A stretch of DNA of 64,000 nt, from IMG/VR virus record IMGVR_UViG_3300030104_003924, positions 6,647-70,646 of that record. One strand, given 5' to 3'. Shown here piece after piece: positions 1 through 64,000 of the stretch. The stretch's first letter is position 1. Every line of letters begins with the position of its first letter. The translations under genes were made by a program, and so were the position numbers. Below the pieces are notes generated by a model. That model made no database searches and was not told where the DNA came from. It worked only from the letters and a program-made list of their open reading frames with translations. The stretch comes from a virus.

Positions 1-140
1 AATTTTGGTGTAGTAAACTCGTTGCTAAACTTTACATACATATCATTACAAGCTGCCGATATACAATCAGGACAGTGTTTTAGTTCTTCATCTGTTCGCC
101 AAGCGAAATATTCTTTTACTTTTTTACTAGTTAATTTCAT
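1..140 (-). CDS. Partial small protein with a CPDC motif, cut by the left edge
   Basis: An open frame starts with ATG at 140 on the minus strand and runs off the window after 46 codons without a stop. It begins MKLTSKKVKEYFAWRTDEEL and contains HCPDC followed seven residues later by another Cys, which could be part of a metal-binding knuckle. It lies directly downstream of, and only one base away from, the stop of the 142-579 gene, so the two are probably co-transcribed from the promoter-like element at 600-633. I do not recognise the family. Confidence 0.55.
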   Translation of the reverse strand, partial: MKLTSKKVKEYFAWRTDEELKHCPDCISAACNDMYVKFSNEFTTPK

Positions 141-141
141 A

Positions 142-579
142 TTATATAATTTTTTCTGCTACAGTTTGTGTATTTAATTGGTCAGCAACTTGTTCAGCTT
201 CTCTATCATCTCTTGCATTTTCTTCATCAGTTGGGCAATCAGCTTCTTTAAATAAGTTGTGTACTTTAGATACTATCATTTCAGTTAACTCATAAGTATC
301 TTGTAAATCTATACTTTCTAACTGTACTCTACCATCATAGTCAAGACTAAAGTCAGTCTCATAGTTGTCACAATCACTAAAGCTGTAGTTTTCAATAGCT
401 TGTTCAACAGCCTCTTGAATATTATCAAGTTGCATAGGTGTTAACTCTGGTTTATTAAAGTCTTCTAATTGTTTTTCTAATAAAGATATCTGTACCTTAT
501 GGTCAGTTAACTTGTCATTTGTTTCGCTTTGTAACAGCTTTAACGCTGCTAAATTTGTTTCTAATTGTTCTTTTGTCAT
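142..579 (-). CDS. Acidic coiled-coil protein of unknown function
   Basis: 145 residues. The N-terminal third (about residues 5-40) has a heptad-like pattern rich in L, K, E and Q, so a coiled coil is likely; the rest is strongly acidic. No signal peptide or membrane segment is visible. It has its own promoter-like module ending about 20 bases upstream and an A/T-rich leader with no Shine-Dalgarno sequence. It is followed immediately by the partial gene at the left edge. Function unknown; a small early protein acting on host or replication machinery is a guess from position only. Confidence 0.7.
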   Translation of the reverse strand: MTKEQLETNLAALKLLQSETNDKLTDHKVQISLLEKQLEDFNKPELTPMQLDNIQEAVEQAIENYSFSDCDNYETDFSLDYDGRVQLESIDLQDTYELTEMIVSKVHNLFKEADCPTDEENARDDREAEQVADQLNTQTVAEKII

Positions 580-599
580 GTTTTTATTATTTATTTAAT

Positions 600-633
600 T
601 ATATTATCCTACTTTATTCGTATTTATTTTGTA
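600..633 (-). promoter_or_regulatory. Promoter-like module, copy 1
   Basis: On the minus strand it reads TACAA, 4 nt, AATACGA, 9 nt, GATAATATA, and ends about 20 bases before the start of the 142-579 gene. Five other copies in this window keep the same two spacings exactly. Confidence 0.75.
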
Positions 634-699
634 TAAAACGAAGGTAATGCCGTTCTGAGCGTGTCTAGAAGACTCTTACTAGTACATTACTCTTCGTAT

Positions 700-1140
700 A
701 TTTGTAACTAGTGAGGAATCGAACCTCATACTCGTCAGTAATACCTTCAGTACTAATCAGCTCGTAAAAACGTTTACGTATTAGCACCTACTCCTGTATC
801 TAGTTTCCCGCTCCCAACAGCACGGATTGCATCGAGTACCCACAAAAAGGAGTACCGAGGATTACCGCTATCGCTTAAGGAGCTAGTGTCATGCGAGTAA
901 GATTGTGTTTACAATGGATTCCGTCCGACCGTTTATCTTTTGTAAATCACATACACGTCTCGCGCACACTATATTTGAGGTGGGGCAGGTGTGGTTCTAC
1001 CGAGTTTCGGTAAGCCGAGTTTCGGTTCTGCTTTATCCTGCCGTTTGTGTTACGCAAATAATATTGAGTTCAATAGTATAACTATAGTCGTCTTAGCTCA
1101 ACCAGTCCGGGCAACACATTACCACCCTCACCTCATTATT
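700..1140 (-). ncRNA. Probable structured noncoding RNA region with a tRNA-like T-arm
   Basis: No credible gene occupies about 600 bases here. By my count 781-1140 is about 46% G+C, far above the flanking A/T-rich genes. On the minus strand there is a perfect T-arm at 712-728: a 5-bp stem (TGAGG/CCTCA) closing the loop TTCGATT. A six-base stem GGCAGG/CCTGCC (984-989 with 1037-1042) encloses two copies of a small hairpin with CCGA/TCGG arms at 1000-1010 and 1015-1025. I could not fold a full cloverleaf: bases 705-711 pair imperfectly with 800-806, giving about 100 nt, too long for an ordinary tRNA. Possibilities are a tmRNA-like RNA, a divergent tRNA next to a large ornate phage RNA (GOLLD/ROOL-type), or decayed tRNA genes. 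Ends and strand are uncertain. Confidence 0.45.
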
Positions 1141-1175
1141 CGTACCATACTCCGTACACCTTAACTCCTTTTACT

Positions 1176-1343
1176 TCATTGTACAGTACTTTTTTCTTTA
1201 TTGGTTTTTCCTTTAACTGGCTTTTGTCCCAGTATTTTGGATTCTTGCTGTTTAGCTTTTTCTTTTTGCTCATATTCTTTCATTTTTCTGATTAATTTCT
1301 TATCTTGATCTTCTTTTGTGAAATATTCTATTATTCTTCTCAT
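1176..1343 (-). CDS. Short highly charged protein, unknown
   Basis: 55 codons, starting MRRIIEYFTKEDQDKKLIRK and very rich in K, E and Q; probably helical. Its ATG overlaps the TGA of the upstream gene (sequence ATGA at 1340-1343), the usual arrangement for translational coupling, which is the main reason to believe it. It lies between the 1340-1984 gene and the structured RNA region. Family not recognised. Confidence 0.5.
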   Translation of the reverse strand: MRRIIEYFTKEDQDKKLIRKMKEYEQKEKAKQQESKILGQKPVKGKTNKEKSTVQ

Positions 1344-1984
1344 ATTACTTTATATCTTTTACCATTTACTGTCACTGATAAATCGTTTAGCATTCCTTTG
1401 TAATCTACTTCGGCGGCCGCATAACCATTATTATACGCTTCATTATACTTGTCTTGTGTCAAATTATCACTTTCATACATCCACTTTGGATAAAACTCGC
1501 CATTTGGCACTTGATTAGCATTTTTTATGTAATAGTTTTTAACACAATACTTTATTAAATACTCTAGTCTATCTATTTCTATTGGTATTAGTACACAACC
1601 TCTTGTCTCGAACTTTCTGTACTTACCAGTCCATTTCTGAGTGTATTCACCGTTATCATGCCAAATAGTTTCATAATCTTTGAAATACATTGGTTCACTT
1701 TGACATCTCTTATTGAGTTGGTAGTTACTGTAACCACTATTTTGGTTACGCACATAACCTGTCTTGAAACTAGCCACTTCAATAAACTTAGGATTTTGTT
1801 CTGGCCAATTATTTTTTATTGGTAATCGCCAAACTATTGTACCATTTTTCTCTTGTCTTTTTGTGCTAACATCCTCAATACCAAGTAGTTGCATTTGCTC
1901 CCATACTTTTTCGTATCTAGTGTCACCTATATATTTCTCGTAATATCTTTGATTTTTCTCGTGTTCTTTATCGTATTTATTCAT
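1340..1984 (-). CDS. Conserved-looking hypothetical protein, Tyr/Asn/Lys-rich
   Basis: 214 residues without signal peptide or membrane segment, rich in Y, N, K and W. The N-terminal part (MNKYDKEHEKNQRYYEKYIG) is charged; the middle contains several aromatic clusters, and the end is GKRYKVI. It is the largest gene of the leftward cluster and has its own promoter-like module (1999-2032) just upstream. It is coupled by an ATGA overlap to the small downstream gene. I do not recognise it. Confidence 0.7.
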   Translation of the reverse strand: MNKYDKEHEKNQRYYEKYIGDTRYEKVWEQMQLLGIEDVSTKRQEKNGTIVWRLPIKNNWPEQNPKFIEVASFKTGYVRNQNSGYSNYQLNKRCQSEPMYFKDYETIWHDNGEYTQKWTGKYRKFETRGCVLIPIEIDRLEYLIKYCVKNYYIKNANQVPNGEFYPKWMYESDNLTQDKYNEAYNNGYAAAEVDYKGMLNDLSVTVNGKRYKVI

Positions 1985-1998
1985 ATTGTTTATTTATA

Positions 1999-2032
1999 TA
2001 TATTATCCTTTAGTGTTCGTATTTGTTTTGTA
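1999..2032 (-). promoter_or_regulatory. Promoter-like module, copy 2
   Basis: Same 34-bp architecture on the minus strand (TACAA, 4 nt, AATACGA, 9 nt, GATAATATA), 15 bases upstream of the start of the 1340-1984 gene. It overlaps the last codons of the upstream 59-aa gene, so the promoter is embedded in coding sequence. Confidence 0.75.
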
Positions 2033-2182
2033 ATCTAAACTTGCTTCAACACCCATTTTATGACCTTGAGCATAAGCTCTGTCCATAGCTTCCATTTTCA
2101 TTTGAACTATAGCTTCTCTCACTTCTTCTCTTATAATGGAATTAATAATCCACCTCTTTAATAGTATATCTACTTCTTCCAT
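2003..2182 (-). CDS. 59-aa hypothetical protein
   Basis: ATG at 2182, TAA at 2003-2005. The sequence begins MEEVDILLKRWIINSIIREE and is mostly amphipathic helix up to about residue 40. Its start lies inside the end of the upstream 2170-2382 gene (13-base overlap), which suggests coupled translation. Its last nine codons coincide with promoter-like module copy 2. Function unknown. Confidence 0.55.
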   Translation of the reverse strand: MEEVDILLKRWIINSIIREEVREAIVQMKMEAMDRAYAQGHKMGVEASLDYKTNTNTKG

Positions 2183-2382
2183 GTTCTTATTATTTCTTCG
2201 TTATCATGAGTCATCCACTCACAGTTTTGTAAATTATGACCAGCGTGAGTTAAAAACTCTTCACAACTCTCCTCGTCTGGGTCCCAACCAATGTAAGTAA
2301 AACCACTGTTTATTTTATATTGGAATACTTTTCCAACTTCAAAATCTAATACTGTTATTATATTTGCTATTTCTCTGTTCAT
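2170..2382 (-). CDS. 70-aa acidic hypothetical protein
   Basis: Begins MNREIANIITVLDFEVGKVF; the body contains GWDPDEESCEEFLTHAGHNL and ends in a charged helix. No export signal. It is the third gene of a leftward operon (2587-2760, 2388-2600, this gene, 2003-2182) that follows promoter-like module copy 3. Unknown function. Confidence 0.6.
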   Translation of the reverse strand: MNREIANIITVLDFEVGKVFQYKINSGFTYIGWDPDEESCEEFLTHAGHNLQNCEWMTHDNEEIIRTWKK

Positions 2383-2387
2383 ATTTA

Positions 2388-2600
2388 TTATTTTAATAGT
2401 GTTCCATAACCTCTTCGCTGAGTCATCTTGGATATGCGAGCAGCGTCACTGCTTGACATAATCTGTATGGAATTTCCGGTCTTGTGGTTTATAAGTGGAG
2501 CACAACCATATTGCTCGGTAGTTGAGCAGTCTACGCATACTTTGAACCCAAGAGTAACTCGGCCTTGAGGTATTAAATTATTACATTTACACTGCAACAT
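2388..2600 (-). CDS. Small C4 zinc-finger protein, DksA/TraR-like
   Basis: I choose the ATG at 2600 (70 aa) rather than the further upstream in-frame ATG, because the recognisable family part begins MLQCKCNNLIPQGRVTLGF and continues KVCVDCS. Cysteines in CxC ... IPxxR ... CxxC spacing resemble the zinc-binding C-terminal domain of DksA/TraR-type proteins, which bind the RNA polymerase secondary channel in bacteria. The C-terminal part (HKTGNSIQIM ... QRRGYGTLLK) is a tail I associate with phage members of this group. The start overlaps the end of the upstream gene by 14 bases. A role in modulating host transcription is inference from family resemblance. Confidence 0.55.
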   Translation of the reverse strand: MLQCKCNNLIPQGRVTLGFKVCVDCSTTEQYGCAPLINHKTGNSIQIMSSSDAARISKMTQRRGYGTLLK

Positions 2601-2760
2601 AAGTGAAGCCTTTATAGTTAAACCATTCAGTGATGTAAGAATTACCATCTTCATCCACTTCACCAAATCTAGTAGAAGCTAATTGGCAAACAGTGTATGG
2701 TTTATAAATTATTTGATTTAATTGAATGTAATTGTTTTTTAGAAATTTAATTTTGTTCAT
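2587..2760 (-). CDS. 57-aa hypothetical protein
   Basis: ATG at 2760, TAA at 2587-2589. It begins MNKIKFLKNNYIQLNQIIYK and ends WFNYKGFTYVAV. It is the first gene after promoter-like module copy 3, with an A/T leader of about 20 bases, and overlaps the zinc-finger gene by 14 bases in another frame. Family unknown; the promoter placement and gene overlap support it being real. Confidence 0.5.
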   Translation of the reverse strand: MNKIKFLKNNYIQLNQIIYKPYTVCQLASTRFGEVDEDGNSYITEWFNYKGFTYVAV

Positions 2761-2779
2761 ATTATATATTTTATTTGAT

Positions 2780-2813
2780 TATATTATCGTTCTATTGTCG
2801 TATTTGATTTGTA
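2780..2813 (-). promoter_or_regulatory. Promoter-like module, copy 3
   Basis: Minus-strand TACAA, 4 nt, AATACGA, 9 nt, GATAATATA, about 20 bases upstream of the 57-aa gene start. It heads a four-gene leftward operon. Confidence 0.75.
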
Positions 2814-2814
2814 T

Positions 2815-2880
2815 TTATTCGTCTAGTAAATAACTACCTATCATTATAGTTATTAATATTAGTATTATCCACGCTCCCAT
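2815..2880 (-). CDS. 21-aa single-span membrane micropeptide
   Basis: ATG at 2880 overlaps the TAA of the upstream gene as TAATG; stop TAA at 2815-2817. The peptide is MGAWIILILITIMIGSYLLD plus E: almost entirely one hydrophobic helix with an acidic end. The stop-start overlap and the fully hydrophobic composition argue that it is translated. A second such peptide occurs at 60664-60741. Possible roles (small holin- or antiholin-like peptide, membrane modulator) are guesses. Confidence 0.4.
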   Translation of the reverse strand: MGAWIILILITIMIGSYLLDE

Positions 2881-3137
2881 TAGTCTAAATTATCTCTATT
2901 TCCTGTTAATATTCCACTCTTTTTGTCTAATTCTATACAGTTAGCGATTGCATTTGCTAATAAATCTTGCGAGTTTTGACTATTAAACCAATCTTCCTTC
3001 TCCCACACGTAGTAAATCCACTCGTTCGCTTCATAAGCAGTTTCAAAGTAATTATCATATTTATTACCATAACTATCAGTTACTTTCGCGTGATACCAAG
3101 TATTATTATTCTTTCTTGTTATACTAAAATCTCTCAT
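2880..3137 (-). CDS. 85-aa hypothetical protein
   Basis: Begins MRDFSITRKNNNTWYHAKVT with alternating polar and aromatic residues typical of a small beta structure, then a Trp-rich stretch (NEWIYYVWEKEDW) and a helical C-terminus. No signal peptide. Follows the 3146-3385 gene by 8 bases and is coupled through TAATG to the 21-aa membrane peptide. Function unknown. Confidence 0.6.
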   Translation of the reverse strand: MRDFSITRKNNNTWYHAKVTDSYGNKYDNYFETAYEANEWIYYVWEKEDWFNSQNSQDLLANAIANCIELDKKSGILTGNRDNLD

Positions 3138-3145
3138 ATCTTATT

Positions 3146-3385
3146 TTATTTTAATAGTAGTTTATAATTTCCTTCTAAGTTTTTCACTCTTTCTTGTGCA
3201 AATTTCATTGCTGATTCAAGAGTATAAAATCCAGCAGAGCTAGTTGAGTAATATCCTACAACATCAGTGATTACTCTTACTATGAACCAATCAGTATGTG
3301 ACTCTAATGATACCACTCTTATTTCTTTCTTATTCTCTTGTCGTGGAATAGAGAACCACAAGTCTTTTAATTCATTTCTAGTCAT
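3146..3385 (-). CDS. 79-aa hypothetical protein
   Basis: Begins MTRNELKDLWFSIPRQENKK; the pattern is helix, three or four beta strands (IRVVSLE, WFIVRVITDVVGYY), then a C-terminal amphipathic helix. No export signal. It sits between the exported 3401-3676 protein and the 2880-3137 protein in the same leftward operon. Not recognised. Confidence 0.6.
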   Translation of the reverse strand: MTRNELKDLWFSIPRQENKKEIRVVSLESHTDWFIVRVITDVVGYYSTSSAGFYTLESAMKFAQERVKNLEGNYKLLLK

Positions 3386-3400
3386 AATTTCTATATTTTA

Positions 3401-3676
3401 TTAATTATTTTTAGTATAAGCGAGGTATAATTCTTCACGCATTAGTGTTAACCAATAGTTACTTCCCCATTGTTCTTCATAAGAACCACAAGAGCAATCT
3501 TCACCATTGTATTGAGCTTCTTCAATATCTTGTTGTTGCCACTCAAGTATATCATCTATAGTGGCTATCATTTCTCTCACTTCCCACTTTGTTAATTCTA
3601 CTTTTGGCTCACTCATTTGCCCATAACTCATTCCTGCAATTAATAGTGCTGCAACACTCATTTTGATTTTCTTCAT
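3401..3676 (-). CDS. Small exported protein with signal peptide
   Basis: 91 residues. The start MKKIKMSVAALLIAGMSYGQ is a clear Sec signal peptide with a probable cleavage before or after Gln-20; the mature part is acidic, with WEVREMIATIDDILEWQQQD and a CxC pair (EDCSCG), ending in an aromatic helix (YWLTLMREELYLAYTKNN). Small exported proteins of this kind recur in phages of marine Bacteroidota as I know them, but their function is not established. It would act in the periplasm or at the envelope. First protein gene downstream of the tRNA-like element. Confidence 0.65.
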   Translation of the reverse strand: MKKIKMSVAALLIAGMSYGQMSEPKVELTKWEVREMIATIDDILEWQQQDIEEAQYNGEDCSCGSYEEQWGSNYWLTLMREELYLAYTKNN

Positions 3677-3699
3677 AATTTTAATTTATTGTTTATATT

Positions 3700-3818
3700 G
3701 TAGTGTGGAGTAGAATCGAACTACTAATAACCATTCACACTTATCGACTAAACGACATGATACATTCGCATTTTTTATAACTCGCTAAACGTTATTCAAC
3801 TACGAGTTGAGACACTAC
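3700..3818 (-). ncRNA. tRNA-like element with a perfect T-arm
   Basis: On the minus strand, 3709-3725 is a T-arm (stem AGTAG/CTACT, loop TTCGATT). The outer ends pair perfectly over seven bases (GTAGTGT at 3818-3812 with ACACTAC at 3706-3700), like an acceptor stem. A D-arm-like CTCG/CGAG stem lies near the 5' end. Against an ordinary tRNA: two unpaired bases lie between T-arm and acceptor, I see no convincing anticodon arm, and the length is about 119 nt. It could be a divergent tRNA with a long variable arm, a decayed tRNA, or a tRNA-mimic RNA or processing signal between 3872-4102 and 3401-3676. Confidence 0.4.
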
Positions 3819-3871
3819 ACGCTAATAAGCACTTCACGTGGAGTTACTACTTCTCAGATTTCTACTACTAA

Positions 3872-4102
3872 TTATAGCGCTAATTCTCTGCAGAATGCTG
3901 GAATTGCATTACTATTAGTGTATGATTTGTACTTAGCAAAACAATTCATTGCTTCAAATCTTTCTTTATGTGCATTATACACTTCATCATGATTATATGA
4001 TACTTTTTCTTGTTTTTTGTTTACAAAAGTTATAATTGTATTTTTACCGATTAATGACTTTCTGATTACAAATCTTTTTGTTTCTAATTTACTTACTGAC
4101 AT
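3872..4102 (-). CDS. 76-aa basic hypothetical protein
   Basis: Begins MSVSKLETKRFVIRKSLIGK and continues as a likely beta hairpin (NTIITFVNKKQEKVSYN) followed by a helical region with two cysteines. No export signal. It is the first sizeable leftward gene after the divergent region and follows promoter-like module copy 4 with a leader of about 40 bases. Unknown function. Confidence 0.6.
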   Translation of the reverse strand: MSVSKLETKRFVIRKSLIGKNTIITFVNKKQEKVSYNHDEVYNAHKERFEAMNCFAKYKSYTNSNAIPAFCRELAL

Positions 4103-4141
4103 AGTTTTATTTATTTAATTATTATTTATTTTATTTACATT

Positions 4142-4175
4142 TATATTATCTACATTGAGTCGTATTTACATTGTA
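4142..4175 (-). promoter_or_regulatory. Promoter-like module, copy 4, closest to the T7 promoter
   Basis: Minus strand TACAA, 4 nt, AATACGA, 9 nt, GATAATATA. From AATACGACTCA onward, 15 of 17 bases match the T7 class III promoter from -16 to +1, and the G of GATAAT falls exactly where the T7 +1 G would be. Confidence 0.75.
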
Positions 4176-4193
4176 TAAAAGTATACTAATTGT

Positions 4194-4259
4194 TTAATTG
4201 ATATTATTAGTTAGTATGTATTGCTCTGCGACTCTCACTGTGTAATTGTTATTTAGCAT
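4194..4259 (-). CDS. Possible 21-aa leader peptide
   Basis: A 21-codon frame (MLNNNYTVRVAEQYILTNN and two more residues) starts about 20 bases after promoter-like module copy 5 and stops before module copy 4. The only support is its position directly behind a promoter; a short noncoding leader RNA is equally possible. Confidence 0.25.
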   Translation of the reverse strand: MLNNNYTVRVAEQYILTNNIN

Positions 4260-4280
4260 TTGTTTGTTTGTATTTACATT

Positions 4281-4314
4281 TATATTATCCAACAACAGTC
4301 GTATTAATATTGTA
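4281..4314 (-). promoter_or_regulatory. Promoter-like module, copy 5
   Basis: Minus strand TACAA, 4 nt, AATACGA, 9 nt, GATAATATA, with TTAATACGACT matching the T7 promoter core. It is the outermost leftward copy and lies 25 bases from the rightward copy 6, forming a divergent pair. Confidence 0.75.
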
Positions 4315-4339
4315 AAATAAAAATGTGAAAATATATAAA

Positions 4340-4373
4340 TACAATTTAATTACGAAAAGAAATAGATAATATA
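4340..4373 (+). promoter_or_regulatory. Promoter-like module, copy 6, the only rightward copy
   Basis: Plus strand TACAA, 4 nt, ATTACGA (one mismatch to AATACGA), 9 nt, GATAATATA. Spacing is identical to the leftward copies. It points toward the late block, whose first gene starts about 260 bases downstream. Confidence 0.65.
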
Positions 4374-4636
4374 AATATGAAAAGCAAAACGCAAACGAAA
4401 TTGTAAAACGAAGACAAAAATAGCGGGACCGGGCGAAAAAAAGCTGATTTAAATGGGGGAGGGGGCCCCAAAAAAGGAAAAGCAACGCTTGACCCCAATG
4501 TTTGCAATATCCCGAGGTACCGGTACCTTTATATATAAGTACCCGTATATGTGACATAAGGTAGTTAAATATTATTAGTAACACCCTATTGTCACACTTT
4601 TGTAAATAATCACTTTACTATGTGATAATAAAGAAT
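4374..4636 (+). other. Divergent intergenic region with GC island and palindrome
   Basis: About 260 bases with no convincing gene. It holds a G-rich tract followed by GGGGCCCC (4455-4469), a GC patch at 4425-4435, a perfect 14-bp palindrome AGGTACCGGTACCT (4515-4528) and an inverted repeat TATGT-G-ACATA (4548-4558), with related TGTCACA and TATGTGATA words nearby (4590-4627). These look like protein-binding sites near a divergent promoter. They could form an operator, a packaging start or a replication origin; I cannot choose between these from sequence. Confidence 0.4.
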
Positions 4637-4903
4637 ATGAGAAACTCACCACTATTAGGATTTATAAAGAAGAACTGTAGATGCACTGGTCCTTGCCAAT
4701 GTCTTTCAACGGAAGGGTATAAAAGGAATTCACCGGATGTTAAAAAGAAGATGAATATTATACCATCTGGAGACATAACTATGAAGGGTGTTGATTTCAA
4801 AGTTAGAGGTGAAGATAATCTTGGTAACGTAAAGATTATGAAACCAGGTAAGAATTACAAATTTCCTGGAACTATAGTAAAGGAAACCAAATACAAGAAA
4901 TAA
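4637..4903 (+). CDS. Small basic protein with N-terminal NSPL tag
   Basis: I choose ATG 4637 (88 aa) over the upstream in-frame GTG, because the protein then begins MRNSPLLGFIKKNCRCTGPC, placing the SP-L motif at the N-terminus as in the other tagged proteins. Residues 12-20 carry a C-x-C-x3-C-x-C cysteine cluster that could bind metal. The rest is basic (VKKKMNIIPSGD, MKPGKNYKFPGTIV). First gene of the rightward block. Function unknown; possible virion-associated or DNA-associated protein. Confidence 0.55.
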   Translation: MRNSPLLGFIKKNCRCTGPCQCLSTEGYKRNSPDVKKKMNIIPSGDITMKGVDFKVRGEDNLGNVKIMKPGKNYKFPGTIVKETKYKK

Positions 4904-4904
4904 C

Positions 4905-5153
4905 ATGGCTTACAAGATGAAGGGTTCTACATTTTACGGTAAAGGAAATCAATCACCTTTGAAGCAAAAGTATCCAAGCAGAAACAAACAAAAACAAATT
5001 AACGAAAAGGTTAAGGGTAAGGAAAATAGTGCAAAACACACTTTAGCTTTAGGGCCAGTTCCAGATGACTGGGTAAAAAAAGAACCTTATGGACCTGGTA
5101 AAACAATCAAAAGACACAAAGAAATTTATCCTAACCTCAAATTACATAAATAA
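4905..5153 (+). CDS. Basic SP[A/L]K-tag protein
   Basis: 82 residues, beginning MAYKMKGSTFYGKGNQSPLK; the remainder is lysine-rich with no predicted fold I can name (GPVPDDWVKKEPYGPGKTIK). The tag YKMKGSTFYG-x-GN-x-SP-x-K is nearly the same as that of the 12600-12914 protein. The stop overlaps the next start as TAATG. The tag is seen in sequence; its role is unknown. Confidence 0.6.
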   Translation: MAYKMKGSTFYGKGNQSPLKQKYPSRNKQKQINEKVKGKENSAKHTLALGPVPDDWVKKEPYGPGKTIKRHKEIYPNLKLHK

Positions 5154-6199
5154 TGGGATTTAAACTACGATCTGGAAATAAACCTAATTTTAGGAATATA
5201 GGGTCAACTCAAAAAAGAGTTGCACCTCGTAAATCTCATTCTCCTTTGAGGCAGACGGTTGAACCAACGGTAGAAGAATGGAATGAAGGTCAAAAAAATA
5301 AATCAAGTATACCTGGAGTTGATGAGGGTAGAAGTATTATAGAAAAAGATTTACAGACAAAAGCCTATAAAGATAGATTAAATAAGGAGATTGATATGTT
5401 TGGTGGTGGCGAGATAACAAAGGCAGGTGAATTAAGTAAAAAAAGTAAAGGAGGTACAGAGAGTATAGAAAACCCAACATCAGAACAACTATTAGAAATT
5501 AGGCAAAAAAGACTTGCCAACTCAATATGGAATGACCCGTCAAACAAGACGAAAGAAGGTGGAAGAGTAGGTTATGGAATGCATGACGCGCGAAGATTAC
5601 TAACAAAAGAAGAAAAGAAAGAGTTAGGTTTAAAAGATGCCGCGTACACTCAATACATGCCAAGCTCTAATTTATACTTTAACAAGCAATATCTTGATGA
5701 AACTGGTAACATACAAGGTTTTGAAAAATCAAAGCAATTAGGTATACACGAAGGAACACACGCTGTAACAGGTGGAACAATGAATATGTTGGAAGGAACA
5801 CAATCGTTTTTAAATAAAGCGAAAGGAGGTACTGGAAAGAGTGATCAATTTGATTCTTCAGAACTTGCCAAACCACAAGAGGTTTACGCTAGATATAAAT
5901 CAACACAAAACTTTTTACAAGAGCAAGGTATATTCGATTATCAATCAGGAGACAAATTTACAAACGAGCATGTTAAGAAGATAGAGAAGTTAATGGAAGG
6001 AGCAACTTGGGAAAACTTTAGAGAAAAAGGTATACCCTACGATGTGTTTACGTTCTTTGGGCATGATGACAAAGATAAGCATGGAAACAAAAAAATATCT
6101 AACAAAGATATGAAGACAATATTTAACAATGTGGCGAGCAATGAACCAGATCCAGGTCAAATAACAGATGACTTTGGTCAAAATCAAACATTCGCATAA
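5153..6199 (+). CDS. Tagged putative zinc metallopeptidase (HEGTH)
   Basis: 348 residues. The N-terminus MGFKLRSGNKPNFRNIGSTQ is the RSGNKP version of the tag family, with HSPLRQ following at about residue 28. Residues 199-203 are HEGTH, a match to the HExxH zinc site, in the helix-like context KQLGIHEGTHAVTGG. A later KPQEVYAR (about 240-247) supplies a plausible third, glutamate ligand. I infer a gluzincin-like peptidase; no membrane segment is visible. It may process head or tail proteins, or act on the host after ejection. Coupled by TAATG to the upstream tagged gene. Confidence 0.6.
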   Translation: MGFKLRSGNKPNFRNIGSTQKRVAPRKSHSPLRQTVEPTVEEWNEGQKNKSSIPGVDEGRSIIEKDLQTKAYKDRLNKEIDMFGGGEITKAGELSKKSKGGTESIENPTSEQLLEIRQKRLANSIWNDPSNKTKEGGRVGYGMHDARRLLTKEEKKELGLKDAAYTQYMPSSNLYFNKQYLDETGNIQGFEKSKQLGIHEGTHAVTGGTMNMLEGTQSFLNKAKGGTGKSDQFDSSELAKPQEVYARYKSTQNFLQEQGIFDYQSGDKFTNEHVKKIEKLMEGATWENFREKGIPYDVFTFFGHDDKDKHGNKKISNKDMKTIFNNVASNEPDPGQITDDFGQNQTFA

Positions 6200-6210
6200 A
6201 AAATAAAATT

Positions 6211-6954
6211 ATGGCATTTAAAATGAGATCAGGTAATAAACCTGGATTTAAAAACATGGGATCATCTCCCGCTAAAGACATGAAGACTGGTAGTTATGAT
6301 CATTCATTTGAGTCTCCAGCTAAACAAAAAAAAGATAAAAGCAACGATTTAAAAGAGTTTTTAATATCTGAAAGAGGGTTTACGCCTGCCGATGCTGACA
6401 AAATGATTGCGTCAGGAGCATATACTAAAAAAGATATAGATCCTGGTTTTAAAAGAAAGATAGTTAAACCTAAAAAATCTACAGAATCTGCCCATGGTCA
6501 ACTAGACGATGCTCAAGCTGAGTATGAAGAAGACATGAGACTTTATAATAAATCTAAAAAAGATAAACCTGTTAAACCTAAAGAAGGTGATATGGAGAAA
6601 TACAGCGACTTGGAAAAGTACGACGATGACAATCCAACAGGAAAAGCAGAACCTCCAAAGAAGAAAAAAAAAACTAAATCCCCAGCAAAGCAAAGAAAAG
6701 TAATGAAAGACGGACCTAAAAATAAAGTTCATTTTCACGATGGAAGAAAAACAAAAGATCCGCACTGGCAGCCTCACCAATTTAAAGACAAGTATTGGTA
6801 TAAAATAGATGGTAAAAAAGTAACAAAAGCACAATATATAAAATATAAAAACGAACCTGGAAATATGGAAGGCGGTGGTAAGCAAACTAACGATCCTGAT
6901 GTTTACGGGAAAAAAGCAAATAATCACGGTCGTGGACCAAAAACTAAAAAATAA
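6211..6954 (+). CDS. Lysine-rich protein with three SPAK motifs
   Basis: 247 residues, starting MAFKMRSGNKPGFKNMGSSP followed by AK. SPAK occurs at about residue 19, in FESPAKQKK (about 35) and in TKSPAKQRK (about 155). About a quarter of the residues are lysine; stretches are of low complexity. A C-terminal segment (HWQPHQFKDKYWYKIDGKKV) looks folded. Composition suggests nucleic-acid or capsid-interior association. S/T-P-x-K motifs of this kind bind the DNA minor groove in eukaryotic histone H1 tails, but that parallel is only a hypothesis here. Confidence 0.6.
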   Translation: MAFKMRSGNKPGFKNMGSSPAKDMKTGSYDHSFESPAKQKKDKSNDLKEFLISERGFTPADADKMIASGAYTKKDIDPGFKRKIVKPKKSTESAHGQLDDAQAEYEEDMRLYNKSKKDKPVKPKEGDMEKYSDLEKYDDDNPTGKAEPPKKKKKTKSPAKQRKVMKDGPKNKVHFHDGRKTKDPHWQPHQFKDKYWYKIDGKKVTKAQYIKYKNEPGNMEGGGKQTNDPDVYGKKANNHGRGPKTKK

Positions 6955-6960
6955 AAAATC

Positions 6961-7380
6961 ATGGCATATTCACCTTATAAAATGAAGGGACATACTCTTC
7001 CAGGGATAAAACAAAAAGAATCTCCAGCTAAACAAACATACGATATACACGGTACTGACAAAAGAGCGTATAAAATAGATCAAAACAAATATGACGCTTG
7101 GGCAAAAGGTAAAAATGCTCCAGATATCAGATATGTAGGTTCTAAAGAAAATAAAAAGCATTTAGACGCTTATTTAGAATTTAAAAAGAGTGGTGGTAAA
7201 AAAGTTTCTCCAAAAGAAGGAACAACTATTAAAAATCCAGGAGCAAGAGGACCAGGACCAGAAGTAAAAACAACAACTGTAATTAAATCCAGTAAGAAAA
7301 AATCTCCAGGAAAATGGGTGCAGTTTATCCCAGCGGCAATTTCTGCTGTTAGTTCTTTGACCAAAAAAGATAAAAAATAG
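6961..7380 (+). CDS. SPAK-tag basic protein with hydrophobic C-terminal segment
   Basis: 139 residues. Begins MAYSPYKMKGHTLPGIKQKE then SPAKQ. The C-terminal part is KKKSPGKWVQFIPAAISAVSSLTKK, a short amphipathic or membrane-active helix flanked by lysines. The middle is basic and mildly repetitive. Function unknown; it belongs to the tagged cluster 4637-8643. Confidence 0.55.
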   Translation: MAYSPYKMKGHTLPGIKQKESPAKQTYDIHGTDKRAYKIDQNKYDAWAKGKNAPDIRYVGSKENKKHLDAYLEFKKSGGKKVSPKEGTTIKNPGARGPGPEVKTTTVIKSSKKKSPGKWVQFIPAAISAVSSLTKKDKK

Positions 7381-7426
7381 GGAAAGACCCTAGACCAAGT
7401 CAATTATTAACCAAAAAACCAAAATT

Positions 7427-7720
7427 ATGACTTATTTGTATTACAAGAGTACGTCAACAACGTACCCAATTAAACCGAATGAAAAAACTATTAACCAGTG
7501 GACACATCTAGCTGACAAAAAGAACTGGAGAATTACACAATTACCGAATGGATTTTACCAAACGGAGTGTTCTGATCCAGATAATGACAAAAATTGGCAC
7601 GATGTTACACGGAGAGAGACCATAAGCGGTGCCGAAGCAGCAATTGACGGCAGCGTTGACCATTTCTCAAAGAAATTAGACTCAATTAAGGGTCCGAAAG
7701 TAGTAAAAACGTTCGAATAA
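7427..7720 (+). CDS. Conserved phage protein of unknown function, untagged
   Basis: 97 residues, beginning MTYLYYKSTSTTYPIKPNEK, with a compact alpha/beta look and ending GPKVVKTFE. It lacks the SP[A/L]K tag although it sits inside the tagged cluster, and it ends just before a strong terminator hairpin. I recall similar small proteins in uncultured marine phages, without known function. Confidence 0.6.
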   Translation: MTYLYYKSTSTTYPIKPNEKTINQWTHLADKKNWRITQLPNGFYQTECSDPDNDKNWHDVTRRETISGAEAAIDGSVDHFSKKLDSIKGPKVVKTFE

Positions 7721-7724
7721 CGAT

Positions 7725-7751
7725 AAAGGGGAGTAAAATCTCCCCTTTTTT
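7725..7751 (+). terminator. Rho-independent terminator
   Basis: A nine-pair hairpin (AAAGGGGAG against CTCCCCTTT, six-base loop) runs into a T tract, five bases after the stop of the 7427-7720 gene. Confidence 0.85.
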
Positions 7752-7764
7752 AAAAAAATAACAC

Positions 7765-8643
7765 ATGGCATTCAAATTAAGATCCGGAAATACAACAAAA
7801 TTCAAAAGTATGGGTAGTTCTCCAGCTAAACAAGAGAGTGATCCTATACTTGAGGACGAATCTCAAGAACTAACATACGAAAAACTGCGAAATAAGAAGT
7901 TAGAAGGTCAAATCGAAGAGATGAAGGCCGATAAAGACGTTGGTAGCGAAAGAAGTAGAAGAATACTTGATGGTAAAGGTACAGATGAAGATGTAGCGAA
8001 ACAAAAACTTGAACAAGAAGAGAGAAATAAAATGGCCTCTCAAGTGCCTTGGAGTGAAAAAGTGAAAAACAAGCATAAATATAAAGAGATAACAGGTTAC
8101 GATTCCGATGGTAAACCTATATACGGTAAAAACACTAAAAGTGATAGATGGGAAGACGGAGAGTATATTGATGCCGATGAAGATATGACATGGGCAGAGA
8201 AACAACAAGCTAAAAAAGAGAGAAACGAAAGATCTAAAAAAGCTTTATCTGACTATTTAGTAGAAAATCCAGAAGCAACCAAGGAAGATATTAAAAAGTT
8301 TAAGAAAAAAGAAAAATATAATAGAGAAACTCAAAGGTTACATCAAAACTATCAAGACGCACAAGCAAAAGGAACGCAGGGCTTAAGATTTAATTGGAAA
8401 AACCTATTCTTAGGTGGAGTTGAAGATGCTTTCACTGTTGATTCTAAAAAAGATATCATTGCTGATAAAATGAAGAAAAGACACGAAGGGACAAAAACTA
8501 AGAATAAATTAAATAAAAAGAAAGAACAATTAAAAAAGGACAAACAAGCAAGAAAAAATCAAGAGTTGGAAAGAAAAGCTAAACAAGCAGAAGCAGAAGG
8601 TAACCAGAAAAAAGCTGATAGACTAAGAGGAAAAATAAAGTAG
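7765..8643 (+). CDS. SPAK-tag, highly charged coiled-coil protein
   Basis: 292 residues. Starts MAFKLRSGNTTKFKSMGSSP then AKQ. Nearly all of the rest is charged (K, E, D, R), with long helical stretches; the last 60 residues (KLNKKKEQLKKDKQARK...) look like a continuous basic coiled coil. One hydrophobic patch (FNWKNLFLGGVEDAFTV, about residues 211-227) is present. Unknown function; the same tag as 5153-6199 and 6211-6954 ties these three together. Confidence 0.55.
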   Translation: MAFKLRSGNTTKFKSMGSSPAKQESDPILEDESQELTYEKLRNKKLEGQIEEMKADKDVGSERSRRILDGKGTDEDVAKQKLEQEERNKMASQVPWSEKVKNKHKYKEITGYDSDGKPIYGKNTKSDRWEDGEYIDADEDMTWAEKQQAKKERNERSKKALSDYLVENPEATKEDIKKFKKKEKYNRETQRLHQNYQDAQAKGTQGLRFNWKNLFLGGVEDAFTVDSKKDIIADKMKKRHEGTKTKNKLNKKKEQLKKDKQARKNQELERKAKQAEAEGNQKKADRLRGKIK

Positions 8644-8674
8644 AGCAATTTAATCAAATTTAATTTAATATAAT

Positions 8675-10246
8675 ATGGAATACAATCAACCTAGCGAGAT
8701 TGTCAAAGACGTGAGTTTTGGCAGTGACGCTAATCAAAAGGTAGTTGCTGGCGTTGAAAAGCTAGCAAAAGCAGTAAAATCAACCCTTGGGGCATCTGGA
8801 AAGTGCGTTATATACGAAGACGCCAGAGGACTCCCGGTCATAACAAAAGACGGTGTTACAGTAGCAGAATCTGTAGTCTTATTTGACCCGGTTGAGAATA
8901 TGGGTGCTACCCTTATTAAAGAAGCTGCTAAAAATACAGTGAGAGAAGCAGGTGACGGTACTACTACAGCTACTGTTCTTGCTGAATCTTTGTTAAAACA
9001 GGTTAATAATCGCGAAAAAAGCGTGACTATTAGAGAAGTGAAAGATGGTATTAAATCATGTTTCACAAAAGTAAACGATTACCTTGATAAGATTTCTGTC
9101 AAGATCGAAGGCGATATGCTCGAATCTGTTAGTTCAATTAGTTGCAATAATGACGCGGAACTAGGAAAGATTATAGCAGAAGCTTATACTAAAGTAGGTA
9201 AAGATGGTGTGGTGTTAATGGAAGAGTCACCAACTGAAGAAACATATGTCGAAATTGTAGATGGTGTGCAAATAGACTCAGGACTCACATCTCCACATTT
9301 TATTACTGATAAGGACAAGCAGATAGCAGAACTTGATAACCCATTAGTATTGATAGTTGGATCAGAAATCCCTAACATAAGAAAAATACAAAAAATATTA
9401 GAGCACGTTATAAAAAACAAACGTTCTTTATTAATTGTAGCTCCAGTAGAGCAGCAGGTTAAAGCCGCTCTTCTTATGAACAAAGTAAAAGGTAATATTA
9501 AAGTTAATATAATTGACTTACCAGGCTTTGGTCCTACTAAAAAAGATACTGTTGATGATTTTGCGTTTTTAACAGGAGCAACAGTAATAAACGAAGAACT
9601 CGGTGATGATTTAGATTTAATTGATGTTAGTTGTTTAGGAGAGGCTCATACGGCTATAACAAAAGAAAATAACACTGTATTAACTATAGATACTCCACAC
9701 TTAGAAATAGAAGAAAGAATTAAGAGTATACAAAAGTTAATCGATAAGGAAGATAAAAATCCTTTTTTAAAAAAGAAACACCAACAAAGGTTAGCAATGC
9801 TATCAGGAAGTGTTGGTATTATAAAAGTAGGCGCTGATTCTAAAGTTGAATTAAAAGAAAAGAAAGATAGAGTAGAAGATGCTATTTATGCTACAAAAGC
9901 AGCTTTAAAAGAAGGGATTGTTCCAGGAGGTGGTGTAGCTCTTATAAATGCTTCTCAAAAAATTTCAACCGACTCCGTCGGTGAAGAGATACTTCTCAAG
10001 GCTATTCAAGCTCCTTTCTATACTGTGCTAGAAAACGCGAGTATCACTCATCCAGATTATGATGATATAGAAGGAGAAGGTATAGACGTTGTTACGGGAG
10101 AAAAAGTTGATATGATTGAAGCTGGAATAATAGATCCGGTTTTGGTTACAAAATCGGCGCTAAAAAATGCAGTAAGCGTAGTATCAACAATAATATCTGC
10201 AGATTGTGTAATTTCAAATATGAGAATGAATGAAAGCAATCAATAG
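8675..10246 (+). CDS. groEL: Phage-encoded GroEL-type chaperonin
   Basis: 523 residues, close to the usual 540-550. Typical group I chaperonin sequence: TLGASGKCVIYEDARGLPVI, ITKDGVTVA, ENMGATLIKEAA, and the ATP-site GDGTTTATV at about residue 90; later VEDAIYATKAALKEGIVPGG carries the hydrolysis-linked Asp. The C-terminal GGM tail of bacterial GroEL is missing (it ends SNMRMNESNQ). In phages such chaperonins are thought to fold capsid or tail proteins. It overlaps groES by 17 bases, in the order groEL-groES, the reverse of the bacterial operon. Confidence 0.95.
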   Translation: MEYNQPSEIVKDVSFGSDANQKVVAGVEKLAKAVKSTLGASGKCVIYEDARGLPVITKDGVTVAESVVLFDPVENMGATLIKEAAKNTVREAGDGTTTATVLAESLLKQVNNREKSVTIREVKDGIKSCFTKVNDYLDKISVKIEGDMLESVSSISCNNDAELGKIIAEAYTKVGKDGVVLMEESPTEETYVEIVDGVQIDSGLTSPHFITDKDKQIAELDNPLVLIVGSEIPNIRKIQKILEHVIKNKRSLLIVAPVEQQVKAALLMNKVKGNIKVNIIDLPGFGPTKKDTVDDFAFLTGATVINEELGDDLDLIDVSCLGEAHTAITKENNTVLTIDTPHLEIEERIKSIQKLIDKEDKNPFLKKKHQQRLAMLSGSVGIIKVGADSKVELKEKKDRVEDAIYATKAALKEGIVPGGGVALINASQKISTDSVGEEILLKAIQAPFYTVLENASITHPDYDDIEGEGIDVVTGEKVDMIEAGIIDPVLVTKSALKNAVSVVSTIISADCVISNMRMNESNQ

Positions 10247-10487
10247 ATATATAATAGTAGATAAAATAAAGACAGAACCTAAAAAGGTTGCTGGTCTTAT
10301 AATGACGGATGATACTGATGTAGATAACCGTTATATAAAAGCAAAAATAATATCGTGTGGTAATTTAGTTGAAGGATTGAAAGATGGAGACACGATATAT
10401 TACGATAAACATGCTGGACACGACATTTCATGGAAAGACGCTCTTTATAGAGTTATTCGCGATGGTGACGTTGTTCTAGTAGATTAA
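10230..10487 (+). CDS. groES: GroES-like co-chaperonin
   Basis: 85 residues. Recognisable GroES-type strand order: RYIIVDKI, a mobile-loop region (TEPKKVAGLIMTDD), YIKAKIISCGN, LKDGDTIYYDKHAG, YRVIRDGDVVLVD. It lacks the usual ALxDR start and is a little shorter than the bacterial 95-97 residues. It should cap the upstream GroEL homologue. The start lies inside the groEL end, so translation is probably coupled. Confidence 0.85.
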   Translation: MKAINRYIIVDKIKTEPKKVAGLIMTDDTDVDNRYIKAKIISCGNLVEGLKDGDTIYYDKHAGHDISWKDALYRVIRDGDVVLVD

Positions 10488-10558
10488 GCCCAAACCTTAT
10501 ACTAAAAACCATAAACTTAACAACTAAAACAAATTAATAATAAAAAAAATTACGAATT

Positions 10559-11008
10559 ATGAACGTAAAACACACGATGAATGCACAAGAAAAAGAAGTG
10601 TATTTATATGTAGCGGAAGACGCTACTTACGCTACTGGTAATCAAGCTATTTTTAAAGCAAGTGATTTTGTAGGAGCAACAGCTGTTAATGCCGCGGAAA
10701 ATCAAACTATTTTTAGATTTTTTCCACAGGATAAAACTAAGATGGCTCAATCCGCTGGAGATCCAGCATATGACACGTTTACATTAACCCATACTAACAA
10801 CGCACATGTTGAGATAATGAAAACGGTTGCTGGCGCAATGGCAAACCCTCATGGAGGTTTTGTAGTGATACAAGATGATTTAGGTACTGCTTTTGGTGAT
10901 GGGTCAACTACAGGTGAGGCTAGAACTGATCTTAAGTATCCAACAATTGCATCTACAGGAACTGCAGTTGCAGTAAGTGCTGTAGCAATAACAACAGTTG
11001 ACGCTTAA
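10559..11008 (+). CDS. Small beta-rich virion-type protein A
   Basis: 149 residues, Ala/Thr/Val-rich, beginning MNVKHTMNAQEKEVYLYVAE. It contains FTLTHTNNAHVEIMKTVAGAMAN, a motif echoed in the next two genes. Composition (many A, T, G, V; few Cys) is typical of abundant structural proteins. The A-rich leader has no Shine-Dalgarno sequence. Probably a capsid or tail decoration protein; exact role unknown. Confidence 0.55.
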   Translation: MNVKHTMNAQEKEVYLYVAEDATYATGNQAIFKASDFVGATAVNAAENQTIFRFFPQDKTKMAQSAGDPAYDTFTLTHTNNAHVEIMKTVAGAMANPHGGFVVIQDDLGTAFGDGSTTGEARTDLKYPTIASTGTAVAVSAVAITTVDA

Positions 11009-11036
11009 TAATTAATAACTTTAAAAATATAAAACG

Positions 11037-11399
11037 ATGAAATATTTATTTGCAAACGAGGTAGGTACATTAGGAGACATCGACGCATCTGATGAGATAG
11101 TGTTATTTCCTCAAAACGCGGTTTTATCTATAGAAAGTAAGACCGATACAACTTCTTCAATTTTCGCACAAAGTTCAGCTGATGTTGACGCGGATATTGA
11201 ACTAGTTATTACGCATGCAGACAAATCTGCTGCGGCAACACACAAAACAGAAAGAAATCTAATTGATGAAATAGTAGCTGTAATTAACAATGACAACAGA
11301 AGTGGAGTTGGTGTTTTATTTGATGTTTTAAATAACATTAAGTTACCTAGTCAAACTATAACATCTGGAGCTGTGGTTGGAACAGTAACTGAGGATTAA
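11037..11399 (+). CDS. Small beta-rich virion-type protein B
   Basis: 120 residues, beginning MKYLFANEVGTLGDIDASDE. IELVITHADKSAAATH ... LIDEIVAVINND parallels the TH-x-N ... AIAN motif of its neighbours. Acidic and rich in small residues. Probably a structural protein related to the two flanking genes. Confidence 0.5.
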   Translation: MKYLFANEVGTLGDIDASDEIVLFPQNAVLSIESKTDTTSSIFAQSSADVDADIELVITHADKSAAATHKTERNLIDEIVAVINNDNRSGVGVLFDVLNNIKLPSQTITSGAVVGTVTED

Positions 11400-11424
11400 T
11401 AATAACTTTTAAAAAATAATAAAA

Positions 11425-12222
11425 ATGAAAACACCTTATATATATTTTGGACAAAAAGGTTATTACTACGAATCAGACGCTAGTGGTGACCAGGAGGTAG
11501 GTGGTGATTCCGCTACTTCCTTAACTTTAGCTGGCGCTGGACTTTTACCAGTAGATCACGCTAATGGAGCGAGCGATGATAGTACTTCGCTTGACGCTTA
11601 TAGAATAATAATTAAAGCTGCTGCTGGTACAACTGGTGACAGGGCAAACGACAATACAACTGACTTTTTAACTGGAGCTCTTTTTGCTGCTGCTGCAAAC
11701 CCTGCTACTGGAGATGTAACAGCTTTAAGAAGAAAAGACTATGATGTGGCTAATACTTCTCAAGTAACTATTATAACAGCTTCTGGAGCAGTTGGATATG
11801 ATATTCAAAACAATGATAAACTTTGGTTAGAGCAAGTAGCTAGACATGATGCCGCTGGTAATGGACCTAGCGCTTCTAACTTATCTAGTGCTTTTGCTTA
11901 TCCAATGGCAAACTTTATGGGAGCTAATCCTGTTGCTTACGCTGGTGAACATTATGATGGAACTGCTTTGGATCAAACTGATCTTTACTTTTTAAAATCA
12001 GATGGTACTGGAGGTACGGATATAATTAGAATTATACATACAGCTAATAAATATCCTGATTTGGTTAAAACCATGGAAGCGATAGCAAACTGTGGTATCT
12101 ATAATAGAGCAATAACATTCTATGATTTAGATATCAATGGGCTTGAAACTTTTGCTGGTGGACCATCATTAAGTGGTGCTAACGACTTAGGTATTAAAGG
12201 TTGCTGGAGAACAACAGCATAG
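11425..12222 (+). CDS. Virion-type protein C
   Basis: 265 residues, beginning MKTPYIYFGQKGYYYESDAS; Gly/Ala/Asp/Asn-rich. Near residues 200-222 it has DIIRIIHTANKYPDLVKTME then AIANCG, matching the motif in the two preceding genes. It ends IKGCWRTTA. Third member of the trio; a capsid or tail surface protein is likely. Confidence 0.5.
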   Translation: MKTPYIYFGQKGYYYESDASGDQEVGGDSATSLTLAGAGLLPVDHANGASDDSTSLDAYRIIIKAAAGTTGDRANDNTTDFLTGALFAAAANPATGDVTALRRKDYDVANTSQVTIITASGAVGYDIQNNDKLWLEQVARHDAAGNGPSASNLSSAFAYPMANFMGANPVAYAGEHYDGTALDQTDLYFLKSDGTGGTDIIRIIHTANKYPDLVKTMEAIANCGIYNRAITFYDLDINGLETFAGGPSLSGANDLGIKGCWRTTA

Positions 12223-12223
12223 T

Positions 12224-12598
12224 TTGAGATTAACCGCGCAGGATCTGCGTGAAATGAATATCCTTAAGTATTACAGGCTCACTAGAAAGTGGGTCTGTAA
12301 AACTTACGGGTTAAAAGATGCAGATTTAGAATTATTAATTTATTTAGATTGTAAAGGAAGATTTACACGACAAGACTTTATCGATGTATGGAGACATAGA
12401 AATAGAACTACTATAATGTACTCTGTATTTAAAACCTCGTGGAAATGCTCTCAAATGATAAGTAGGATATATAGAATCCTATTAGGTGAGGAAGACTTAC
12501 CCACTTCAGAACGAAGTGTATTTTATAAGAATAAATCATATACGGATAAAGTTTACAATAAAGCTATAGATGATATGATTAAAGATAAAGATAGATAA
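12224..12598 (+). CDS. Winged-helix-like (MarR-type) small protein
   Basis: 124 codons from a TTG at 12224, or 114 from the ATG at 12254, which gives MNILKYYRLTRKWVCKTYGL and is my preferred start. GLKDADLELLIYLDCKGRFT followed by RQDFIDVW looks like the helix-turn-helix and wing of a MarR-like domain, ending LLGEEDLPTSE and a Lys-rich helix. Phage proteins of this type are known to me as putative transcription regulators. The region between the first helices and the WRHRNRT segment looks short for a complete winged helix. Function inferred only. Confidence 0.45.
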   Translation: MRLTAQDLREMNILKYYRLTRKWVCKTYGLKDADLELLIYLDCKGRFTRQDFIDVWRHRNRTTIMYSVFKTSWKCSQMISRIYRILLGEEDLPTSERSVFYKNKSYTDKVYNKAIDDMIKDKDR

Positions 12599-12599
12599 T

Positions 12600-12914
12600 A
12601 TGCCAAATTTTCCAAAAAACACAGATTATAAAATGAAAGGATCTACCTTTTATGGCCACGGAAACTCATCACCAGCAAAAGTAAGTGATGACAAAGTGGT
12701 TGCAGCGCAAAAAAATCTTGACGAAATACAACTTAAGTTTAATGAACCAGGTTGGGCTAAAGCTGCTAGAGGTATACACGAAGGCGCTAAGGGAGTTGTT
12801 AGTAAATTTATGAATCAAGATCCAGACGAAGACGGCAGTGAGACAGAAAATCAAATGGATTCAGTAGAGGATATAGCCGCGAACAATATGGATATAGAAG
12901 GTGAATTAGAATAA
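12600..12914 (+). CDS. SPAK-tag protein, acidic C-terminus
   Basis: 104 residues. Tag begins at residue 9: DYKMKGSTFYGHGNSSPAK, very close to the tag of 4905-5153. The rest is a helical segment (NLDEIQLKFNEPGWAKAARG) and an unusually acidic tail (EDGSETENQMDSVEDIAANN). It shows that the tag is attached to acidic as well as basic bodies. Function unknown. Confidence 0.55.
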   Translation: MPNFPKNTDYKMKGSTFYGHGNSSPAKVSDDKVVAAQKNLDEIQLKFNEPGWAKAARGIHEGAKGVVSKFMNQDPDEDGSETENQMDSVEDIAANNMDIEGELE

Positions 12915-12915
12915 T

Positions 12916-13281
12916 ATGTTTAAACTACCAAAACAAAATCATAGAAAAGTAACTAAAGGACGTTTTTCTCATTTTAATGAAGAAGCATCTCCTGGTACAC
13001 CTTTGTATAGAAAAAAACTAGATCAAAGTATACAGGCGGAAGCTAATGACGATGGCACTATATTTATAGATGTGTCTGTAGAGCCTGGAAGCGCACAAGA
13101 GAGACAAATTTTAGCTCATGAAATGAGACATCTTGTTGATATGAAAACTGGTAAATTAAGATACGATGACAATTGGATAAAGTATAACGGTATGGAATAT
13201 CCAAGAAAAAACGGATTTATATTATATGAAGGAGAATGGGTACCAGAAGGAGGAAAACAATTCCCTTGGGAGCAACATTAA
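12916..13281 (+). CDS. Mini zinc metallopeptidase (HEMRH)
   Basis: 121 residues. Residues 68-72 are HEMRH within ILAHEMRHLVDMKTGKL, fitting HExxH. The preceding GTIFIDVSVEPGSAQERQ resembles the strand before the active helix of small phage-borne metallopeptidases. A divergent tag-like SPGTPLYRKK lies near residue 25. A third ligand is not certain; the acidic and His residues near the C-terminal end (PWEQH) are candidates. Proteolytic activity is inferred from the motif. Confidence 0.55.
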   Translation: MFKLPKQNHRKVTKGRFSHFNEEASPGTPLYRKKLDQSIQAEANDDGTIFIDVSVEPGSAQERQILAHEMRHLVDMKTGKLRYDDNWIKYNGMEYPRKNGFILYEGEWVPEGGKQFPWEQH

Positions 13282-13287
13282 AAACAT

Positions 13288-13521
13288 ATGTGGAAGTTAT
13301 TTAAAGATAAGAACGATATAAATGAAAAGAATGTAGTTGGTTTTATATCTTTCGCTGTAATGGTATTATTTGCCATTATAGACTTAGCTACAGCTATTAT
13401 ATACATGGGATACGTAGGGGGTGGAGAACTAGAAATTAACGACACAATATATAATTCGTTTGTAATGGTAACATTAGGTTGCTTTGGCATTAGTGCATTT
13501 GAAAAAGTAAAAAAGAAATAA
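13288..13521 (+). CDS. Two-span membrane protein, holin-like
   Basis: 77 residues: charged N-terminus, a long hydrophobic segment (VVGFISFAVMVLFAIIDLAT, about 17-40), a short acidic loop, a second segment (SFVMVTLGCFGISAF) and the basic tail EKVKKK. Size and topology fit a small holin or holin partner. Its tail closely resembles the end of the 14670-15056 protein. Confidence 0.5.
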   Translation: MWKLFKDKNDINEKNVVGFISFAVMVLFAIIDLATAIIYMGYVGGGELEINDTIYNSFVMVTLGCFGISAFEKVKKK

Positions 13522-13523
13522 CT

Positions 13524-13760
13524 ATGGGATACAAAATGAATGGATTTTCTGGTTTCGGTAATTCCCCAGCAAAACAAAGTGCAGATAAAAAAGCAACACA
13601 AGTTATAGATGGTGTTCTATGTGATGCTTATGGAAGACCAATTGATCCAAAGAAAAAATGGGAGGCTAATACAGTTCAAAATTACAAAGGTCCTGGTGGT
13701 AGAAACGATTCTAACAAAGTAATGAGAGGTCAAAATTTTAGACCAACAACAACAATTTAA
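13524..13760 (+). CDS. SPAK-tag small basic protein
   Basis: 78 residues beginning MGYKMNGFSGFGNSPAKQ. The body contains DGVLCDAYGRPIDPKKKWEA and is otherwise low in hydrophobic residues. The tag is almost identical at protein level to the next gene but uses different codons. Unknown function. Confidence 0.55.
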   Translation: MGYKMNGFSGFGNSPAKQSADKKATQVIDGVLCDAYGRPIDPKKKWEANTVQNYKGPGGRNDSNKVMRGQNFRPTTTI

Positions 13761-13772
13761 AAAAAATAGATT

Positions 13773-14258
13773 ATGGGATACAAAATGAAAGGGTTTAGCG
13801 GATTTGGAAACTCTCCAGCAAAACAAAAAAAAGACACTACAAGAACATATCCACCAAGCTATACTAAAGAAGATATAAAGTTTTTAAAAGAACAACGCGA
13901 AGACGTTGTTAGATATGAAGATCTAGACGAGAAAGGTAAAGCTATATGGAGAAAACAAGGTAAACCAGTACCTAAAAAGAAAAAATCTCCAGCTAAACAA
14001 GAGGGGCCAATAGATAAAAAACAGATTAAATTACAACCATCTGAACATAAAGACACTTGGGTGTACGATCCAACTAAAGATGATAAATCATCTGCTTATA
14101 GGAAGAGAACAGAAAGAATCATAGATCTAGAAGAGAGAATTGGTTTTATTGATGAAGATGCTAATGCTTCTGGTAAACCTTTAACAAAACAACAAAAGAA
14201 AGATCAAGCTAAACTAAGACAAGAATTAGCAATATTAAGAAAATCTAAACATAAATAA
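13773..14258 (+). CDS. SPAK-tag basic protein with internal SPAKQ
   Basis: 161 residues beginning MGYKMKGFSGFGNSPAKQ, with a second KKKKSPAKQEG near residue 75. It is lysine-rich, and the C-terminal half is predicted mainly helical (IDLEERIGFIDEDANASG, QQKKDQAKLRQELAILRKSK). Probably follows the previous gene in the same transcript. Function unknown. Confidence 0.55.
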   Translation: MGYKMKGFSGFGNSPAKQKKDTTRTYPPSYTKEDIKFLKEQREDVVRYEDLDEKGKAIWRKQGKPVPKKKKSPAKQEGPIDKKQIKLQPSEHKDTWVYDPTKDDKSSAYRKRTERIIDLEERIGFIDEDANASGKPLTKQQKKDQAKLRQELAILRKSKHK

Positions 14259-14259
14259 T

Positions 14260-14670
14260 ATGTCATATAAAATGAAAGGTTTTAGCGGATTTAAAGGATC
14301 TCCAGCTAAACAGAAAAAAAAGAAAGGTGGAGATGAATTTGGTAAAATTAAAAAAGGAGAATATCCTAATTTAGTAGAAGACCAAAGTAAAGTTCAGAAA
14401 GATAAAAAAGGACTTTTCACAACTGGAATTGGTGATCATGGTCATCATAGTGTAACTGACACAACTAGATATCCTCAAGGATTCTCTGATTGGCAAGGAG
14501 AGATAAAAGAAGGTAATTATATAGATGAGACAACTCACGAGGCTTGGGGCGGTGTAGATGTTGAAGATCATTCTGAAAAAGCAAATAAAGAAGGTCAAAA
14601 AGCTACTGGTAAAAGAAAAGTTTATAATAAGAAAACTGGCAAGTACGAGGACTATAAAAAGAAAAAATAA
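14260..14670 (+). CDS. SPAK-tag basic protein
   Basis: 136 residues beginning MSYKMKGFSGFKGSPAKQ. The middle has a His/Gly/Asp-rich stretch (GIGDHGHHSVTDTTRYPQGF) that might bind metal; the end is NKKTGKYEDYKKKK. Its stop overlaps the holin-like gene start as TAATG. Unknown function. Confidence 0.55.
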   Translation: MSYKMKGFSGFKGSPAKQKKKKGGDEFGKIKKGEYPNLVEDQSKVQKDKKGLFTTGIGDHGHHSVTDTTRYPQGFSDWQGEIKEGNYIDETTHEAWGGVDVEDHSEKANKEGQKATGKRKVYNKKTGKYEDYKKKK

Positions 14671-15056
14671 TGTTAGGACAATTGTTTTCAGGAGGAGCTG
14701 CTGATTTAGTAAAAGGTATAGGAGGCGTTGTAGATAATCTACACACGTCAGCTGAAGAAAAACTAGAAGCAGAAAGAAAAATAAAAGAATTAATTGCTAA
14801 CTACGAGGTTGAAATGGAGAAAAACATTACAGCTAGATGGGAGGCAGATTTAAAATCAGATTCATGGCTTAGTAAAAATGTTAGGCCACTAGTATTAATA
14901 TTTTTAATAGTATGCACCATGCTATTAATATTTATAGACGCAGGTGCATTAAAATTTGAAGTTAAATCATCATGGGTTGACTTACTTCAATTAGTATTAA
15001 TAACTGTGATCGGCGCGTATTTTGGCGGACGATCTTTTGAAAAAGTAAAAAAATAA
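14670..15056 (+). CDS. Holin of the 3TM type
   Basis: 128 residues. An N-terminal amphipathic part, a charged helix (EEKLEAERKIKELIANYEVE), then WLSKNVRPLVLIFLIVCTML and LLQLVLITVIGAYFGG spans before the basic tail RSFEKVKK. The pattern K(S)xxWLxxxxRPL followed by two membrane spans is characteristic of the phage 3TM holin family. It would permeabilise the inner membrane at lysis. It is far from the M15 lysin (59658), an unusual separation. Confidence 0.65.
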   Translation: MLGQLFSGGAADLVKGIGGVVDNLHTSAEEKLEAERKIKELIANYEVEMEKNITARWEADLKSDSWLSKNVRPLVLIFLIVCTMLLIFIDAGALKFEVKSSWVDLLQLVLITVIGAYFGGRSFEKVKK

Positions 15057-15060
15057 AATT

Positions 15061-15648
15061 ATGGGACAAAATTCAACAGAAGTCGCTTATGGCTTCGGAC
15101 AAATGGGTAGCGCGTATTCTGGTAACGCAGCTAACAAAATAACTGCTCCACATGGAATGGTTATTGTAGCTATTCAATTTTTAGCGGATAACACTTTAGA
15201 TGAGTTAACAGCTGAAACGCCTGCTAATGCGGTTTTCCCGGGTTACACAACAGTTGCTCACGCAGGAACAGTTACAGACACAGTAGACGAAGGTGGTGGT
15301 GTTTCTGGCGCGGCCACGTTTACCATGGACACTAGTTATATTACAAAAGGATATGAGGTTGGTTGGTATGTAGATGGTGTTGGTGTTCCTTATGGAACTA
15401 AAGTAGCGGCTGTTAATGTTGGTAGCTCTAATGTGGAAATAACACTAGATACCAATGTAACATTAAGTGATGCTCAAACTTTGTATTTTACAAACCCAGC
15501 AACAACAGGTGTTGGTACGGGTGGCGAAGCTTTTACAACTGGCACTGATACTAAATTTCCAAAAGGATTAACAATAGTTGGCAGATGGGTATCTGTAACT
15601 CCAGAGACAGATGACGATGGGGGTATAATTGCTTACTTTGGTATATAA
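15061..15648 (+). CDS. Virion protein with beta-module
   Basis: 195 residues beginning MGQNSTEVAYGFGQMGSAYS. The central segment GYEVGWYVDGVGVPYGTKVA ... VTLSDAQTLYF is a beta-module of the type xVGDxVxGxGVPxGTxV that also appears in the 55165-55827 protein. No signal peptide. Likely a capsid or tail surface protein; the stop overlaps the next start. Confidence 0.5.
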   Translation: MGQNSTEVAYGFGQMGSAYSGNAANKITAPHGMVIVAIQFLADNTLDELTAETPANAVFPGYTTVAHAGTVTDTVDEGGGVSGAATFTMDTSYITKGYEVGWYVDGVGVPYGTKVAAVNVGSSNVEITLDTNVTLSDAQTLYFTNPATTGVGTGGEAFTTGTDTKFPKGLTIVGRWVSVTPETDDDGGIIAYFGI

Positions 15649-16433
15649 TGTTAGGATTAGGACATAATATAGCTACACCAATGGTAAGTGGGGAAATCCC
15701 ATATTCAAACGACTATTATTACACGGGAACTCATGCTACCGCCGCGTTTGTTAATACAAACTCTGCTATGCAATCATTATTTAGAAGTTCCTGGACGTTT
15801 TCTGGTTGGTTTAATTGGGACGATGGACAAACTAACCCTCCAAACGGAATAATGGGAGCTTTACACGACTCTAACAACTCTATTGCAATCTCTACTACTA
15901 AAAATGACTCTAAAGTGATTGTAAGTTATAAAGCTAATGGAGACCTACACTTCAATACAACAGATGCAGTTTGTTGGTTGAATGGACCCACTGGTTGGGT
16001 TCATGTCGCTGTTTCAATGAACATGGATCCCGGTGGAAATGTAGGCAGTGTAATCTATATAGATGGATCTGCGGTATCTTCAACAGCCTCTGCAACTTGT
16101 ACTACATCAAACGCGGGATCATTTACAAATACTACAAATATATTTATTGGCGGAGCTAATAACGCTGGTACTGGAGCTGTAGAAAGTCTTCGAGGCGATA
16201 TGGATGAAGTAGCTTTTCATTCCATAGCAATGGGAGGAGCTCAGATAGCGGAGCTTTATAACGGAGGAGTATCACTTGATTTAAGAACAATTTCCACTTC
16301 TGGCGATCTCGTGCATTATTATACATTTAACGAGCAAAATGGTTATGATGATGGCACTGCAGGGTCACATGCTACTTTCGCTGAAGAAGGTTACGCTTTT
16401 AACGCACATTCAACACCAACATCAGCACCATAA
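15648..16433 (+). CDS. LamG / concanavalin A-like lectin domain protein
   Basis: 261 residues, dominated by a LamG-type jelly roll: SWTFSGWFNWDDG near residue 48, WVHVAVSMN, SVIYIDGSAV, IFIGGANN, DMDEVAFHSIAMGGAQIAEL and YYTFNEQNG close to the C-terminus. Such domains bind carbohydrates; in a virion it could decorate the particle or help attach to surface glycans. It lies just upstream of the packaging genes and is coupled by TAATG to the previous gene. Confidence 0.7.
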   Translation: MLGLGHNIATPMVSGEIPYSNDYYYTGTHATAAFVNTNSAMQSLFRSSWTFSGWFNWDDGQTNPPNGIMGALHDSNNSIAISTTKNDSKVIVSYKANGDLHFNTTDAVCWLNGPTGWVHVAVSMNMDPGGNVGSVIYIDGSAVSSTASATCTTSNAGSFTNTTNIFIGGANNAGTGAVESLRGDMDEVAFHSIAMGGAQIAELYNGGVSLDLRTISTSGDLVHYYTFNEQNGYDDGTAGSHATFAEEGYAFNAHSTPTSAP

Positions 16434-16468
16434 CATAACAAATAAATAATTAACTTAAATTAAATAAA

Positions 16469-16762
16469 ATGACAAAAAAAGAAGAGGTTCTGGACCTTAA
16501 ACCAGAAAAAATTAACGAAGAAGAATTAACTCGTTTGCAGAATACAATAAGAACTATGGATAGGTTAACTTCTGATGTAGGTAGACTTGAAATGCAAAAA
16601 TATACAGTAATGACAAGTATAGAAAAAGTTCAAGGAGAGATACAGGGGTTGAGAGAAGAATTTATGAAAACTTATGGAACTGATAACGTTAACATTCAAA
16701 CGGGTGAATTAGCTTATCCTAAAGAAGAAAAAGAAAATGGCGAAGCTGATAAGAAAGATTAG
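16469..16762 (+). CDS. 97-aa coiled-coil protein
   Basis: Begins MTKKEEVLDLKPEKINEEEL; residues 18-68 form a continuous heptad-like helix (LTRLQNTIRTMDRLTSDVGR...). Acidic C-terminus. Overlaps the next gene by 26 bases. A small head-assembly factor is possible from position; no family recognised. Confidence 0.55.
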   Translation: MTKKEEVLDLKPEKINEEELTRLQNTIRTMDRLTSDVGRLEMQKYTVMTSIEKVQGEIQGLREEFMKTYGTDNVNIQTGELAYPKEEKENGEADKKD

Positions 16763-16958
16763 TGTAGGTAAAGACTACAAGAACGACGCTATGCACTACG
16801 CTGTTGGCCAAGAAGTTTATGGTGGACACACTATTTGTGATATATTAGAAGAAGACGACAAGTATTCTATTTACATAAAAAAGAACAAAGATGTGTTACC
16901 TTGGAAAGACTTCAATAAAAACATGGCTGTGTCTATAGAATATAATCTTGAATACTAA
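16737..16958 (+). CDS. 73-aa hypothetical protein
   Basis: Begins MAKLIRKISVGKDYKNDAMH and contains YAVGQEVYGGHTICDILEED, an all-beta-looking small protein ending SIEYNLEY. Conserved-looking in marine phages as I recall them, with no known function. The start overlaps the previous gene and the stop overlaps the next start (TAATG). Confidence 0.55.
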   Translation: MAKLIRKISVGKDYKNDAMHYAVGQEVYGGHTICDILEEDDKYSIYIKKNKDVLPWKDFNKNMAVSIEYNLEY

Positions 16959-17548
16959 TGAAGAGTGTTTACAACTTTGTTGTAACGCCAAAAGGAAAAA
17001 GATATAATAACACTAAAAAAGTTGGAGATTCAGAGTTAATACTTAACACAGAGATATTCAACCATCAATATGTAAATAAAGAAGCAATAGTTATATCAAC
17101 TCCAATTATTGGTGATACAAATATAAAAGCTGGAGATACAGTTATTGTTCATCATAACATATTTCGTAGGTGGCACAACGTAAAAGGTATTGAGAAGAAT
17201 AGTAGATCATATTTCAATGAAGATACTTATTTTATAAACCACGATCAAATCTTTTTATACAAAAGAAATGACAAGTGGATAGCTCCAAAAGGTTATTGTT
17301 TTATAAAACCTTTAAAAGCTGTAGATCAATTTAATATTGAATCTGAAAAACCATTACAAGGTATTGTAAAGTACTCAGACGGCACAATAGAGATTGGAGA
17401 TTTAGTAGGATATGTACCAAGGACTCAATCTGAGTTTATCGTAGATGGAGAAAGATTATATAGAGTTTTATCAAATTTAATTACAATCAAATATGAATAT
17501 CAAGGAAACGAAGAAGAATATAATCCAAGCTGGGCAAAGAGCAGTTGA
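16958..17548 (+). CDS. Protein with possible tandem GroES-like folds
   Basis: 196 residues. Two halves have the same strand order: VYNFVVTPKGKRYN ... IKAGDTVIVHHNIFRRW ... TYFINHDQIFLYK, then YCFIKPLKAVDQF ... GIVKYSDGTIEIGDLVGYVP ... GERLYRVLSNLITIKY. The xVxPx ... GxV ... IxxGDxVxx ... xxYRVxxxxI layout resembles GroES. I therefore suggest a duplicated GroES-like protein; this is pattern matching, not a proven homology. It sits just before the terminase genes in a genome that also carries groEL-groES, so it might be a dedicated co-chaperonin or a structural protein with the same fold. Confidence 0.45.
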   Translation: MKSVYNFVVTPKGKRYNNTKKVGDSELILNTEIFNHQYVNKEAIVISTPIIGDTNIKAGDTVIVHHNIFRRWHNVKGIEKNSRSYFNEDTYFINHDQIFLYKRNDKWIAPKGYCFIKPLKAVDQFNIESEKPLQGIVKYSDGTIEIGDLVGYVPRTQSEFIVDGERLYRVLSNLITIKYEYQGNEEEYNPSWAKSS

Positions 17549-17768
17549 AGAACTGATTAAAGTTGCGAAAGAACCGATTGTAGATTCAGACGACGACATA
17601 TCAGCAGATAGACTAAAAAATGCAGCAGCTACTAAAAAGTTAGCAATATTTGACGCATTTGAAATACTTAACAGAATTCAAGAAGAAGAGCAATTACTTG
17701 AGGGCAAAGCACCTGAAGAGGCAAAGAAAACGGTCTTTAGAGGATTCGCAGAAGGCAGATCTAAGTAA
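17493..17768 (+). CDS. Possible small terminase subunit
   Basis: 91 residues, mainly helical (MNIKETKKNIIQAGQRAVEE; KLAIFDAFEILNRIQEEEQL). It overlaps the upstream gene by 56 bases and the terminase ATG by one base, exactly where a TerS gene is expected. It is short for TerS and no helix-turn-helix is obvious, so this assignment rests on position and helical composition. Confidence 0.4.
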   Translation: MNIKETKKNIIQAGQRAVEELIKVAKEPIVDSDDDISADRLKNAAATKKLAIFDAFEILNRIQEEEQLLEGKAPEEAKKTVFRGFAEGRSK

Positions 17769-19984
17769 TGTACGAGCAAAGTTTAGTTAAAATAATAGAA
17801 CCTATTAAACGCACGACTATAAGTCGGCTTAACAAATCTAAAAAATGGAAATATGGATACAATAAAGAACACGATGTCATCGTTATATCAAAAACTGGTA
17901 AAATTGGTGAAATACTTGAAATACAAAACTTGCGCATTGCTTTACCGTTGCAACCAAAAGACGTGTACGTGCACCCTAAAAACAAATGGGTAAAACAAGA
18001 ACAACCAAAAGAATTATCTCGTCTAAAAAATATATTTGATTGGAGAAATTATCCAGAAGAAAATAAAGAACAATGGTTTGATTATATAGACGAGGAATTT
18101 AAAAGAAGAGACGAAGGATTTTGGTTTACAAATAGCGGTAAACCAACTTATATAGTGGGCACGCACTACATGTATTTACAATGGAGTAAAATAGATGTTG
18201 GTGCACCTGATTTTAGAGAAGCAAATAGATTGTTCTTTATATTTTGGGAAGCTTGCAAGGCAGACAAAAGATGTTATGGAATGTGTTATTTGAAAAACAG
18301 ACGATCTGGGTTTTCTTTCATGAGTTCTGCCGAAACAGTAAACCAAGCAACTTTAGCAAGTGATAGCAGGTTTGGTATATTATCTAAAACTGGTGCGGAC
18401 GCGAAAAAGATGTTTACGGATAAAGTTGTACCTATTAGCATAAATTATCCATTCTTTTTTAAACCGATTCAAGATGGTATGGATCGTCCGAAATCGGAAT
18501 TAGCATATAGAGTTCCTGCTAGTAAATTTACTAGAAAGAAAATGTCTGCTACAGATGGCATGGAAGATGTTGAAGGTTTAGATACAACTATTGATTGGAA
18601 GAACACTGGTGATAATAGTTATGACGGTGAAAAATTAGCGTTACTAGTACATGATGAAAGTGGTAAATGGGAAAGACCCGATAATATATTAAACAACTGG
18701 AGAGTTACAAAAACGTGTTTACGATTAGGTAGTAGAATAGTTGGTAAATGCATGATGGGCTCAACTTCAAATGCATTAGACAAAGGTGGGGACAACTTTA
18801 AAAAACTATATAACGCTTCAGACGTCACGAAAAGAAATAGAAATGGACAAACAAAATCTGGTTTATATTCTTTGTTTATCCCAATGGAGTGGAACTACGA
18901 AGGATTTATTGATGAACACGGACATCCAGTCTTTGATAATCCAAGTGATGATGTACTCGGACCAGACGGTGAATTAATAGACATTGGTATTATAGAGCAT
19001 TGGCAAAATGAAGCCGATGGTTTAAAAGGAGATCACGATGCTTTAAATGAGTTTTATAGACAGTTTCCAAAAACTACTGAACACGCGTTTAGAGATGAGG
19101 CTAAAGGAAGTATATTTAACTTAGTAAAAATATACGAGCAGATAGATTATAACGATGAAATGTCTAGGACATTAGGTTTGACAACCGGTAACTTTCAATG
19201 GGTAAATGGAATAAAAGATACACAGGTGATATTTTACCCAGATCAAAAAGGTAGATTTAACATAACTTGGGTTCCACCTCAGCATTTACAAAATAATATC
19301 GTTTTAAAAAATGGTTTAAAATATCCGGGTAACGAGCACATGGGAGCTTTTGGCTGTGATAGTTACGATATATCAGGAACCGTAGATGGTGTAGGATCTA
19401 AAGGAGCATTACACGGTTTAACTAAGTTTAGCATGGAAGATGCTCCTGCAAACACATTCTTTTTAGAATACTTATCAAGACCGCCTACGGCGGAAATATT
19501 CTTTGAAGATATGTTAATGGCATTAGTATTTTATGGAATGCCAATATTAGCAGAGAATAATAAACCTCGACTTTTATATTATTTAAGACGTAGAGGATAT
19601 AGAGGGTTTAGTATGAATAGACCTGATAAGATATGGAATAAATTATCTGTTGCAGAAAAAGAAGTTGGTGGTATACCGAACTCAAGTGAAGATATAAAAC
19701 AAGCACACGCCGCAGCAATCGAAATGTATATACAAAGCCACGTGGGGTTACAGCGAGATGGAAATCTTGGTAATATGTATTTTAATAGAACCTTAAACGA
19801 TTGGAGTAGATTTGATATAACAAAGAGAACAAAATACGATGCGACGATAAGTTCAGGTTTAGCTATTATGGCTAACAATAGGCATTTATACGCACCAAAT
19901 GCTAAAATAGAAAAACCAAAATTAAATATACATATTTCTAGATATTCAAATAGTGGAAATACGTCAAAAATAATAGAAAAATAA
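17768..19984 (+). CDS. terL: Terminase large subunit
   Basis: 738 residues. The ATPase part has a variant Walker A, LKNRRSGFSF (about 175-184, with Phe where Lys is usual), and a Walker B ALLVHDESGKW (about 290-300), followed by the coupling-type MGSTSNA. The C-terminal nuclease region has GAFGCDSYD (about 525-534), the expected first metal-binding Asp. It would cut and translocate DNA into proheads at the portal. Position directly before the portal gene agrees. Family call is firm by motif order, although the Walker A is divergent. Confidence 0.85.
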   Translation: MYEQSLVKIIEPIKRTTISRLNKSKKWKYGYNKEHDVIVISKTGKIGEILEIQNLRIALPLQPKDVYVHPKNKWVKQEQPKELSRLKNIFDWRNYPEENKEQWFDYIDEEFKRRDEGFWFTNSGKPTYIVGTHYMYLQWSKIDVGAPDFREANRLFFIFWEACKADKRCYGMCYLKNRRSGFSFMSSAETVNQATLASDSRFGILSKTGADAKKMFTDKVVPISINYPFFFKPIQDGMDRPKSELAYRVPASKFTRKKMSATDGMEDVEGLDTTIDWKNTGDNSYDGEKLALLVHDESGKWERPDNILNNWRVTKTCLRLGSRIVGKCMMGSTSNALDKGGDNFKKLYNASDVTKRNRNGQTKSGLYSLFIPMEWNYEGFIDEHGHPVFDNPSDDVLGPDGELIDIGIIEHWQNEADGLKGDHDALNEFYRQFPKTTEHAFRDEAKGSIFNLVKIYEQIDYNDEMSRTLGLTTGNFQWVNGIKDTQVIFYPDQKGRFNITWVPPQHLQNNIVLKNGLKYPGNEHMGAFGCDSYDISGTVDGVGSKGALHGLTKFSMEDAPANTFFLEYLSRPPTAEIFFEDMLMALVFYGMPILAENNKPRLLYYLRRRGYRGFSMNRPDKIWNKLSVAEKEVGGIPNSSEDIKQAHAAAIEMYIQSHVGLQRDGNLGNMYFNRTLNDWSRFDITKRTKYDATISSGLAIMANNRHLYAPNAKIEKPKLNIHISRYSNSGNTSKIIEK

Positions 19985-19987
19985 GAT

Positions 19988-22387
19988 ATGTCAACATTTA
20001 AAAATCGTAATTTCCCGAGTCAAGTAGTGAGTGATGTAGAGAAGATTAGCTACGAGTATGGTTTAAAAGTTGCGAAAGCTATAGAGGCAGAGTGGTTTGA
20101 AGAAAATACCACGTCTAACAGATGGAAAAATAATCATAACGACTTTCACAATTTAAGATTATACGCTAGGGGAGAGCAATCTATTCAAAAATATAAAGAT
20201 GAATTATCTATCAATGGTGATTTATCCTATTTAAATTTAGATTGGAAACCAGTTCCTATCATACCTAAATTCGTAGATATTCTAGTGAATGGTATGACAC
20301 AGAGAAATTATGACATAAAGGCTTATTCTCAAGATCCTTATGGCGTTGGTAGAAGAACTGCTTATATGGACGCTATATTAAAAGACATGCGTGCTAAAGA
20401 GTTAAACGATTACGTTAAACAAGCATTTAGTATAAATTTATATAGTAGTGATCCAGAAGAACTTCCACAAACAGAAGAAGAATTAAAGCTGCACATGCAA
20501 TTGACATATAAGCAAAGTGTTGAATTAGCAGAAGAACAAGCATTAAATACTTTATTCGAAGGTAATAATTACGATTTAACTAGAAAACGTTTTTATTATG
20601 ATTTAGCCGTTCTTGGAATTGGCGCTGTAAAAACCTCATTTAACACCTCTGAAGGTGTTGTTATAGATTATGTCGATCCTGCTAATCTAGTTTACTCTCA
20701 CACAGATTCTCCTTATTTTGATGATATATATTACGTTGGTGAAGTTAAAACTATTCCTATAAATGAATTGGTTAAGCAATTTCCGTTTTTAGAAAATGAA
20801 GATATTGAAGAAATATTAAATACTAAAACTTACAATAGAGGTAATTATAATAGATTAAACTCTTTAGACAACGAAGATAATAATAAAGTTCAAGTTTTAT
20901 ATTTTAATTATAAAACTTATATGAACGAAGTTTATAAAGTTAAGCAAACAGGTAGTGGTTCTGAAAGAGCAATACAAAAAGATGATACTTTTAACCCACC
21001 AGAAGGAATGGAAGGAGGATATAGTAAAGTTGCTAGATCTATAGAATGTCTTTACGATGGGGCTATAATTCTTGGCACCGATAAATTACTTAAGTGGGAG
21101 ATGGCAAAAAATATGCTACGTCCAAAAAGTGATTTTACTAAAGTGAAAATGAATTATTCTATAGTAGCGCCAAGAATGTATGATGGTAAAATAGAATCTT
21201 TAGTTAGTAGAATAACTGGTTTTGCCGACATGATACAGTTGACTCATCTAAAATTACAACAAGTATTATCTAGAATGGTTCCTGATGGTGTTTATATGGA
21301 TGCAGATGGTTTAGCTGAAATAGATTTAGGTAATGGTACGAATTACAATCCACAAGAAGCGTTAAACATGTATTTCCAAACAGGTTCTGTTATCGGTAGA
21401 TCCTTAACCCAAGAAGGTGATATGAACGCTGGTAAAATGCCGATACAAGAAATATCAGGTGGTCAAGGTGCTGGAAATAAAATGCAAGCGCTTATAGGTA
21501 ATTACAATTATTACTTACAAATGATAAGAGATGTAACCGGACTTAACGAAGCTAGAGACGGTAGTAATCCTGATAAGTATTCTTTATTAGGTGTGCAAAA
21601 GCTAGCGGCAGCAAACTCAAATGTGGCAACTAGACATGTCTTACAATCCGGGTTATTCTTAACAGCCTCTGTGGCTGAATGTTTATCACTTAGAATATCA
21701 GATATATTAGAGTACTCTCCAACTAGAGAGGCGTTTATAAGAAGTATCGGGATGCATAATGTCGCTACTCTACAAGAAATAAGTGAATTACACTTATATG
21801 ATTTTGGTATATTCATAGAGTTAGCTCCTGACGAAGAAGAAAAACAAATGTTAGAAAACAACATACAAATGGCCCTTCAACAACAAAGTATTGATTTAGA
21901 AGATGCTATTGATCTTAGAGAGATTAAAAGTGTAAAGTTAGCTAATCAAGTTCTTAAAATAAGAAGAAAAAAGAAACTAGAACGAGATCAACAAATGCAA
22001 CAAGAAAACATGCGGGCTCAAGCTGAAGCAAATGCACAACAACAACAAGCAGCTGCTCAAGCCGAAGTTCAAAAACAACAAGCGTTAACACAATCTCAAA
22101 TATCATTAGAACAAGCTAAAGCTCAAATGGCTTCTCAAACTTTAGTTCAAGAAACTGAAATGAAAAAACAATTAATGGAAATAGAGTTTGGTTATGATAT
22201 GCAGTTAAAAAGAGCTGATGTAGATAATGCTAACCAAAAAGAAACGGAAAAAGAAAACCGTAAAGACGAAAGAACTAGAATTCAAGCAACTCAACAAAGT
22301 GAGATGATTGATCAAAGAAATAACCAAAAACCAGCTAAAAACTTTGAAACTCCAAGTGATGATATGATGGAGGGTTTTAGTCTTTAG
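19988..22387 (+). CDS. Portal protein
   Basis: 799 residues, immediately after the terminase. The body is helical with PKFVDILVNGMTQRNYDIKA near residue 95 and a central region RITGFADMIQLTHLKLQQVL typical of large portals. The last 130 residues are a Gln/Ala-rich coiled coil (QQQQAAAQAEVQKQQAL...). It should form the dodecameric channel for DNA entry and exit. Assigned from size, position and general pattern rather than a single diagnostic motif. Confidence 0.75.
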   Translation: MSTFKNRNFPSQVVSDVEKISYEYGLKVAKAIEAEWFEENTTSNRWKNNHNDFHNLRLYARGEQSIQKYKDELSINGDLSYLNLDWKPVPIIPKFVDILVNGMTQRNYDIKAYSQDPYGVGRRTAYMDAILKDMRAKELNDYVKQAFSINLYSSDPEELPQTEEELKLHMQLTYKQSVELAEEQALNTLFEGNNYDLTRKRFYYDLAVLGIGAVKTSFNTSEGVVIDYVDPANLVYSHTDSPYFDDIYYVGEVKTIPINELVKQFPFLENEDIEEILNTKTYNRGNYNRLNSLDNEDNNKVQVLYFNYKTYMNEVYKVKQTGSGSERAIQKDDTFNPPEGMEGGYSKVARSIECLYDGAIILGTDKLLKWEMAKNMLRPKSDFTKVKMNYSIVAPRMYDGKIESLVSRITGFADMIQLTHLKLQQVLSRMVPDGVYMDADGLAEIDLGNGTNYNPQEALNMYFQTGSVIGRSLTQEGDMNAGKMPIQEISGGQGAGNKMQALIGNYNYYLQMIRDVTGLNEARDGSNPDKYSLLGVQKLAAANSNVATRHVLQSGLFLTASVAECLSLRISDILEYSPTREAFIRSIGMHNVATLQEISELHLYDFGIFIELAPDEEEKQMLENNIQMALQQQSIDLEDAIDLREIKSVKLANQVLKIRRKKKLERDQQMQQENMRAQAEANAQQQQAAAQAEVQKQQALTQSQISLEQAKAQMASQTLVQETEMKKQLMEIEFGYDMQLKRADVDNANQKETEKENRKDERTRIQATQQSEMIDQRNNQKPAKNFETPSDDMMEGFSL

Positions 22388-22422
22388 GATGTAAAATTTA
22401 TTAACTATTATTATATTATATT

Positions 22423-23673
22423 ATGGCAGAAAAAGAAGAAGGACCAATCGTAGATAACGAAGTTGGTTCATTAAAAGTAAAAGAAAAAACAGAAAAACAA
22501 CCAGATGGCAACGAAACTAAAGGTGATGTTACCAAGGTTAAAGAAAAAATGAAAATGAAATCACAAGTTATTGAGGAGTCAGTGACTAAAATTGATTTAA
22601 ACAAACCAACAAAACCAGAAGAAAATGAAACTAAAAAAGATAACACTAACGACAAGGGAGTGGTTGGAGAGTCTAAAGACACCAACACCTCACAAGAACA
22701 AAAAGAAGTACAGTCGAAAGCAGAAGCACAAGAAGCTCCAGTTTTAGAAGAAATAACTTCAACTGAAGAAACAAAAGAAGAAGTTGTTGAATCTACACCT
22801 GAAGAAGTTATAGAGACTATTAAAGAGGCGGAAGCGACTGGAGAACCTTTACCAGAAAATATACAAAAACTTGTAAACTTTATGAGTGAAACTGGTGGAG
22901 ATTTAAATGATTACGTTAAACTTAATCAAGACTATAGTGAGTTAGACAATCAAGATTTACTATATGAATATTATAAACAAACAAAACCTCATTTAAATGC
23001 AGAAGAAATTAACTTCCTTATGGAAGATCAATTCTCTTACGACGAGGATAGAGACGAAGAGAAAGATATTAAAAGAAAAAAATTAGCGTTAAAAGAGCAA
23101 GTTGCCAACGCTAAAAGCCACCTGGACGGGCTAAAGTCCAAATACTATGAAGATATCAAAGCTGGATCGAAACTCACGAGTGAGCAACAGAAAGCAATTG
23201 ATTTCTTTAATAGATACAATGAAGAAGAGGCAAAAAACAAAGAGGGTAACGAGAAAAGAGTATCTAATTTTAAAGAAAAAACTAAAAATGTTTTTAATGA
23301 TAAATTCAAAGGTTTTGAATATAGCATAGGAGACAAAAGGTTTAGATACAACGTTCAAGATGCAGAAAAAGTTAAAGACACTCAAAGCGACATAAGTAAT
23401 TTTATCGGAAAGTTTCTTGATAAAGATCAAAATATGAACGATGCTGAGGGTTATCATAAATCGCTTTTTACAGCAATGAATCCTGACGCTATTGCCAAAC
23501 ACTTCTACGAACAAGGCCAAGCTGATGCTTTAAGAGAAAGCGTTGCTAAAGGTAAAAATATTGACATGGAACCTAGGCAAGCACACGGTGAAGTACAAGC
23601 TGGTGGAGTTAAAGTTAGAGTGTTAGGTGATGACACTTCTGATTTCAAGTTTAAAATTAAAAATAAAAAATAA
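22423..23673 (+). CDS. Scaffold-like acidic protein
   Basis: 416 residues between portal and capsid genes, the classical site of a scaffold. It has an acidic low-complexity N-terminal third (many E and K), a helical core (NIQKLVNFMSETGGDLNDYV; FLMEDQFSYDEDRDEEKD), and a basic C-terminal end KVRVLGDDTSDFKFKIKNKK suited to binding the capsid protein. No protease motif is evident. It would shape the prohead and leave before DNA packaging. Confidence 0.65.
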   Translation: MAEKEEGPIVDNEVGSLKVKEKTEKQPDGNETKGDVTKVKEKMKMKSQVIEESVTKIDLNKPTKPEENETKKDNTNDKGVVGESKDTNTSQEQKEVQSKAEAQEAPVLEEITSTEETKEEVVESTPEEVIETIKEAEATGEPLPENIQKLVNFMSETGGDLNDYVKLNQDYSELDNQDLLYEYYKQTKPHLNAEEINFLMEDQFSYDEDRDEEKDIKRKKLALKEQVANAKSHLDGLKSKYYEDIKAGSKLTSEQQKAIDFFNRYNEEEAKNKEGNEKRVSNFKEKTKNVFNDKFKGFEYSIGDKRFRYNVQDAEKVKDTQSDISNFIGKFLDKDQNMNDAEGYHKSLFTAMNPDAIAKHFYEQGQADALRESVAKGKNIDMEPRQAHGEVQAGGVKVRVLGDDTSDFKFKIKNKK

Positions 23674-23692
23674 CAATTAAAATTACAAAATT

Positions 23693-25204
23693 ATGGCAAT
23701 TACTGCAGGAACTAGTTTGAATAGTGTGCCAGCTCCAAAGAAGCAAACACTAGCTACAAACTATCTAGACCTTTCATCTGCGTCAAACGCAGGTTGGGGA
23801 CAACAATATGTACCAGATCTAATGGAGAAAGAAGCTGAGGTATTTGGTCCTAGGACTATATCTGGTTTCCTTTCGCAAGTTGGAGCTGAAGAAGCGATGC
23901 AAGCTGATCAAGTTATTTGGTCTGAGCAAGGTCGTTTACACTTATCATACAAAGCTTACGTAAGTTCCGCTTCTGGTGGTGCTAACGCGGGTACTGGTGG
24001 TACTTCCGTTATTACGGTAGAAAAAGATATCGATGGTATCGCTATTTCTAGTGATGGTCACGGTATTAGAGTTAACGATATGATTATAGTATCTGATACA
24101 ACTAATGGTATCGTTAAATGTTTAGTTACAGCTGTATCAGCTACAACAGTTGATGTTTTACCTTACGACCTTGGTGCTGCTAATTTAGGCACAACAACTT
24201 CAGAGCAAACAACTATATTAGTTTTTGGTTCTGAATTCGGTAAAGGTGCAAGCTATCCTGATGGAGGTGCGGCTACTACTTCTAGTGATTCTAGAGGTGC
24301 TAACGAGCCAAGATTTACTACTTTCACAAACAAACCAATTATAATGAAAGATTACTACGAAGTATCAGGTTCTGATGTTTCTAAAATCGGTTGGGTTGAA
24401 ATCGCTGCTGAAGATGGTACTTCTGGTTACTTATGGTACTTAAAAGCTGAGTCTGACACTAGAGCACGTTTTAATGACTATATTGAAATGGCAATGATTG
24501 AATCTGAGAAAAACGATGCTTCATCTTTAGTTGACAACTCGATTAACTTAGGTTCTACTGGAACTGGTACTGGTGCTGCTGGTACTGAAGGTTTATTCGC
24601 TGCTGTTGAATCAAGAGGTAACTTAACTTCTGGTATTACTGGTGTTAACGCTGCTACTGATTTAGCTGAGTTCGATGCTATCTTAGCTGAGTTTGATAAT
24701 CAAGGTGCTATTGAAGAAAACATGATGTTCGTTAATAGAGCTACGTCTCTAGCAATGGATGACATGCTAGCTTCTATGAATTCTTACGGCGCTGGTGGTA
24801 CTTCTTATGGAGTATTCAACAACTCTGAAGATATGGCTTTAAACTTAGGTTTCTCTGGATTCCGAAGAGGTTCTTATGACTTCTACAAATCTGACTTCAG
24901 ATACTTAAATGACAAGGCTACAAGAGGTGGAATTAATGCTGCTAGTACTGCTAACGCTACTAGAGGTATAATGATTCCAGCTGGTACTTCTACTGTTTAT
25001 GACCAAATGTTAGGGAAAAACTTAAAACGTCCGTTCTTACACGTTCGTTATAGAGCTTCTCAAACTGATGACAGAAGAATGAAAACTTGGACAACTGGTT
25101 CTGTTGGAGCTGCTACATCCGCTTTAGATGCGATGCAAATCCACATGTTAACTGAAAGATGTTTAATTACTCAAGGTGCTAACAACTTCATGTTATTGAA
25201 GTAA
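23693..25204 (+). CDS. Major capsid protein
   Basis: 503 residues, beginning MAITAGTSLNSVPAPKKQTL, no signal peptide. Long beta-rich, Gly/Ala/Thr-rich body with FLSQVGAEEAMQADQVIWSE near residue 62 and a C-terminal MLGKNLKRPFLHVRYRASQT. Position (portal, scaffold, then this gene), length and an intrinsic terminator directly after it fit the MCP. Codon use in its second half visibly favours GCT, GGT, AAC and TTC more than neighbours, as expected for a very highly expressed gene. Confidence 0.8.
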   Translation: MAITAGTSLNSVPAPKKQTLATNYLDLSSASNAGWGQQYVPDLMEKEAEVFGPRTISGFLSQVGAEEAMQADQVIWSEQGRLHLSYKAYVSSASGGANAGTGGTSVITVEKDIDGIAISSDGHGIRVNDMIIVSDTTNGIVKCLVTAVSATTVDVLPYDLGAANLGTTTSEQTTILVFGSEFGKGASYPDGGAATTSSDSRGANEPRFTTFTNKPIIMKDYYEVSGSDVSKIGWVEIAAEDGTSGYLWYLKAESDTRARFNDYIEMAMIESEKNDASSLVDNSINLGSTGTGTGAAGTEGLFAAVESRGNLTSGITGVNAATDLAEFDAILAEFDNQGAIEENMMFVNRATSLAMDDMLASMNSYGAGGTSYGVFNNSEDMALNLGFSGFRRGSYDFYKSDFRYLNDKATRGGINAASTANATRGIMIPAGTSTVYDQMLGKNLKRPFLHVRYRASQTDDRRMKTWTTGSVGAATSALDAMQIHMLTERCLITQGANNFMLLK

Positions 25205-25222
25205 GCATTTATATTTTAAAGA

Positions 25223-25255
25223 GACTGGGATTAATTTCCCAGTCCCTTTATTTTT
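25223..25255 (+). terminator. Rho-independent terminator after the capsid gene
   Basis: Eight-pair stem GACTGGGA/TCCCAGTC with a six-base loop followed by CCTTTATTTTT. Confidence 0.8.
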
Positions 25256-25279
25256 ATTAATTTTATTATATATTATATT

Positions 25280-26137
25280 ATGGCAAAAAAAGCAAAAAAA
25301 GTGGCAAAACCACAAGTAGAAGAAACGTTTGAAGAAACGTTTGAAGAAGTAGCGGTAGAAACACCGCCGGTTGTAGAACAACCAAAAGCAAGAGAAAGAA
25401 AAAAACCATCTAACGAATGGGAAATAAGAGATAGATTATATTTATTAAAGGGTGGTAAAAAACCGCTTTCAAGATCAATAAAATCAGCTAGTATATATTA
25501 TTTTGACGAGGAAAAAGGTTACGAAAGAGAACTTAAATATTGTCAAAATCAAAAAACTCCTTTTGTAGATGAAATGAAAGGTGATCAAAGATTAGAACAT
25601 ATTATCTTTAGATCTGGGCAATTATTTGTACCAAAAGAAAAAACAACATTACAAAAACTTTTATCATTATATCATCCTCATAGAGATAAATTATATGAAG
25701 AATATATGCCAGCAGCAATAGCAGCTGATGAGATAGATGTGCTAGAAATGCAAGTTGACGCCTTAATGGCAGCTAGAAATATCGATATTGATATGGCAGA
25801 GGCTATTATGCGTGTAGAGGTTGGTTCTAAGGTATCAGATTTAAGTTCTAAGGAACTTAGAAGAGATTTATTAGTATTTGCGCGTAATAATCCTAAACTA
25901 TTCTTAGAACTCGCGGATGATGAAAACGTAATGCTAAGAAATTTTGGTATTAAAGCTGTAGAAAGTGGAATATTAAGATTGTCTTCTGATCAAAGAAATT
26001 TCTTATGGGGTTCTAATGGTAGAAAAATAATGGTTATACCATTTGACGAGCATCCATATACTGCTTTAGCACATTGGTTTAAAACTGATGAAGGTATGGA
26101 GATATACTCAAATATAGAAAAAAGATTAAATCAATAA
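25280..26137 (+). CDS. Conserved head/connector-region protein
   Basis: 285 residues. N-terminal 40 residues are Lys/Glu/Val low complexity (VEETFEETFEEVAVETPPVV), then NEWEIRDRLYLLKGGKKPLS and a helical C-terminal half (LSSKELRRDLLVFARNNPKL; NFGIKAVESGILRLSSDQRN). I recall similar proteins next to capsid genes in uncultured marine phages, role unknown. The repeat EETFEETFEE is a short internal duplication. Confidence 0.55.
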   Translation: MAKKAKKVAKPQVEETFEETFEEVAVETPPVVEQPKARERKKPSNEWEIRDRLYLLKGGKKPLSRSIKSASIYYFDEEKGYERELKYCQNQKTPFVDEMKGDQRLEHIIFRSGQLFVPKEKTTLQKLLSLYHPHRDKLYEEYMPAAIAADEIDVLEMQVDALMAARNIDIDMAEAIMRVEVGSKVSDLSSKELRRDLLVFARNNPKLFLELADDENVMLRNFGIKAVESGILRLSSDQRNFLWGSNGRKIMVIPFDEHPYTALAHWFKTDEGMEIYSNIEKRLNQ

Positions 26138-26146
26138 TCAATTAAT

Positions 26147-26175
26147 ATGGTTGCCCTTCGGGGCGACCATTTATT
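26147..26175 (+). terminator. Hairpin with TTCG tetraloop
   Basis: A ten-pair stem (one G-T wobble) ATGGTTGCCC/GGGCGACCAT closed by TTCG lies ten bases after a stop codon and is followed by TTATT. It is probably a terminator or an mRNA-end stabiliser. Confidence 0.65.
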
Positions 26176-26189
26176 AAAAATCAAATTAT

Positions 26190-26378
26190 ATGAAAAAATC
26201 AAAAGGATTAGGCGATACAATAGAAAAAATAACACAAGCGACTGGTATAAAAAAAGTTGTAGACACCGTTAGTAAAGCTACTGGGAAGGATTGCGGTTGC
26301 GGGAAACGCAAAGAAAGTCTAAACAAATTATTTCCTTATAATCCAAAAGGGCAATGGCTAAGTCAAAGGTTTAAATAA
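26190..26378 (+). CDS. 62-aa protein with CGCG motif
   Basis: Begins MKKSKGLGDTIEKITQATGI, then KDCGCGKRKESLNKLFPYNP. The Cys-Gly-Cys cluster followed by KR and LNxLFPY is a pattern I associate with small phage proteins beside head-completion genes. A metal-binding or structural role is possible. Basic overall. Confidence 0.6.
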   Translation: MKKSKGLGDTIEKITQATGIKKVVDTVSKATGKDCGCGKRKESLNKLFPYNPKGQWLSQRFK

Positions 26379-26387
26379 AAAAATAAA

Positions 26388-27095
26388 ATGGTTAATATAG
26401 ATACGGTATATCAAAGAGTTTTAGCTTTAGCTAATAAAGAGCAAAGGGGTTATATAACACCTCTAGAGTTTAATCTTTTAGCTAACCAAGCACAGCTAGA
26501 CGTTTTTGAGCAATATTTTTACGATAGAAATCAAACAACTAGAGTTCCTGGTAATGGTACTCATTTTTCAGATGTAGACAGCATGTTGGATGAAAAAATA
26601 TCTATATTTGAAGTTGAAGTTAATTCTTCAAATGGGATTTTACCAGTTAATCTTTATCGATTAGGATCTATAATGACAAGTCCTTCTCAGGGCGTAACAG
26701 TAGAAGCAAAAAACGTTAACATAAGAGATTGGTCTAATATTAGCAATTCACCTTTATTACAACCAACAGATAATAGACCTGTTTATATAAGAAGAAACAA
26801 CACAGTTGAAGTGTTTGGAACTGATAATGTTAATATAGCTCTTGGAGCTAATACCGCTGTTATTAATTATATAGCACAACCAAACAGAGTTGAATGGGGA
26901 TATGATGTAGTTGGAGAGAAAGCGTTATATAATGGTTCTCCAAATAAAACAACTCACTTTCAACATCATCCATCTGAAGAAACCACTCTAGTTATAAAGA
27001 TATTAGAATTAGCGGGTGTTATAATACAAGATCCAGGTGTTATACAATATGCTGATCAAGAGCAAACAAAGAAAATACAACAAGAAAAATCATAA
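26388..27095 (+). CDS. Head-tail connector/ring protein candidate
   Basis: 235 residues. Begins MVNIDTVYQRVLALANKEQR and continues GYITPLEFNLLANQAQLDVF, a start seen in a recurring family of Bacteroidota-phage virion proteins. Mixed alpha/beta with a beta-rich centre (NNTVEVFGTDNVNIALGANT). Located between the capsid genes and a tail-adaptor-like protein, it is probably part of the neck. Exact ring number cannot be assigned. Confidence 0.55.
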   Translation: MVNIDTVYQRVLALANKEQRGYITPLEFNLLANQAQLDVFEQYFYDRNQTTRVPGNGTHFSDVDSMLDEKISIFEVEVNSSNGILPVNLYRLGSIMTSPSQGVTVEAKNVNIRDWSNISNSPLLQPTDNRPVYIRRNNTVEVFGTDNVNIALGANTAVINYIAQPNRVEWGYDVVGEKALYNGSPNKTTHFQHHPSEETTLVIKILELAGVIIQDPGVIQYADQEQTKKIQQEKS

Positions 27096-27098
27096 TAA

Positions 27099-28298
27099 AT
27101 GGGATTAATAAAGCAAACGCAACAACAGTATTATGGAGGAACCAAGTCATTTACTGGTGATGGTGTAACAAATATATTTACTATATCAACAACAGTAACT
27201 CAATTCCCAACAACTTTTAGCGCAACGGGTGTAGAGAATCCAAATGTAAATGTTTATATAAATGGAGTTTTATATGCACAATCTTTTTTAGACGCAGGTG
27301 GTATACAAACAGTTAACTATGATTTTAATTATACAGTTACAGATGGCTGGCATGTTAACTTTCTTATAACAACACCTGCTGTTGGTGAAAATATAAAAGT
27401 AGTAGTAGACACGAGTCAATACCAAAACCCGGCTACAAATATAGTAGAGGACGTTGTGCCTTATCAATTTACTACACTTAAAGATATTATCAATAATTTT
27501 ATAATAGCATATACTGGTGAAGATAAAATAATATCTAAAGCAAATAGAACTGACATACAGTTTCATGCCATGAGAGCACTGCAAGAATTATCATTCGATA
27601 CTTTTAAATCGACTAAAGCCCAGGAAATAGAAATACCTCCATCTTTAAAAATGATACTTCCACATGACTATGTTAACTATGTAAAACTAACATGGAAAGA
27701 TTCTGCTGGTATTGAAAAAGTAATATACCCTTCTATAGTATCATCTGATCCAAAAGCTATAAAACAAAATAGTGATGGTACGTATGATTTTGATATTAAT
27801 GGAGACGGTATAAACGACACGCCAAACCTAATAAGTCCAGATGATTCAGATACATGGCAAAGTTATAATTCCGCAACGGTAGTTCAAAATAACATTTCTA
27901 GCTATGAAGATGACACTTATTGGCCTTTAGATGGTAGTAGATATGGTATAAACCCACAACAAGCGCAATCTAATGGTGCTTTTTACATAAACGATACCGA
28001 AGGTTATATACATTTTAGTTCAAATATGGCAGGACTAACTGTAACGCTTAAATATATAAGCGATAGTCTTGGTACAGATGAAGAGATGCAAGTACATAAA
28101 CTAGCTGAAGAAGCTATGTATAAACATATTATGTATGCGTTACTTTCAACAAGAATGAATATACCGGAGTACGTAATACAAAGATATAAAAAAGAAAGGT
28201 TTGCTGAAACAAGAAAAGCAAAACTAAGACTATCAAATATCAAACTAGAAGAAATCACTCAAATTTTAAGAGGTAAATCCAAATTTATAAAACACTAG
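27099..28298 (+). CDS. Tail adaptor / ring protein candidate
   Basis: 399 residues. N-terminal beta domain (SFTGDGVTNIFTISTTVTQF), then a helical core FTTLKDIINNFIIAYTGEDK ... IQFHAMRALQELSFDTFKST followed by LPHDYVNYVKLTW, which resembles the four-helix core of gp11/TtuA-type tail adaptors. The C-terminal region (MQVHKLAEEAMYKHIMYALL) is again helical. It probably sits between portal and tail nozzle. Homology is by pattern only. Confidence 0.55.
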   Translation: MGLIKQTQQQYYGGTKSFTGDGVTNIFTISTTVTQFPTTFSATGVENPNVNVYINGVLYAQSFLDAGGIQTVNYDFNYTVTDGWHVNFLITTPAVGENIKVVVDTSQYQNPATNIVEDVVPYQFTTLKDIINNFIIAYTGEDKIISKANRTDIQFHAMRALQELSFDTFKSTKAQEIEIPPSLKMILPHDYVNYVKLTWKDSAGIEKVIYPSIVSSDPKAIKQNSDGTYDFDINGDGINDTPNLISPDDSDTWQSYNSATVVQNNISSYEDDTYWPLDGSRYGINPQQAQSNGAFYINDTEGYIHFSSNMAGLTVTLKYISDSLGTDEEMQVHKLAEEAMYKHIMYALLSTRMNIPEYVIQRYKKERFAETRKAKLRLSNIKLEEITQILRGKSKFIKH

Positions 28299-28301
28299 AA
28301 T

Positions 28302-31300
28302 ATGCCTGAAATGAAACACAACTTTCAGAGAGGTCGAATGAATAAAGACCTTGACGAGAGACTAGTACCAGATGGTGAGTATAGAGACGCGTTGAATATT
28401 GAGGTGTCTACCTCGAATGACTCTAATCTTGGAACTGTACAAACCCTTAAAGGTAATTTATTTCTTCCAGGTCAATTACAAAGTGGTACCTGTATTGGTT
28501 CTATAGCTAACGATAGAGTTAATAAATTATACTTCATGGTTGCTGGTGATACTAGAGATGTTATAGTTGAATATGACTATGATACAGAAACATTTTTACC
28601 GGTATGCGTTGATAATCATGCGCAACAAGGTGTTAGAGCGTTAAACTTTAATTCTGACTTTTTAATTACAGGTATTAATATTATTGAAGATTTATTATTT
28701 TGGACGGACAACAACTCTGAGCCTAAAAGAATAAACATAACAAGAGGAAAAGCGGGTAGTTCTAACTGGACTACCCATACTAGTTTAATGGTAACTGATA
28801 CTTCGGTTAACGCGGCTCCCAACGCGCTCGTTAACACAGGTAAACCCATAGAAGAACAACATTTAACGGTTATAAAAAAAGGACCGCCAGCTGCCCCGGT
28901 TTTAGAGATGATCGATACTTCGTTTGGTGATGAAGATGGCGATGGAGATGTTGGTGGTGACGAGTTAAATAGAGAGTGTACTGTTGGGATGGGTGGAACT
29001 ATGGATCAGTTTGTAGATATAAATACTGGTCAAATTGCTGCTGGTAGTCAAATAGTGATAAGTGTAGTTGGTGATTTAGACGGGGATACCGGTTATCAAG
29101 CTGGTACTGATTTTGTGGCTGGAGATTACATAATTGTCTACGCTTGGGACGACACTTCTGTTAAGGTTAGGTTAAAAGTTGTTAGTGGCGGTTCTATTGG
29201 TTATACTTGTAAAATATTATCTGGGGACATAGAGATAACAGATTACGAAAGATTAATGGTAAAACTCGAGCAAAAAGATCCTCTTTTTCAGTTTAAATTT
29301 GTAAGATTTGCTTGTAGATATAAATATGAAGACGGGGAATACTCAGCGTTTTCACCTTTTACCCAGCCAGCCTTTTTACCTGGAAAATTTAACTATGTAC
29401 CAAAGGAGGGCTATAATCTTGGTATGTTTAATAATTTAAGAAAACTAGCTATAAGAGATTTTGTACATGATAGACAAATAACCGATGATGTTGTTGCTAT
29501 TGACATTTTGTATAAAGAATCAAATTCTCCTAATATTTACTCTGTAAAAACTATAAAAAAAAGAGACTATAACCAAAACAAATGGGACGAGTGGAATGGT
29601 ATATCTAGCACTGAACTTTTAAACCCAGCTAATGCATCGTACTGGAACAACACTAAAGGTAGGGTTAAAGGATATATGCCTATATTAACAGAGTTAATAC
29701 ACGCTGTTCTACCTGCAAACCAACTGCTTAGACCTTGGGATAATGTTCCTAGAAAAGCTCTAGCTCAAGAGGTGATAGGAAATAGATTGGTTTATGGTAA
29801 CTATTTACAAAATTATAATTTTCAAAATTCTAATAATAGTCATATAAAAGTAGATATACAAACAACCCTACATAGCGCTACCGTTGGTGATCAATTTCCT
29901 CAAGAATTACCCGTTGGTTTATTGGACCACATGGAGTATAATCCTGCTAAATCCATTAAATCACTTAGAACTTATCAAGTAGGTGTTGTTTATTTAGATG
30001 AATATGGAAGAGAAACGCCTGTTTTTTCTGAAGACAAGCAGGGCACTAGTAATGCAAGTAATGTAACAACTCAATCTTCTATATATATAGAAAAGGTTAA
30101 AGCGCCTAAAAGAAACGCCTTGCAGGTAACAATGAGAAACAACCCGCCAAGTTGGGCTACCCACATGAAGTTTTTTATTAAAGAAACATCTAACGAGTAT
30201 TACAATTTATGTATGGACCGTTGGTATGACGCTGAAGATGGTAATATTTGGCTATCATTTCCAAGTGCTGACAGAAATAAAGTAGATGAAGAAACTTTTT
30301 TGATACTTAAAAAAGAACATGATAATAGTGAGTTTGTTCACGAGCCTGGTAGGTATAAAATTATAGCTATAGAAAACGAAGCGCCTAGATTTATTAAACT
30401 ACAAAATATTTCCATGGGTTCTATTGTTGATTTCTATGACAACTCTGATCCAGCAAATGCTTTTTGGCAATTAGGACCAAACGCAAATGGTTTTCCAGGA
30501 TCTTCAAGTAGTAGTTTACACTCTTTTCAAGTTAACGTGCATAAAACAGCGTTTGAAGCAGCTGGTTGGAAAGAAAGTTTGATAAATCAAGATATATCTC
30601 AATGTTTTTTTAGAATGGTTGGAGCAGGTGTTGGTACTAGTAAATGGTACAGAGTAAAACAAATTACTTGGGACGGTGGAGATGGAACATATGTTATAAA
30701 ATCCGGAAAACAGTTTGGTGGAGATATGGAGTTTACATCTGCAGATGGTACATATCTCAATAGATTAACAAATTTGGAGTTACAAGTAATGAAAAAAATA
30801 CCTGAAGACAGAGCAGAGTTTGACGGTAGATTTTTCGTAAAAATATTAAAAGATGGAACGTTAATAAATAGACTTGGTATTAGTTCTACGGTACAAGATA
30901 ATTTAGTTGTAACCGCTAGTATGAGAGTTCAGTATATATCTCCATTTGCAGAACATCAACCTAGTGGAGGTTGGCATGGCTACGGCACTGAACAGTATAA
31001 AATATCTATTGACTCTGGTAGTGGTAGTCACGAATTTCACCCACCTGGTTATGACGGTGGTGATGGCCAAAAATTTTGGAAAATGGCTGGAGATGACGAA
31101 GACTCAGCTTCTACTAGTGCTTCTTCTGGTTGGTTTATAGATAAAGTTGAGGCTTTTAGACCGTTAAAAGGATCAGTCAAGCATTTTATTGGGTTTGCTA
31201 ATGAGGATAAAGTTAAATGGACCGCTGCTCAAAGCTCTGATAGTGTTAACTGGCAGTATGATTGGGGTAATCCTATAAAAAAATTATTACAAGCAACTGG

Positions 31301-34300
31301 TATTGGTACATACGGATATGGTAGTGGTAATTATTTAGACATGGGTATAAAAGGACCTCCTTCATCACTAACGTCGCAACACGACGTTTCTAAAAGTCAC
31401 GGTATTAATAAAGACATTGGTTTGATACATCTTTCTTATGCTGGTTTAAATACGTCTGAGAGTGGTGGTAATTATTCTGGGGCAAGTGATGGTTATAGTA
31501 ATGATAATTGGGACTTCAAGCAAGGCGCTAAGCATAGTATTGATTTAGCATTTATTGATAAAATTAGAGAAGCAGGTACAATATGGAGGTGGCGAGAAGA
31601 TCCGGGTCAAGTTGTATATAGAACCATAGTTGGAACAGCGGATAATCAAGCGAGTAATTATACCGCAGCCATGATGGGTAGAGAAAAAATGGATAGAGAC
31701 GGCGGGTGGGGAGTTTTTCTTTATAATTACGCTAAAATTAATGATTATATTATAGAAGATCACCATTGTCACTCCGCAAAATGTTGTGGAATTCAAAACC
31801 ACTGGTGGAAAACAGATTTTGGAAGTAGAAACATTAGTGATACAAGTTGTTCAGGTTGTAGTCTTGGTTTTAGCGCTTGTTGTTGGACTGGTTACAGTCT
31901 TGAAGTATCTCTAAGTGATTTAACGGGACACGGTGGTACGGGTGGCGCTGGAGCATGGGACACAAGCGCTTGGATTAGCACTTTTGGTCAATGGCCTGTA
32001 CATAGAAAATTTCCAACTGGTATTCACGATTGGCAGACTTGTTATAATAGACGTAGAAGATTTGCTATTTTTGCAGAGGTTTTAGAAACAGGTGGCAAAA
32101 TAGGCTCTGTTGGTCCGCATTATTACTCTCCAACAAACGATCCAAAGCTACCACCACACTTCGATGTTAACGCAAATCCTATAACAGCCTTTCCAACTGG
32201 ACACGCTTTAGCCGGTCAAACTTTTGAATCACAAGGTTCTATAGCCCCTGGTATTAGACCAGATGGTATGTATTCTGGGTATAATAATCACCCAGGTGGA
32301 CCTTATACTTTTGATAAAGGAGATGGAAATGGTGCTCAATCAATAGATCAAATACCAGAGTTCAAACGTTGGGACGCTAACCACGCTACTAATAACATGG
32401 CTCCTAGACAATCTGGAGAGCCTGGTAGTGTTACTTTTGAAATTTTAGAACACTTTGAAGAAGATTCTGAGAAATTTACTAGCACAAACCCAGCTATATG
32501 GGAGACAGAACCAAAAGAAGATGTTGGATTAGACATATATCACGAAGTAGGACAAATATACCCTATATATCTTAATAATGACACTATAGAACAATTTGTT
32601 GGGCCAGTCCATATAGATATATCGCGCAACTCCTATGTCCAATGTTGGGACCCTCCATACGCACCGGGTAACAACGGTGGAACTATAAACTTAGCAGTAA
32701 ACGGAATTAGAGATGTAAGGGTATTAGCTGCTAAAAATAATTATGTTCGTTTAGGTGTCGTGCAGGGCAACGCTTGGATAGCTCCAGAAGTTTATATGGA
32801 TATAACTGGTGGTGGTTATCCTTCTATAGTTCCTCCTATTGGTTCTTATTTAATATTTCACAGAGCAGATGGAGGTAGAACAGAAGCGCACGTTGGTCCA
32901 AATACTTACACGGTTCCGGGAGAAGGAACTTGGTTTGAGTTAGTTGGAATGCCTGGCGAAGTTGGTGTTCATAGTAAACAAATAAGATTACCTTGGTATA
33001 ATTGCTATTCTTTTGGTAATGGTGTAGAATCTGATAGAATAAGAGATGATTTTAATCAAGTTACAATAGATAATGGACCAAAAGCATCTACAACATTAGA
33101 GCAACCATATTTAGAGGAAAGAAGAACAAATGGGTTTATATGGTCAGGTTTATATAATTCAACGAGTGGTGTTAATGATTTAAACCAATTTATTGCGGCT
33201 GAAAAAATAACTAAAGATACAAACCCTTCTTATGGTAGTATTCAAAAATTACACGCTAGAGATTCGGACCTAGTTGCTTTTTGTGAAGATAGAGTTTTAA
33301 AAGTATTTGCAAATAAAGACGCTTTATATAACGCTGATGGAAATCAAAATTTAGTATCTACAAATAGAGTTTTAGGTAATATAAGACCTTTTATTGGCGA
33401 TTACGGTATATCTTTAAACCCAGAATCATTCGCTTCTGATTCACATAGAGCATATTGGTCTGATTCAAGTAGAGGTGCTATCCTTAGATTATCTCAAGAT
33501 GGTATCACGGCGATATCACAAGCTGGAATGGATGATTTCTTTTCTGATCATTTAGCTGAAACAGGAAATTACAATATAATTGGTAGCTTTGACGATGACA
33601 AAGGTGAGTATAATATTACGTTAGAATCAATACTTTATAATTATGAGGCTCCAGTTGGCCCATGTGGAACTGGTACTTCAGTGGTAGGTGGCACTACAAC
33701 TACAACTACAGCCACAACCGTTTTAAATGACGGTCCAACACCAACCCCAGGGAATCCTCTTGGTGATTACCAAAGATATGGTGGTGCTGTAGATGCGTGG
33801 GCAACGTATATGGAGAGCGGCGGAACTTGTACTAATTGGTGGGTAAATCAAAGCACGGGTGTTGGACAGTGCGTGCAAAACATTGGTTTAGCCGCTATAC
33901 CACAAAACACTATCGGAGGTGGAAGCACTGGTACGTCTAATTTTTACAACCATCAAAGAGGCTGGGCTGGTATACAAGGCGGTAGCAACCACCCAGTAGG
34001 CGTAGGGCACGGCCAACAAGGTCTTATAGCGAATCAAGATTTAACAAATCCTATAACGCTCTGGTTTAACAAGATAACGTGTGGACATGGGGCTGCTCCT
34101 GCAATAGATGCCACTTCTAATTTCGACGCTTTAATATTAGCTTTAAACAACAATGGGCCTGGTAACGTTTATTTATATCAAACACATAGAAACGCTAACT
34201 ACTCTCTGTATGCTTCTTCTTGGGCTGGATATACTCAAAACTGGCCTAACAACTGGCCTCACGCACATCAACCAGAAACTATTTATTCTATACAAAGTAT

Positions 34301-37064
34301 AAGTTACGATGCAACTACGGAGGCTTATGAACTTGTTGTTGATTGGTTAGTTGGTTATAGTGGTTTTTCAGATTTTAATACTTTCGTTTGGTCTTTAGAA
34401 GGACCAGGAGGAGGAAACGGGAACACAACGTCCACGTCAACTGTTCAAAGCATGATTAGTGATGTTAATTATACTCTATCTTTTAGCGAAAGAAGTAAAG
34501 GTTGGGTTTCTTTCAAATCTTGGAATCATGAAAATGGAATAAGTTTAAACAATAGTTATTATACGTTTAAAAACGGGATGATGTATCAACATCACATCAA
34601 TGAAACTCATAATAATTTTTATGGAAATCAATTCGAATCATCTATAGACGTTCTTTTAAACAAAGCCCCTGGAAGTGTTAAAAGCTATTCTACATTTAAT
34701 TACGAAGGTTCACAAGCTAGAATAACACCTGGTATAAACAATAATCCAGATTACTATGACAACCTTCCTAAAGACGGTTGGTATATAGATAATGCTTATT
34801 CTGACGCACAAGAACTAGGTAATTTAGAATTTTGGGATAAAGAAAACAAATGGTTTGCCCAAGTAAAAGGTGTTACTACGCAGTGGTTAAACGATGGAAC
34901 CGCTGGTAATATAGATCCTAGAGAGTTCTCTTTCCAAGGCATTGGTAATTCTTACGCGGTTAGTTGCCCAAAGTGTCCAACTGTATCAACTTGGGATTGC
35001 GTTGTTGGTAATAACGGTTGCGAGTGTCAGCCTGTAGCTGGAAGTGGGGGTCAGTTTGCTACACTAGATGAGTGCAGATGTTCTACTACTTGTTGCGGTG
35101 AAGATTATACTCAACCATCTTATACTTGTGATGGTCAAGGTTTCTGTACTGATCCTGGTGATGGCAGTGGTCAATATTCAACTTATTGTGATTGTGTTGA
35201 AAATAGTATGTGCTGTAACGAGGGTGTTGCTTATACGTATGGGTGTGGATCTAACTTAACACAACCTTCTAGTTATATATTTGGTTGTATGGATGACGGT
35301 TTAACAACAGATCCTTTTATAACACAGCAACGACCTTTTGGATGGGTTGGACCAGCAACAACCTACAACTCAAACGCAAATGTTCATAGTTGTGATTGTA
35401 ATTACAATACCGCTCAAAGCTGGGATTGTATAAAAGGTGATTGTGTAGAAATATTTAACGGAACAGGTCAATATCCTAGTTTGCTTGATTGTACTAATGA
35501 TTGTGGAATTGATATTAATCCTTGTGATAACCAAAATATGGGATTACAAAAAATTGTAGTAAACCCAACAGCTATTGGAGGTGGTGATATACCTTGTTCT
35601 CAAACGGCTAGTGATGGCTCTGTTAGTATAATGGTTACTAACCAAAACTCAACATCTCCAACACCTTTCACCCATTGGACCATGGAAATATATGACTCTG
35701 ATTGGAGTGGTGGTTCTCCCACCGTGGGTAATCTTGTATATGCAGATCCAAATACTTACACAGTTGGTTCTTGGTCTAATGTTTACGTTGGACTAACTAC
35801 TATACCTGCGGGTTCAACAGGATTTAACATTTATTATATAAAAGTTACTGATAATAACGGCTGTGATTATGGGCCTTTTACTATAAGAGTTAACTGTAAC
35901 GATACAGCTATCGATCCTTGTGACAGTTATCCTGGAGACATGAATTTTACTTATCAAGGACATAGCGGAACGTGTTGTGGTAGGTGTAATACAATCTTGA
36001 ATTCACCTTATGGTTCACTTCATCCTTGTTATGACTTTTGTGAAGAATGGGTTGGTTGTTGCGAATCTGTTTACACACCTGATCCATGCGAGTGTGATCT
36101 TGATAATCATCCTATGGGCGCTACACCGTGGGATCCTGTAGCATCTCAATATCTGAGTTACATGGTGGGTTATGTTGTAGAATGGCAGGGTAATTTCTAT
36201 CATATGCTATCGACTGGTTTAAATATAGCTCCTGATCAAGCTGGTTCTAAATGGCAACTTTGTACATCTACATGTGGTGTTTATGATCCAAACGCGCTTG
36301 ACCCTACTGATCCTTACGTAGGTATGAATCTTACTGATTTTGTTTTAACAGGAGATGGAACCACAAACGCAACTCCTGCGGACGAAGATCCTGCTCTTGA
36401 TAATGTATTAACGTTTGACGATCTTTTAGGTAGTGGTAGTACAGATCCTTGTAACGGCCTACCTTCTGGAACTATTAATGCTTGGTCAACTTACACTGTT
36501 GGTGCTCCTTTCAACTATTCTGTCAACTGTGAGTTTAATACAGAATTATCTTATTTACCACCAATGTCATATAATAATGGTCACGATTACGGGGAAATAC
36601 TTAAGTGGCTTAGTAAGCTTAGCAACGGTTGGACTAGTGTAGATACTAGAACCACTAGACAATGTTTAAAATCTAATTTTACTTATCTCCAATCTTTACA
36701 GGGCTTAATTGATAGTGACCATTGTCCTTGTACAACTAGTGATGGCTTGCAAGGTTCTTGGTATACAGAGTTTACTTTTAGACATTCCAGAGATTTCTTT
36801 ATTAATTCAAATGGAGCGTGGGAAGCTCAAAACACTATAACAGAATGGTCATGGCAAGATTTTGTTAACGCTTGTTTAGCCACGGGTGATCCTATATACT
36901 CTGGAATGGCGGTTGGTTTAGATTGGGATCAAACACACGCTTTGTGGAATCAAAACTGGTCAAATTTAGGTTCGCCACAGTCTTACGTTGGTCCTTTTAC
37001 TCCTGGTATGGTTAAACCAATGGACAAGGGAATGAGCCATTGTCATTGTGAAACTTGTCCTTAA
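28302..37064 (+). CDS. Giant tail/adhesion protein
   Basis: 2,920 residues. The N-terminus (FQRGRMNKDLDERLVPDGEY then RDALNIEVSTS and LGTVQTLKGN) resembles the first propeller blade of nozzle-type tail proteins, so it may be the tail nozzle/hub. The middle is beta-rich with many Trp and Gly. About residues 2223-2403 hold Cys-rich repeats with WDCxxGxC ... GxGQYxxLxxC; about 2606-2656 resemble a CBM5/12 chitin-binding fold (YVVEWQGNFYHML ... PDQAGSKWQLC). A Thr-rich linker (TTTTTTATT) separates parts near residue 1800. I infer a fused tail and glycan-adhesion protein; domain calls are visual. Confidence 0.65.
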   Translation: MPEMKHNFQRGRMNKDLDERLVPDGEYRDALNIEVSTSNDSNLGTVQTLKGNLFLPGQLQSGTCIGSIANDRVNKLYFMVAGDTRDVIVEYDYDTETFLPVCVDNHAQQGVRALNFNSDFLITGINIIEDLLFWTDNNSEPKRINITRGKAGSSNWTTHTSLMVTDTSVNAAPNALVNTGKPIEEQHLTVIKKGPPAAPVLEMIDTSFGDEDGDGDVGGDELNRECTVGMGGTMDQFVDINTGQIAAGSQIVISVVGDLDGDTGYQAGTDFVAGDYIIVYAWDDTSVKVRLKVVSGGSIGYTCKILSGDIEITDYERLMVKLEQKDPLFQFKFVRFACRYKYEDGEYSAFSPFTQPAFLPGKFNYVPKEGYNLGMFNNLRKLAIRDFVHDRQITDDVVAIDILYKESNSPNIYSVKTIKKRDYNQNKWDEWNGISSTELLNPANASYWNNTKGRVKGYMPILTELIHAVLPANQLLRPWDNVPRKALAQEVIGNRLVYGNYLQNYNFQNSNNSHIKVDIQTTLHSATVGDQFPQELPVGLLDHMEYNPAKSIKSLRTYQVGVVYLDEYGRETPVFSEDKQGTSNASNVTTQSSIYIEKVKAPKRNALQVTMRNNPPSWATHMKFFIKETSNEYYNLCMDRWYDAEDGNIWLSFPSADRNKVDEETFLILKKEHDNSEFVHEPGRYKIIAIENEAPRFIKLQNISMGSIVDFYDNSDPANAFWQLGPNANGFPGSSSSSLHSFQVNVHKTAFEAAGWKESLINQDISQCFFRMVGAGVGTSKWYRVKQITWDGGDGTYVIKSGKQFGGDMEFTSADGTYLNRLTNLELQVMKKIPEDRAEFDGRFFVKILKDGTLINRLGISSTVQDNLVVTASMRVQYISPFAEHQPSGGWHGYGTEQYKISIDSGSGSHEFHPPGYDGGDGQKFWKMAGDDEDSASTSASSGWFIDKVEAFRPLKGSVKHFIGFANEDKVKWTAAQSSDSVNWQYDWGNPIKKLLQATGIGTYGYGSGNYLDMGIKGPPSSLTSQHDVSKSHGINKDIGLIHLSYAGLNTSESGGNYSGASDGYSNDNWDFKQGAKHSIDLAFIDKIREAGTIWRWREDPGQVVYRTIVGTADNQASNYTAAMMGREKMDRDGGWGVFLYNYAKINDYIIEDHHCHSAKCCGIQNHWWKTDFGSRNISDTSCSGCSLGFSACCWTGYSLEVSLSDLTGHGGTGGAGAWDTSAWISTFGQWPVHRKFPTGIHDWQTCYNRRRRFAIFAEVLETGGKIGSVGPHYYSPTNDPKLPPHFDVNANPITAFPTGHALAGQTFESQGSIAPGIRPDGMYSGYNNHPGGPYTFDKGDGNGAQSIDQIPEFKRWDANHATNNMAPRQSGEPGSVTFEILEHFEEDSEKFTSTNPAIWETEPKEDVGLDIYHEVGQIYPIYLNNDTIEQFVGPVHIDISRNSYVQCWDPPYAPGNNGGTINLAVNGIRDVRVLAAKNNYVRLGVVQGNAWIAPEVYMDITGGGYPSIVPPIGSYLIFHRADGGRTEAHVGPNTYTVPGEGTWFELVGMPGEVGVHSKQIRLPWYNCYSFGNGVESDRIRDDFNQVTIDNGPKASTTLEQPYLEERRTNGFIWSGLYNSTSGVNDLNQFIAAEKITKDTNPSYGSIQKLHARDSDLVAFCEDRVLKVFANKDALYNADGNQNLVSTNRVLGNIRPFIGDYGISLNPESFASDSHRAYWSDSSRGAILRLSQDGITAISQAGMDDFFSDHLAETGNYNIIGSFDDDKGEYNITLESILYNYEAPVGPCGTGTSVVGGTTTTTTATTVLNDGPTPTPGNPLGDYQRYGGAVDAWATYMESGGTCTNWWVNQSTGVGQCVQNIGLAAIPQNTIGGGSTGTSNFYNHQRGWAGIQGGSNHPVGVGHGQQGLIANQDLTNPITLWFNKITCGHGAAPAIDATSNFDALILALNNNGPGNVYLYQTHRNANYSLYASSWAGYTQNWPNNWPHAHQPETIYSIQSISYDATTEAYELVVDWLVGYSGFSDFNTFVWSLEGPGGGNGNTTSTSTVQSMISDVNYTLSFSERSKGWVSFKSWNHENGISLNNSYYTFKNGMMYQHHINETHNNFYGNQFESSIDVLLNKAPGSVKSYSTFNYEGSQARITPGINNNPDYYDNLPKDGWYIDNAYSDAQELGNLEFWDKENKWFAQVKGVTTQWLNDGTAGNIDPREFSFQGIGNSYAVSCPKCPTVSTWDCVVGNNGCECQPVAGSGGQFATLDECRCSTTCCGEDYTQPSYTCDGQGFCTDPGDGSGQYSTYCDCVENSMCCNEGVAYTYGCGSNLTQPSSYIFGCMDDGLTTDPFITQQRPFGWVGPATTYNSNANVHSCDCNYNTAQSWDCIKGDCVEIFNGTGQYPSLLDCTNDCGIDINPCDNQNMGLQKIVVNPTAIGGGDIPCSQTASDGSVSIMVTNQNSTSPTPFTHWTMEIYDSDWSGGSPTVGNLVYADPNTYTVGSWSNVYVGLTTIPAGSTGFNIYYIKVTDNNGCDYGPFTIRVNCNDTAIDPCDSYPGDMNFTYQGHSGTCCGRCNTILNSPYGSLHPCYDFCEEWVGCCESVYTPDPCECDLDNHPMGATPWDPVASQYLSYMVGYVVEWQGNFYHMLSTGLNIAPDQAGSKWQLCTSTCGVYDPNALDPTDPYVGMNLTDFVLTGDGTTNATPADEDPALDNVLTFDDLLGSGSTDPCNGLPSGTINAWSTYTVGAPFNYSVNCEFNTELSYLPPMSYNNGHDYGEILKWLSKLSNGWTSVDTRTTRQCLKSNFTYLQSLQGLIDSDHCPCTTSDGLQGSWYTEFTFRHSRDFFINSNGAWEAQNTITEWSWQDFVNACLATGDPIYSGMAVGLDWDQTHALWNQNWSNLGSPQSYVGPFTPGMVKPMDKGMSHCHCETCP

Positions 37065-37082
37065 TAATAAATAATAAATATA

Positions 37083-39638
37083 ATGGCGAAATATAAGAAA
37101 GACAAAAGTAAAAGTGTAAAATCAAGATCGGAAAGACCTTTGAGGACAGAGGTAAGAAATGATGTCAGAGGTGGTGATGAACCGAGAGATGATAGTGTTG
37201 GACCATTAGGTATAGGTGATTTATTGCTAGAACCTATAGGTGAAACTAGAGGTAACACTGGTAGACCTGACACTGGAGGTCCTGGCAACACCGGTGCGCC
37301 TACTGGAGGTGGCGAGCCAATGGTTGATATATCTATAGGCGCGGATATTGGCGCTTCTGAACAGGGTTATATCGACGCTGTTAACAAGTATGATCACGAC
37401 GGCCACGATCACCATGACCAAGACGACATGACAAACGTTCAAGATCATGCTAGTAACATGATCTTTAACACTCTATCGTGTCCATGCTCAACTAAAGCCA
37501 TAGAATTAGATAATGGTGTAATTGCTTGTGAAAAAAATAATTTTGGAGAAGTTACAGTTATAAACGCTATACCTGTACATAACCATCTTATAGCTGGTTT
37601 AAAGCCAAAAATTAGAGACAAATGGAGATGTATTGATGTGAGATGTAGTGAAGGTGAGTTTAAATGGGAATCGCTGTATATTGTTAGCGTTGTAGAAAGT
37701 ATTGATAACAATATTAACACGTCTATTCTTAACTCTAAAATATCAACCTCTAATTGTTACATTCCAAGATCAAGCGTTGTAGATTCGAACGATTACATTG
37801 TTTCAAATGGTTTAAACTTAGAGAAATATGCGCAAAATTTAATATCGGGCGGGGTTAACGTTCCAACTAGCGGTTTTAATATAGATGAAAACATTGGCCC
37901 AGATAAAAATAATCCAGTTTTTAAAACTAAAGAACAAGCTTGGTGGTTTAAATTTTCATCCGGCGTGGGTGCTAGTCTAAAAGACCTAGACCTACGTTTA
38001 GACGCATATGATTATGATTTTAATGGTGTTAAGGGTTACACTAACGATCCTTATTCTAGCACTATAAAAATAATAAATAAAGCAACTTTAAATGGAAGAA
38101 ACCTTGTGTTTGAAAATGATCAATCTGGAATTCAAAACAATTATCCACACAAAGCTTATAACCCAATAATAGGTTCTAATGGTGGAACAATAAAGTTAAA
38201 TTTAACAGGTAGAAACAAACCGGTGTTTAGTGTTAGCATAAAAAATAGTGAGGGTAGAAACGTTTTAAAACAACAAGTAAAAGATGTATCTAGTGACAAC
38301 TACAATCTACAACAAAGCATACCAGCATTACCACCTGGAAAAACTAGTGAAGAATACACGGTAGAAATTAAAACTAGCTCTGACACTAAGTTTGATTTTT
38401 TTGGATTTTTAAACAATAGGGTAATAAAGTCAAAAATATATCAATACGCTAGACCAACTTTCACCTTGTCTCCTTCCGCGCCTAATTTAGCGTCAGTAGA
38501 TAATTATGCCACAGCGGGTTCAGGTACGGCTTCTGCGACTGGAGAAGCATTGTCGCATGTAACATCTTATAATAGATCAATATCGTATTTACCCTGGGTG
38601 CATACTACAACCATAACTCGAAGTAGTGGTAGTAAAAATCTTTATGTAAGTAAAATTCCTAAAGTAAAAGATGTTGTGACTAATGGCAATGTAATAAAAA
38701 AAGAAGTTATAAGTAGTGAGGGAAGAGAGGTTTTGGTTATACAAAGTTCTGATTCTAGTGATGGCTCGACTATATCTAACACTGGGGATGTTGCTGTTGG
38801 AATGAAAGTAAAAGGAACTACCACTAAAACAAAAGAAGTTATTGGTTTTATAGATATAGATAAAAACGAAGACCCTTGTTATGATTTTACAGATGAAATT
38901 TATACAAATAGGTTTGAAATAATAAATAGTGAAAGCGATATTTTCGCTGGAATGTCGGTAACGGGTGTAAACGCTAATAACGAGATTTTTTATAGCGTTT
39001 TAGCTTCTGTTGATAGTCAAATTGGAGGTAAGTCATGTATAACTTTAGAAAACAAACAAGTGCTTGACAAAGGTGCGGAGTTAACGTTTACTTATAGAGC
39101 GTTGGCAAGTGTCTTGAGGGTGACGGAAACTAGTCAAGGCGCATTATTAGTGTTAAATGATGTGGTTAGTTTCCCTAGCAAGACTACGTTAGAATTTACA
39201 AGTGGAAATGAAGCTTATATTGATGGTCAAATTACCCACACCCAAACAGGTGGTAATTCTTTAGTAATAACAACAACTATTGATGAGGTTAAATTTGGAC
39301 ATGAAGACGTTACATTTACTCTTAATATTGAAGATTTTGTAACTGTAACGCCTCCAGCTAGAGATCAAAAGGTGTTTGTAGGTAAAGATACCCCTAGACT
39401 TATTAATTTCACAGAAGGAGACACTAGTGATAACGCTCAAAGCATGACTGTTAACATTATTAGAAATCCTAGCAATGGAACATTGACATCTTTAAGTAAA
39501 GGTGGTTCTCTTACATATCCTAATTTATCTTATTATACTCCCAGCGAACATTTTACTGGCGAAGACAAAATAAGATTTACGCTTAGCGATGGAGTTGAAA
39601 CTAGTGAAGAAAAAACAATTTTTATAACAATAAAATAA
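37083..39638 (+). CDS. Tail protein with Ig/cadherin-like C-terminal domain
   Basis: 851 residues. N-terminal 60 residues are basic and Gly/Pro-rich, followed by a His/Asp-rich YDHDGHDHHDQDD segment (about 100-112). Central beta-modules include VGMKVKGT and AGMSVTGVN ... AELTFTYR, the same module style as 15061-15648 and 55165-55827. The last 100 residues (NPSNGTLTSL ... YTPSEHFTGEDKIRFTLSDG) are a cadherin-like bacterial Ig repeat. Probably a surface-exposed tail component. Confidence 0.6.
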   Translation: MAKYKKDKSKSVKSRSERPLRTEVRNDVRGGDEPRDDSVGPLGIGDLLLEPIGETRGNTGRPDTGGPGNTGAPTGGGEPMVDISIGADIGASEQGYIDAVNKYDHDGHDHHDQDDMTNVQDHASNMIFNTLSCPCSTKAIELDNGVIACEKNNFGEVTVINAIPVHNHLIAGLKPKIRDKWRCIDVRCSEGEFKWESLYIVSVVESIDNNINTSILNSKISTSNCYIPRSSVVDSNDYIVSNGLNLEKYAQNLISGGVNVPTSGFNIDENIGPDKNNPVFKTKEQAWWFKFSSGVGASLKDLDLRLDAYDYDFNGVKGYTNDPYSSTIKIINKATLNGRNLVFENDQSGIQNNYPHKAYNPIIGSNGGTIKLNLTGRNKPVFSVSIKNSEGRNVLKQQVKDVSSDNYNLQQSIPALPPGKTSEEYTVEIKTSSDTKFDFFGFLNNRVIKSKIYQYARPTFTLSPSAPNLASVDNYATAGSGTASATGEALSHVTSYNRSISYLPWVHTTTITRSSGSKNLYVSKIPKVKDVVTNGNVIKKEVISSEGREVLVIQSSDSSDGSTISNTGDVAVGMKVKGTTTKTKEVIGFIDIDKNEDPCYDFTDEIYTNRFEIINSESDIFAGMSVTGVNANNEIFYSVLASVDSQIGGKSCITLENKQVLDKGAELTFTYRALASVLRVTETSQGALLVLNDVVSFPSKTTLEFTSGNEAYIDGQITHTQTGGNSLVITTTIDEVKFGHEDVTFTLNIEDFVTVTPPARDQKVFVGKDTPRLINFTEGDTSDNAQSMTVNIIRNPSNGTLTSLSKGGSLTYPNLSYYTPSEHFTGEDKIRFTLSDGVETSEEKTIFITIK

Positions 39639-39644
39639 TAATAA

Positions 39645-40052
39645 ATGGCATTAGTAACACTAACATTTAACCATCAATTAAACGTATCTGTACAAGTAGG
39701 AGATACCGCTTATTATATTTCTACAGCTCCTTTTCCAGGGCAAACAGCTGGACAAAATGGAAACTGGGCATCAACCACAACGCCTCATGATACTGGTAAT
39801 AGAGAAGACATTAGAATGATAGGCGTTATAACCGCTATTACAGCTAACACTATAGAGTGTGATATGCCGCCGAATTTAGCTAGTCAATATGGCCCACCTA
39901 ACCCTAATGACTTTATTATGTTTAGCAAAGACAACAAGGCTAATTTAAGCAGTTTACTAGGTTATTACTGTTTGACTAAGCTTAAAAATAATTCAACTGA
40001 AGAAGCAGAACTATTTACTATTGCAGCAGATTTCTTAGAAAGTAGTAAATAA
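39645..40052 (+). CDS. Conserved virion protein
   Basis: 135 residues beginning MALVTLTFNHQLNVSVQVGD, with DTAYYISTAP and NDFIMFSKDNKANLSSLLGY in the second half. It looks like a compact beta protein; similar short proteins occur next to tail genes in marine phages I know of. No function assigned. Confidence 0.55.
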   Translation: MALVTLTFNHQLNVSVQVGDTAYYISTAPFPGQTAGQNGNWASTTTPHDTGNREDIRMIGVITAITANTIECDMPPNLASQYGPPNPNDFIMFSKDNKANLSSLLGYYCLTKLKNNSTEEAELFTIAADFLESSK

Positions 40053-40092
40053 TTGATAAAAAATGTAATTATAAACACATAAAAATTATATT

Positions 40093-40746
40093 ATGAGTAA
40101 AAATATTAAAAGTAGTCCCTTAAAAATTCTTGGTGGTTTAATATCAGCTGCTGGAGCATACGATTGGGGTGGTAAAAGAAAAAAAGCCATAGCCGCGGCT
40201 CAAGAAGAATACGATCAAATGAAAACCCAGTTCATGGGATTAGATACTAGTAATTTATACGGTGATGTTTCTAATCCATATGCTAATATGCAAAATACAA
40301 TGGAAGACCTTACTGTAAACCAACAGCAAGCGCAGTTTGAGGCACAGCAAAACCAACAAAACCAAGCTAATATACTTGGTTCTATGAGAGGAGCAGCTGG
40401 TAGCTCTGGTGTTGCTGGTTTAGCACAAGCAATGGCTAATCAAGGTGCAACACAAGCCCAAAGAGCTTCAGCATCGATCGGTCAACAAGAAGCAGCCAAC
40501 CAAGCTAAGCAAGCTGAGATGGCTGGATCATTACAAAAAATGGAAAGACAAGGAGATTGGAAAGCTGACATGACTAGACGTGCTGGAGCGGAACAATCTA
40601 GATCTTTAGAAAAAGACAAGGTAAATACTTTGTTTACTATGTCTGCTAATAAACTTGGAACGGCGGAAGCACAACACCAAAAAGCACAAGATCAAATGTG
40701 GAGCGGTATTGGTGAAATGTTTAGCCCAACTGGAGGATTATTTTAA
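40093..40746 (+). CDS. Ejection/internal virion protein candidate
   Basis: 217 residues. Starts MSKNIKSSPLKILGGLISAA, so an SPLK motif lies at residues 8-11 ahead of a short hydrophobic segment. The rest is a Gln/Ala/Met-rich helical protein (QQQAQFEAQQNQQNQAN; SGVAGLAQAMANQGATQAQR), a composition typical of small internal ejection proteins of podoviruses. It precedes two further proteins that could be co-ejected. Confidence 0.5.
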   Translation: MSKNIKSSPLKILGGLISAAGAYDWGGKRKKAIAAAQEEYDQMKTQFMGLDTSNLYGDVSNPYANMQNTMEDLTVNQQQAQFEAQQNQQNQANILGSMRGAAGSSGVAGLAQAMANQGATQAQRASASIGQQEAANQAKQAEMAGSLQKMERQGDWKADMTRRAGAEQSRSLEKDKVNTLFTMSANKLGTAEAQHQKAQDQMWSGIGEMFSPTGGLF

Positions 40747-40758
40747 TAATAAATAAAT

Positions 40759-41808
40759 ATGGCAAAAAAACAAAAAACCCCACATATAAAATTACCACAA
40801 GTAGATGTTGAGGCTCAAGCACTTCCTGATATAATAGAGCTAAAAACAACTAATGGTTATAACTATTTAAGTTCAGAAACTAGAGAGAAGTTAGGAAGAC
40901 CAGACTATATACCTGGGCATCTACGTATTCCATTAAATCCTTGGGTTAGAAATAAACGCGATTTATTTGATCAATTAACAGAGATGATGGAGGCTAGTGA
41001 TAAAGCTAGCGACGAATATATGGCGGCTGAAGCAGGTAGAGAAAAAGTAGCAGATGCATTAATAATGGCTAAAAGTCAAATAGAAGATTATAAAAAAGGT
41101 ACAATAATTTTAAAAGATGCTTTAGGCGCTATGAGCAATGGAACGCAGGACTCTCATTTATATACAAACATGTTAGTTTTTGGTGCGCAGGCTGATGGTG
41201 TTAGTTTTGATGATAATGGTAAATTAAGTTTCGCTGGTAAATACGCTTCTCCAATGGGAAGTCCTAGGGGTAGCGTTAAAGACATAAAAGAAACAATGGA
41301 AAGCGTTGCCACTTTTAATCTTGATGATATGAAAAATCCTACTAGTGGAGGTTCCCCTATTATAACACAACCATATGATACTCAACGGTTCATTTGGGGA
41401 TTAGCGGATGAAACTAAAAGAAACCAAGAATTAGGTAAAAAGTTTGATTATGATTGGATGTACACTAGATTATATAACGACCTAACAAATAGAGGTAGTC
41501 AAAATACAATTGGCCTTGCTTTTGCTGATTTAGCCGGTGATAATCAAAGCAAATCTTTTGCAGACCAGTATGAAGACGGTTTGGCAGACCCAATATACTA
41601 TATACATCCAGTCACTGGAGAACCATTACCTAGGGACAACTCGTGGATGAAAGACCCGAAAAACGCTGATGTCTTAAAAAACTTTCTAGGTAAATATGTA
41701 ACAGAGGTAATGAAAGAGGTTTATGGTGAAATTGATCAAGAAACACTTCAGGTTAAAAAAACACCAGGTGATCTCGCTAGAGAAATCGCAGAAAAATACA
41801 ATAAATAA
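40759..41808 (+). CDS. Internal virion protein candidate, unknown
   Basis: 349 residues, mainly helical, no signal peptide. N-terminal KTPHIKLPQVDVEAQALPDI, a coiled-coil-like region around residues 70-115 and a charged C-terminus (KKTPGDLAREIAEKYNK). It lies between the putative ejection protein and the giant 2,996-aa protein, separated from the latter by six bases. Family not recognised; a partner of the giant protein is plausible. Confidence 0.5.
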   Translation: MAKKQKTPHIKLPQVDVEAQALPDIIELKTTNGYNYLSSETREKLGRPDYIPGHLRIPLNPWVRNKRDLFDQLTEMMEASDKASDEYMAAEAGREKVADALIMAKSQIEDYKKGTIILKDALGAMSNGTQDSHLYTNMLVFGAQADGVSFDDNGKLSFAGKYASPMGSPRGSVKDIKETMESVATFNLDDMKNPTSGGSPIITQPYDTQRFIWGLADETKRNQELGKKFDYDWMYTRLYNDLTNRGSQNTIGLAFADLAGDNQSKSFADQYEDGLADPIYYIHPVTGEPLPRDNSWMKDPKNADVLKNFLGKYVTEVMKEVYGEIDQETLQVKKTPGDLAREIAEKYNK

Positions 41809-41814
41809 AATTAT

Positions 41815-44800
41815 ATGTTTAAAGGAACAAAAGCAGAGTATATTGCTAGTTTAATAGCTAAAAACGCTGAGGAAAAGGAAATAAAGCACATGAAATCCCT
41901 TTCTGAAAAAGAATTAATAGAGCTAGGGATAATAGCGGGAAAGGAGAACGACGTTGTGTCAGTGGATGCGAACGTGACGTCAAAAAGTGCAGCGTCCAAG
42001 AATGGGGGTTCAAATTCGGAAGATATTTCATCGGGATACGAAACGCCTGAGTATTTAAAGCCTCAACTTATATTTCCGCCAGATAAAGAAGAGGTATCAG
42101 AAGAAGACCCGTATGAATCTTTTTATATAAAACCTGAATTTTTTGGTGTGCTAAACATAGCTAAAGATGGGACTAATCTTGGGGTAAGTAATAGACCGTC
42201 TGAAGAAGAAGCCGCTAAAGAATTAAACGAAAAGCTTAGTGGTCTTGGCGTTAAAGTTGTTGAGGATAGACCAGGAGTTAATGCTATAAAAATAATAACA
42301 CCAGAGGGAGAGGAAGATATAAATTTAGGTTTATGGGAAAAATTCTGGACGATGGATAATGAGACACCAACTGAAAAAGCCGAAAGATTAAATGGTATAA
42401 TTAAAGAAGTTATAGATTATAGAACGCAAGAGAACCCATTGTTTGACATAGACACTTATGTCAACGCTATGCAAGATGCTAAAAACGACGCTCCAGAGGT
42501 GTATTCTTACAGCGAAGATGGTGGTAGATTTTTATCAGTAGACGAATTAAATTACGAACAACTTAGCGATCACACACATAGAGTTCATTTAAACCTAATG
42601 AATAAATATTGGGATAGTAATGAAGGTAAGAAAAATTTACAAACAATATCTAAACAACGCAAAGAACAACAGCAAATCTTATGGAACGAGGCTGTTGATA
42701 AAATACAAGCGGGGTTTGGTCTCGATAAAGTGGTAAAAGAATACCACGCTAAACTTGAGAATCAATACTCTGAAATACTTAAAAACAACGGGAGTTATCA
42801 ACAAATGGTAACTAACACAACCGCTGTAGTTGGGAGTTTGTTTAATGATAGATTAGCAGAAGCAAGGTATAAAGCTGGCATGAAAGAAGAGTTTGGTGGT
42901 TTTATAGCTAGTAGTGATATATTAGGTGCTTTTGCAAAAGGAGCGACTGTTATATTTCCAAAGGAAATACAGGAGTTCACTGCTATGCAAAAAGGGAATA
43001 AAATAAGGGCTTTAAAAGAGAAACTTAGCGCGTTAGACGGTCTTGATCCTGAAAGTTACGCGAAAGGTTATCATTTCTCAATGAAGGGTGGTTTTGATTA
43101 TAAAGCAGGTCAAACAGGGACAAACTTTCCCTTGGGCAATTACAAGGTATCAGAATTAAGGCAAAAATATTTAAAAGCTATAGTTTTTGAGGAAATGTCA
43201 ATGATTGATAACTTACTTAAAGCTGATCAATACAAAGAAGTATTGTCTAAAATTGAAAAACCCAATTCAGCACTATACACCGCTGATGGTAGATTAAATA
43301 TAACGTCTGACAATTGGCAGTATGCTGTGGGAGATCAAGCATTTAGAATGTTATCAAGTATATTTTCTCTTGGAATGACAACTTTAGTTTCTGAAGCTTC
43401 TGGTGCTTATTCTCAAATATTAGAAACAAATGCTGCTAAAAAAGCAAAAGCAGCTGGCTTAGATTGGGCAAGTATGTCTAAAGAGGATAAAATGACGTAC
43501 ATGCTAGATATAATAGATTCTGGCGAAGATGGTTACAACGAGGCTATGGCTGTTGGTGGTGTTAATGCGGCTTTAGACGCTGCTAGTAATTTCTTTTTTG
43601 TCAGTAAATTTGCTAAATTTATTCCTTCAAACATGAAAGCACATTTTGCGCTGTTTATGAAAGGAAAATTCAAAGCAGCGTTAAAAGGTATATCTAAAAA
43701 TGCAAATGTAGGAAACGCTGTTGATATTTTACAAACTACAGGTTTAGAAATGTTAACAGAGGGTTTACAAGAAGAAGTTACTCAAATTGGAGTTGGTGTA
43801 GCTACTGATGATTACAGTCACAGTTGGAACCCTACTTTAAATGCCATGTTAACGGCAGCGGTAACAACACCATTTCTTGGTGGTGGTGCTAAAGCTACCA
43901 GCGCTGTTTATTCTGAAGTAAGTTCTAGAATAGCAGCAATTAAAAACCCAAAAGGAATAATAGCTTATTGTAGGAAACAAAAACAACAATACGCTTTTGA
44001 TAATGCTTTACCAAAATCTGACCCAAACTACATATCTGATGAAAAGTATGAAGAATTAATGATACAAATTCATGCTGCAGAAAAAATGTTTACTGAGACA
44101 GATAAAATTGTAACAGACACGAAAGCTGTTGAAATGATATTAGAAGCTCAAGTTGAAATAGAAAAACAACTTGTAAAAGTTAGAGATTTAAACAAGGATA
44201 TTGAAAACGCGAAAAAAGAAAATCCTAATTATAATGAAGAAATTGATGGTGTTGAAACAAGAGCTGAACTTCAGATTGTTTTAGACAAAATAAAGGAACA
44301 AAATATTATAAAAGGAAAAGCTAAAAGAAAAGACGCTTACAAATCAGGAACTAGAGACAAGGCTAAGCAGATAAACGAAGATCCAATTAAAAGTAAAGAT
44401 TTTGACGCTAAGTGTTTCAGTACAAATCAAGAGCTTATTAATACTTTAGAAAGCGATTATGGTATAACTGTAGAGCAGTTTCAATCGTTAAGAATATTTG
44501 CTGGAGGTAAAGGTAACGGTTTTACAATTACTAAAGAAGAAATTCAAAAGATAATACCAGGTTACGAAGGTAAAGGTGTTGTGTTTTGGTCAGACGAAGC
44601 TATAATTAAAAACATCGACGAGGGTGATAGATGGGCTGGTAACTCTGATGTTCATGAGGCTCTTCACGTTGACATGTATTATAAATCTGACGAGGAATTA
44701 GTTAACGCTCAAAACGCTGTTTTAACAATCTTAAATGATTCAAAAAGTCCTCAAATGCAAGAAATACGAAGACTTCTTGGTGATAGATTAAGGGATTATG

Positions 44801-47800
44801 AAAAAGAGTTTGGTAAAGATTATCTTAAAACAAGAGCAGGTATTGAAGAGTTTTTCGCGGCGATTAGTGATGCTACTAGTGTTTTAGCTACAGATGCGCT
44901 TACTAAAGAAGACCGGGTAGCAATACTTCAAATAGGAGAAGAACTGCTTGGTATGATGGATGGTTACGTTGATATAAACGTAGATAATACAGTTGAATTT
45001 TTACAAAACCTACCTGGAGGATCTTTAGCTGTTAATCGTGAAACTTATTTTGATTCAAACGGAAACATTGTAGAATCTATTGATGTTGATGGAGATGTTA
45101 CAGAAAGAGTTTCTAATAGTTTAAAAGACGGTAAAGTATCTGATTTAATACTCATTGAAGAATCTAATCCATATCCAAAAGGTAGAACAAGTGGAGAAGG
45201 CGGACAAATAGACACAGAAAATAAAAGACTTTACGAGTTAATAAAAAAGCACGAAACCTATGTTGATCCAAATGGCGATCTTGAAATGCAAGCCAGAGTA
45301 AGAGCTGGTGGAAAAAAATATAGAGACTTGTTGTTATATAATAACTATGGTGCATTCATGGATAGGGTATTAAGAAAGTACGACGACACTAAACCTGGGC
45401 ATAGCGACGAAAGAAAAGAGTTTTTTGTTGGAGAGTCTATGGTAGAGTTTGTTAAAGCTTTGCAAACTTACAATAGAAAAAAAGATCCTGAAACTGGAGA
45501 ATACGTGTTTGAGGACAAAAGCAATTCTTTTAGTGCTTATTATTTCTTTACCCCTACTCAACAAGGTCATGAGAGTGTTGCCGCGGCTCGTTTAGCAAGA
45601 ATTTGGGATGAAATGCAAATGGATTTTAAAAAAGATATTAGCGATGTAATTCCAGGTAATATTGATCCAGATCAAACCACAGAGGATATGATCAGTGATT
45701 ATAATCAAGATTACGTTTTAGATATTGAAACTAAACTTAATGATTTTAGTGAAAGATCTGAACTTAGACAAAAACTTGCTGAAATAATGGAGTTTGAAGT
45801 TGATGGTAAAAACTATAAGGTATGGATTAAGAAACAGTCAGACTTAATGAAACAGTTTGATTTTTCAGAGATATACGGTCCAAATGCTACCCAAGATATG
45901 AAAAAGATGGGGCAAGCTTTATGGAAAAACTTTCAAGAAATAGTTAAAACTGGTGGTAAACTAAATAAAAACGGAGAACCAACACAATACTATAAAGATT
46001 TCTTAGAAGAAACTATAGAAACTTTCTATAAAAATATAAACCAAAAGACTTTTAATAAAATTTTCCCTGAGTATGTTGATACAGAAGGACGAGCTACCGT
46101 AGATCAATCTAAAGAGTTAAAAGGAAAAGGAAAACCTAAAGATCCTAAAGCTGGCAATATTCTTGGAACGAAGATGGAATTCACAGATGAAGTAAAGCAA
46201 GAAATATTAAACAAACTATTAAGAACAGATCAAATTGAAGAATTAAAAAACACTGTTTTATACGATAAAGAGAGTTTTACAGAGTTTCAAAAAAGAGAGG
46301 TACAAGTAACGTTAACAAGCGGTAAAATCCATAAGGGTAAAGTAAAAATTTCTGGAAAGAACTTAATACTAATAACATCGAAAAAAGATCCAAAAACTAA
46401 AAAACCTATAGAGGTTAAAATATCTTGGAATGACATACAGAGAGGTAAATTAACATCTGCTGGGATACATAGTATAGTTAGAATAGATATGGTTCAAGAG
46501 TCGACGTTAAAACACTTCTCTGAGATGCTTTTTGACGATGCTGCAATGCAAATTGTTACTAGTGAAGAATTTAAGAAAGAAAACGGTGTTGCTCAAAGTG
46601 AGATATTACAAACAGCATTATTATTAGACAAAGGTCAAGATGTTAAGTTTAGTTTGCCTGACGGTGGAGAACAAACGTTAAGTGCTGAAACGTTAAACTC
46701 TGAAGTTTTTGCACAAGAAACTAGTAGATTAATTCAACTTGTAGAAAATTACGAAGATTCAAATAACTGGGAAGACGTTATAAGTGTTATACAAAATGAT
46801 CCAACCGCTTCGCAAGAGATTAAAGATTGGGTTTCTAGTATGTATGACAAAGGATTGGTTGAAAGCGCTGGAGAAAAGAGATTTAAATCATTTGCGATAA
46901 ATTATTTAAAAAGTACTGGTCAAAACAAACTAGCAAATGAATTTCAAAAAGGTGGTAATATAAGATTTAACAAAAAAGCTAAAGACAATATGGTTAAAAA
47001 CGCGGCCGTATTTTCTAAAATATTTGGTAAAGAATTTATGACATCAGTTGGGTTTGAATGGCTAGGGTTTAAGAGTGGTAATAGATATTTAAACACGACT
47101 CAAGGTTTAAGAGGTAGTGTAAGGGGAGAGCATCGTGATAATTATGAGAGTTTAGTTAACGACTTACAAAGTACGCCAGAAGAAAATTTACCAGGTAATC
47201 TTACCTATGAAGATCTTGCGAATGTTCGTATGATGAATAAAATGTCTGGCACTAAAGATACTGGTATATTTAAAAGAATAATTGCTTTAAATAAAAGAAT
47301 AGCTGACGGGGAGATTACTAAAAAAGAAGCTCAAAAAATAATTGAAGACACTGGTTTACAAGCTGAAATTGATGCGGCAAATAAAGCTAACGAAAAAGTA
47401 CTTAAAACTATAATAAAAGAAATAATTACCCAAACGCACGATGGCAACGTTGATGAGGTTGCTATTTTAGAAATGTTTAAAATGCAGTCTAATTTAGTAG
47501 AAGGACTTCGGGGTTTATCAAGGGTGGATGCATACTTACTTCTTAGTGGTAAAATGTCTAAAGAAAAGTTTGATGCTATAAACTGGAAAGGTGAACACTT
47601 AAAACCCATGTCTGTGGTTAGTTCTGAAATTATGGAATTAATGCAGAGGTATAAAGCGGATTCTAGTATCGATTTAGATTCTGAAATTGATTTAATATTA
47701 GCTGATTATACACAAATACTTGGTGACAGTAAAACCTTTGACACTTTAGACGTTCCTGGAAAAGCCAACGTTGCAGGTGTTAATAGATTAGCATACATGA

Positions 47801-50800
47801 GTGATAAAGAGCTAAGAGGCCTAACAAACGCTAGTGGATTTACTGCTAGACAAATACAAGCTGAGCTTTTAAAAAGAAAATCAACAAAGCAAGCTGTTAT
47901 AAATTCTAAAAAAGAATCTCAAGCTGTTGAGAATATAAATCTCAAAAATACTGCAACTGGAAATATTCAAGGTGCTTCGGTTATGGATTTTGATTTAACA
48001 GTTGGTGTTAGTGAAAATTATGTTATAGCTAGAAAAGATGGTCAAACACGAAGGTTATCTGCTACTGATTGGCCCACTCTTGGAGAAAAAATGAAAAATG
48101 AAGGTTGGGAAATGGATTTTTCAAACTTCAACAAAGTAACAAAAGGAAAGAGAGGACCTTTATTTGATAAACTTAAAAATCAAATTGAAAAATACGGCGT
48201 TACTAATGTTCATATTTTGACAGCTAGAGCCGCTGAAAGCGCCCCTGCTATTCAAGCCTGGCTTGCGTCAGAGGGTATAAACCTTCCTTTAGAAAATATA
48301 GTTGGACTTGGTAACAGTACTGGAGAGGCTAAAGCTGATTGGATAGAGCAAAATCTAGTTTGGAATGGTTTTAACGATATTTATTTTGTGGATGATCATC
48401 ATGAGAATGTAGATGCCGTTCAAACGATGTTTGATAAATACCCACCTGGATTACTAGTTGATGGCGGTAAATCTGTTATTGTAAATCCTTTTGAATACAA
48501 CGAAGACGGTGGTAAATTATCGTTAAGCGATACCTTTAACAAAGTTTTAGAAGATACTGAAGGTATAAAAGCTGAGGCAACATTTTCTAAAGCACAGGGT
48601 GAGATAAGAGGGAGAAACGCTGGTAGTATTTTAGATATAGTATATCCACCTTCTGCTTATGACTTTGAAATGTTTACTTATAAATATATTGGCAAAGGTC
48701 AATTAGGGGAAAACCAACAGTTATTTTTTAAAGAAAAATTATTTGATCCATATGAGCAAGCGATCCAACAAATTGACAAAAAGAAACAAGTAATAAGAAA
48801 TGATTATAAGGCTTTAGTAAAAGAATTACCTCAAGTTAAAAAGAACTTAAAACAAAATATAGAAGGTACAAATTATACCATTGAACAAGCCGTAAGGGTT
48901 TACACGTGGACCAAGAATGGTATGGAAATACCTGGTTTATCTAAAAGAGACCAAAAAGCATTAATCAAAGTTGTTGAAGCGGATCCACAATTAATTGAGT
49001 TTTCAGACAAATTATCAGCGCTATCTAGATCAAAAGACGGGTATGTTAAGCCTAGCGAGTACTGGACTGTAGAAACAATAGCTTACGACTTAACAGAAAT
49101 GGTTGGGAAAGCGGGTAGAGCTGAAGCTTTAAGTATTTGGAAGGAAAATGTAGATCAAATATTTTCTGAAGAAAATAAAAACAAATTAAGAGCTTTATAT
49201 GGTAACCACCACGTTGAGGCGTTAGAAGACATGTTATACCGCATGGAGTATGGTAGAAACAGAGGCAAACCTGGTAGAATAGAACAACAATGGAACAATT
49301 GGGTTAATAACTCTGTTGGTGCTGTGATGTTTTTTAATATGAGATCTGCTAGTTTACAAACTATATCTGCTTTTAACTATATAGATTGGGAAAATAACAA
49401 TATGGCTAAAGCAGCGTTAGCCTTTGCTAACCAACCGCAGTATTGGAAAGATTTTGGTTATATATTTAATTCTGATTATCTTAAAGAAAGAAGAGCTGGT
49501 AGTAAAAGAACAATCAATGAGGCTGAACTAGCCGCACATTTAAAAGGTAAAGATAATAAAGCAAAAGCCGCTTTAGCCTGGTTATTAGAAAAAGGATTTA
49601 CACCTACACAAATAGCAGATAGTTTCGCTATTGCTTCCGGTGGGGCTGGTTTTTATAGAAATCAAGTTAAGTTTTACGAAAAACAAGGCATGACTACTGA
49701 AGACGCTGAAGCACAAGCTTTTTTAGATTTTAGAGATAAAACAGAAAAAGGCCAACAGTCGTCTAGAGCTGATATGATATCCCAACAACAGGCTGGTGGT
49801 TTAGGTAGATTAATATTAGCGTTTAAAAATACACCTATGCAGTACAATAGGTTAATGATAAAATCTATAGCTGATTTGAAAAATGGTAGAGGTAGTGCTA
49901 AAACTAACTTGTCTAAAATTGCTTATTATGGAGCTGTGCAGAACGCTATATTTACATCTTTACAAACAGCTTTATTCTCCGCTTTAGGAGATGAAGATCA
50001 GTGGGATACTAAAAAAGAAAGAGTTGCAAATGGTATGATTGACTCTATATTAAATGGCATGGGATTAACTGGAGCGGTCGCTGTTACTATTAAAAATGGA
50101 TATTTATCTTATTCTAAACATAAGAAAAGAGGCTTTAGAGGTGATCAAACCAGAACTATTATAGAGTTTGCCAACATGTCACCTACTATTGGTTCTAAGT
50201 TAAGAAAATTATATACTGGTATCAAAGGAGAACAGTTAAACCAAGGGGCTATTGAAGAAATGGGTTTCAATATAAACAATCCCGCGTTCAATTCTTTAGC
50301 AAACGTTATCTCAGCCACAACAAATATACCTGTAGACAGAGCTGTTAACAAAATACAGAATATATTACTAGCTTCTAAAAGTGAAACTGAAGCCGCTGAT
50401 AAAATAGCTTTATTGTTAGGTTGGAACCCTTGGGATCTAGGAATAGAACAAGAGTCTAGAATAATAAATAAAGAAGTAAAAGAAAAGAAAAAAATAGAAA
50501 AGAAAAAGAAAAAGAAAGAAGAGGAGAAAATTAAAAAAGTCGAAGAAGAAAAGAAAAAAATAGAAACAAATAAAGAAAAACAAAAAGAACAAAAGAAAAA
50601 AGGTGAACAAGTAACTTGTCTTAAATGTAATAGAGCTGTTGTAAAAGGCAAGACACTTTGTACTGTTCACGAGGAGAAAGAACAAAGAAAAGATGGTAAA
50701 AAAGTTCGATGTAGTTTAATATACCCAAAAGGACACAAGAAATCTGGTAAGCAGTGTGGTGAAATGACAACAAATAAATCTGGATTATGTCCTTACCACG

Positions 50801-50805
50801 ATTAG
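41815..50805 (+). CDS. Giant polyvalent protein: metalloprotease motif, HAD phosphatase, zinc knuckles
   Basis: 2,996 residues. HEALH at 947-951 in SDVHEALHVDMYY, with an EEFFAA helix downstream, fits an HExxH zinc peptidase. Around 2055-2210 is a HAD fold: MDFDLTVG (DxDxT nucleophile, D2058/D2060), HILTARAA (motif II), GEAKADW (Lys) and FVDDHHENV (D2193/D2194). Residues 2882-2932 are almost only K and E. The last 60 residues hold two Cys/His zinc knuckles (CLKCNR ... LCTVH; CSLI ... QCGE ... LCPYHD). The remainder is long helical. Multidomain proteins of this kind (polyvalent, ejected) carry host-takeover enzymes into the cell; that role is inferred. I saw no RNA polymerase motif. Confidence 0.65.
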   Translation: MFKGTKAEYIASLIAKNAEEKEIKHMKSLSEKELIELGIIAGKENDVVSVDANVTSKSAASKNGGSNSEDISSGYETPEYLKPQLIFPPDKEEVSEEDPYESFYIKPEFFGVLNIAKDGTNLGVSNRPSEEEAAKELNEKLSGLGVKVVEDRPGVNAIKIITPEGEEDINLGLWEKFWTMDNETPTEKAERLNGIIKEVIDYRTQENPLFDIDTYVNAMQDAKNDAPEVYSYSEDGGRFLSVDELNYEQLSDHTHRVHLNLMNKYWDSNEGKKNLQTISKQRKEQQQILWNEAVDKIQAGFGLDKVVKEYHAKLENQYSEILKNNGSYQQMVTNTTAVVGSLFNDRLAEARYKAGMKEEFGGFIASSDILGAFAKGATVIFPKEIQEFTAMQKGNKIRALKEKLSALDGLDPESYAKGYHFSMKGGFDYKAGQTGTNFPLGNYKVSELRQKYLKAIVFEEMSMIDNLLKADQYKEVLSKIEKPNSALYTADGRLNITSDNWQYAVGDQAFRMLSSIFSLGMTTLVSEASGAYSQILETNAAKKAKAAGLDWASMSKEDKMTYMLDIIDSGEDGYNEAMAVGGVNAALDAASNFFFVSKFAKFIPSNMKAHFALFMKGKFKAALKGISKNANVGNAVDILQTTGLEMLTEGLQEEVTQIGVGVATDDYSHSWNPTLNAMLTAAVTTPFLGGGAKATSAVYSEVSSRIAAIKNPKGIIAYCRKQKQQYAFDNALPKSDPNYISDEKYEELMIQIHAAEKMFTETDKIVTDTKAVEMILEAQVEIEKQLVKVRDLNKDIENAKKENPNYNEEIDGVETRAELQIVLDKIKEQNIIKGKAKRKDAYKSGTRDKAKQINEDPIKSKDFDAKCFSTNQELINTLESDYGITVEQFQSLRIFAGGKGNGFTITKEEIQKIIPGYEGKGVVFWSDEAIIKNIDEGDRWAGNSDVHEALHVDMYYKSDEELVNAQNAVLTILNDSKSPQMQEIRRLLGDRLRDYEKEFGKDYLKTRAGIEEFFAAISDATSVLATDALTKEDRVAILQIGEELLGMMDGYVDINVDNTVEFLQNLPGGSLAVNRETYFDSNGNIVESIDVDGDVTERVSNSLKDGKVSDLILIEESNPYPKGRTSGEGGQIDTENKRLYELIKKHETYVDPNGDLEMQARVRAGGKKYRDLLLYNNYGAFMDRVLRKYDDTKPGHSDERKEFFVGESMVEFVKALQTYNRKKDPETGEYVFEDKSNSFSAYYFFTPTQQGHESVAAARLARIWDEMQMDFKKDISDVIPGNIDPDQTTEDMISDYNQDYVLDIETKLNDFSERSELRQKLAEIMEFEVDGKNYKVWIKKQSDLMKQFDFSEIYGPNATQDMKKMGQALWKNFQEIVKTGGKLNKNGEPTQYYKDFLEETIETFYKNINQKTFNKIFPEYVDTEGRATVDQSKELKGKGKPKDPKAGNILGTKMEFTDEVKQEILNKLLRTDQIEELKNTVLYDKESFTEFQKREVQVTLTSGKIHKGKVKISGKNLILITSKKDPKTKKPIEVKISWNDIQRGKLTSAGIHSIVRIDMVQESTLKHFSEMLFDDAAMQIVTSEEFKKENGVAQSEILQTALLLDKGQDVKFSLPDGGEQTLSAETLNSEVFAQETSRLIQLVENYEDSNNWEDVISVIQNDPTASQEIKDWVSSMYDKGLVESAGEKRFKSFAINYLKSTGQNKLANEFQKGGNIRFNKKAKDNMVKNAAVFSKIFGKEFMTSVGFEWLGFKSGNRYLNTTQGLRGSVRGEHRDNYESLVNDLQSTPEENLPGNLTYEDLANVRMMNKMSGTKDTGIFKRIIALNKRIADGEITKKEAQKIIEDTGLQAEIDAANKANEKVLKTIIKEIITQTHDGNVDEVAILEMFKMQSNLVEGLRGLSRVDAYLLLSGKMSKEKFDAINWKGEHLKPMSVVSSEIMELMQRYKADSSIDLDSEIDLILADYTQILGDSKTFDTLDVPGKANVAGVNRLAYMSDKELRGLTNASGFTARQIQAELLKRKSTKQAVINSKKESQAVENINLKNTATGNIQGASVMDFDLTVGVSENYVIARKDGQTRRLSATDWPTLGEKMKNEGWEMDFSNFNKVTKGKRGPLFDKLKNQIEKYGVTNVHILTARAAESAPAIQAWLASEGINLPLENIVGLGNSTGEAKADWIEQNLVWNGFNDIYFVDDHHENVDAVQTMFDKYPPGLLVDGGKSVIVNPFEYNEDGGKLSLSDTFNKVLEDTEGIKAEATFSKAQGEIRGRNAGSILDIVYPPSAYDFEMFTYKYIGKGQLGENQQLFFKEKLFDPYEQAIQQIDKKKQVIRNDYKALVKELPQVKKNLKQNIEGTNYTIEQAVRVYTWTKNGMEIPGLSKRDQKALIKVVEADPQLIEFSDKLSALSRSKDGYVKPSEYWTVETIAYDLTEMVGKAGRAEALSIWKENVDQIFSEENKNKLRALYGNHHVEALEDMLYRMEYGRNRGKPGRIEQQWNNWVNNSVGAVMFFNMRSASLQTISAFNYIDWENNNMAKAALAFANQPQYWKDFGYIFNSDYLKERRAGSKRTINEAELAAHLKGKDNKAKAALAWLLEKGFTPTQIADSFAIASGGAGFYRNQVKFYEKQGMTTEDAEAQAFLDFRDKTEKGQQSSRADMISQQQAGGLGRLILAFKNTPMQYNRLMIKSIADLKNGRGSAKTNLSKIAYYGAVQNAIFTSLQTALFSALGDEDQWDTKKERVANGMIDSILNGMGLTGAVAVTIKNGYLSYSKHKKRGFRGDQTRTIIEFANMSPTIGSKLRKLYTGIKGEQLNQGAIEEMGFNINNPAFNSLANVISATTNIPVDRAVNKIQNILLASKSETEAADKIALLLGWNPWDLGIEQESRIINKEVKEKKKIEKKKKKKEEEKIKKVEEEKKKIETNKEKQKEQKKKGEQVTCLKCNRAVVKGKTLCTVHEEKEQRKDGKKVRCSLIYPKGHKKSGKQCGEMTTNKSGLCPYHD

Positions 50806-50839
50806 GTAAAGAATTAAAAAAATAAGTGACTATATAACA

Positions 50840-51940
50840 ATGGTGAAAAGACTAATAACAATAATAATAACAACAATACTTGTGGCCTGCTCGGTTCCAA
50901 AAACTTGTTGTTCACAAACATTTGGAAAAGAAGAAGTTAAGAAGCTTTTAAAGTTCTCTACGTTTTATGCCGCAGTAAACGGTGGAACGTCGTTATCTGA
51001 TGTTGACGTGTTCTCTGTGGATAATGGTTTATCTACTCAGACTATCTCAACTCCTTATGATTATAATTTTACCATAGGTTTACGTAAGATAGCAAGATTT
51101 GGTTATGAAAATAAAGCGCAAACGTTTTATGACGGAACGGAATCTAATTACAGTGACGCGGCAACTGTAGGTAAAATCAGAGGAGTTGAATATCTATTTG
51201 AAATAGATTACAAAAGACAGGAAGGTGTAGACTACATGGATCAGCATCACTTCATAAGGTTCAGCTCTGACGATGGTTGCCCTGATGAATTATGTGTAAA
51301 CTTTTTTGCTTTAAAAGTAGAATATTTAGAAGATGGTTTTGCAGATATTAAATACTTTGAGGCTTCAGAAAGATATAGACACCGTAAATCTAAAAACTTA
51401 TCTTGGAATATTGGATTGACACATCGGCTTGCAGAACCCTATGGTTATAACGCTTTAGACGAGTGGATGTTAGATAACGGCGATTTGCATTATACGTATT
51501 TAGCACTACAAGAAGGATATACTGTTGATATTGCTAATAGCGAATACTATGCTCCAAACGGTGAGGTTGTAGCAACAAGCCCTGAGGTTTGGGAAGCGGT
51601 TGTTATACCAACAGTTTTATCTGATTACACACAAAGAAAAAGAAATGAACTAAAGAAAGTTATACAGCATTCTTTGGTTGTAGGTTTTGATTATTACAAA
51701 TATACTAAACAAACTTGGATGCATGCTTGGGGCAGCTTTATGCCTTATCATTACGATGACGGTAGCGAGTTCTCATATCATAATTATGTTGATGGGCAGT
51801 GGTATGATTATTCGTTTGGATTAATATATGGGATAAAACAAAGCAAAAGTTTAGGTTATTTTGTAGAAGGCAAATATAACAAGTACTGGAATAGAGAGTG
51901 GTACGATTTCAAAATAGGAATGAATTATACTATATTTTAA
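50840..51940 (+). CDS. Predicted outer-membrane beta-barrel lipoprotein
   Basis: 366 residues. Starts MVKRLITIIITTILVAC with a lipobox-like LVAC; cleavage at Cys-17 is plausible, although a second possible cleavage lies near CCSQ. The mature part alternates aromatic and polar residues and finishes DFKIGMNYTIF, the terminal aromatic strand of an outer-membrane barrel. A phage-encoded envelope protein could alter surface receptors or aid lysis; this is inference. First of four exported-type genes in a row. Confidence 0.55.
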   Translation: MVKRLITIIITTILVACSVPKTCCSQTFGKEEVKKLLKFSTFYAAVNGGTSLSDVDVFSVDNGLSTQTISTPYDYNFTIGLRKIARFGYENKAQTFYDGTESNYSDAATVGKIRGVEYLFEIDYKRQEGVDYMDQHHFIRFSSDDGCPDELCVNFFALKVEYLEDGFADIKYFEASERYRHRKSKNLSWNIGLTHRLAEPYGYNALDEWMLDNGDLHYTYLALQEGYTVDIANSEYYAPNGEVVATSPEVWEAVVIPTVLSDYTQRKRNELKKVIQHSLVVGFDYYKYTKQTWMHAWGSFMPYHYDDGSEFSYHNYVDGQWYDYSFGLIYGIKQSKSLGYFVEGKYNKYWNREWYDFKIGMNYTIF

Positions 51941-51941
51941 A

Positions 51942-52223
51942 ATGGCAAAAGAATTAAACGAAGATACTGGGTTTCAGGTAAGTATAAAAAGCTTAATAGC
52001 TATTGGTTTCGCAATGGCTACAATTATAGGGATGTGGTTTGCTTTACAAGCAGATATTGCAGAAGCAAAAACACTTCCAGCGCCACCAGACCCAGAAGTT
52101 ACACGTATGGAGTTTGACATGAAAGATCAAATGATACGTAATACTATTATGGAAACAAAAAGTGACGTTGAAGAAATAAAAGAAACTTTAGACAAAATAG
52201 AGGACAAACTTTACAATAGATAA
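51942..52223 (+). CDS. Single-span membrane protein with coiled coil
   Basis: 93 residues. One membrane segment (SLIAIGFAMATIIGMWFALQ, about 14-33), a Pro-rich turn (LPAPPDPEV), then a coiled coil (MKDQMIRNTIMETKSDVEEI ...). Topology suggests an inner-membrane anchor with a periplasmic coil, comparable to spanin-like or holin-associated proteins, but no family is clear. Confidence 0.5.
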   Translation: MAKELNEDTGFQVSIKSLIAIGFAMATIIGMWFALQADIAEAKTLPAPPDPEVTRMEFDMKDQMIRNTIMETKSDVEEIKETLDKIEDKLYNR

Positions 52224-52547
52224 ATGAAAAAGCTACTATTCATATCAATGCTATTTAGCGAAGCTATCTTTGCGCAAATAGAAGCAAAACACTTTAATGC
52301 CGGTTGGAATGAAGCTAATAATGTTTCTTGGTTTATGGATTTAGACTGTAAAACAAAAGGCCTTACTGATATAGCTAAAAACCCAGATGAGGCCAAAAAA
52401 TATAAAATAGCCGTTGTACCCACTATTATTATATTTAAAGATGGAGAAGAAGCCTTAAGGTTTCAGGCTGACTTATCGTTTAAAATGGTGGCAACAAAAG
52501 AAGAAGTAATTGAAGCTTTAGATGAATTATTAATGAGCGATTTTTAA
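52224..52547 (+). CDS. Exported thioredoxin-fold protein without CxxC
   Basis: 107 residues. Signal peptide MKKLLFISMLFSEAIFAQ, cleaved after AFAQ-like FAQ. The mature part follows a thioredoxin layout: NNVSWFMDLDCKTKG at the usual active-site position, then KYKIAVVPTIIIFKDGEEAL with the cis-proline VPT. The redox pair is missing: only one Cys remains (LDCKTKG), so it is probably not a normal disulfide reductase. It might bind or chaperone an envelope protein. Begins one base after the upstream stop. Confidence 0.6.
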   Translation: MKKLLFISMLFSEAIFAQIEAKHFNAGWNEANNVSWFMDLDCKTKGLTDIAKNPDEAKKYKIAVVPTIIIFKDGEEALRFQADLSFKMVATKEEVIEALDELLMSDF

Positions 52548-52549
52548 TT

Positions 52550-52726
52550 ATGGCAAATAGAAGAAGAAGGATAAATGGTAAGTTAAGAAGAAAGAAGAAA
52601 GATGAAAGAACTGAAAATCAAAAAGCTATTGATAACGCAATATACAAGGGTTACGTGCCTAAGCCAAATACTAAGGAAAAATTAAAACAATACGGGGAAG
52701 CATATTTCGAAGAAAAATCAGTATAA
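52550..52726 (+). CDS. 58-aa very basic protein
   Basis: ATG at 52550, TAA at 52724-52726. Starts MANRRRRINGKLRRKKKDER and ends QYGEAYFEEKSV. It fits exactly between two genes (two bases after one stop, one base before the next start), which supports it. Arg/Lys content at the N-terminus suggests nucleic-acid binding. Unknown family. Confidence 0.55.
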   Translation: MANRRRRINGKLRRKKKDERTENQKAIDNAIYKGYVPKPNTKEKLKQYGEAYFEEKSV

Positions 52727-52727
52727 A

Positions 52728-54752
52728 ATGAAAAAATTACTACTATTATTATTACTACCAATATTTAGTTTTGCACAAAATTGTGTACCAACTACTATTG
52801 TTATAAATTTAGATCAATATCAAAGTGAGACGTCTTGGACTATAGAAGATACATCTGGCAATGTAGTAGCTAACGGTGGTAACTATGGTGGTCAACCTGA
52901 TTATGCTTCTGTTTTAGAACAAAGATGTTTACCAGAGGGCGATTTAATATTTACGATATACGATAGTTATGGAGATGGTTTAAATGGGGCTATTTGGGGA
53001 GGTTTAGACGGTTCTTATTACTTAATACAATGTAATGATACTTTAGTATATGGGGACGATCCTGCTTTTGACAATGACTCGATACATGTTTTTGTGTCTG
53101 ATGGTTGTCCTCCCGTCCCTGGGTGCATGGACCCTGCTTACGTGGAATTTAATCCATTAGCTGATACTAACGACGGTTCATGCACGACTTTAAGAGTGTT
53201 TGGTTGCACTGATTCAACCATGTATAATTACGATCCAAACGCTAATACAATGGCGTTAATAAACAATTGTGATTATGTTTTGACTTTATACGATTTAATA
53301 GGCGACGGTTGGGTGGGTTCTTATTTAGAAGTAATCCAAGATACTAATATATATTATTATTGGATAGATACCGCTGCTTACACTCAAGATTTTATAATAA
53401 ACTTAAACGCGCCACAGCAAGTAGAGTTTAAGTTTTACGTAACGTCTCAAGCACAACTTACAACACCTCATTGCGGTTTTAAATTAACAAACCCATTAGG
53501 ACAAACGATAATAGAGGTTTTACCCCCGTTTATACAACCTATGTATAAATATAAAACACCAACGTTTTGTGGTGACTTATGTATTGAAAAGACATTTGGA
53601 TGTATGGATTCGTTAGCCGTAAACTATATAGACACTGTAAATACAGATGATGGAAGCTGTTACTATTTACCTGGTTGTACTAACTCTTCATATTTGGAAT
53701 ATTATACCCAAGGTTTTACAGCAGACTATAACGACGGTAGTTGTGTCACTCAAGCTGTGTGGGGATGTACTGATGCTACGGCGTTTAATTATGATAACTT
53801 AGCAAATATTGATAATGGTGGTTGTGTACCGGTTGTTGTTGGTTGCATGATACCAGGTTCTTTTAATTACAACGCACAGGCAAACACACCTTCAACTTGT
53901 ATACCTATTGTCTATGGCTGTACTAGCGATCTAGCTATAAATTTTAATCCTAACGCTAACACAGACGATGGTAGTTGTATAGGCGCTATATTGGGTTGTA
54001 CTGATACGTCTGCCTTTAATTTCGCTCCTTTGGCGAATGTTGATGATGGAAGTTGTGTTCCAGTTATATATGGTTGTATAAACCCAACTATGTTTAACTA
54101 TGACTCTTTAGCAAATACAAACGATGGAACATGTATACCGTTTACTTACGGTTGTACGGATTCTACAATGTTAAATTATAATCCTTTAGCAAATAGTGAC
54201 AATAATACTTGTATACCTTATATATATGGCTGCACGGATCCTTCTATGCTTAACTATAACCCAGACGCGAATACGGAGGATTTTAGTTGCATTGCTTATG
54301 TTTATGGGTGTATGGACAGTAACGCTCTTAACTTTGATCCACTTGCTAACACGGATAACGGTTCGTGTGTCGAAATCGTTATGGGTTGCATGGATCCAAA
54401 CGCGTATAACTACGAATCAATTGCTAACGTTAACGATACTTTATCTTGTTTATATGATGCTGGTTGCATTACTGGTCCAGGAAATCCTTACTGGCTTAAC
54501 AACGAATGTTACGCCTGGGTTATTTCAGTAGATGATTATTGCTGTGAAAACGAGTGGGATACTATTTGTCAAGCAACTTATGACTATTGCGAGGGGACTT
54601 GGGTTGGTCCATTATTAACAAGAGAAACAGTAAACAAAAAACTAGTAGCGGTTACAGACTTATTAGGTAGACCGTCAAAAATAATTAAAAATAAACTATT
54701 ATTCTATATTTACAGCGATGGAAGTGTAGAAAGAAAATTAATAAAACAATAA
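52728..54752 (+). CDS. Secreted repeat protein with T9SS sorting tail
   Basis: 674 residues. Signal peptide MKKLLLLLLLPIFSFAQ; N-terminal domain SETSWTIEDTSGNVV ... IYDSYGDGLNGA; then about 13 Cys-framed repeats of the type GC(T/M)Dxxxx-NYxPxAN-xxDGSC (about residues 130-575). The C-terminus VAVTDLLGRPSKI ... LLFYIYSDGSVERKLI matches the Bacteroidota type IX secretion C-terminal sorting domain. Such repeats are common in surface proteins of marine flavobacteria. It should be exported through the host T9SS to the cell surface. Likely acquired from a host; unusual for a phage. Confidence 0.8.
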   Translation: MKKLLLLLLLPIFSFAQNCVPTTIVINLDQYQSETSWTIEDTSGNVVANGGNYGGQPDYASVLEQRCLPEGDLIFTIYDSYGDGLNGAIWGGLDGSYYLIQCNDTLVYGDDPAFDNDSIHVFVSDGCPPVPGCMDPAYVEFNPLADTNDGSCTTLRVFGCTDSTMYNYDPNANTMALINNCDYVLTLYDLIGDGWVGSYLEVIQDTNIYYYWIDTAAYTQDFIINLNAPQQVEFKFYVTSQAQLTTPHCGFKLTNPLGQTIIEVLPPFIQPMYKYKTPTFCGDLCIEKTFGCMDSLAVNYIDTVNTDDGSCYYLPGCTNSSYLEYYTQGFTADYNDGSCVTQAVWGCTDATAFNYDNLANIDNGGCVPVVVGCMIPGSFNYNAQANTPSTCIPIVYGCTSDLAINFNPNANTDDGSCIGAILGCTDTSAFNFAPLANVDDGSCVPVIYGCINPTMFNYDSLANTNDGTCIPFTYGCTDSTMLNYNPLANSDNNTCIPYIYGCTDPSMLNYNPDANTEDFSCIAYVYGCMDSNALNFDPLANTDNGSCVEIVMGCMDPNAYNYESIANVNDTLSCLYDAGCITGPGNPYWLNNECYAWVISVDDYCCENEWDTICQATYDYCEGTWVGPLLTRETVNKKLVAVTDLLGRPSKIIKNKLLFYIYSDGSVERKLIKQ

Positions 54753-54755
54753 ATC

Positions 54756-55127
54756 ATGGCATTAATACCAACATTAACAATAAAAGACACTACTAGCTTT
54801 AGTGACGAATTAAATTTTTCAGTAACAGACAGTTTAACAGTAACTACTCCAGCAGCGGGTTTATCATTAGTAAGCGTCGCTGGAGCTGGAACAGCTATTT
54901 TATATGCTGATTCCGGTGGTGCTGGAACAGCTTTTGTATATATTAGAAATACTAATACATCAAACTCCTACTCTATAGATATACAAACTGATAATGGTAA
55001 CACAACTTATGGGACTTTAGACAATGGAGAGTTTGCTTTTATACCTATCGATACAAATGAGGGTGTACAAGTATTAGGAGTAGGAGGCACAGTAGTAGTG
55101 GAATACGCTTACTGGACAAAATCATAA
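54756..55127 (+). CDS. Small virion protein, related to the next two genes
   Basis: 123 residues beginning MALIPTLTIKDTTSFSDELN. The second half, FVYIRNTNTSNSYSIDIQT ... LDNGEFAFIPI ... VVVEYAYW, parallels the VYIxNxST ... LGRLYxGDWMFxPW ... xYxVV pattern of the next two proteins. Likely a beta-sandwich tail or fibre-base protein. Confidence 0.55.
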   Translation: MALIPTLTIKDTTSFSDELNFSVTDSLTVTTPAAGLSLVSVAGAGTAILYADSGGAGTAFVYIRNTNTSNSYSIDIQTDNGNTTYGTLDNGEFAFIPIDTNEGVQVLGVGGTVVVEYAYWTKS

Positions 55128-55164
55128 AACAATTAATTAATTAAAAACAAAAACAATAAAAATT

Positions 55165-55827
55165 ATGGCAACAACAACAGCAACATTTTCTCTTTCTAGT
55201 GCTGATATTGCCCCATCACCAGTAAACGTGTCTTCAACGACTACACTTTATAAAGCTGGTTTGAGTACGGGTTTAGATCAAACTACTGGGATGAGTAGAA
55301 GAATTTTAAAAACATCAGAAACAGGTAAAACATTATTAATATCACCTGCTTTATATGGAACACAAGTTTTACATGGTGTAACTTTAGCAAACGCAGACGC
55401 TACAGTGGAGTTAGCGAGCGCAAGTCCAACTTTAGCAGAGCTTGGTATTAAGGTAGGTGACTATCTTGAAGGAACTGGTGTTCCAGCAGGCGCAACAGTT
55501 TTATCTATAACAGATGCTGATACCTTTGAGATGTCTGTAGCTGCTGATCAAGATGTAGTTACAACTGATGGTTCTATAGCGGTTTTCGCTAAAGCAACAG
55601 CTAGTAAAGCCAACAAGGTTTACATTTGTAACTCTTCAACATCTAGTGAAGATTACTTCGTAGTTACTATTAATCAAGAAGAAATAGGTAGATTATATGG
55701 AGGAGATTGGATGTTCATGCCCTGGAGTGCTTCGGATGATGATGCAGAAATATACGTAACAGCAGCTGTTCATACTACACCAGTAATTATAGACTATATG
55801 GTAGTAGGTGAAGGTAACGCAGCTTAG
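55165..55827 (+). CDS. Virion protein paralogue with inserted beta-module
   Basis: 220 residues. N-terminal MATTTATFSLSSADIAPSPV and C-terminal NKVYICNSSTSSEDYFVVTI ... GRLYGGDWMFMPWSASDDD match the 55855-56262 protein. Between them about 85 extra residues (TLAELGIKVGDYLEGTGVPA GATVLSI...) form a separate beta-module of a type also seen in 15061-15648. Tail-associated role inferred from neighbours. Confidence 0.6.
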   Translation: MATTTATFSLSSADIAPSPVNVSSTTTLYKAGLSTGLDQTTGMSRRILKTSETGKTLLISPALYGTQVLHGVTLANADATVELASASPTLAELGIKVGDYLEGTGVPAGATVLSITDADTFEMSVAADQDVVTTDGSIAVFAKATASKANKVYICNSSTSSEDYFVVTINQEEIGRLYGGDWMFMPWSASDDDAEIYVTAAVHTTPVIIDYMVVGEGNAA

Positions 55828-55833
55828 TAATAA

Positions 55834-55854
55834 TAAATAAATAAATAAATAAAT
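55834..55854 (+). repeat. Tetranucleotide repeat (TAAA)5
   Basis: Five tandem TAAA units end directly at the ATG of the next gene. Possibly a translation-enhancing A-rich leader, or a slippage-prone tract. Confidence 0.7.
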
Positions 55855-56262
55855 ATGGCAACAACAAACGCAACTATCTCTATATCTAGTTCCGACATGA
55901 TACCTGGTATGGCGATGAATTATTATAAAACATCTACGCTTCACAAAGCTGGCGGCTGTAAAGGTTTAGAAAAAATGATGAGTGGTACAGCTGAATATAC
56001 TTCAACTGCAGAAGCTATTTTACTAGACCAATCAGCATTATCAGTAACAGCTGACAAAGCTAATAAAGTTTATATTAAAAATCTTTCAACAGACACTACA
56101 GAATATTTCACTATAACAATTAATGCTGAAGAGCTTGGTAGGTTATACGCTGGTGATTGGATGTTTATACCTTGGAGCGCTGAAGACTCTGCTGCTGATG
56201 TAAAGGTAACTCCTAGCGTGGCTTCTAGCATGAAATTAGAGTATATAGTAGTACACGAGTAA
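55855..56262 (+). CDS. Virion protein paralogue, short form
   Basis: 135 residues, MATTNATISISSSDMIPGMA ... NKVYIKNLSTDTTEYFTITI ... LGRLYAGDWMFIPWSAEDS. Clear paralogue of 55165-55827 without the inserted module. Probably a tail or fibre-base protein. Confidence 0.6.
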   Translation: MATTNATISISSSDMIPGMAMNYYKTSTLHKAGGCKGLEKMMSGTAEYTSTAEAILLDQSALSVTADKANKVYIKNLSTDTTEYFTITINAEELGRLYAGDWMFIPWSAEDSAADVKVTPSVASSMKLEYIVVHE

Positions 56263-56265
56263 AAT

Positions 56266-58560
56266 ATGAAATGGTTAGGTCAGTATGTACAGAGTTTTAC
56301 AGCTAGATTTAGACATGATGTTTATTTAGAGGCTCTAACCACCTCTACAGAAACAGACATGTTAGTAGTTGATTCTAATGGTAAAGTTACCAAAAGAGCA
56401 ATCGATGCTATAACTGTAGACGTATCTGATTTTATGACCAACGGAGCAGATAACTATGTTCTAACAGCTACTGGTGCCGATGCTATAAACGCTGAGGCTA
56501 ACCTGCAGTTTAATGGTAGTGCTTTAAATGTTATTGGTGTTGCGGATATATCACCGGCTAATGATGCTGGCGCTGCCGCGTTGACTATAGACAATGACGA
56601 TGTTGATCAAATAGCTTTAGATATTGATGCTGAAAACACCACTGCTAACATAATAGATATAGACGCCGCAGACTTAACAACTGCTAACGCTATTAAAATA
56701 ACAAGAGGTAATAGCGCTGGAGGCGTGTCCGAATCCGCCACAAGCTCAACTATTCACATTGATCAAGATAATTCTTCAACTGTTTCATCACAAGAATTTT
56801 ATAATGTAATTCACCTTGATTATGATACTGATACCGAGGCTGCTGGCGCTCAATTTACAAGAGGTGTTTACGTTGATATCAATGATACTTCACCCGCTAG
56901 TGGTGTTGTTAATGCTTGGAAGCAAAAACATGGTTTTTACGCTAAAATTAGCAAAGACAATACATATTCAAATAATTTCCACGCTGGATTCTATGCTGAT
57001 ATATCAGGTGGTGACGCCACTTATCAATATGGAACCAATCCGGAGTTTTACGCAAGTAGTATATATAAAAGTGGTAATGTAGGGTTTTTCTCTAAAGGCG
57101 AAGCTTTTTCTTTAGTAGCTACAGCCGGCGATGATCCAGACTATTTCGGTATAAGAACAACAACACACGGTGCTACAAAACTAGTAACCGCTGATTACGC
57201 TGGTGCTGCAGCTAATTTTGAAATAGAAGCTGATGGTGCTATAACATTAGACGCGGAAGGAGATATAAATCTCGAAGTAGGTGGTGATGACCTTACAATA
57301 GATACAAATAACGTTACTATAACATCAGCTGATAGCGGTTTCCCGGTTATTGGTATGGTAACAAATAACACTGATAAAGATAAGTCTGGAGAATTACGAT
57401 TTAAAAAAGATGCTGCTGATACTGAAGATGGAGAAAATTTAGGAAAAATCACTTGGTACGGAGAGGACGAGGGAAACAATAACACACAATTTGCTGGAAT
57501 ATTAGGTGAAATATCTGAATCTGACGATGGTACTGAAGCTGGTAGACTAACTTTTTCTGTTGCGGAAAGTGATGGTGCTAATACAGCTGTAACAGCTGGG
57601 TTGGTTTTAGAGGGTGAACACGCTACTGATGGTCAAATAGACGTTACAATAGCTGCCGGTGCCGCTTCTGACACTACTATAGCTGGGAATTTAACAGTAA
57701 CAAGTGATCTAACCGTAAATGGTGACACGATTACTTTTGAATCTGCGAACGCTGATGATCCAGCTGTGATTATTAGAAATACATCAAATGATAATCAAGC
57801 CGCTAGATTACAAATGCGGAAAAATAGAACTGATACTCAAGCTGACAATGACCGTGTTGCTGAGTTAGATTTTATGGGGGAAGATGCTTCTGGTAACCTT
57901 CAACAATATGGTAAGCTTATGGTTCAAGTATTGGAAGCAGATCATGGCAGTGAAACTGGTATAGTGAAGATTCAGGCTGCGGAGTATGATGGTACTCTCA
58001 CAAACGGTTTGCAAGTTTGGGGTGGCACCGCTGATGGAGTGGTAAATGTAACCCTTGGCGCTGGAGTTGCCTCAACAACGACTGTTGGTGGCGAGCTTGT
58101 AGTAACAACAGGGACACCAACTACCGTGTCTAGTGGTAGCCAAGTAACCCTTGGGGTGCCAATGATAGCTAGACGTACAATAACTCAAGGTGAAATGAAT
58201 GCTTTACACACAACACCTATTCCAATAATACCAGCACAAGGAGCTAATTTAATTGCAATACCTACACATTGTACTATATTTGTAGATAGAGCGTCTACAA
58301 ACTCTGGTACAGGTGATCTTGTCTTTGGTTACGATAGTCCCGCTAGTTTTCAAAACGCTATATTTTATTCTAGAAGGTTTAACAACAGTGTAACTACAGA
58401 TATGCATTATGAGATAGGTCGTTATCTTGGTAAATGGGGAACCTCTTTAACAGCCGGTGTTGATACGGTATTTGATGTCCATTTAACGGGTGCCGCAAGT
58501 AACAATTGCTTTACAAGCGTGGATGTTTATGTAACTTATTATGTAATTGATAGATCTTAA
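56266..58560 (+). CDS. Tail fibre protein
   Basis: 764 residues. N-terminal attachment region MKWLGQYVQSFTARFRHDVY is typical of fibres in marine phages I know; the shaft contains repeated beta motifs (ITLDAEGDINLEVGGDDLTI; DLTVNGDTITFESANADDPA). The last 130 residues (TITQGEMNALHTTPIPIIPA ... SVDVYVTYYVIDRS) form a tip domain. It probably binds the host surface. Confidence 0.7.
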   Translation: MKWLGQYVQSFTARFRHDVYLEALTTSTETDMLVVDSNGKVTKRAIDAITVDVSDFMTNGADNYVLTATGADAINAEANLQFNGSALNVIGVADISPANDAGAAALTIDNDDVDQIALDIDAENTTANIIDIDAADLTTANAIKITRGNSAGGVSESATSSTIHIDQDNSSTVSSQEFYNVIHLDYDTDTEAAGAQFTRGVYVDINDTSPASGVVNAWKQKHGFYAKISKDNTYSNNFHAGFYADISGGDATYQYGTNPEFYASSIYKSGNVGFFSKGEAFSLVATAGDDPDYFGIRTTTHGATKLVTADYAGAAANFEIEADGAITLDAEGDINLEVGGDDLTIDTNNVTITSADSGFPVIGMVTNNTDKDKSGELRFKKDAADTEDGENLGKITWYGEDEGNNNTQFAGILGEISESDDGTEAGRLTFSVAESDGANTAVTAGLVLEGEHATDGQIDVTIAAGAASDTTIAGNLTVTSDLTVNGDTITFESANADDPAVIIRNTSNDNQAARLQMRKNRTDTQADNDRVAELDFMGEDASGNLQQYGKLMVQVLEADHGSETGIVKIQAAEYDGTLTNGLQVWGGTADGVVNVTLGAGVASTTTVGGELVVTTGTPTTVSSGSQVTLGVPMIARRTITQGEMNALHTTPIPIIPAQGANLIAIPTHCTIFVDRASTNSGTGDLVFGYDSPASFQNAIFYSRRFNNSVTTDMHYEIGRYLGKWGTSLTAGVDTVFDVHLTGAASNNCFTSVDVYVTYYVIDRS

Positions 58561-58562
58561 TT

Positions 58563-59099
58563 ATGGCATTAAACGATAAAAAATACGAAAAATTTTATTC
58601 TACCTCGGGTAGTGACGCTGACAAGGCAGACGCTGCAAAGTTAACAAAAGCAGAGAGAGATTGGGATTATGAAAGAGCGACGGGTTGTGAATTTTATTTA
58701 AATCACGATGAATTCGCTCCATTATTATTTCAGCTTCAACAAATGCAAGATGAATTAGATGCTTTGAGAACTGAAATATCAGCTAACAAAGACAAGGCTA
58801 CATTTCCCGGGTTTGGCACAAGCGGTACAACAGCTTTGGCTGGCAACACAACAACTATATCAAATTCACAGGCAAATGCTATTACTGCTAACACCGCTAA
58901 AAATGGTATATCAGATTCGCAAGCTGATGCAATAACAGCTAACACAGCTAAAGTAACATTTCCGGTTACATATCACGAAGCTTTGCTTGGTTCTTTAAGT
59001 TTCGCTGTTGACAAAACCGGTGCTGGATTAACTATATCAAACACTTATACGGAAAAAGGAAAGTCAGTAACAAAATCGTTGACATTAACATTAAAATAA
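58563..59099 (+). CDS. Fibre-associated coiled-coil protein
   Basis: 178 residues. A charged N-terminal domain with ERDWDYERATGCEFYLNHDE and LQQMQDELDALRTEI, then repeats of SQANAITANTAKNGIS, a motif common in phage trimeric coiled-coil fibres. The C-terminus is beta-rich. Likely a short fibre or a fibre-network component. Confidence 0.6.
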   Translation: MALNDKKYEKFYSTSGSDADKADAAKLTKAERDWDYERATGCEFYLNHDEFAPLLFQLQQMQDELDALRTEISANKDKATFPGFGTSGTTALAGNTTTISNSQANAITANTAKNGISDSQADAITANTAKVTFPVTYHEALLGSLSFAVDKTGAGLTISNTYTEKGKSVTKSLTLTLK

Positions 59100-59100
59100 A

Positions 59101-59661
59101 ATGGGATTACTTATTCAAAAAATACCTGATGGAAGTAAAACAGAAATAGCTTTAAACACCGACAGTTTCAGGTCTATGATTTTTACTAATACTCACGCAA
59201 CGGATGCCGTTACTATAGATCTTTGGTTAACCGATTTATCAGGAGATAATGTTGTTACAACTGGAGTTTATGTAAATAACGGTAGTGGTTATACTAGTGC
59301 GCCGGGAACAGCGATGACAATGGCTGTTGATAATGGAGCTGGTGGTTCTTCTGCAGCTACTGATGATATGTTCAACAGTGAAAAGGTTTACAAGTCTGAT
59401 GGTACCCATATAGGCACATGTACTGAAGCTCTTAGTAGTACATCCTTAAGTTTTGCTAACGGATTAGTTAAATTGGTTGCAGATAACACCATTTTATATG
59501 TTGGGCAAAAATATTACATTTATAACAACGTTGTTATACCAAATGGAGCTTCTTTACAATTAACAGACCACGAAATTGACTATAATAATAATAATTACAA
59601 TTTATATATAGAATCTAGTAATGCTAGTGGATATATAGATATAATAACTACAACAATATGA
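59101..59661 (+). CDS. Virion protein, beta-rich
   Basis: 186 residues beginning MGLLIQKIPDGSKTEIALNT; beta-rich with FRSMIFTNTHATDAVTIDLW and LYVGQKYYIYNNVVIPNGAS. The stop overlaps the lysin start by four bases (ATGA). It lies between fibre genes and the lysin, so a tail-tip role is possible. Confidence 0.5.
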   Translation: MGLLIQKIPDGSKTEIALNTDSFRSMIFTNTHATDAVTIDLWLTDLSGDNVVTTGVYVNNGSGYTSAPGTAMTMAVDNGAGGSSAATDDMFNSEKVYKSDGTHIGTCTEALSSTSLSFANGLVKLVADNTILYVGQKYYIYNNVVIPNGASLQLTDHEIDYNNNNYNLYIESSNASGYIDIITTTI

Positions 59662-60113
59662 TAAGTAAACATGTAAGTTACAAAGAGGGTGTTTATAGTA
59701 ACACTGCTTTAAGAAGAGGTATAGACAATACTCCTACGGATGACCATCTTCATTTTATGGAGTTAATTGCTGAAAATATATTTGAACCTCTTAGGCAACA
59801 CGTAGGAGGACCAATAAAGATTAACAGTTTTTATAGATCGCCAGAATTAAACACGGCAATTGGTGGGTCTAAGACTTCACAACACTGCAAGGGTCAAGCT
59901 ATGGATATTGACGATACTTTTGGGGTTATGACTAACGCTGAAATGTATAAGTTTATAAAAGAAAATTTAAACTTTGATCAAATGATATGGGAGTTTGGGG
60001 ACGACGAAAACCCTAACTGGGTTCATGTTAGTTATGTGTCATCTGAAAAAAATAGAAATAGATGCTTAAAAGCGTATAAAGAAAATGGTAAAACTAAATA
60101 CATGGTAATATGA
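59658..60113 (+). CDS. M15-family peptidoglycan peptidase (endolysin)
   Basis: 151 residues. NSFYRSPELNTAIGGSKTSQ followed by HCKGQAMDID gives the SxHxxGxAxD zinc motif (H76, D83), and NWVHVSY supplies the third ligand H123. M15A peptidases cleave peptide bonds in peptidoglycan. No signal peptide, so it would need a holin for access. It overlaps genes on both sides by four bases. Confidence 0.85.
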   Translation: MISKHVSYKEGVYSNTALRRGIDNTPTDDHLHFMELIAENIFEPLRQHVGGPIKINSFYRSPELNTAIGGSKTSQHCKGQAMDIDDTFGVMTNAEMYKFIKENLNFDQMIWEFGDDENPNWVHVSYVSSEKNRNRCLKAYKENGKTKYMVI

Positions 60114-60607
60114 GTTTCAAAATGAAAGGTTGGAGTGGGTACCAAAATTCACCATTAAATAAAAAAGAAAGCTTTAAGCCTCATAATATGTATGATAAAA
60201 AAAAGGCTGAAACATATAAAGAGCATTTAGATTTAAAAGAAAAAGGCTATGGCCACAGTCCTATGAAAGAAAAATCTTGTAACTGTTGGAAGGGTTATAG
60301 TAGAGTTCCTGGAACAAAACCTTGTGCTCCTGGTAGTTGTAAAAAATCTTCTCCAGCCAAACAAACAAATAAAAGAACAAAGGGTAAAGGGAGACATTTT
60401 AGAACGTCAGAAGAAGGGGCTGGTATGACTAAGGCTGGTGTTACTTCTTATAAATCTCAAAACCCAGGTAGTAAATTAAAAACAGCTGTAACTGGTAAGG
60501 TTAAACCTGGTAGCAAGGCTGCTGGAAGAAGAAAATCATTTTGTGCTAGGTCTAAAGGTTGGACCGGCGAAAGAGGTAAGGCCGCTAGAGCAAGATGGAA
60601 ATGTTAA
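60110..60607 (+). CDS. SP[A/L]K-tag basic protein with Cys-containing C-terminal domain
   Basis: 165 residues beginning MSFKMKGWSGYQNSPLNKKE, with a later KKSSPAKQTNKR near residue 80. The middle has a Cys cluster (KSCNCWKGY ... KPCAPGSCKK). The C-terminal KPGSKAAGRRKSFCARSKGW and KAARARWKC is a short basic domain I have seen in other phage proteins. Far from the other tagged genes yet carrying the same tag, and the last sizeable gene of the rightward block. Confidence 0.6.
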   Translation: MSFKMKGWSGYQNSPLNKKESFKPHNMYDKKKAETYKEHLDLKEKGYGHSPMKEKSCNCWKGYSRVPGTKPCAPGSCKKSSPAKQTNKRTKGKGRHFRTSEEGAGMTKAGVTSYKSQNPGSKLKTAVTGKVKPGSKAAGRRKSFCARSKGWTGERGKAARARWKC

Positions 60608-60663
60608 CAATTATTTAACACAATAAATATTAATATACTATTTAATGTAGTAATATTATATTT

Positions 60664-60741
60664 ATGGAGACACATAAAATTGATATTAGTCCTATTATAT
60701 ATATAGTACTAATGATCACTATCTTTTTGATAGCAATATAA
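60664..60741 (+). CDS. 25-aa single-span membrane micropeptide
   Basis: ATG at 60664, TAA at 60739-60741. METHKIDISP then a hydrophobic helix IIYIVLMITIFLIAI ending at the stop. It ends right at the start of a bidirectional terminator. Similar in plan to the 21-aa peptide at 2815-2880. Translation is unproven. Confidence 0.4.
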   Translation: METHKIDISPIIYIVLMITIFLIAI

Positions 60742-60775
60742 AAAAAGGGGACAACTTTCGTTATCCCCTTTCTCA
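60741..60775 (+). terminator. Bidirectional terminator between convergent genes
   Basis: A stem of nine positions with one mismatch (GGGGACAAC against GTTATCCCC) is flanked by an A tract on the left and a T-rich tract on the right, serving both the rightward block and the leftward genes from 60983. Confidence 0.75.
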
Positions 60776-60788
60776 TTTTAAGAACGCT

Positions 60789-60983
60789 CTAGAACTGAGC
60801 ATTCTTTTGTTTTTGAACTTCAATTCTACATTCTTGAGCTAGTGCTTTTACAGCTTGCATAGCTTTTCTAACTCGCGTTCCCGCTGAGTTATTCCCTTCA
60901 ACAAATTTTGTTACATCTGCTTGACAATCATTAACAGCGTCTTGTAACTCATCAAAGAGAGTATTTAATTTATTAAAACTCAT
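60789..60983 (-). CDS. Histone H1-like Hc1-family protein
   Basis: 64 residues: MSFNKLNTLFDELQDAVNDC, then a core NNSAGTRVRKAMQAVKALAQ and ECRIEVQKQKN. The GNxxAGTRVRKxxQxxKxLAQExR signature is that of Hc1-type histone-like proteins of Bacteroidota and Chlamydiae, here without a long Lys-rich tail. These bind DNA and compact nucleoids. In a phage it could help organise viral or host DNA. An AATTT repeat lies directly upstream. Confidence 0.75.
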   Translation of the reverse strand: MSFNKLNTLFDELQDAVNDCQADVTKFVEGNNSAGTRVRKAMQAVKALAQECRIEVQKQKNAQF

Positions 60984-61003
60984 AATTTAATTTAATTTAA
61001 TTT
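60984..61003 (-). repeat. Pentanucleotide repeat (AATTT)4
   Basis: Four tandem units directly upstream of the Hc1-like start codon. Probably part of an A/T-rich leader. Confidence 0.7.
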
Positions 61004-61012
61004 ATACTTAAT

Positions 61013-61267
61013 TTATTTTTTACAGTTTTTTGGAACACCACATTCGTCACACATAAGAAAATACATGATTACTAGTAAAGCTAATAACCCTGTAAATCCA
61101 GCGTTACCAATTCCGTTTACCATTGTTATAAAATTATCTATAACATTCATTCCAAACATGTTATCGCCTGTTAATAGCGTCCACAAAATTGTTACTGGCA
61201 CTATAGACATTAATATAGCCACTATACCACCAAGAAATCCTGTAAAATACTTCATTACTTTTTCCAT
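61013..61267 (-). CDS. Two-span membrane protein with CxxC tail
   Basis: 84 residues: spans at about 7-31 (FTGFLGGIVAILMSIVPVTI) and about 55-73 (NAGFTGLLALLVIMYFLM), ending MCDECGVPKNCKK with a CxxC and one more Cys. Small inner-membrane protein; function unknown. Same leftward operon as the Hc1-like gene. Confidence 0.5.
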   Translation of the reverse strand: MEKVMKYFTGFLGGIVAILMSIVPVTILWTLLTGDNMFGMNVIDNFITMVNGIGNAGFTGLLALLVIMYFLMCDECGVPKNCKK

Positions 61268-61294
61268 TATTGTTTGTTTTAATTAATACTTGTT

Positions 61295-61714
61295 TTAAAG
61301 TCTATAAGATACACCTAATCTAAATTCCCCCTCTCTATTACCTTCAGCGTCTTCTTTTACAGGCATCACGTAATAAGGGTCAACGTATAATTTTTTCCAC
61401 ACGTTGAAAGAGTATCCTAATCCTAATTCTAACTTGTCTTTCATTTCTGCTTCAGAATCTTTTTCGTGATTATACACACAAGTAGCCCACACGCCATTGT
61501 ATACATCATATCTACCGAACAATTCATAAGCGTCTTCACCGTCCATAGATGCGCCTACCATTAACTTTTCGTTAACTACGTAACCAACACCTATTTTATC
61601 AGTGACGTTCCAAGTTGAATCAGTCCCTTCATTTAAAGTTGTTAATCCTACAAATTGAGCAGATGCTAAAGTTGTAGACACAGCAAACAACATTGTTAAA
61701 AATAGTTTGTTCAT
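61295..61714 (-). CDS. Exported beta-barrel-like outer-membrane protein
   Basis: 139 residues. Signal peptide MNKLFLTMLFAVSTTLASAQ; mature strands such as DKIGVGYVVNEKLMVGASMD, YELFGRYDVYNGVWATCVYN, KLELGLGYSF and the end GEFRLGVSYRL suggest a short barrel or surface beta protein. Encoded between a membrane protein and ribonucleotide reductase. Possible envelope modification during infection; inferred only. Confidence 0.6.
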   Translation of the reverse strand: MNKLFLTMLFAVSTTLASAQFVGLTTLNEGTDSTWNVTDKIGVGYVVNEKLMVGASMDGEDAYELFGRYDVYNGVWATCVYNHEKDSEAEMKDKLELGLGYSFNVWKKLYVDPYYVMPVKEDAEGNREGEFRLGVSYRL

Positions 61715-61728
61715 AATAATTGTTTTAG

Positions 61729-63441
61729 TTATAAGCTTGAAATTTCACAAGAACCACCGGCGCAAGCTAATTCACCTGATAGATCTGTTTCGTCAGTTTT
61801 TTCAACAATGTTAGATAAATTTACATCGTTTAAACTCTTGACTCTTTTGTTAAACTCTTTTTCCGTTATATCTTCAAACGGGGCTTGAGTGTACGTTCCA
61901 CCGTCGTAAGGTAGAACTGATAAACCATTATAACACTCTCTGTTATCCCACATCCATTTTCCAGCTTTATCCCATTCATCTTCTTTTAAACTAATTGTCG
62001 CGGACACGTTGTGGGTGTTGGAACCTTTGCGGTGTCCAGGTTTAACCCATTCGGTAGCAACTTTCTTAACTCTTTTAAGTAAGTCAAAGGCAGATTCAGT
62101 TCTTAATATAGAACCTTCTGGTGCTGATTGTGGTATTTCGATAACAGCAGTATCATGTGGTCTAAAATATTCGTCCTGCACTAAGTCAGGATTATTTGTT
62201 TTTAAATAATTATATATAGGTTCATTTTTACCTACACGTAATCTTCTAATATAAAAATCGTTATGCCAAGCGTGAATACCCGATGAAGTACCAAGCACTA
62301 GAGACGTTGTCCCCGCTGGTTTCACACAGGTTGTTCTTGCTGCTTTGTTTATACCTATTAATTTTGAAACCCTCGTGTTTTCTCGTTTTACGATACTTGC
62401 AGCGGCCTTCATATCCATTTGGAGCACAGCGGCACTTACATTAACTTCACACAGGTTACAGAACTGATAAGGACGCAAGGCGATTTCACAACACGGATTG
62501 GTTCCCCAATCTTTATCGTGATTAAAATATATACCAGGTTCCCCGGCTCCGGATAATTCAATACGTTTCCACAAATCTAAGAAAAATTCCTTTGTTATTT
62601 TATGTCTCATTAATACAGCAGAGTTATTAGCTCTACCACGTTGTGGGTTTGTTTCCCACCAGCTTCCTGATTTACAAGAAATCATTTCTTCATCATAAGC
62701 TGAAAATAAGGATATGAGAGCAGCACGACGGATACCCCCGGCCAAAACGGCATCAGCAATATGGCAAACAATGTCATGCACCTCAAGAGTTGATAATTTT
62801 GTTCCATCTTCTTTTCCATCTAATATTCCTTTAATTTTTACTAAACATTCTTTTAATGGTTGTGGCCCTGGAGCTTTTCCCCCTGAGGTCACAAGCCTTG
62901 CGCCCTTTGGTCTAATATCAGAATAATCAAACTTGATCTTAGATGATCTCTTAGAACCCAAATAAGACTTGATTAAAACTTTAACCGCGTCTGACCAACC
63001 TTCAATTGAATCACCAATTACAAATCTTCTAGTTCTTCCTTGAAATGGTTTTGTTATCTCAGGGAGTACATTGATATGGTGCTTTTGAACTGAATAACCC
63101 ACTCCACAACCAGAGAGAAGAAGAAACATGCATTCACTAAAGCTATCAACATGATCAATAGGTAGGTAACTGCAATTGTATAATCTGTTCGGCGAAATTT
63201 CAATAGGCTTGCCGCTAAATTGAAGCGAGCGCATACTCGGTAAAACTTTTTTATCATAAACATATTTATAAGCTAATTGTATTTGATCTGTTAAATCTGG
63301 ATATCTCTTTTGATGCATCTCTTTGTTTCTCGTGACTAACTCTCCCCACGTTTCTCTTCTATTTAATTCAGGAATAAACTTAGCATACTTCATGTGAACA
63401 GTTAAATCAGATAATATTTTTTTATTTAAGTCGCTAGTCAT
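61729..63441 (-). CDS. nrdJ: Class II (B12-dependent) ribonucleotide reductase
   Basis: 570 residues, shorter than the roughly 740-residue monomeric lactobacillus enzyme. LYNCSYLPID carries the first active-site Cys (about 90), TNPCCEIALRPYQFCNLCEV (about 315-330) the catalytic loop, then KPAGTTSLVLGTSSGIHAWH, and the C-terminal redox pair in LACAGGSCEI. No oxygen-dependent small subunit or activase is seen nearby, which fits class II. It makes deoxynucleotides for phage replication. The host must supply adenosylcobalamin. Confidence 0.85.
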   Translation of the reverse strand: MTSDLNKKILSDLTVHMKYAKFIPELNRRETWGELVTRNKEMHQKRYPDLTDQIQLAYKYVYDKKVLPSMRSLQFSGKPIEISPNRLYNCSYLPIDHVDSFSECMFLLLSGCGVGYSVQKHHINVLPEITKPFQGRTRRFVIGDSIEGWSDAVKVLIKSYLGSKRSSKIKFDYSDIRPKGARLVTSGGKAPGPQPLKECLVKIKGILDGKEDGTKLSTLEVHDIVCHIADAVLAGGIRRAALISLFSAYDEEMISCKSGSWWETNPQRGRANNSAVLMRHKITKEFFLDLWKRIELSGAGEPGIYFNHDKDWGTNPCCEIALRPYQFCNLCEVNVSAAVLQMDMKAAASIVKRENTRVSKLIGINKAARTTCVKPAGTTSLVLGTSSGIHAWHNDFYIRRLRVGKNEPIYNYLKTNNPDLVQDEYFRPHDTAVIEIPQSAPEGSILRTESAFDLLKRVKKVATEWVKPGHRKGSNTHNVSATISLKEDEWDKAGKWMWDNRECYNGLSVLPYDGGTYTQAPFEDITEKEFNKRVKSLNDVNLSNIVEKTDETDLSGELACAGGSCEISSL

Positions 63442-63446
63442 TTATT

Positions 63447-63908
63447 TTATTTATTTTTAATTATTAATTCTATTACCTTATCACATTCCTTTTGGTTCTG
63501 AGGCTTATATAAAGTTACATGTTTCATCTTATGATTTACATATTTTTTAAACATTTTCCATCTCATTGGAAAACTTTCATTTGCTCTACCTTTGCATTCT
63601 ATTATGAATGAACTACTTACAAAATCTGGTGTATATTTAATACTTTGAATCTTTTTTTGACCACGATTAACCATATCACCCTTGCCATTAGCTTGTCGTT
63701 CGTAAGAGTCTATTTCAAATTTAAAATCTTCTTGTAACACAAATGTTGCTCCTTCATACTCAGCGTATATTTTAGCTTTCTTTAAAGCTATATACATATA
63801 CTTTTCCAAACCAGAAGCGAACGTGATCCCATCAAAAGTAACTTTTTTACTTCTGACAGGACCTTTCTTTCTTTTATATTTCTTCTTCATCGTATTTAAG
63901 CTTATCAA
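63447..63908 (-). CDS. PD-(D/E)XK endonuclease
   Basis: 153 residues from the ATG at 63908, or 147 from the ATG at 63890 (MKKKYKRKK), which I find more likely. ASGLEKYMY (E35), IKYTPDFV (D95) and FIIECKG (E104-x-K106) give the E ... D ... ExK layout of PD-(D/E)XK nucleases, similar to a phage endonuclease family. Could act in replication, recombination or host DNA breakdown. Overlaps the upstream gene. Confidence 0.7.
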   Translation of the reverse strand: MISLNTMKKKYKRKKGPVRSKKVTFDGITFASGLEKYMYIALKKAKIYAEYEGATFVLQEDFKFEIDSYERQANGKGDMVNRGQKKIQSIKYTPDFVSSSFIIECKGRANESFPMRWKMFKKYVNHKMKHVTLYKPQNQKECDKVIELIIKNK

Positions 63909-64000
63909 TTAAAGCTTCTTCAGATAAATCACGAAGCTCTTCACGTGCTGTCTGTATATATAATATCGCATCCATAAGTTCTTCTTGAATATCGTTAAGA
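63874..64000 (-). CDS. C-terminal part of a helical protein, possibly MazG-like
   Basis: A frame enters from the right edge and stops at 63874. Visible residues are LNDIQEELMDAILYIQTARE then ELRDLSEEALIDKLKYDEEE and I. EELMDAILYI resembles the second acidic helix of MazG-like NTP pyrophosphatases (ExxD). Only 42 residues are present, so the call is weak. It overlaps the nuclease start. Confidence 0.35.
   Translation of the reverse strand, partial: LNDIQEELMDAILYIQTAREELRDLSEEALIDKLKYDEEEI

Follow-up and report, generated by a model that had tools for sequence, protein, structure and literature searches.

A predicted sigma-type promoter module with a tandem upstream box, and its candidate phage-encoded reader, in a clade of uncultured podophages

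In the middle promoters of bacteriophage T4 a MotA box near −30 replaces the −35 element, at a near-fixed distance from a sigma-type −10 element; the boxes of the activators MotA and PhoB both stand in for a −35 element. The podophages 7-11 and phiEco32 encode sigma factors (gp47 and gp36 respectively) that redirect the host core polymerase, and their promoters have the consensus GTAAtg-(16)-aCTA or a single tAATGTAtA, with transcription starting 6–9 bp from the element (PMC8948821). Promoters of E. coli sigma28 have the form TAAAGTTT-N11-GCCGATAA (PMC2859248), and those of the primary sigma factor of Bacteroidetes carry TAnnTTTG or TTTG (PMC7366714). Here we describe a module, repeated in the gene leaders of an uncultured phage, that is almost certainly a promoter and very probably one of bacterial, sigma-type geometry. 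We put the probability that its reader is a sigma factor encoded by the phage itself at roughly 0.6.

The DNA analysed, referred to below as the window, is a stretch of 64,000 nucleotides (G000:C1:6647-70646) within a virus record of 79,494 bases. The two ends of the record (1-5955 and about 73361-79494) are 76–90% identical over about 6 kb and are two haplotypes of one stretch. We infer that the genome is circular or terminally redundant, measures roughly 73.5 kb and is covered essentially in full, so that the absence of a gene can be judged. Comparison of terminase and portal proteins groups the phage with podophages of Flavobacteriia: the uncultured MW202828 (64%), the Flavobacterium elemo phages (46%) and Cellulophaga phi13:2 and phi38:1 (38–39%). 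The host phylum is likely to be Bacteroidota (Bacteroidetes), judging from these relatives. A minus-strand block, in which the module occurs, encodes small genes, a ligase, a 204-aa helix-turn-helix (HTH) protein, a sigma factor, Erf, an exonuclease and a primase-helicase; the plus-strand block consists of structural genes. The tail protein contains a crAss muzzle domain, and the phage also encodes giant proteins without assigned function, one of 2,996 aa. An Rfam scan of the first 10 kb gave no match.

Six copies of the module, here called class I sites, lie exactly where the initial annotation had placed them (Table 1); five are perfect, and the plus-strand copy has one mismatch. Allowing up to three mismatches gave the same six copies and no further ones in the window, for which dinucleotide shuffles predict 0.03 by chance; no shuffle reached six. 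The whole-genome scan that the initial annotation had called for produced nine matches in the 79.5-kb record and none with the reversed pattern. Two of the three matches outside the window represent one site in both end haplotypes, and the third lies inside a gene. At copy 6 the predicted +1 (4377) coincides with the first base of the ATG that opens a 9-codon open reading frame (ORF). Among the 18 boundary regions inspected, 6 contain a divergent class I copy.

Table 1. Predicted promoters and an associated repeat in the window
Feature	Position	Strand	Remarks
Class I promoter, copy 1	600..633	-	predicted +1 at 596, gene ATG 579, leader 17 nt
Class I promoter, copy 2	1999..2032	-	predicted +1 at 1995, gene ATG 1984, leader 11 nt
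Class I promoter, copy 3	2780..2813	-	predicted +1 at 2776, ATG 2760, leader 16 nt
Class I promoter, copy 4	4142..4175	-	predicted +1 at 4138, gene ATG 4102, leader 36 nt
Class I promoter, copy 5	4281..4314	-	predicted +1 at 4277, ahead of 21-codon ORF
Class I promoter, copy 6, divergent, one mismatch	4340..4373	+	predicted +1 at 4377
Conserved inverted repeat TGTGACA...TGTCACA	4550..4596	+	directly upstream of the late-operon second-class promoter
Second promoter class TGTAAA-N14-TGTRATNAT	4601..4629	+	just ahead of first rightward structural-operon gene, ATG 4637
Second-class promoter-like site, one mismatch	40044..40072	+	ahead of gene at 40093

To define the module across relatives, 610 distinct copies were cut to 342 non-redundant ones. 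Their profile is TACAAACTAAATACGA-N9-GATAATAta-N3-Y-R, in which the N9 is essentially free. The upstream half is a tandem repeat, TACAA-N6-TACGA in the window and TACRA-N6-TACRA across the profile, with an 11-bp period. The 3′ part that had been taken as constant is so only as GATAATA, its final two bases varying between TA, AT and AA. The claim of rigid spacing held throughout: TACGA-N9-GATAATA occurs 492 times, against none at N8 and none at N10, and the loci selected by their sigma gene alone gave 114 against none. Some genomes depart from the consensus genome-wide. The second repeat mostly has A in place of G in L023, L031 and L032, and the first base of the box is C instead of T in every copy (30/30) of L013, L014, L017 and L019. 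Such concerted change within a genome suggests a trans-acting reader with shifting specificity.

The same 342 copies carry a signature downstream of the module. At index 37, which is 12 nt past the G of GATAAT, the base is a purine in 337 copies (98.5%, against about 61% elsewhere), and the preceding base is T or C in 81%. An ATG begins exactly at index 37 in 50 copies, and in 46 of them it heads an ORF of 35 aa or more, whereas the neighbouring positions 36 and 38 have an ATG in one copy each. Once the copies with an ATG at index 37 are set aside, 98.3% of the remainder still have a purine there, and 78% a pyrimidine-purine step. Read most simply, the purine at index 37 would be +1, and a subset of the mRNAs would be leaderless. 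A start at this position puts GATAAT at −12 to −7, the site of the bacterial −10 element, and the repeats at −37 to −33 and −26 to −22. The module thus has a −10 element of sigma-70 type, with A at −11 and T at −7, about 6 nt ahead of a purine start. In place of a −35 hexamer with a flexible spacer of 15–19 bp it has a 16-bp repeat box at a single spacing, and for this reason we file it as a variant rather than an ordinary sigma-70 promoter. As with activator boxes of the MotA or PhoB kind, TACRA-N6-TACRA replaces the −35 element, at a fixed N9.

The initial annotation had read the module as a T7-like promoter, used by a single-subunit phage RNA polymerase that starts at the G of GATAAT. Its view of the module as a promoter that is phage-specific and rigid stands, and the T7-like part does not. 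AATACGA-N9-G does have the form of the T7 promoter from −16 to +1, with rigid spacing. However, the spacer between AATACGA and G, highly conserved in T7, is random here: in the T7 frame, positions −9 to −1 hold 0.05–0.24 bits per base in the module and 1.1–2.0 bits in 17 T7 promoters. The match of copy 4 to T7 at 15 of 17 bases is the tail of a distribution, since the nine spacer bases are unconserved in the 342 copies. The proposed start precedes the purine and ATG signature by 12 nt, and if the T7 reading held, both the purine and the sharp ATG peak would be left without explanation. The polymerase gene expected elsewhere in the genome was looked for and gave no match; a sigma factor is encoded instead. 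The profile for T7/N4-type polymerases (PF00940) found nothing at E values up to 10 in this genome and 25 related records, while positive controls were recovered (T7 at 1e-109, N4 enzymes at 1e-14 and 0.007). A T7-like reader is therefore barely credible.

A polymerase of another kind, either crAss-like or strongly diverged and concealed within the 2,996-aa protein, might be injected with the virion and read the module. Class I sites would need a reader at time zero, and the unassigned giant proteins and the muzzle domain of the tail protein leave room for one. Searches nevertheless argue against it: the profile for the multisubunit beta-prime subunit (PF00623) found nothing in ten records, with 14 of 14 controls positive; the catalytic subunit g066 of crAss phage phi14:2 gave nothing significant against the phage ORFs; and a catalytic-motif scan gave only a lone DVDGD in the 2,996-aa protein, which is unconserved. 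The sigma-type −10 element and start site moreover favour the host core enzyme, and we regard a virion polymerase as very unlikely.

The promoter assignment itself draws on the place of the copies in leaders and on the start-site signature; the module is also conserved among dozens of relatives and nearly absent from the genomes of bacteria. Rigid tandem repeats, and a divergent pair at the skew switch, could also belong to an operator or replication site, but the module is oriented toward the following gene, lies in leaders and is accompanied by the start signature and leaderless ATGs, which makes such a site most improbable. A scan of 257 Gb of bacterial and archaeal contigs for the exact core gave no more than 26 stretches. 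Many of these belong to metagenome-assembled genomes (MAGs) of Bacteroidota, and the core is repeated in two contigs only, of about 20 kb each. With so few matches, the consensus is not that of a host regulon; on these counts the module is a phage signal.

We then compared the distribution of the module with that of the sigma gene. A search with the sigma gene alone picked 25 IMG/VR records, and the scan of relatives proposed in the initial annotation found the motif in all 25 and the reversed pattern in none. Conversely, a motif-only scan, independent of sigma, gave 117 stretches, from which 49 records were tested for sigma. It was found in 38 of the 49, including all 24 of at least 58 kb; the 11 motif records without it are all below 54 kb. 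Motif and sigma are both missing from six cultured or named relatives (MW202828, phi38:1, phi13:2, elemoB, Gundel_1 and Calle_2). At least some fifty uncultured phages of this kinship share the class I switch. The link between sigma and motif is drawn from one phage clade and could be explained by shared ancestry alone, so it is not independent proof. It is sequence statistics that bear out the anatomy, the predicted start position, the phage specificity and the co-occurrence with sigma.

The sigma gene (G000:2542-3300, equal to L009:2542-3300) lies outside the window and encodes 252 aa; a second-haplotype copy is at L010:6073-6831. The protein matches the PHROG sigma family (PHROG 351) with an E value of 5e-18, and Pfam sigma regions 2 and 4 match it just below the cut-off. 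Against the PDB, the family profile matches SigA/RpoD and aligns over most of its length with regions 2–4 of Aquifex FliA (1rp3). A predicted model (pLDDT 75) matches SigA/RpoD chains in Foldseek at an E value of 5e-6; its whole-chain TM score is low, presumably because the domains are placed differently. G106 and R109 are identical in all 27 sequences and align (with placement by hand) at the positions of Q437 and T440 of sigma70, the residues that read −12. An arginine at the R109 position is consistent with the invariant G at −12. The gene for the 204-aa HTH protein lies immediately upstream of sigma and is its neighbour in 54 of 55 loci; a PDB fold search with this protein gave no significant match, and it does not covary with changes in the box.

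These results suggest a mechanism in which host core RNA polymerase would be directed to class I sites by the phage sigma-70-family factor. GATAATA would be the −10 element, with G at −12, A at −11 and T at −7, and transcription would begin at the purine 12 nt past the G, where some genes would be leaderless. The tandem box at −37 to −22 would substitute for the −35 element at its fixed distance, and its reader may be region 4 of sigma, a phage DNA-binding partner, or the two together. The phage sigma is the candidate reader because it co-occurs with the motif, because the −10 element is unlike the host TAnnTTTG, and because the invariant G106 and R109, at the Q437/T440 positions, go with an invariant G at −12. 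That a second factor acts on the upstream TACRA box is a more tentative proposal, for which the 204-aa HTH protein would be the candidate. The sigmas of L012 and L013 are 95% identical, and yet the first box base is T in 8 of 8 copies in L012 and C in 10 of 10 in L013. No column of the sigma or HTH protein tracks this T-to-C shift cleanly, and neither does any gene or protein similarity across 12 genomes. Since no compared protein follows the box changes, it is quite possible that a partner or host component acts on the box. One gene is shared by three of the four genomes with C, and it does not have the look of a DNA-binding protein.

Alternatively, the host holoenzyme with its own sigma could read the −10 element while a phage or host activator on the TACRA repeats replaces the −35 contacts, the phage sigma serving only a second class of promoters. 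A tandem repeat with an 11-bp period, placed at −37 to −22, is how activator boxes are laid out, and the concerted T-to-C shift does not follow sigma. Class I sites also precede the earliest genes: they head the leftward genes that come first, some 8 kb ahead of sigma along the direction of transcription. The second class is rigid, with ordinary sigma70 geometry, 17-bp spacing, a TG-extended −10 element and some leaderless starts. Its sites lie directly after sigma, ahead of erf, and directly before the late operon (Table 1), and this class might be the true target of the phage sigma. On the other hand, the primary sigma of Bacteroidetes requires TAnnTTTG at −7 (PMC7366714), from which GATAATA differs; the full motif is repeated in no host genome, the two multi-hit contigs being about 20 kb; and the sole conserved activator candidate seen is without a fold match or a shown link. 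We consider recognition by the host holoenzyme unlikely. When the early/late boundary was searched for TTG/TAnnTTTG promoters of the host type, only scattered chance-like matches came up, none outstanding. The start of the cascade must depend on weak host transcription, on injected sigma or partner, or on host recognition. It is conceivable, although distinctly improbable, that the phage packages sigma, with or without the 204-aa HTH protein, and injects it along with the DNA, so that transcription of the earliest genes begins at promoters closed to the host sigma. If so, a sigma factor carried in the virion would take the role of a virion RNA polymerase, and the tandem TACRA box would serve it as a private substitute for the −35 element.

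From sequence alone, the module predicts promoters, start sites and partly leaderless mRNAs to the base for a widespread clade of uncultured Bacteroidota-type podophages, and points to a phage sigma overriding the host polymerase through an unusual promoter code. If confirmed, the sigma together with its rigid promoter would provide an orthogonal pair for gene expression in Bacteroidota. As in phiEco32 and 7-11, a podophage carries a sigma-70-family factor and a −10-type promoter element; it differs from them in GATAATA, in the 16-bp tandem-repeat box at fixed spacing, and in belonging to Bacteroidota-type phages. As in a phage-sigma regulon, the sigma is phage-encoded and co-occurs with the motif, within one clade. 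T4 middle promoters likewise have a phage-specific box replacing −35 ahead of a sigma-type −10, but the box here has its own sequence and a tandem 11-bp repeat, with no MotA homologue shown. The GATAA core is shared with E. coli sigma28 promoters, and the sigma profile aligns with Aquifex FliA, whereas GCC is missing before GATAA and the upstream element and spacing are different. Bacteroidetes primary-sigma promoters probably share the host phylum, but neither TAnnTTTG nor TTTG is present in the module. The likeness to T7 late promoters consists of the AATACGA string and the nine bases to G; the module's spacer is unconserved, its predicted start is elsewhere and no polymerase gene was found. 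We therefore file the module as a variant of phage sigma-type promoters, neither T7-type nor a separate category.

A second promoter class, TGTAAA-N14-TGTRATNAT, has a rigid spacing: this form gave 90 raw matches, and no other spacing gave more than 14. Leaderless starts are frequent at these promoters. An inverted repeat upstream of the late operon, TGTGACA-N-AGCCT...AGGC-N-TGTCACA, is kept in many relatives and has a folding z of about -3 to -4; it may act as an operator, an origin or a leader structure. The exonuclease gene contains a near-perfect copy of the class I promoter module, which there encodes TEYEQPGII, and several relatives carry similar GATAATAGA copies. This may be an internal promoter or a coding coincidence.

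Locations of features (G000, whole virus record; L009 and L010, stretches with the two haplotype copies of the sigma gene; G046, a related phage)
Feature	Location	Strand
Second-class promoter, ahead of late operon	window 4601-4629	+
Second-class promoter, ahead of a late gene	window 40044-40072	+
Second-class promoter, ahead of erf	G000:2505-2533	-
Inverted repeat	window 4550-4596	
Class I copy in exonuclease gene	G000:1719-1752	-
204-aa HTH protein	L009:3407-4021	-
Broken sigma frame	G046:55767-56520	
DNA ligase ORF	L010:8140-9093	-
Structural protein	window 28302-37064	

The phage sigma gene is adjoined in 54 of 55 loci by that of a 204-aa protein with a C-terminal HTH, whose predicted model was confident (pLDDT 87) and had no match in the PDB. 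The sigma gene of one relative has a broken reading frame, with several stops or frameshifts.

The record ends (G000:1-5955 and 73361-79494) represent the same region in two diverged haplotypes, 76-90% identical, probably reflecting a strain mixture at circle closure. In one haplotype, the DNA ligase ORF is extended in frame at its N-terminus by a stretch that resembles a Tat signal peptide.

Clear genes are absent from window 640-1190, 2388-2590 and 3700-3870. Parts of the first and last contain minus-strand sequence resembling a tRNA T-arm (GAGGTTCGATTCCTC, GTAGTTCGATTCTAC), where neither ARAGORN nor Rfam detected a convincing tRNA.

The 2,920-aa structural protein carries a crAss muzzle domain at its N-terminus, and the terminase of the same phage groups with those of non-crAss podophages.
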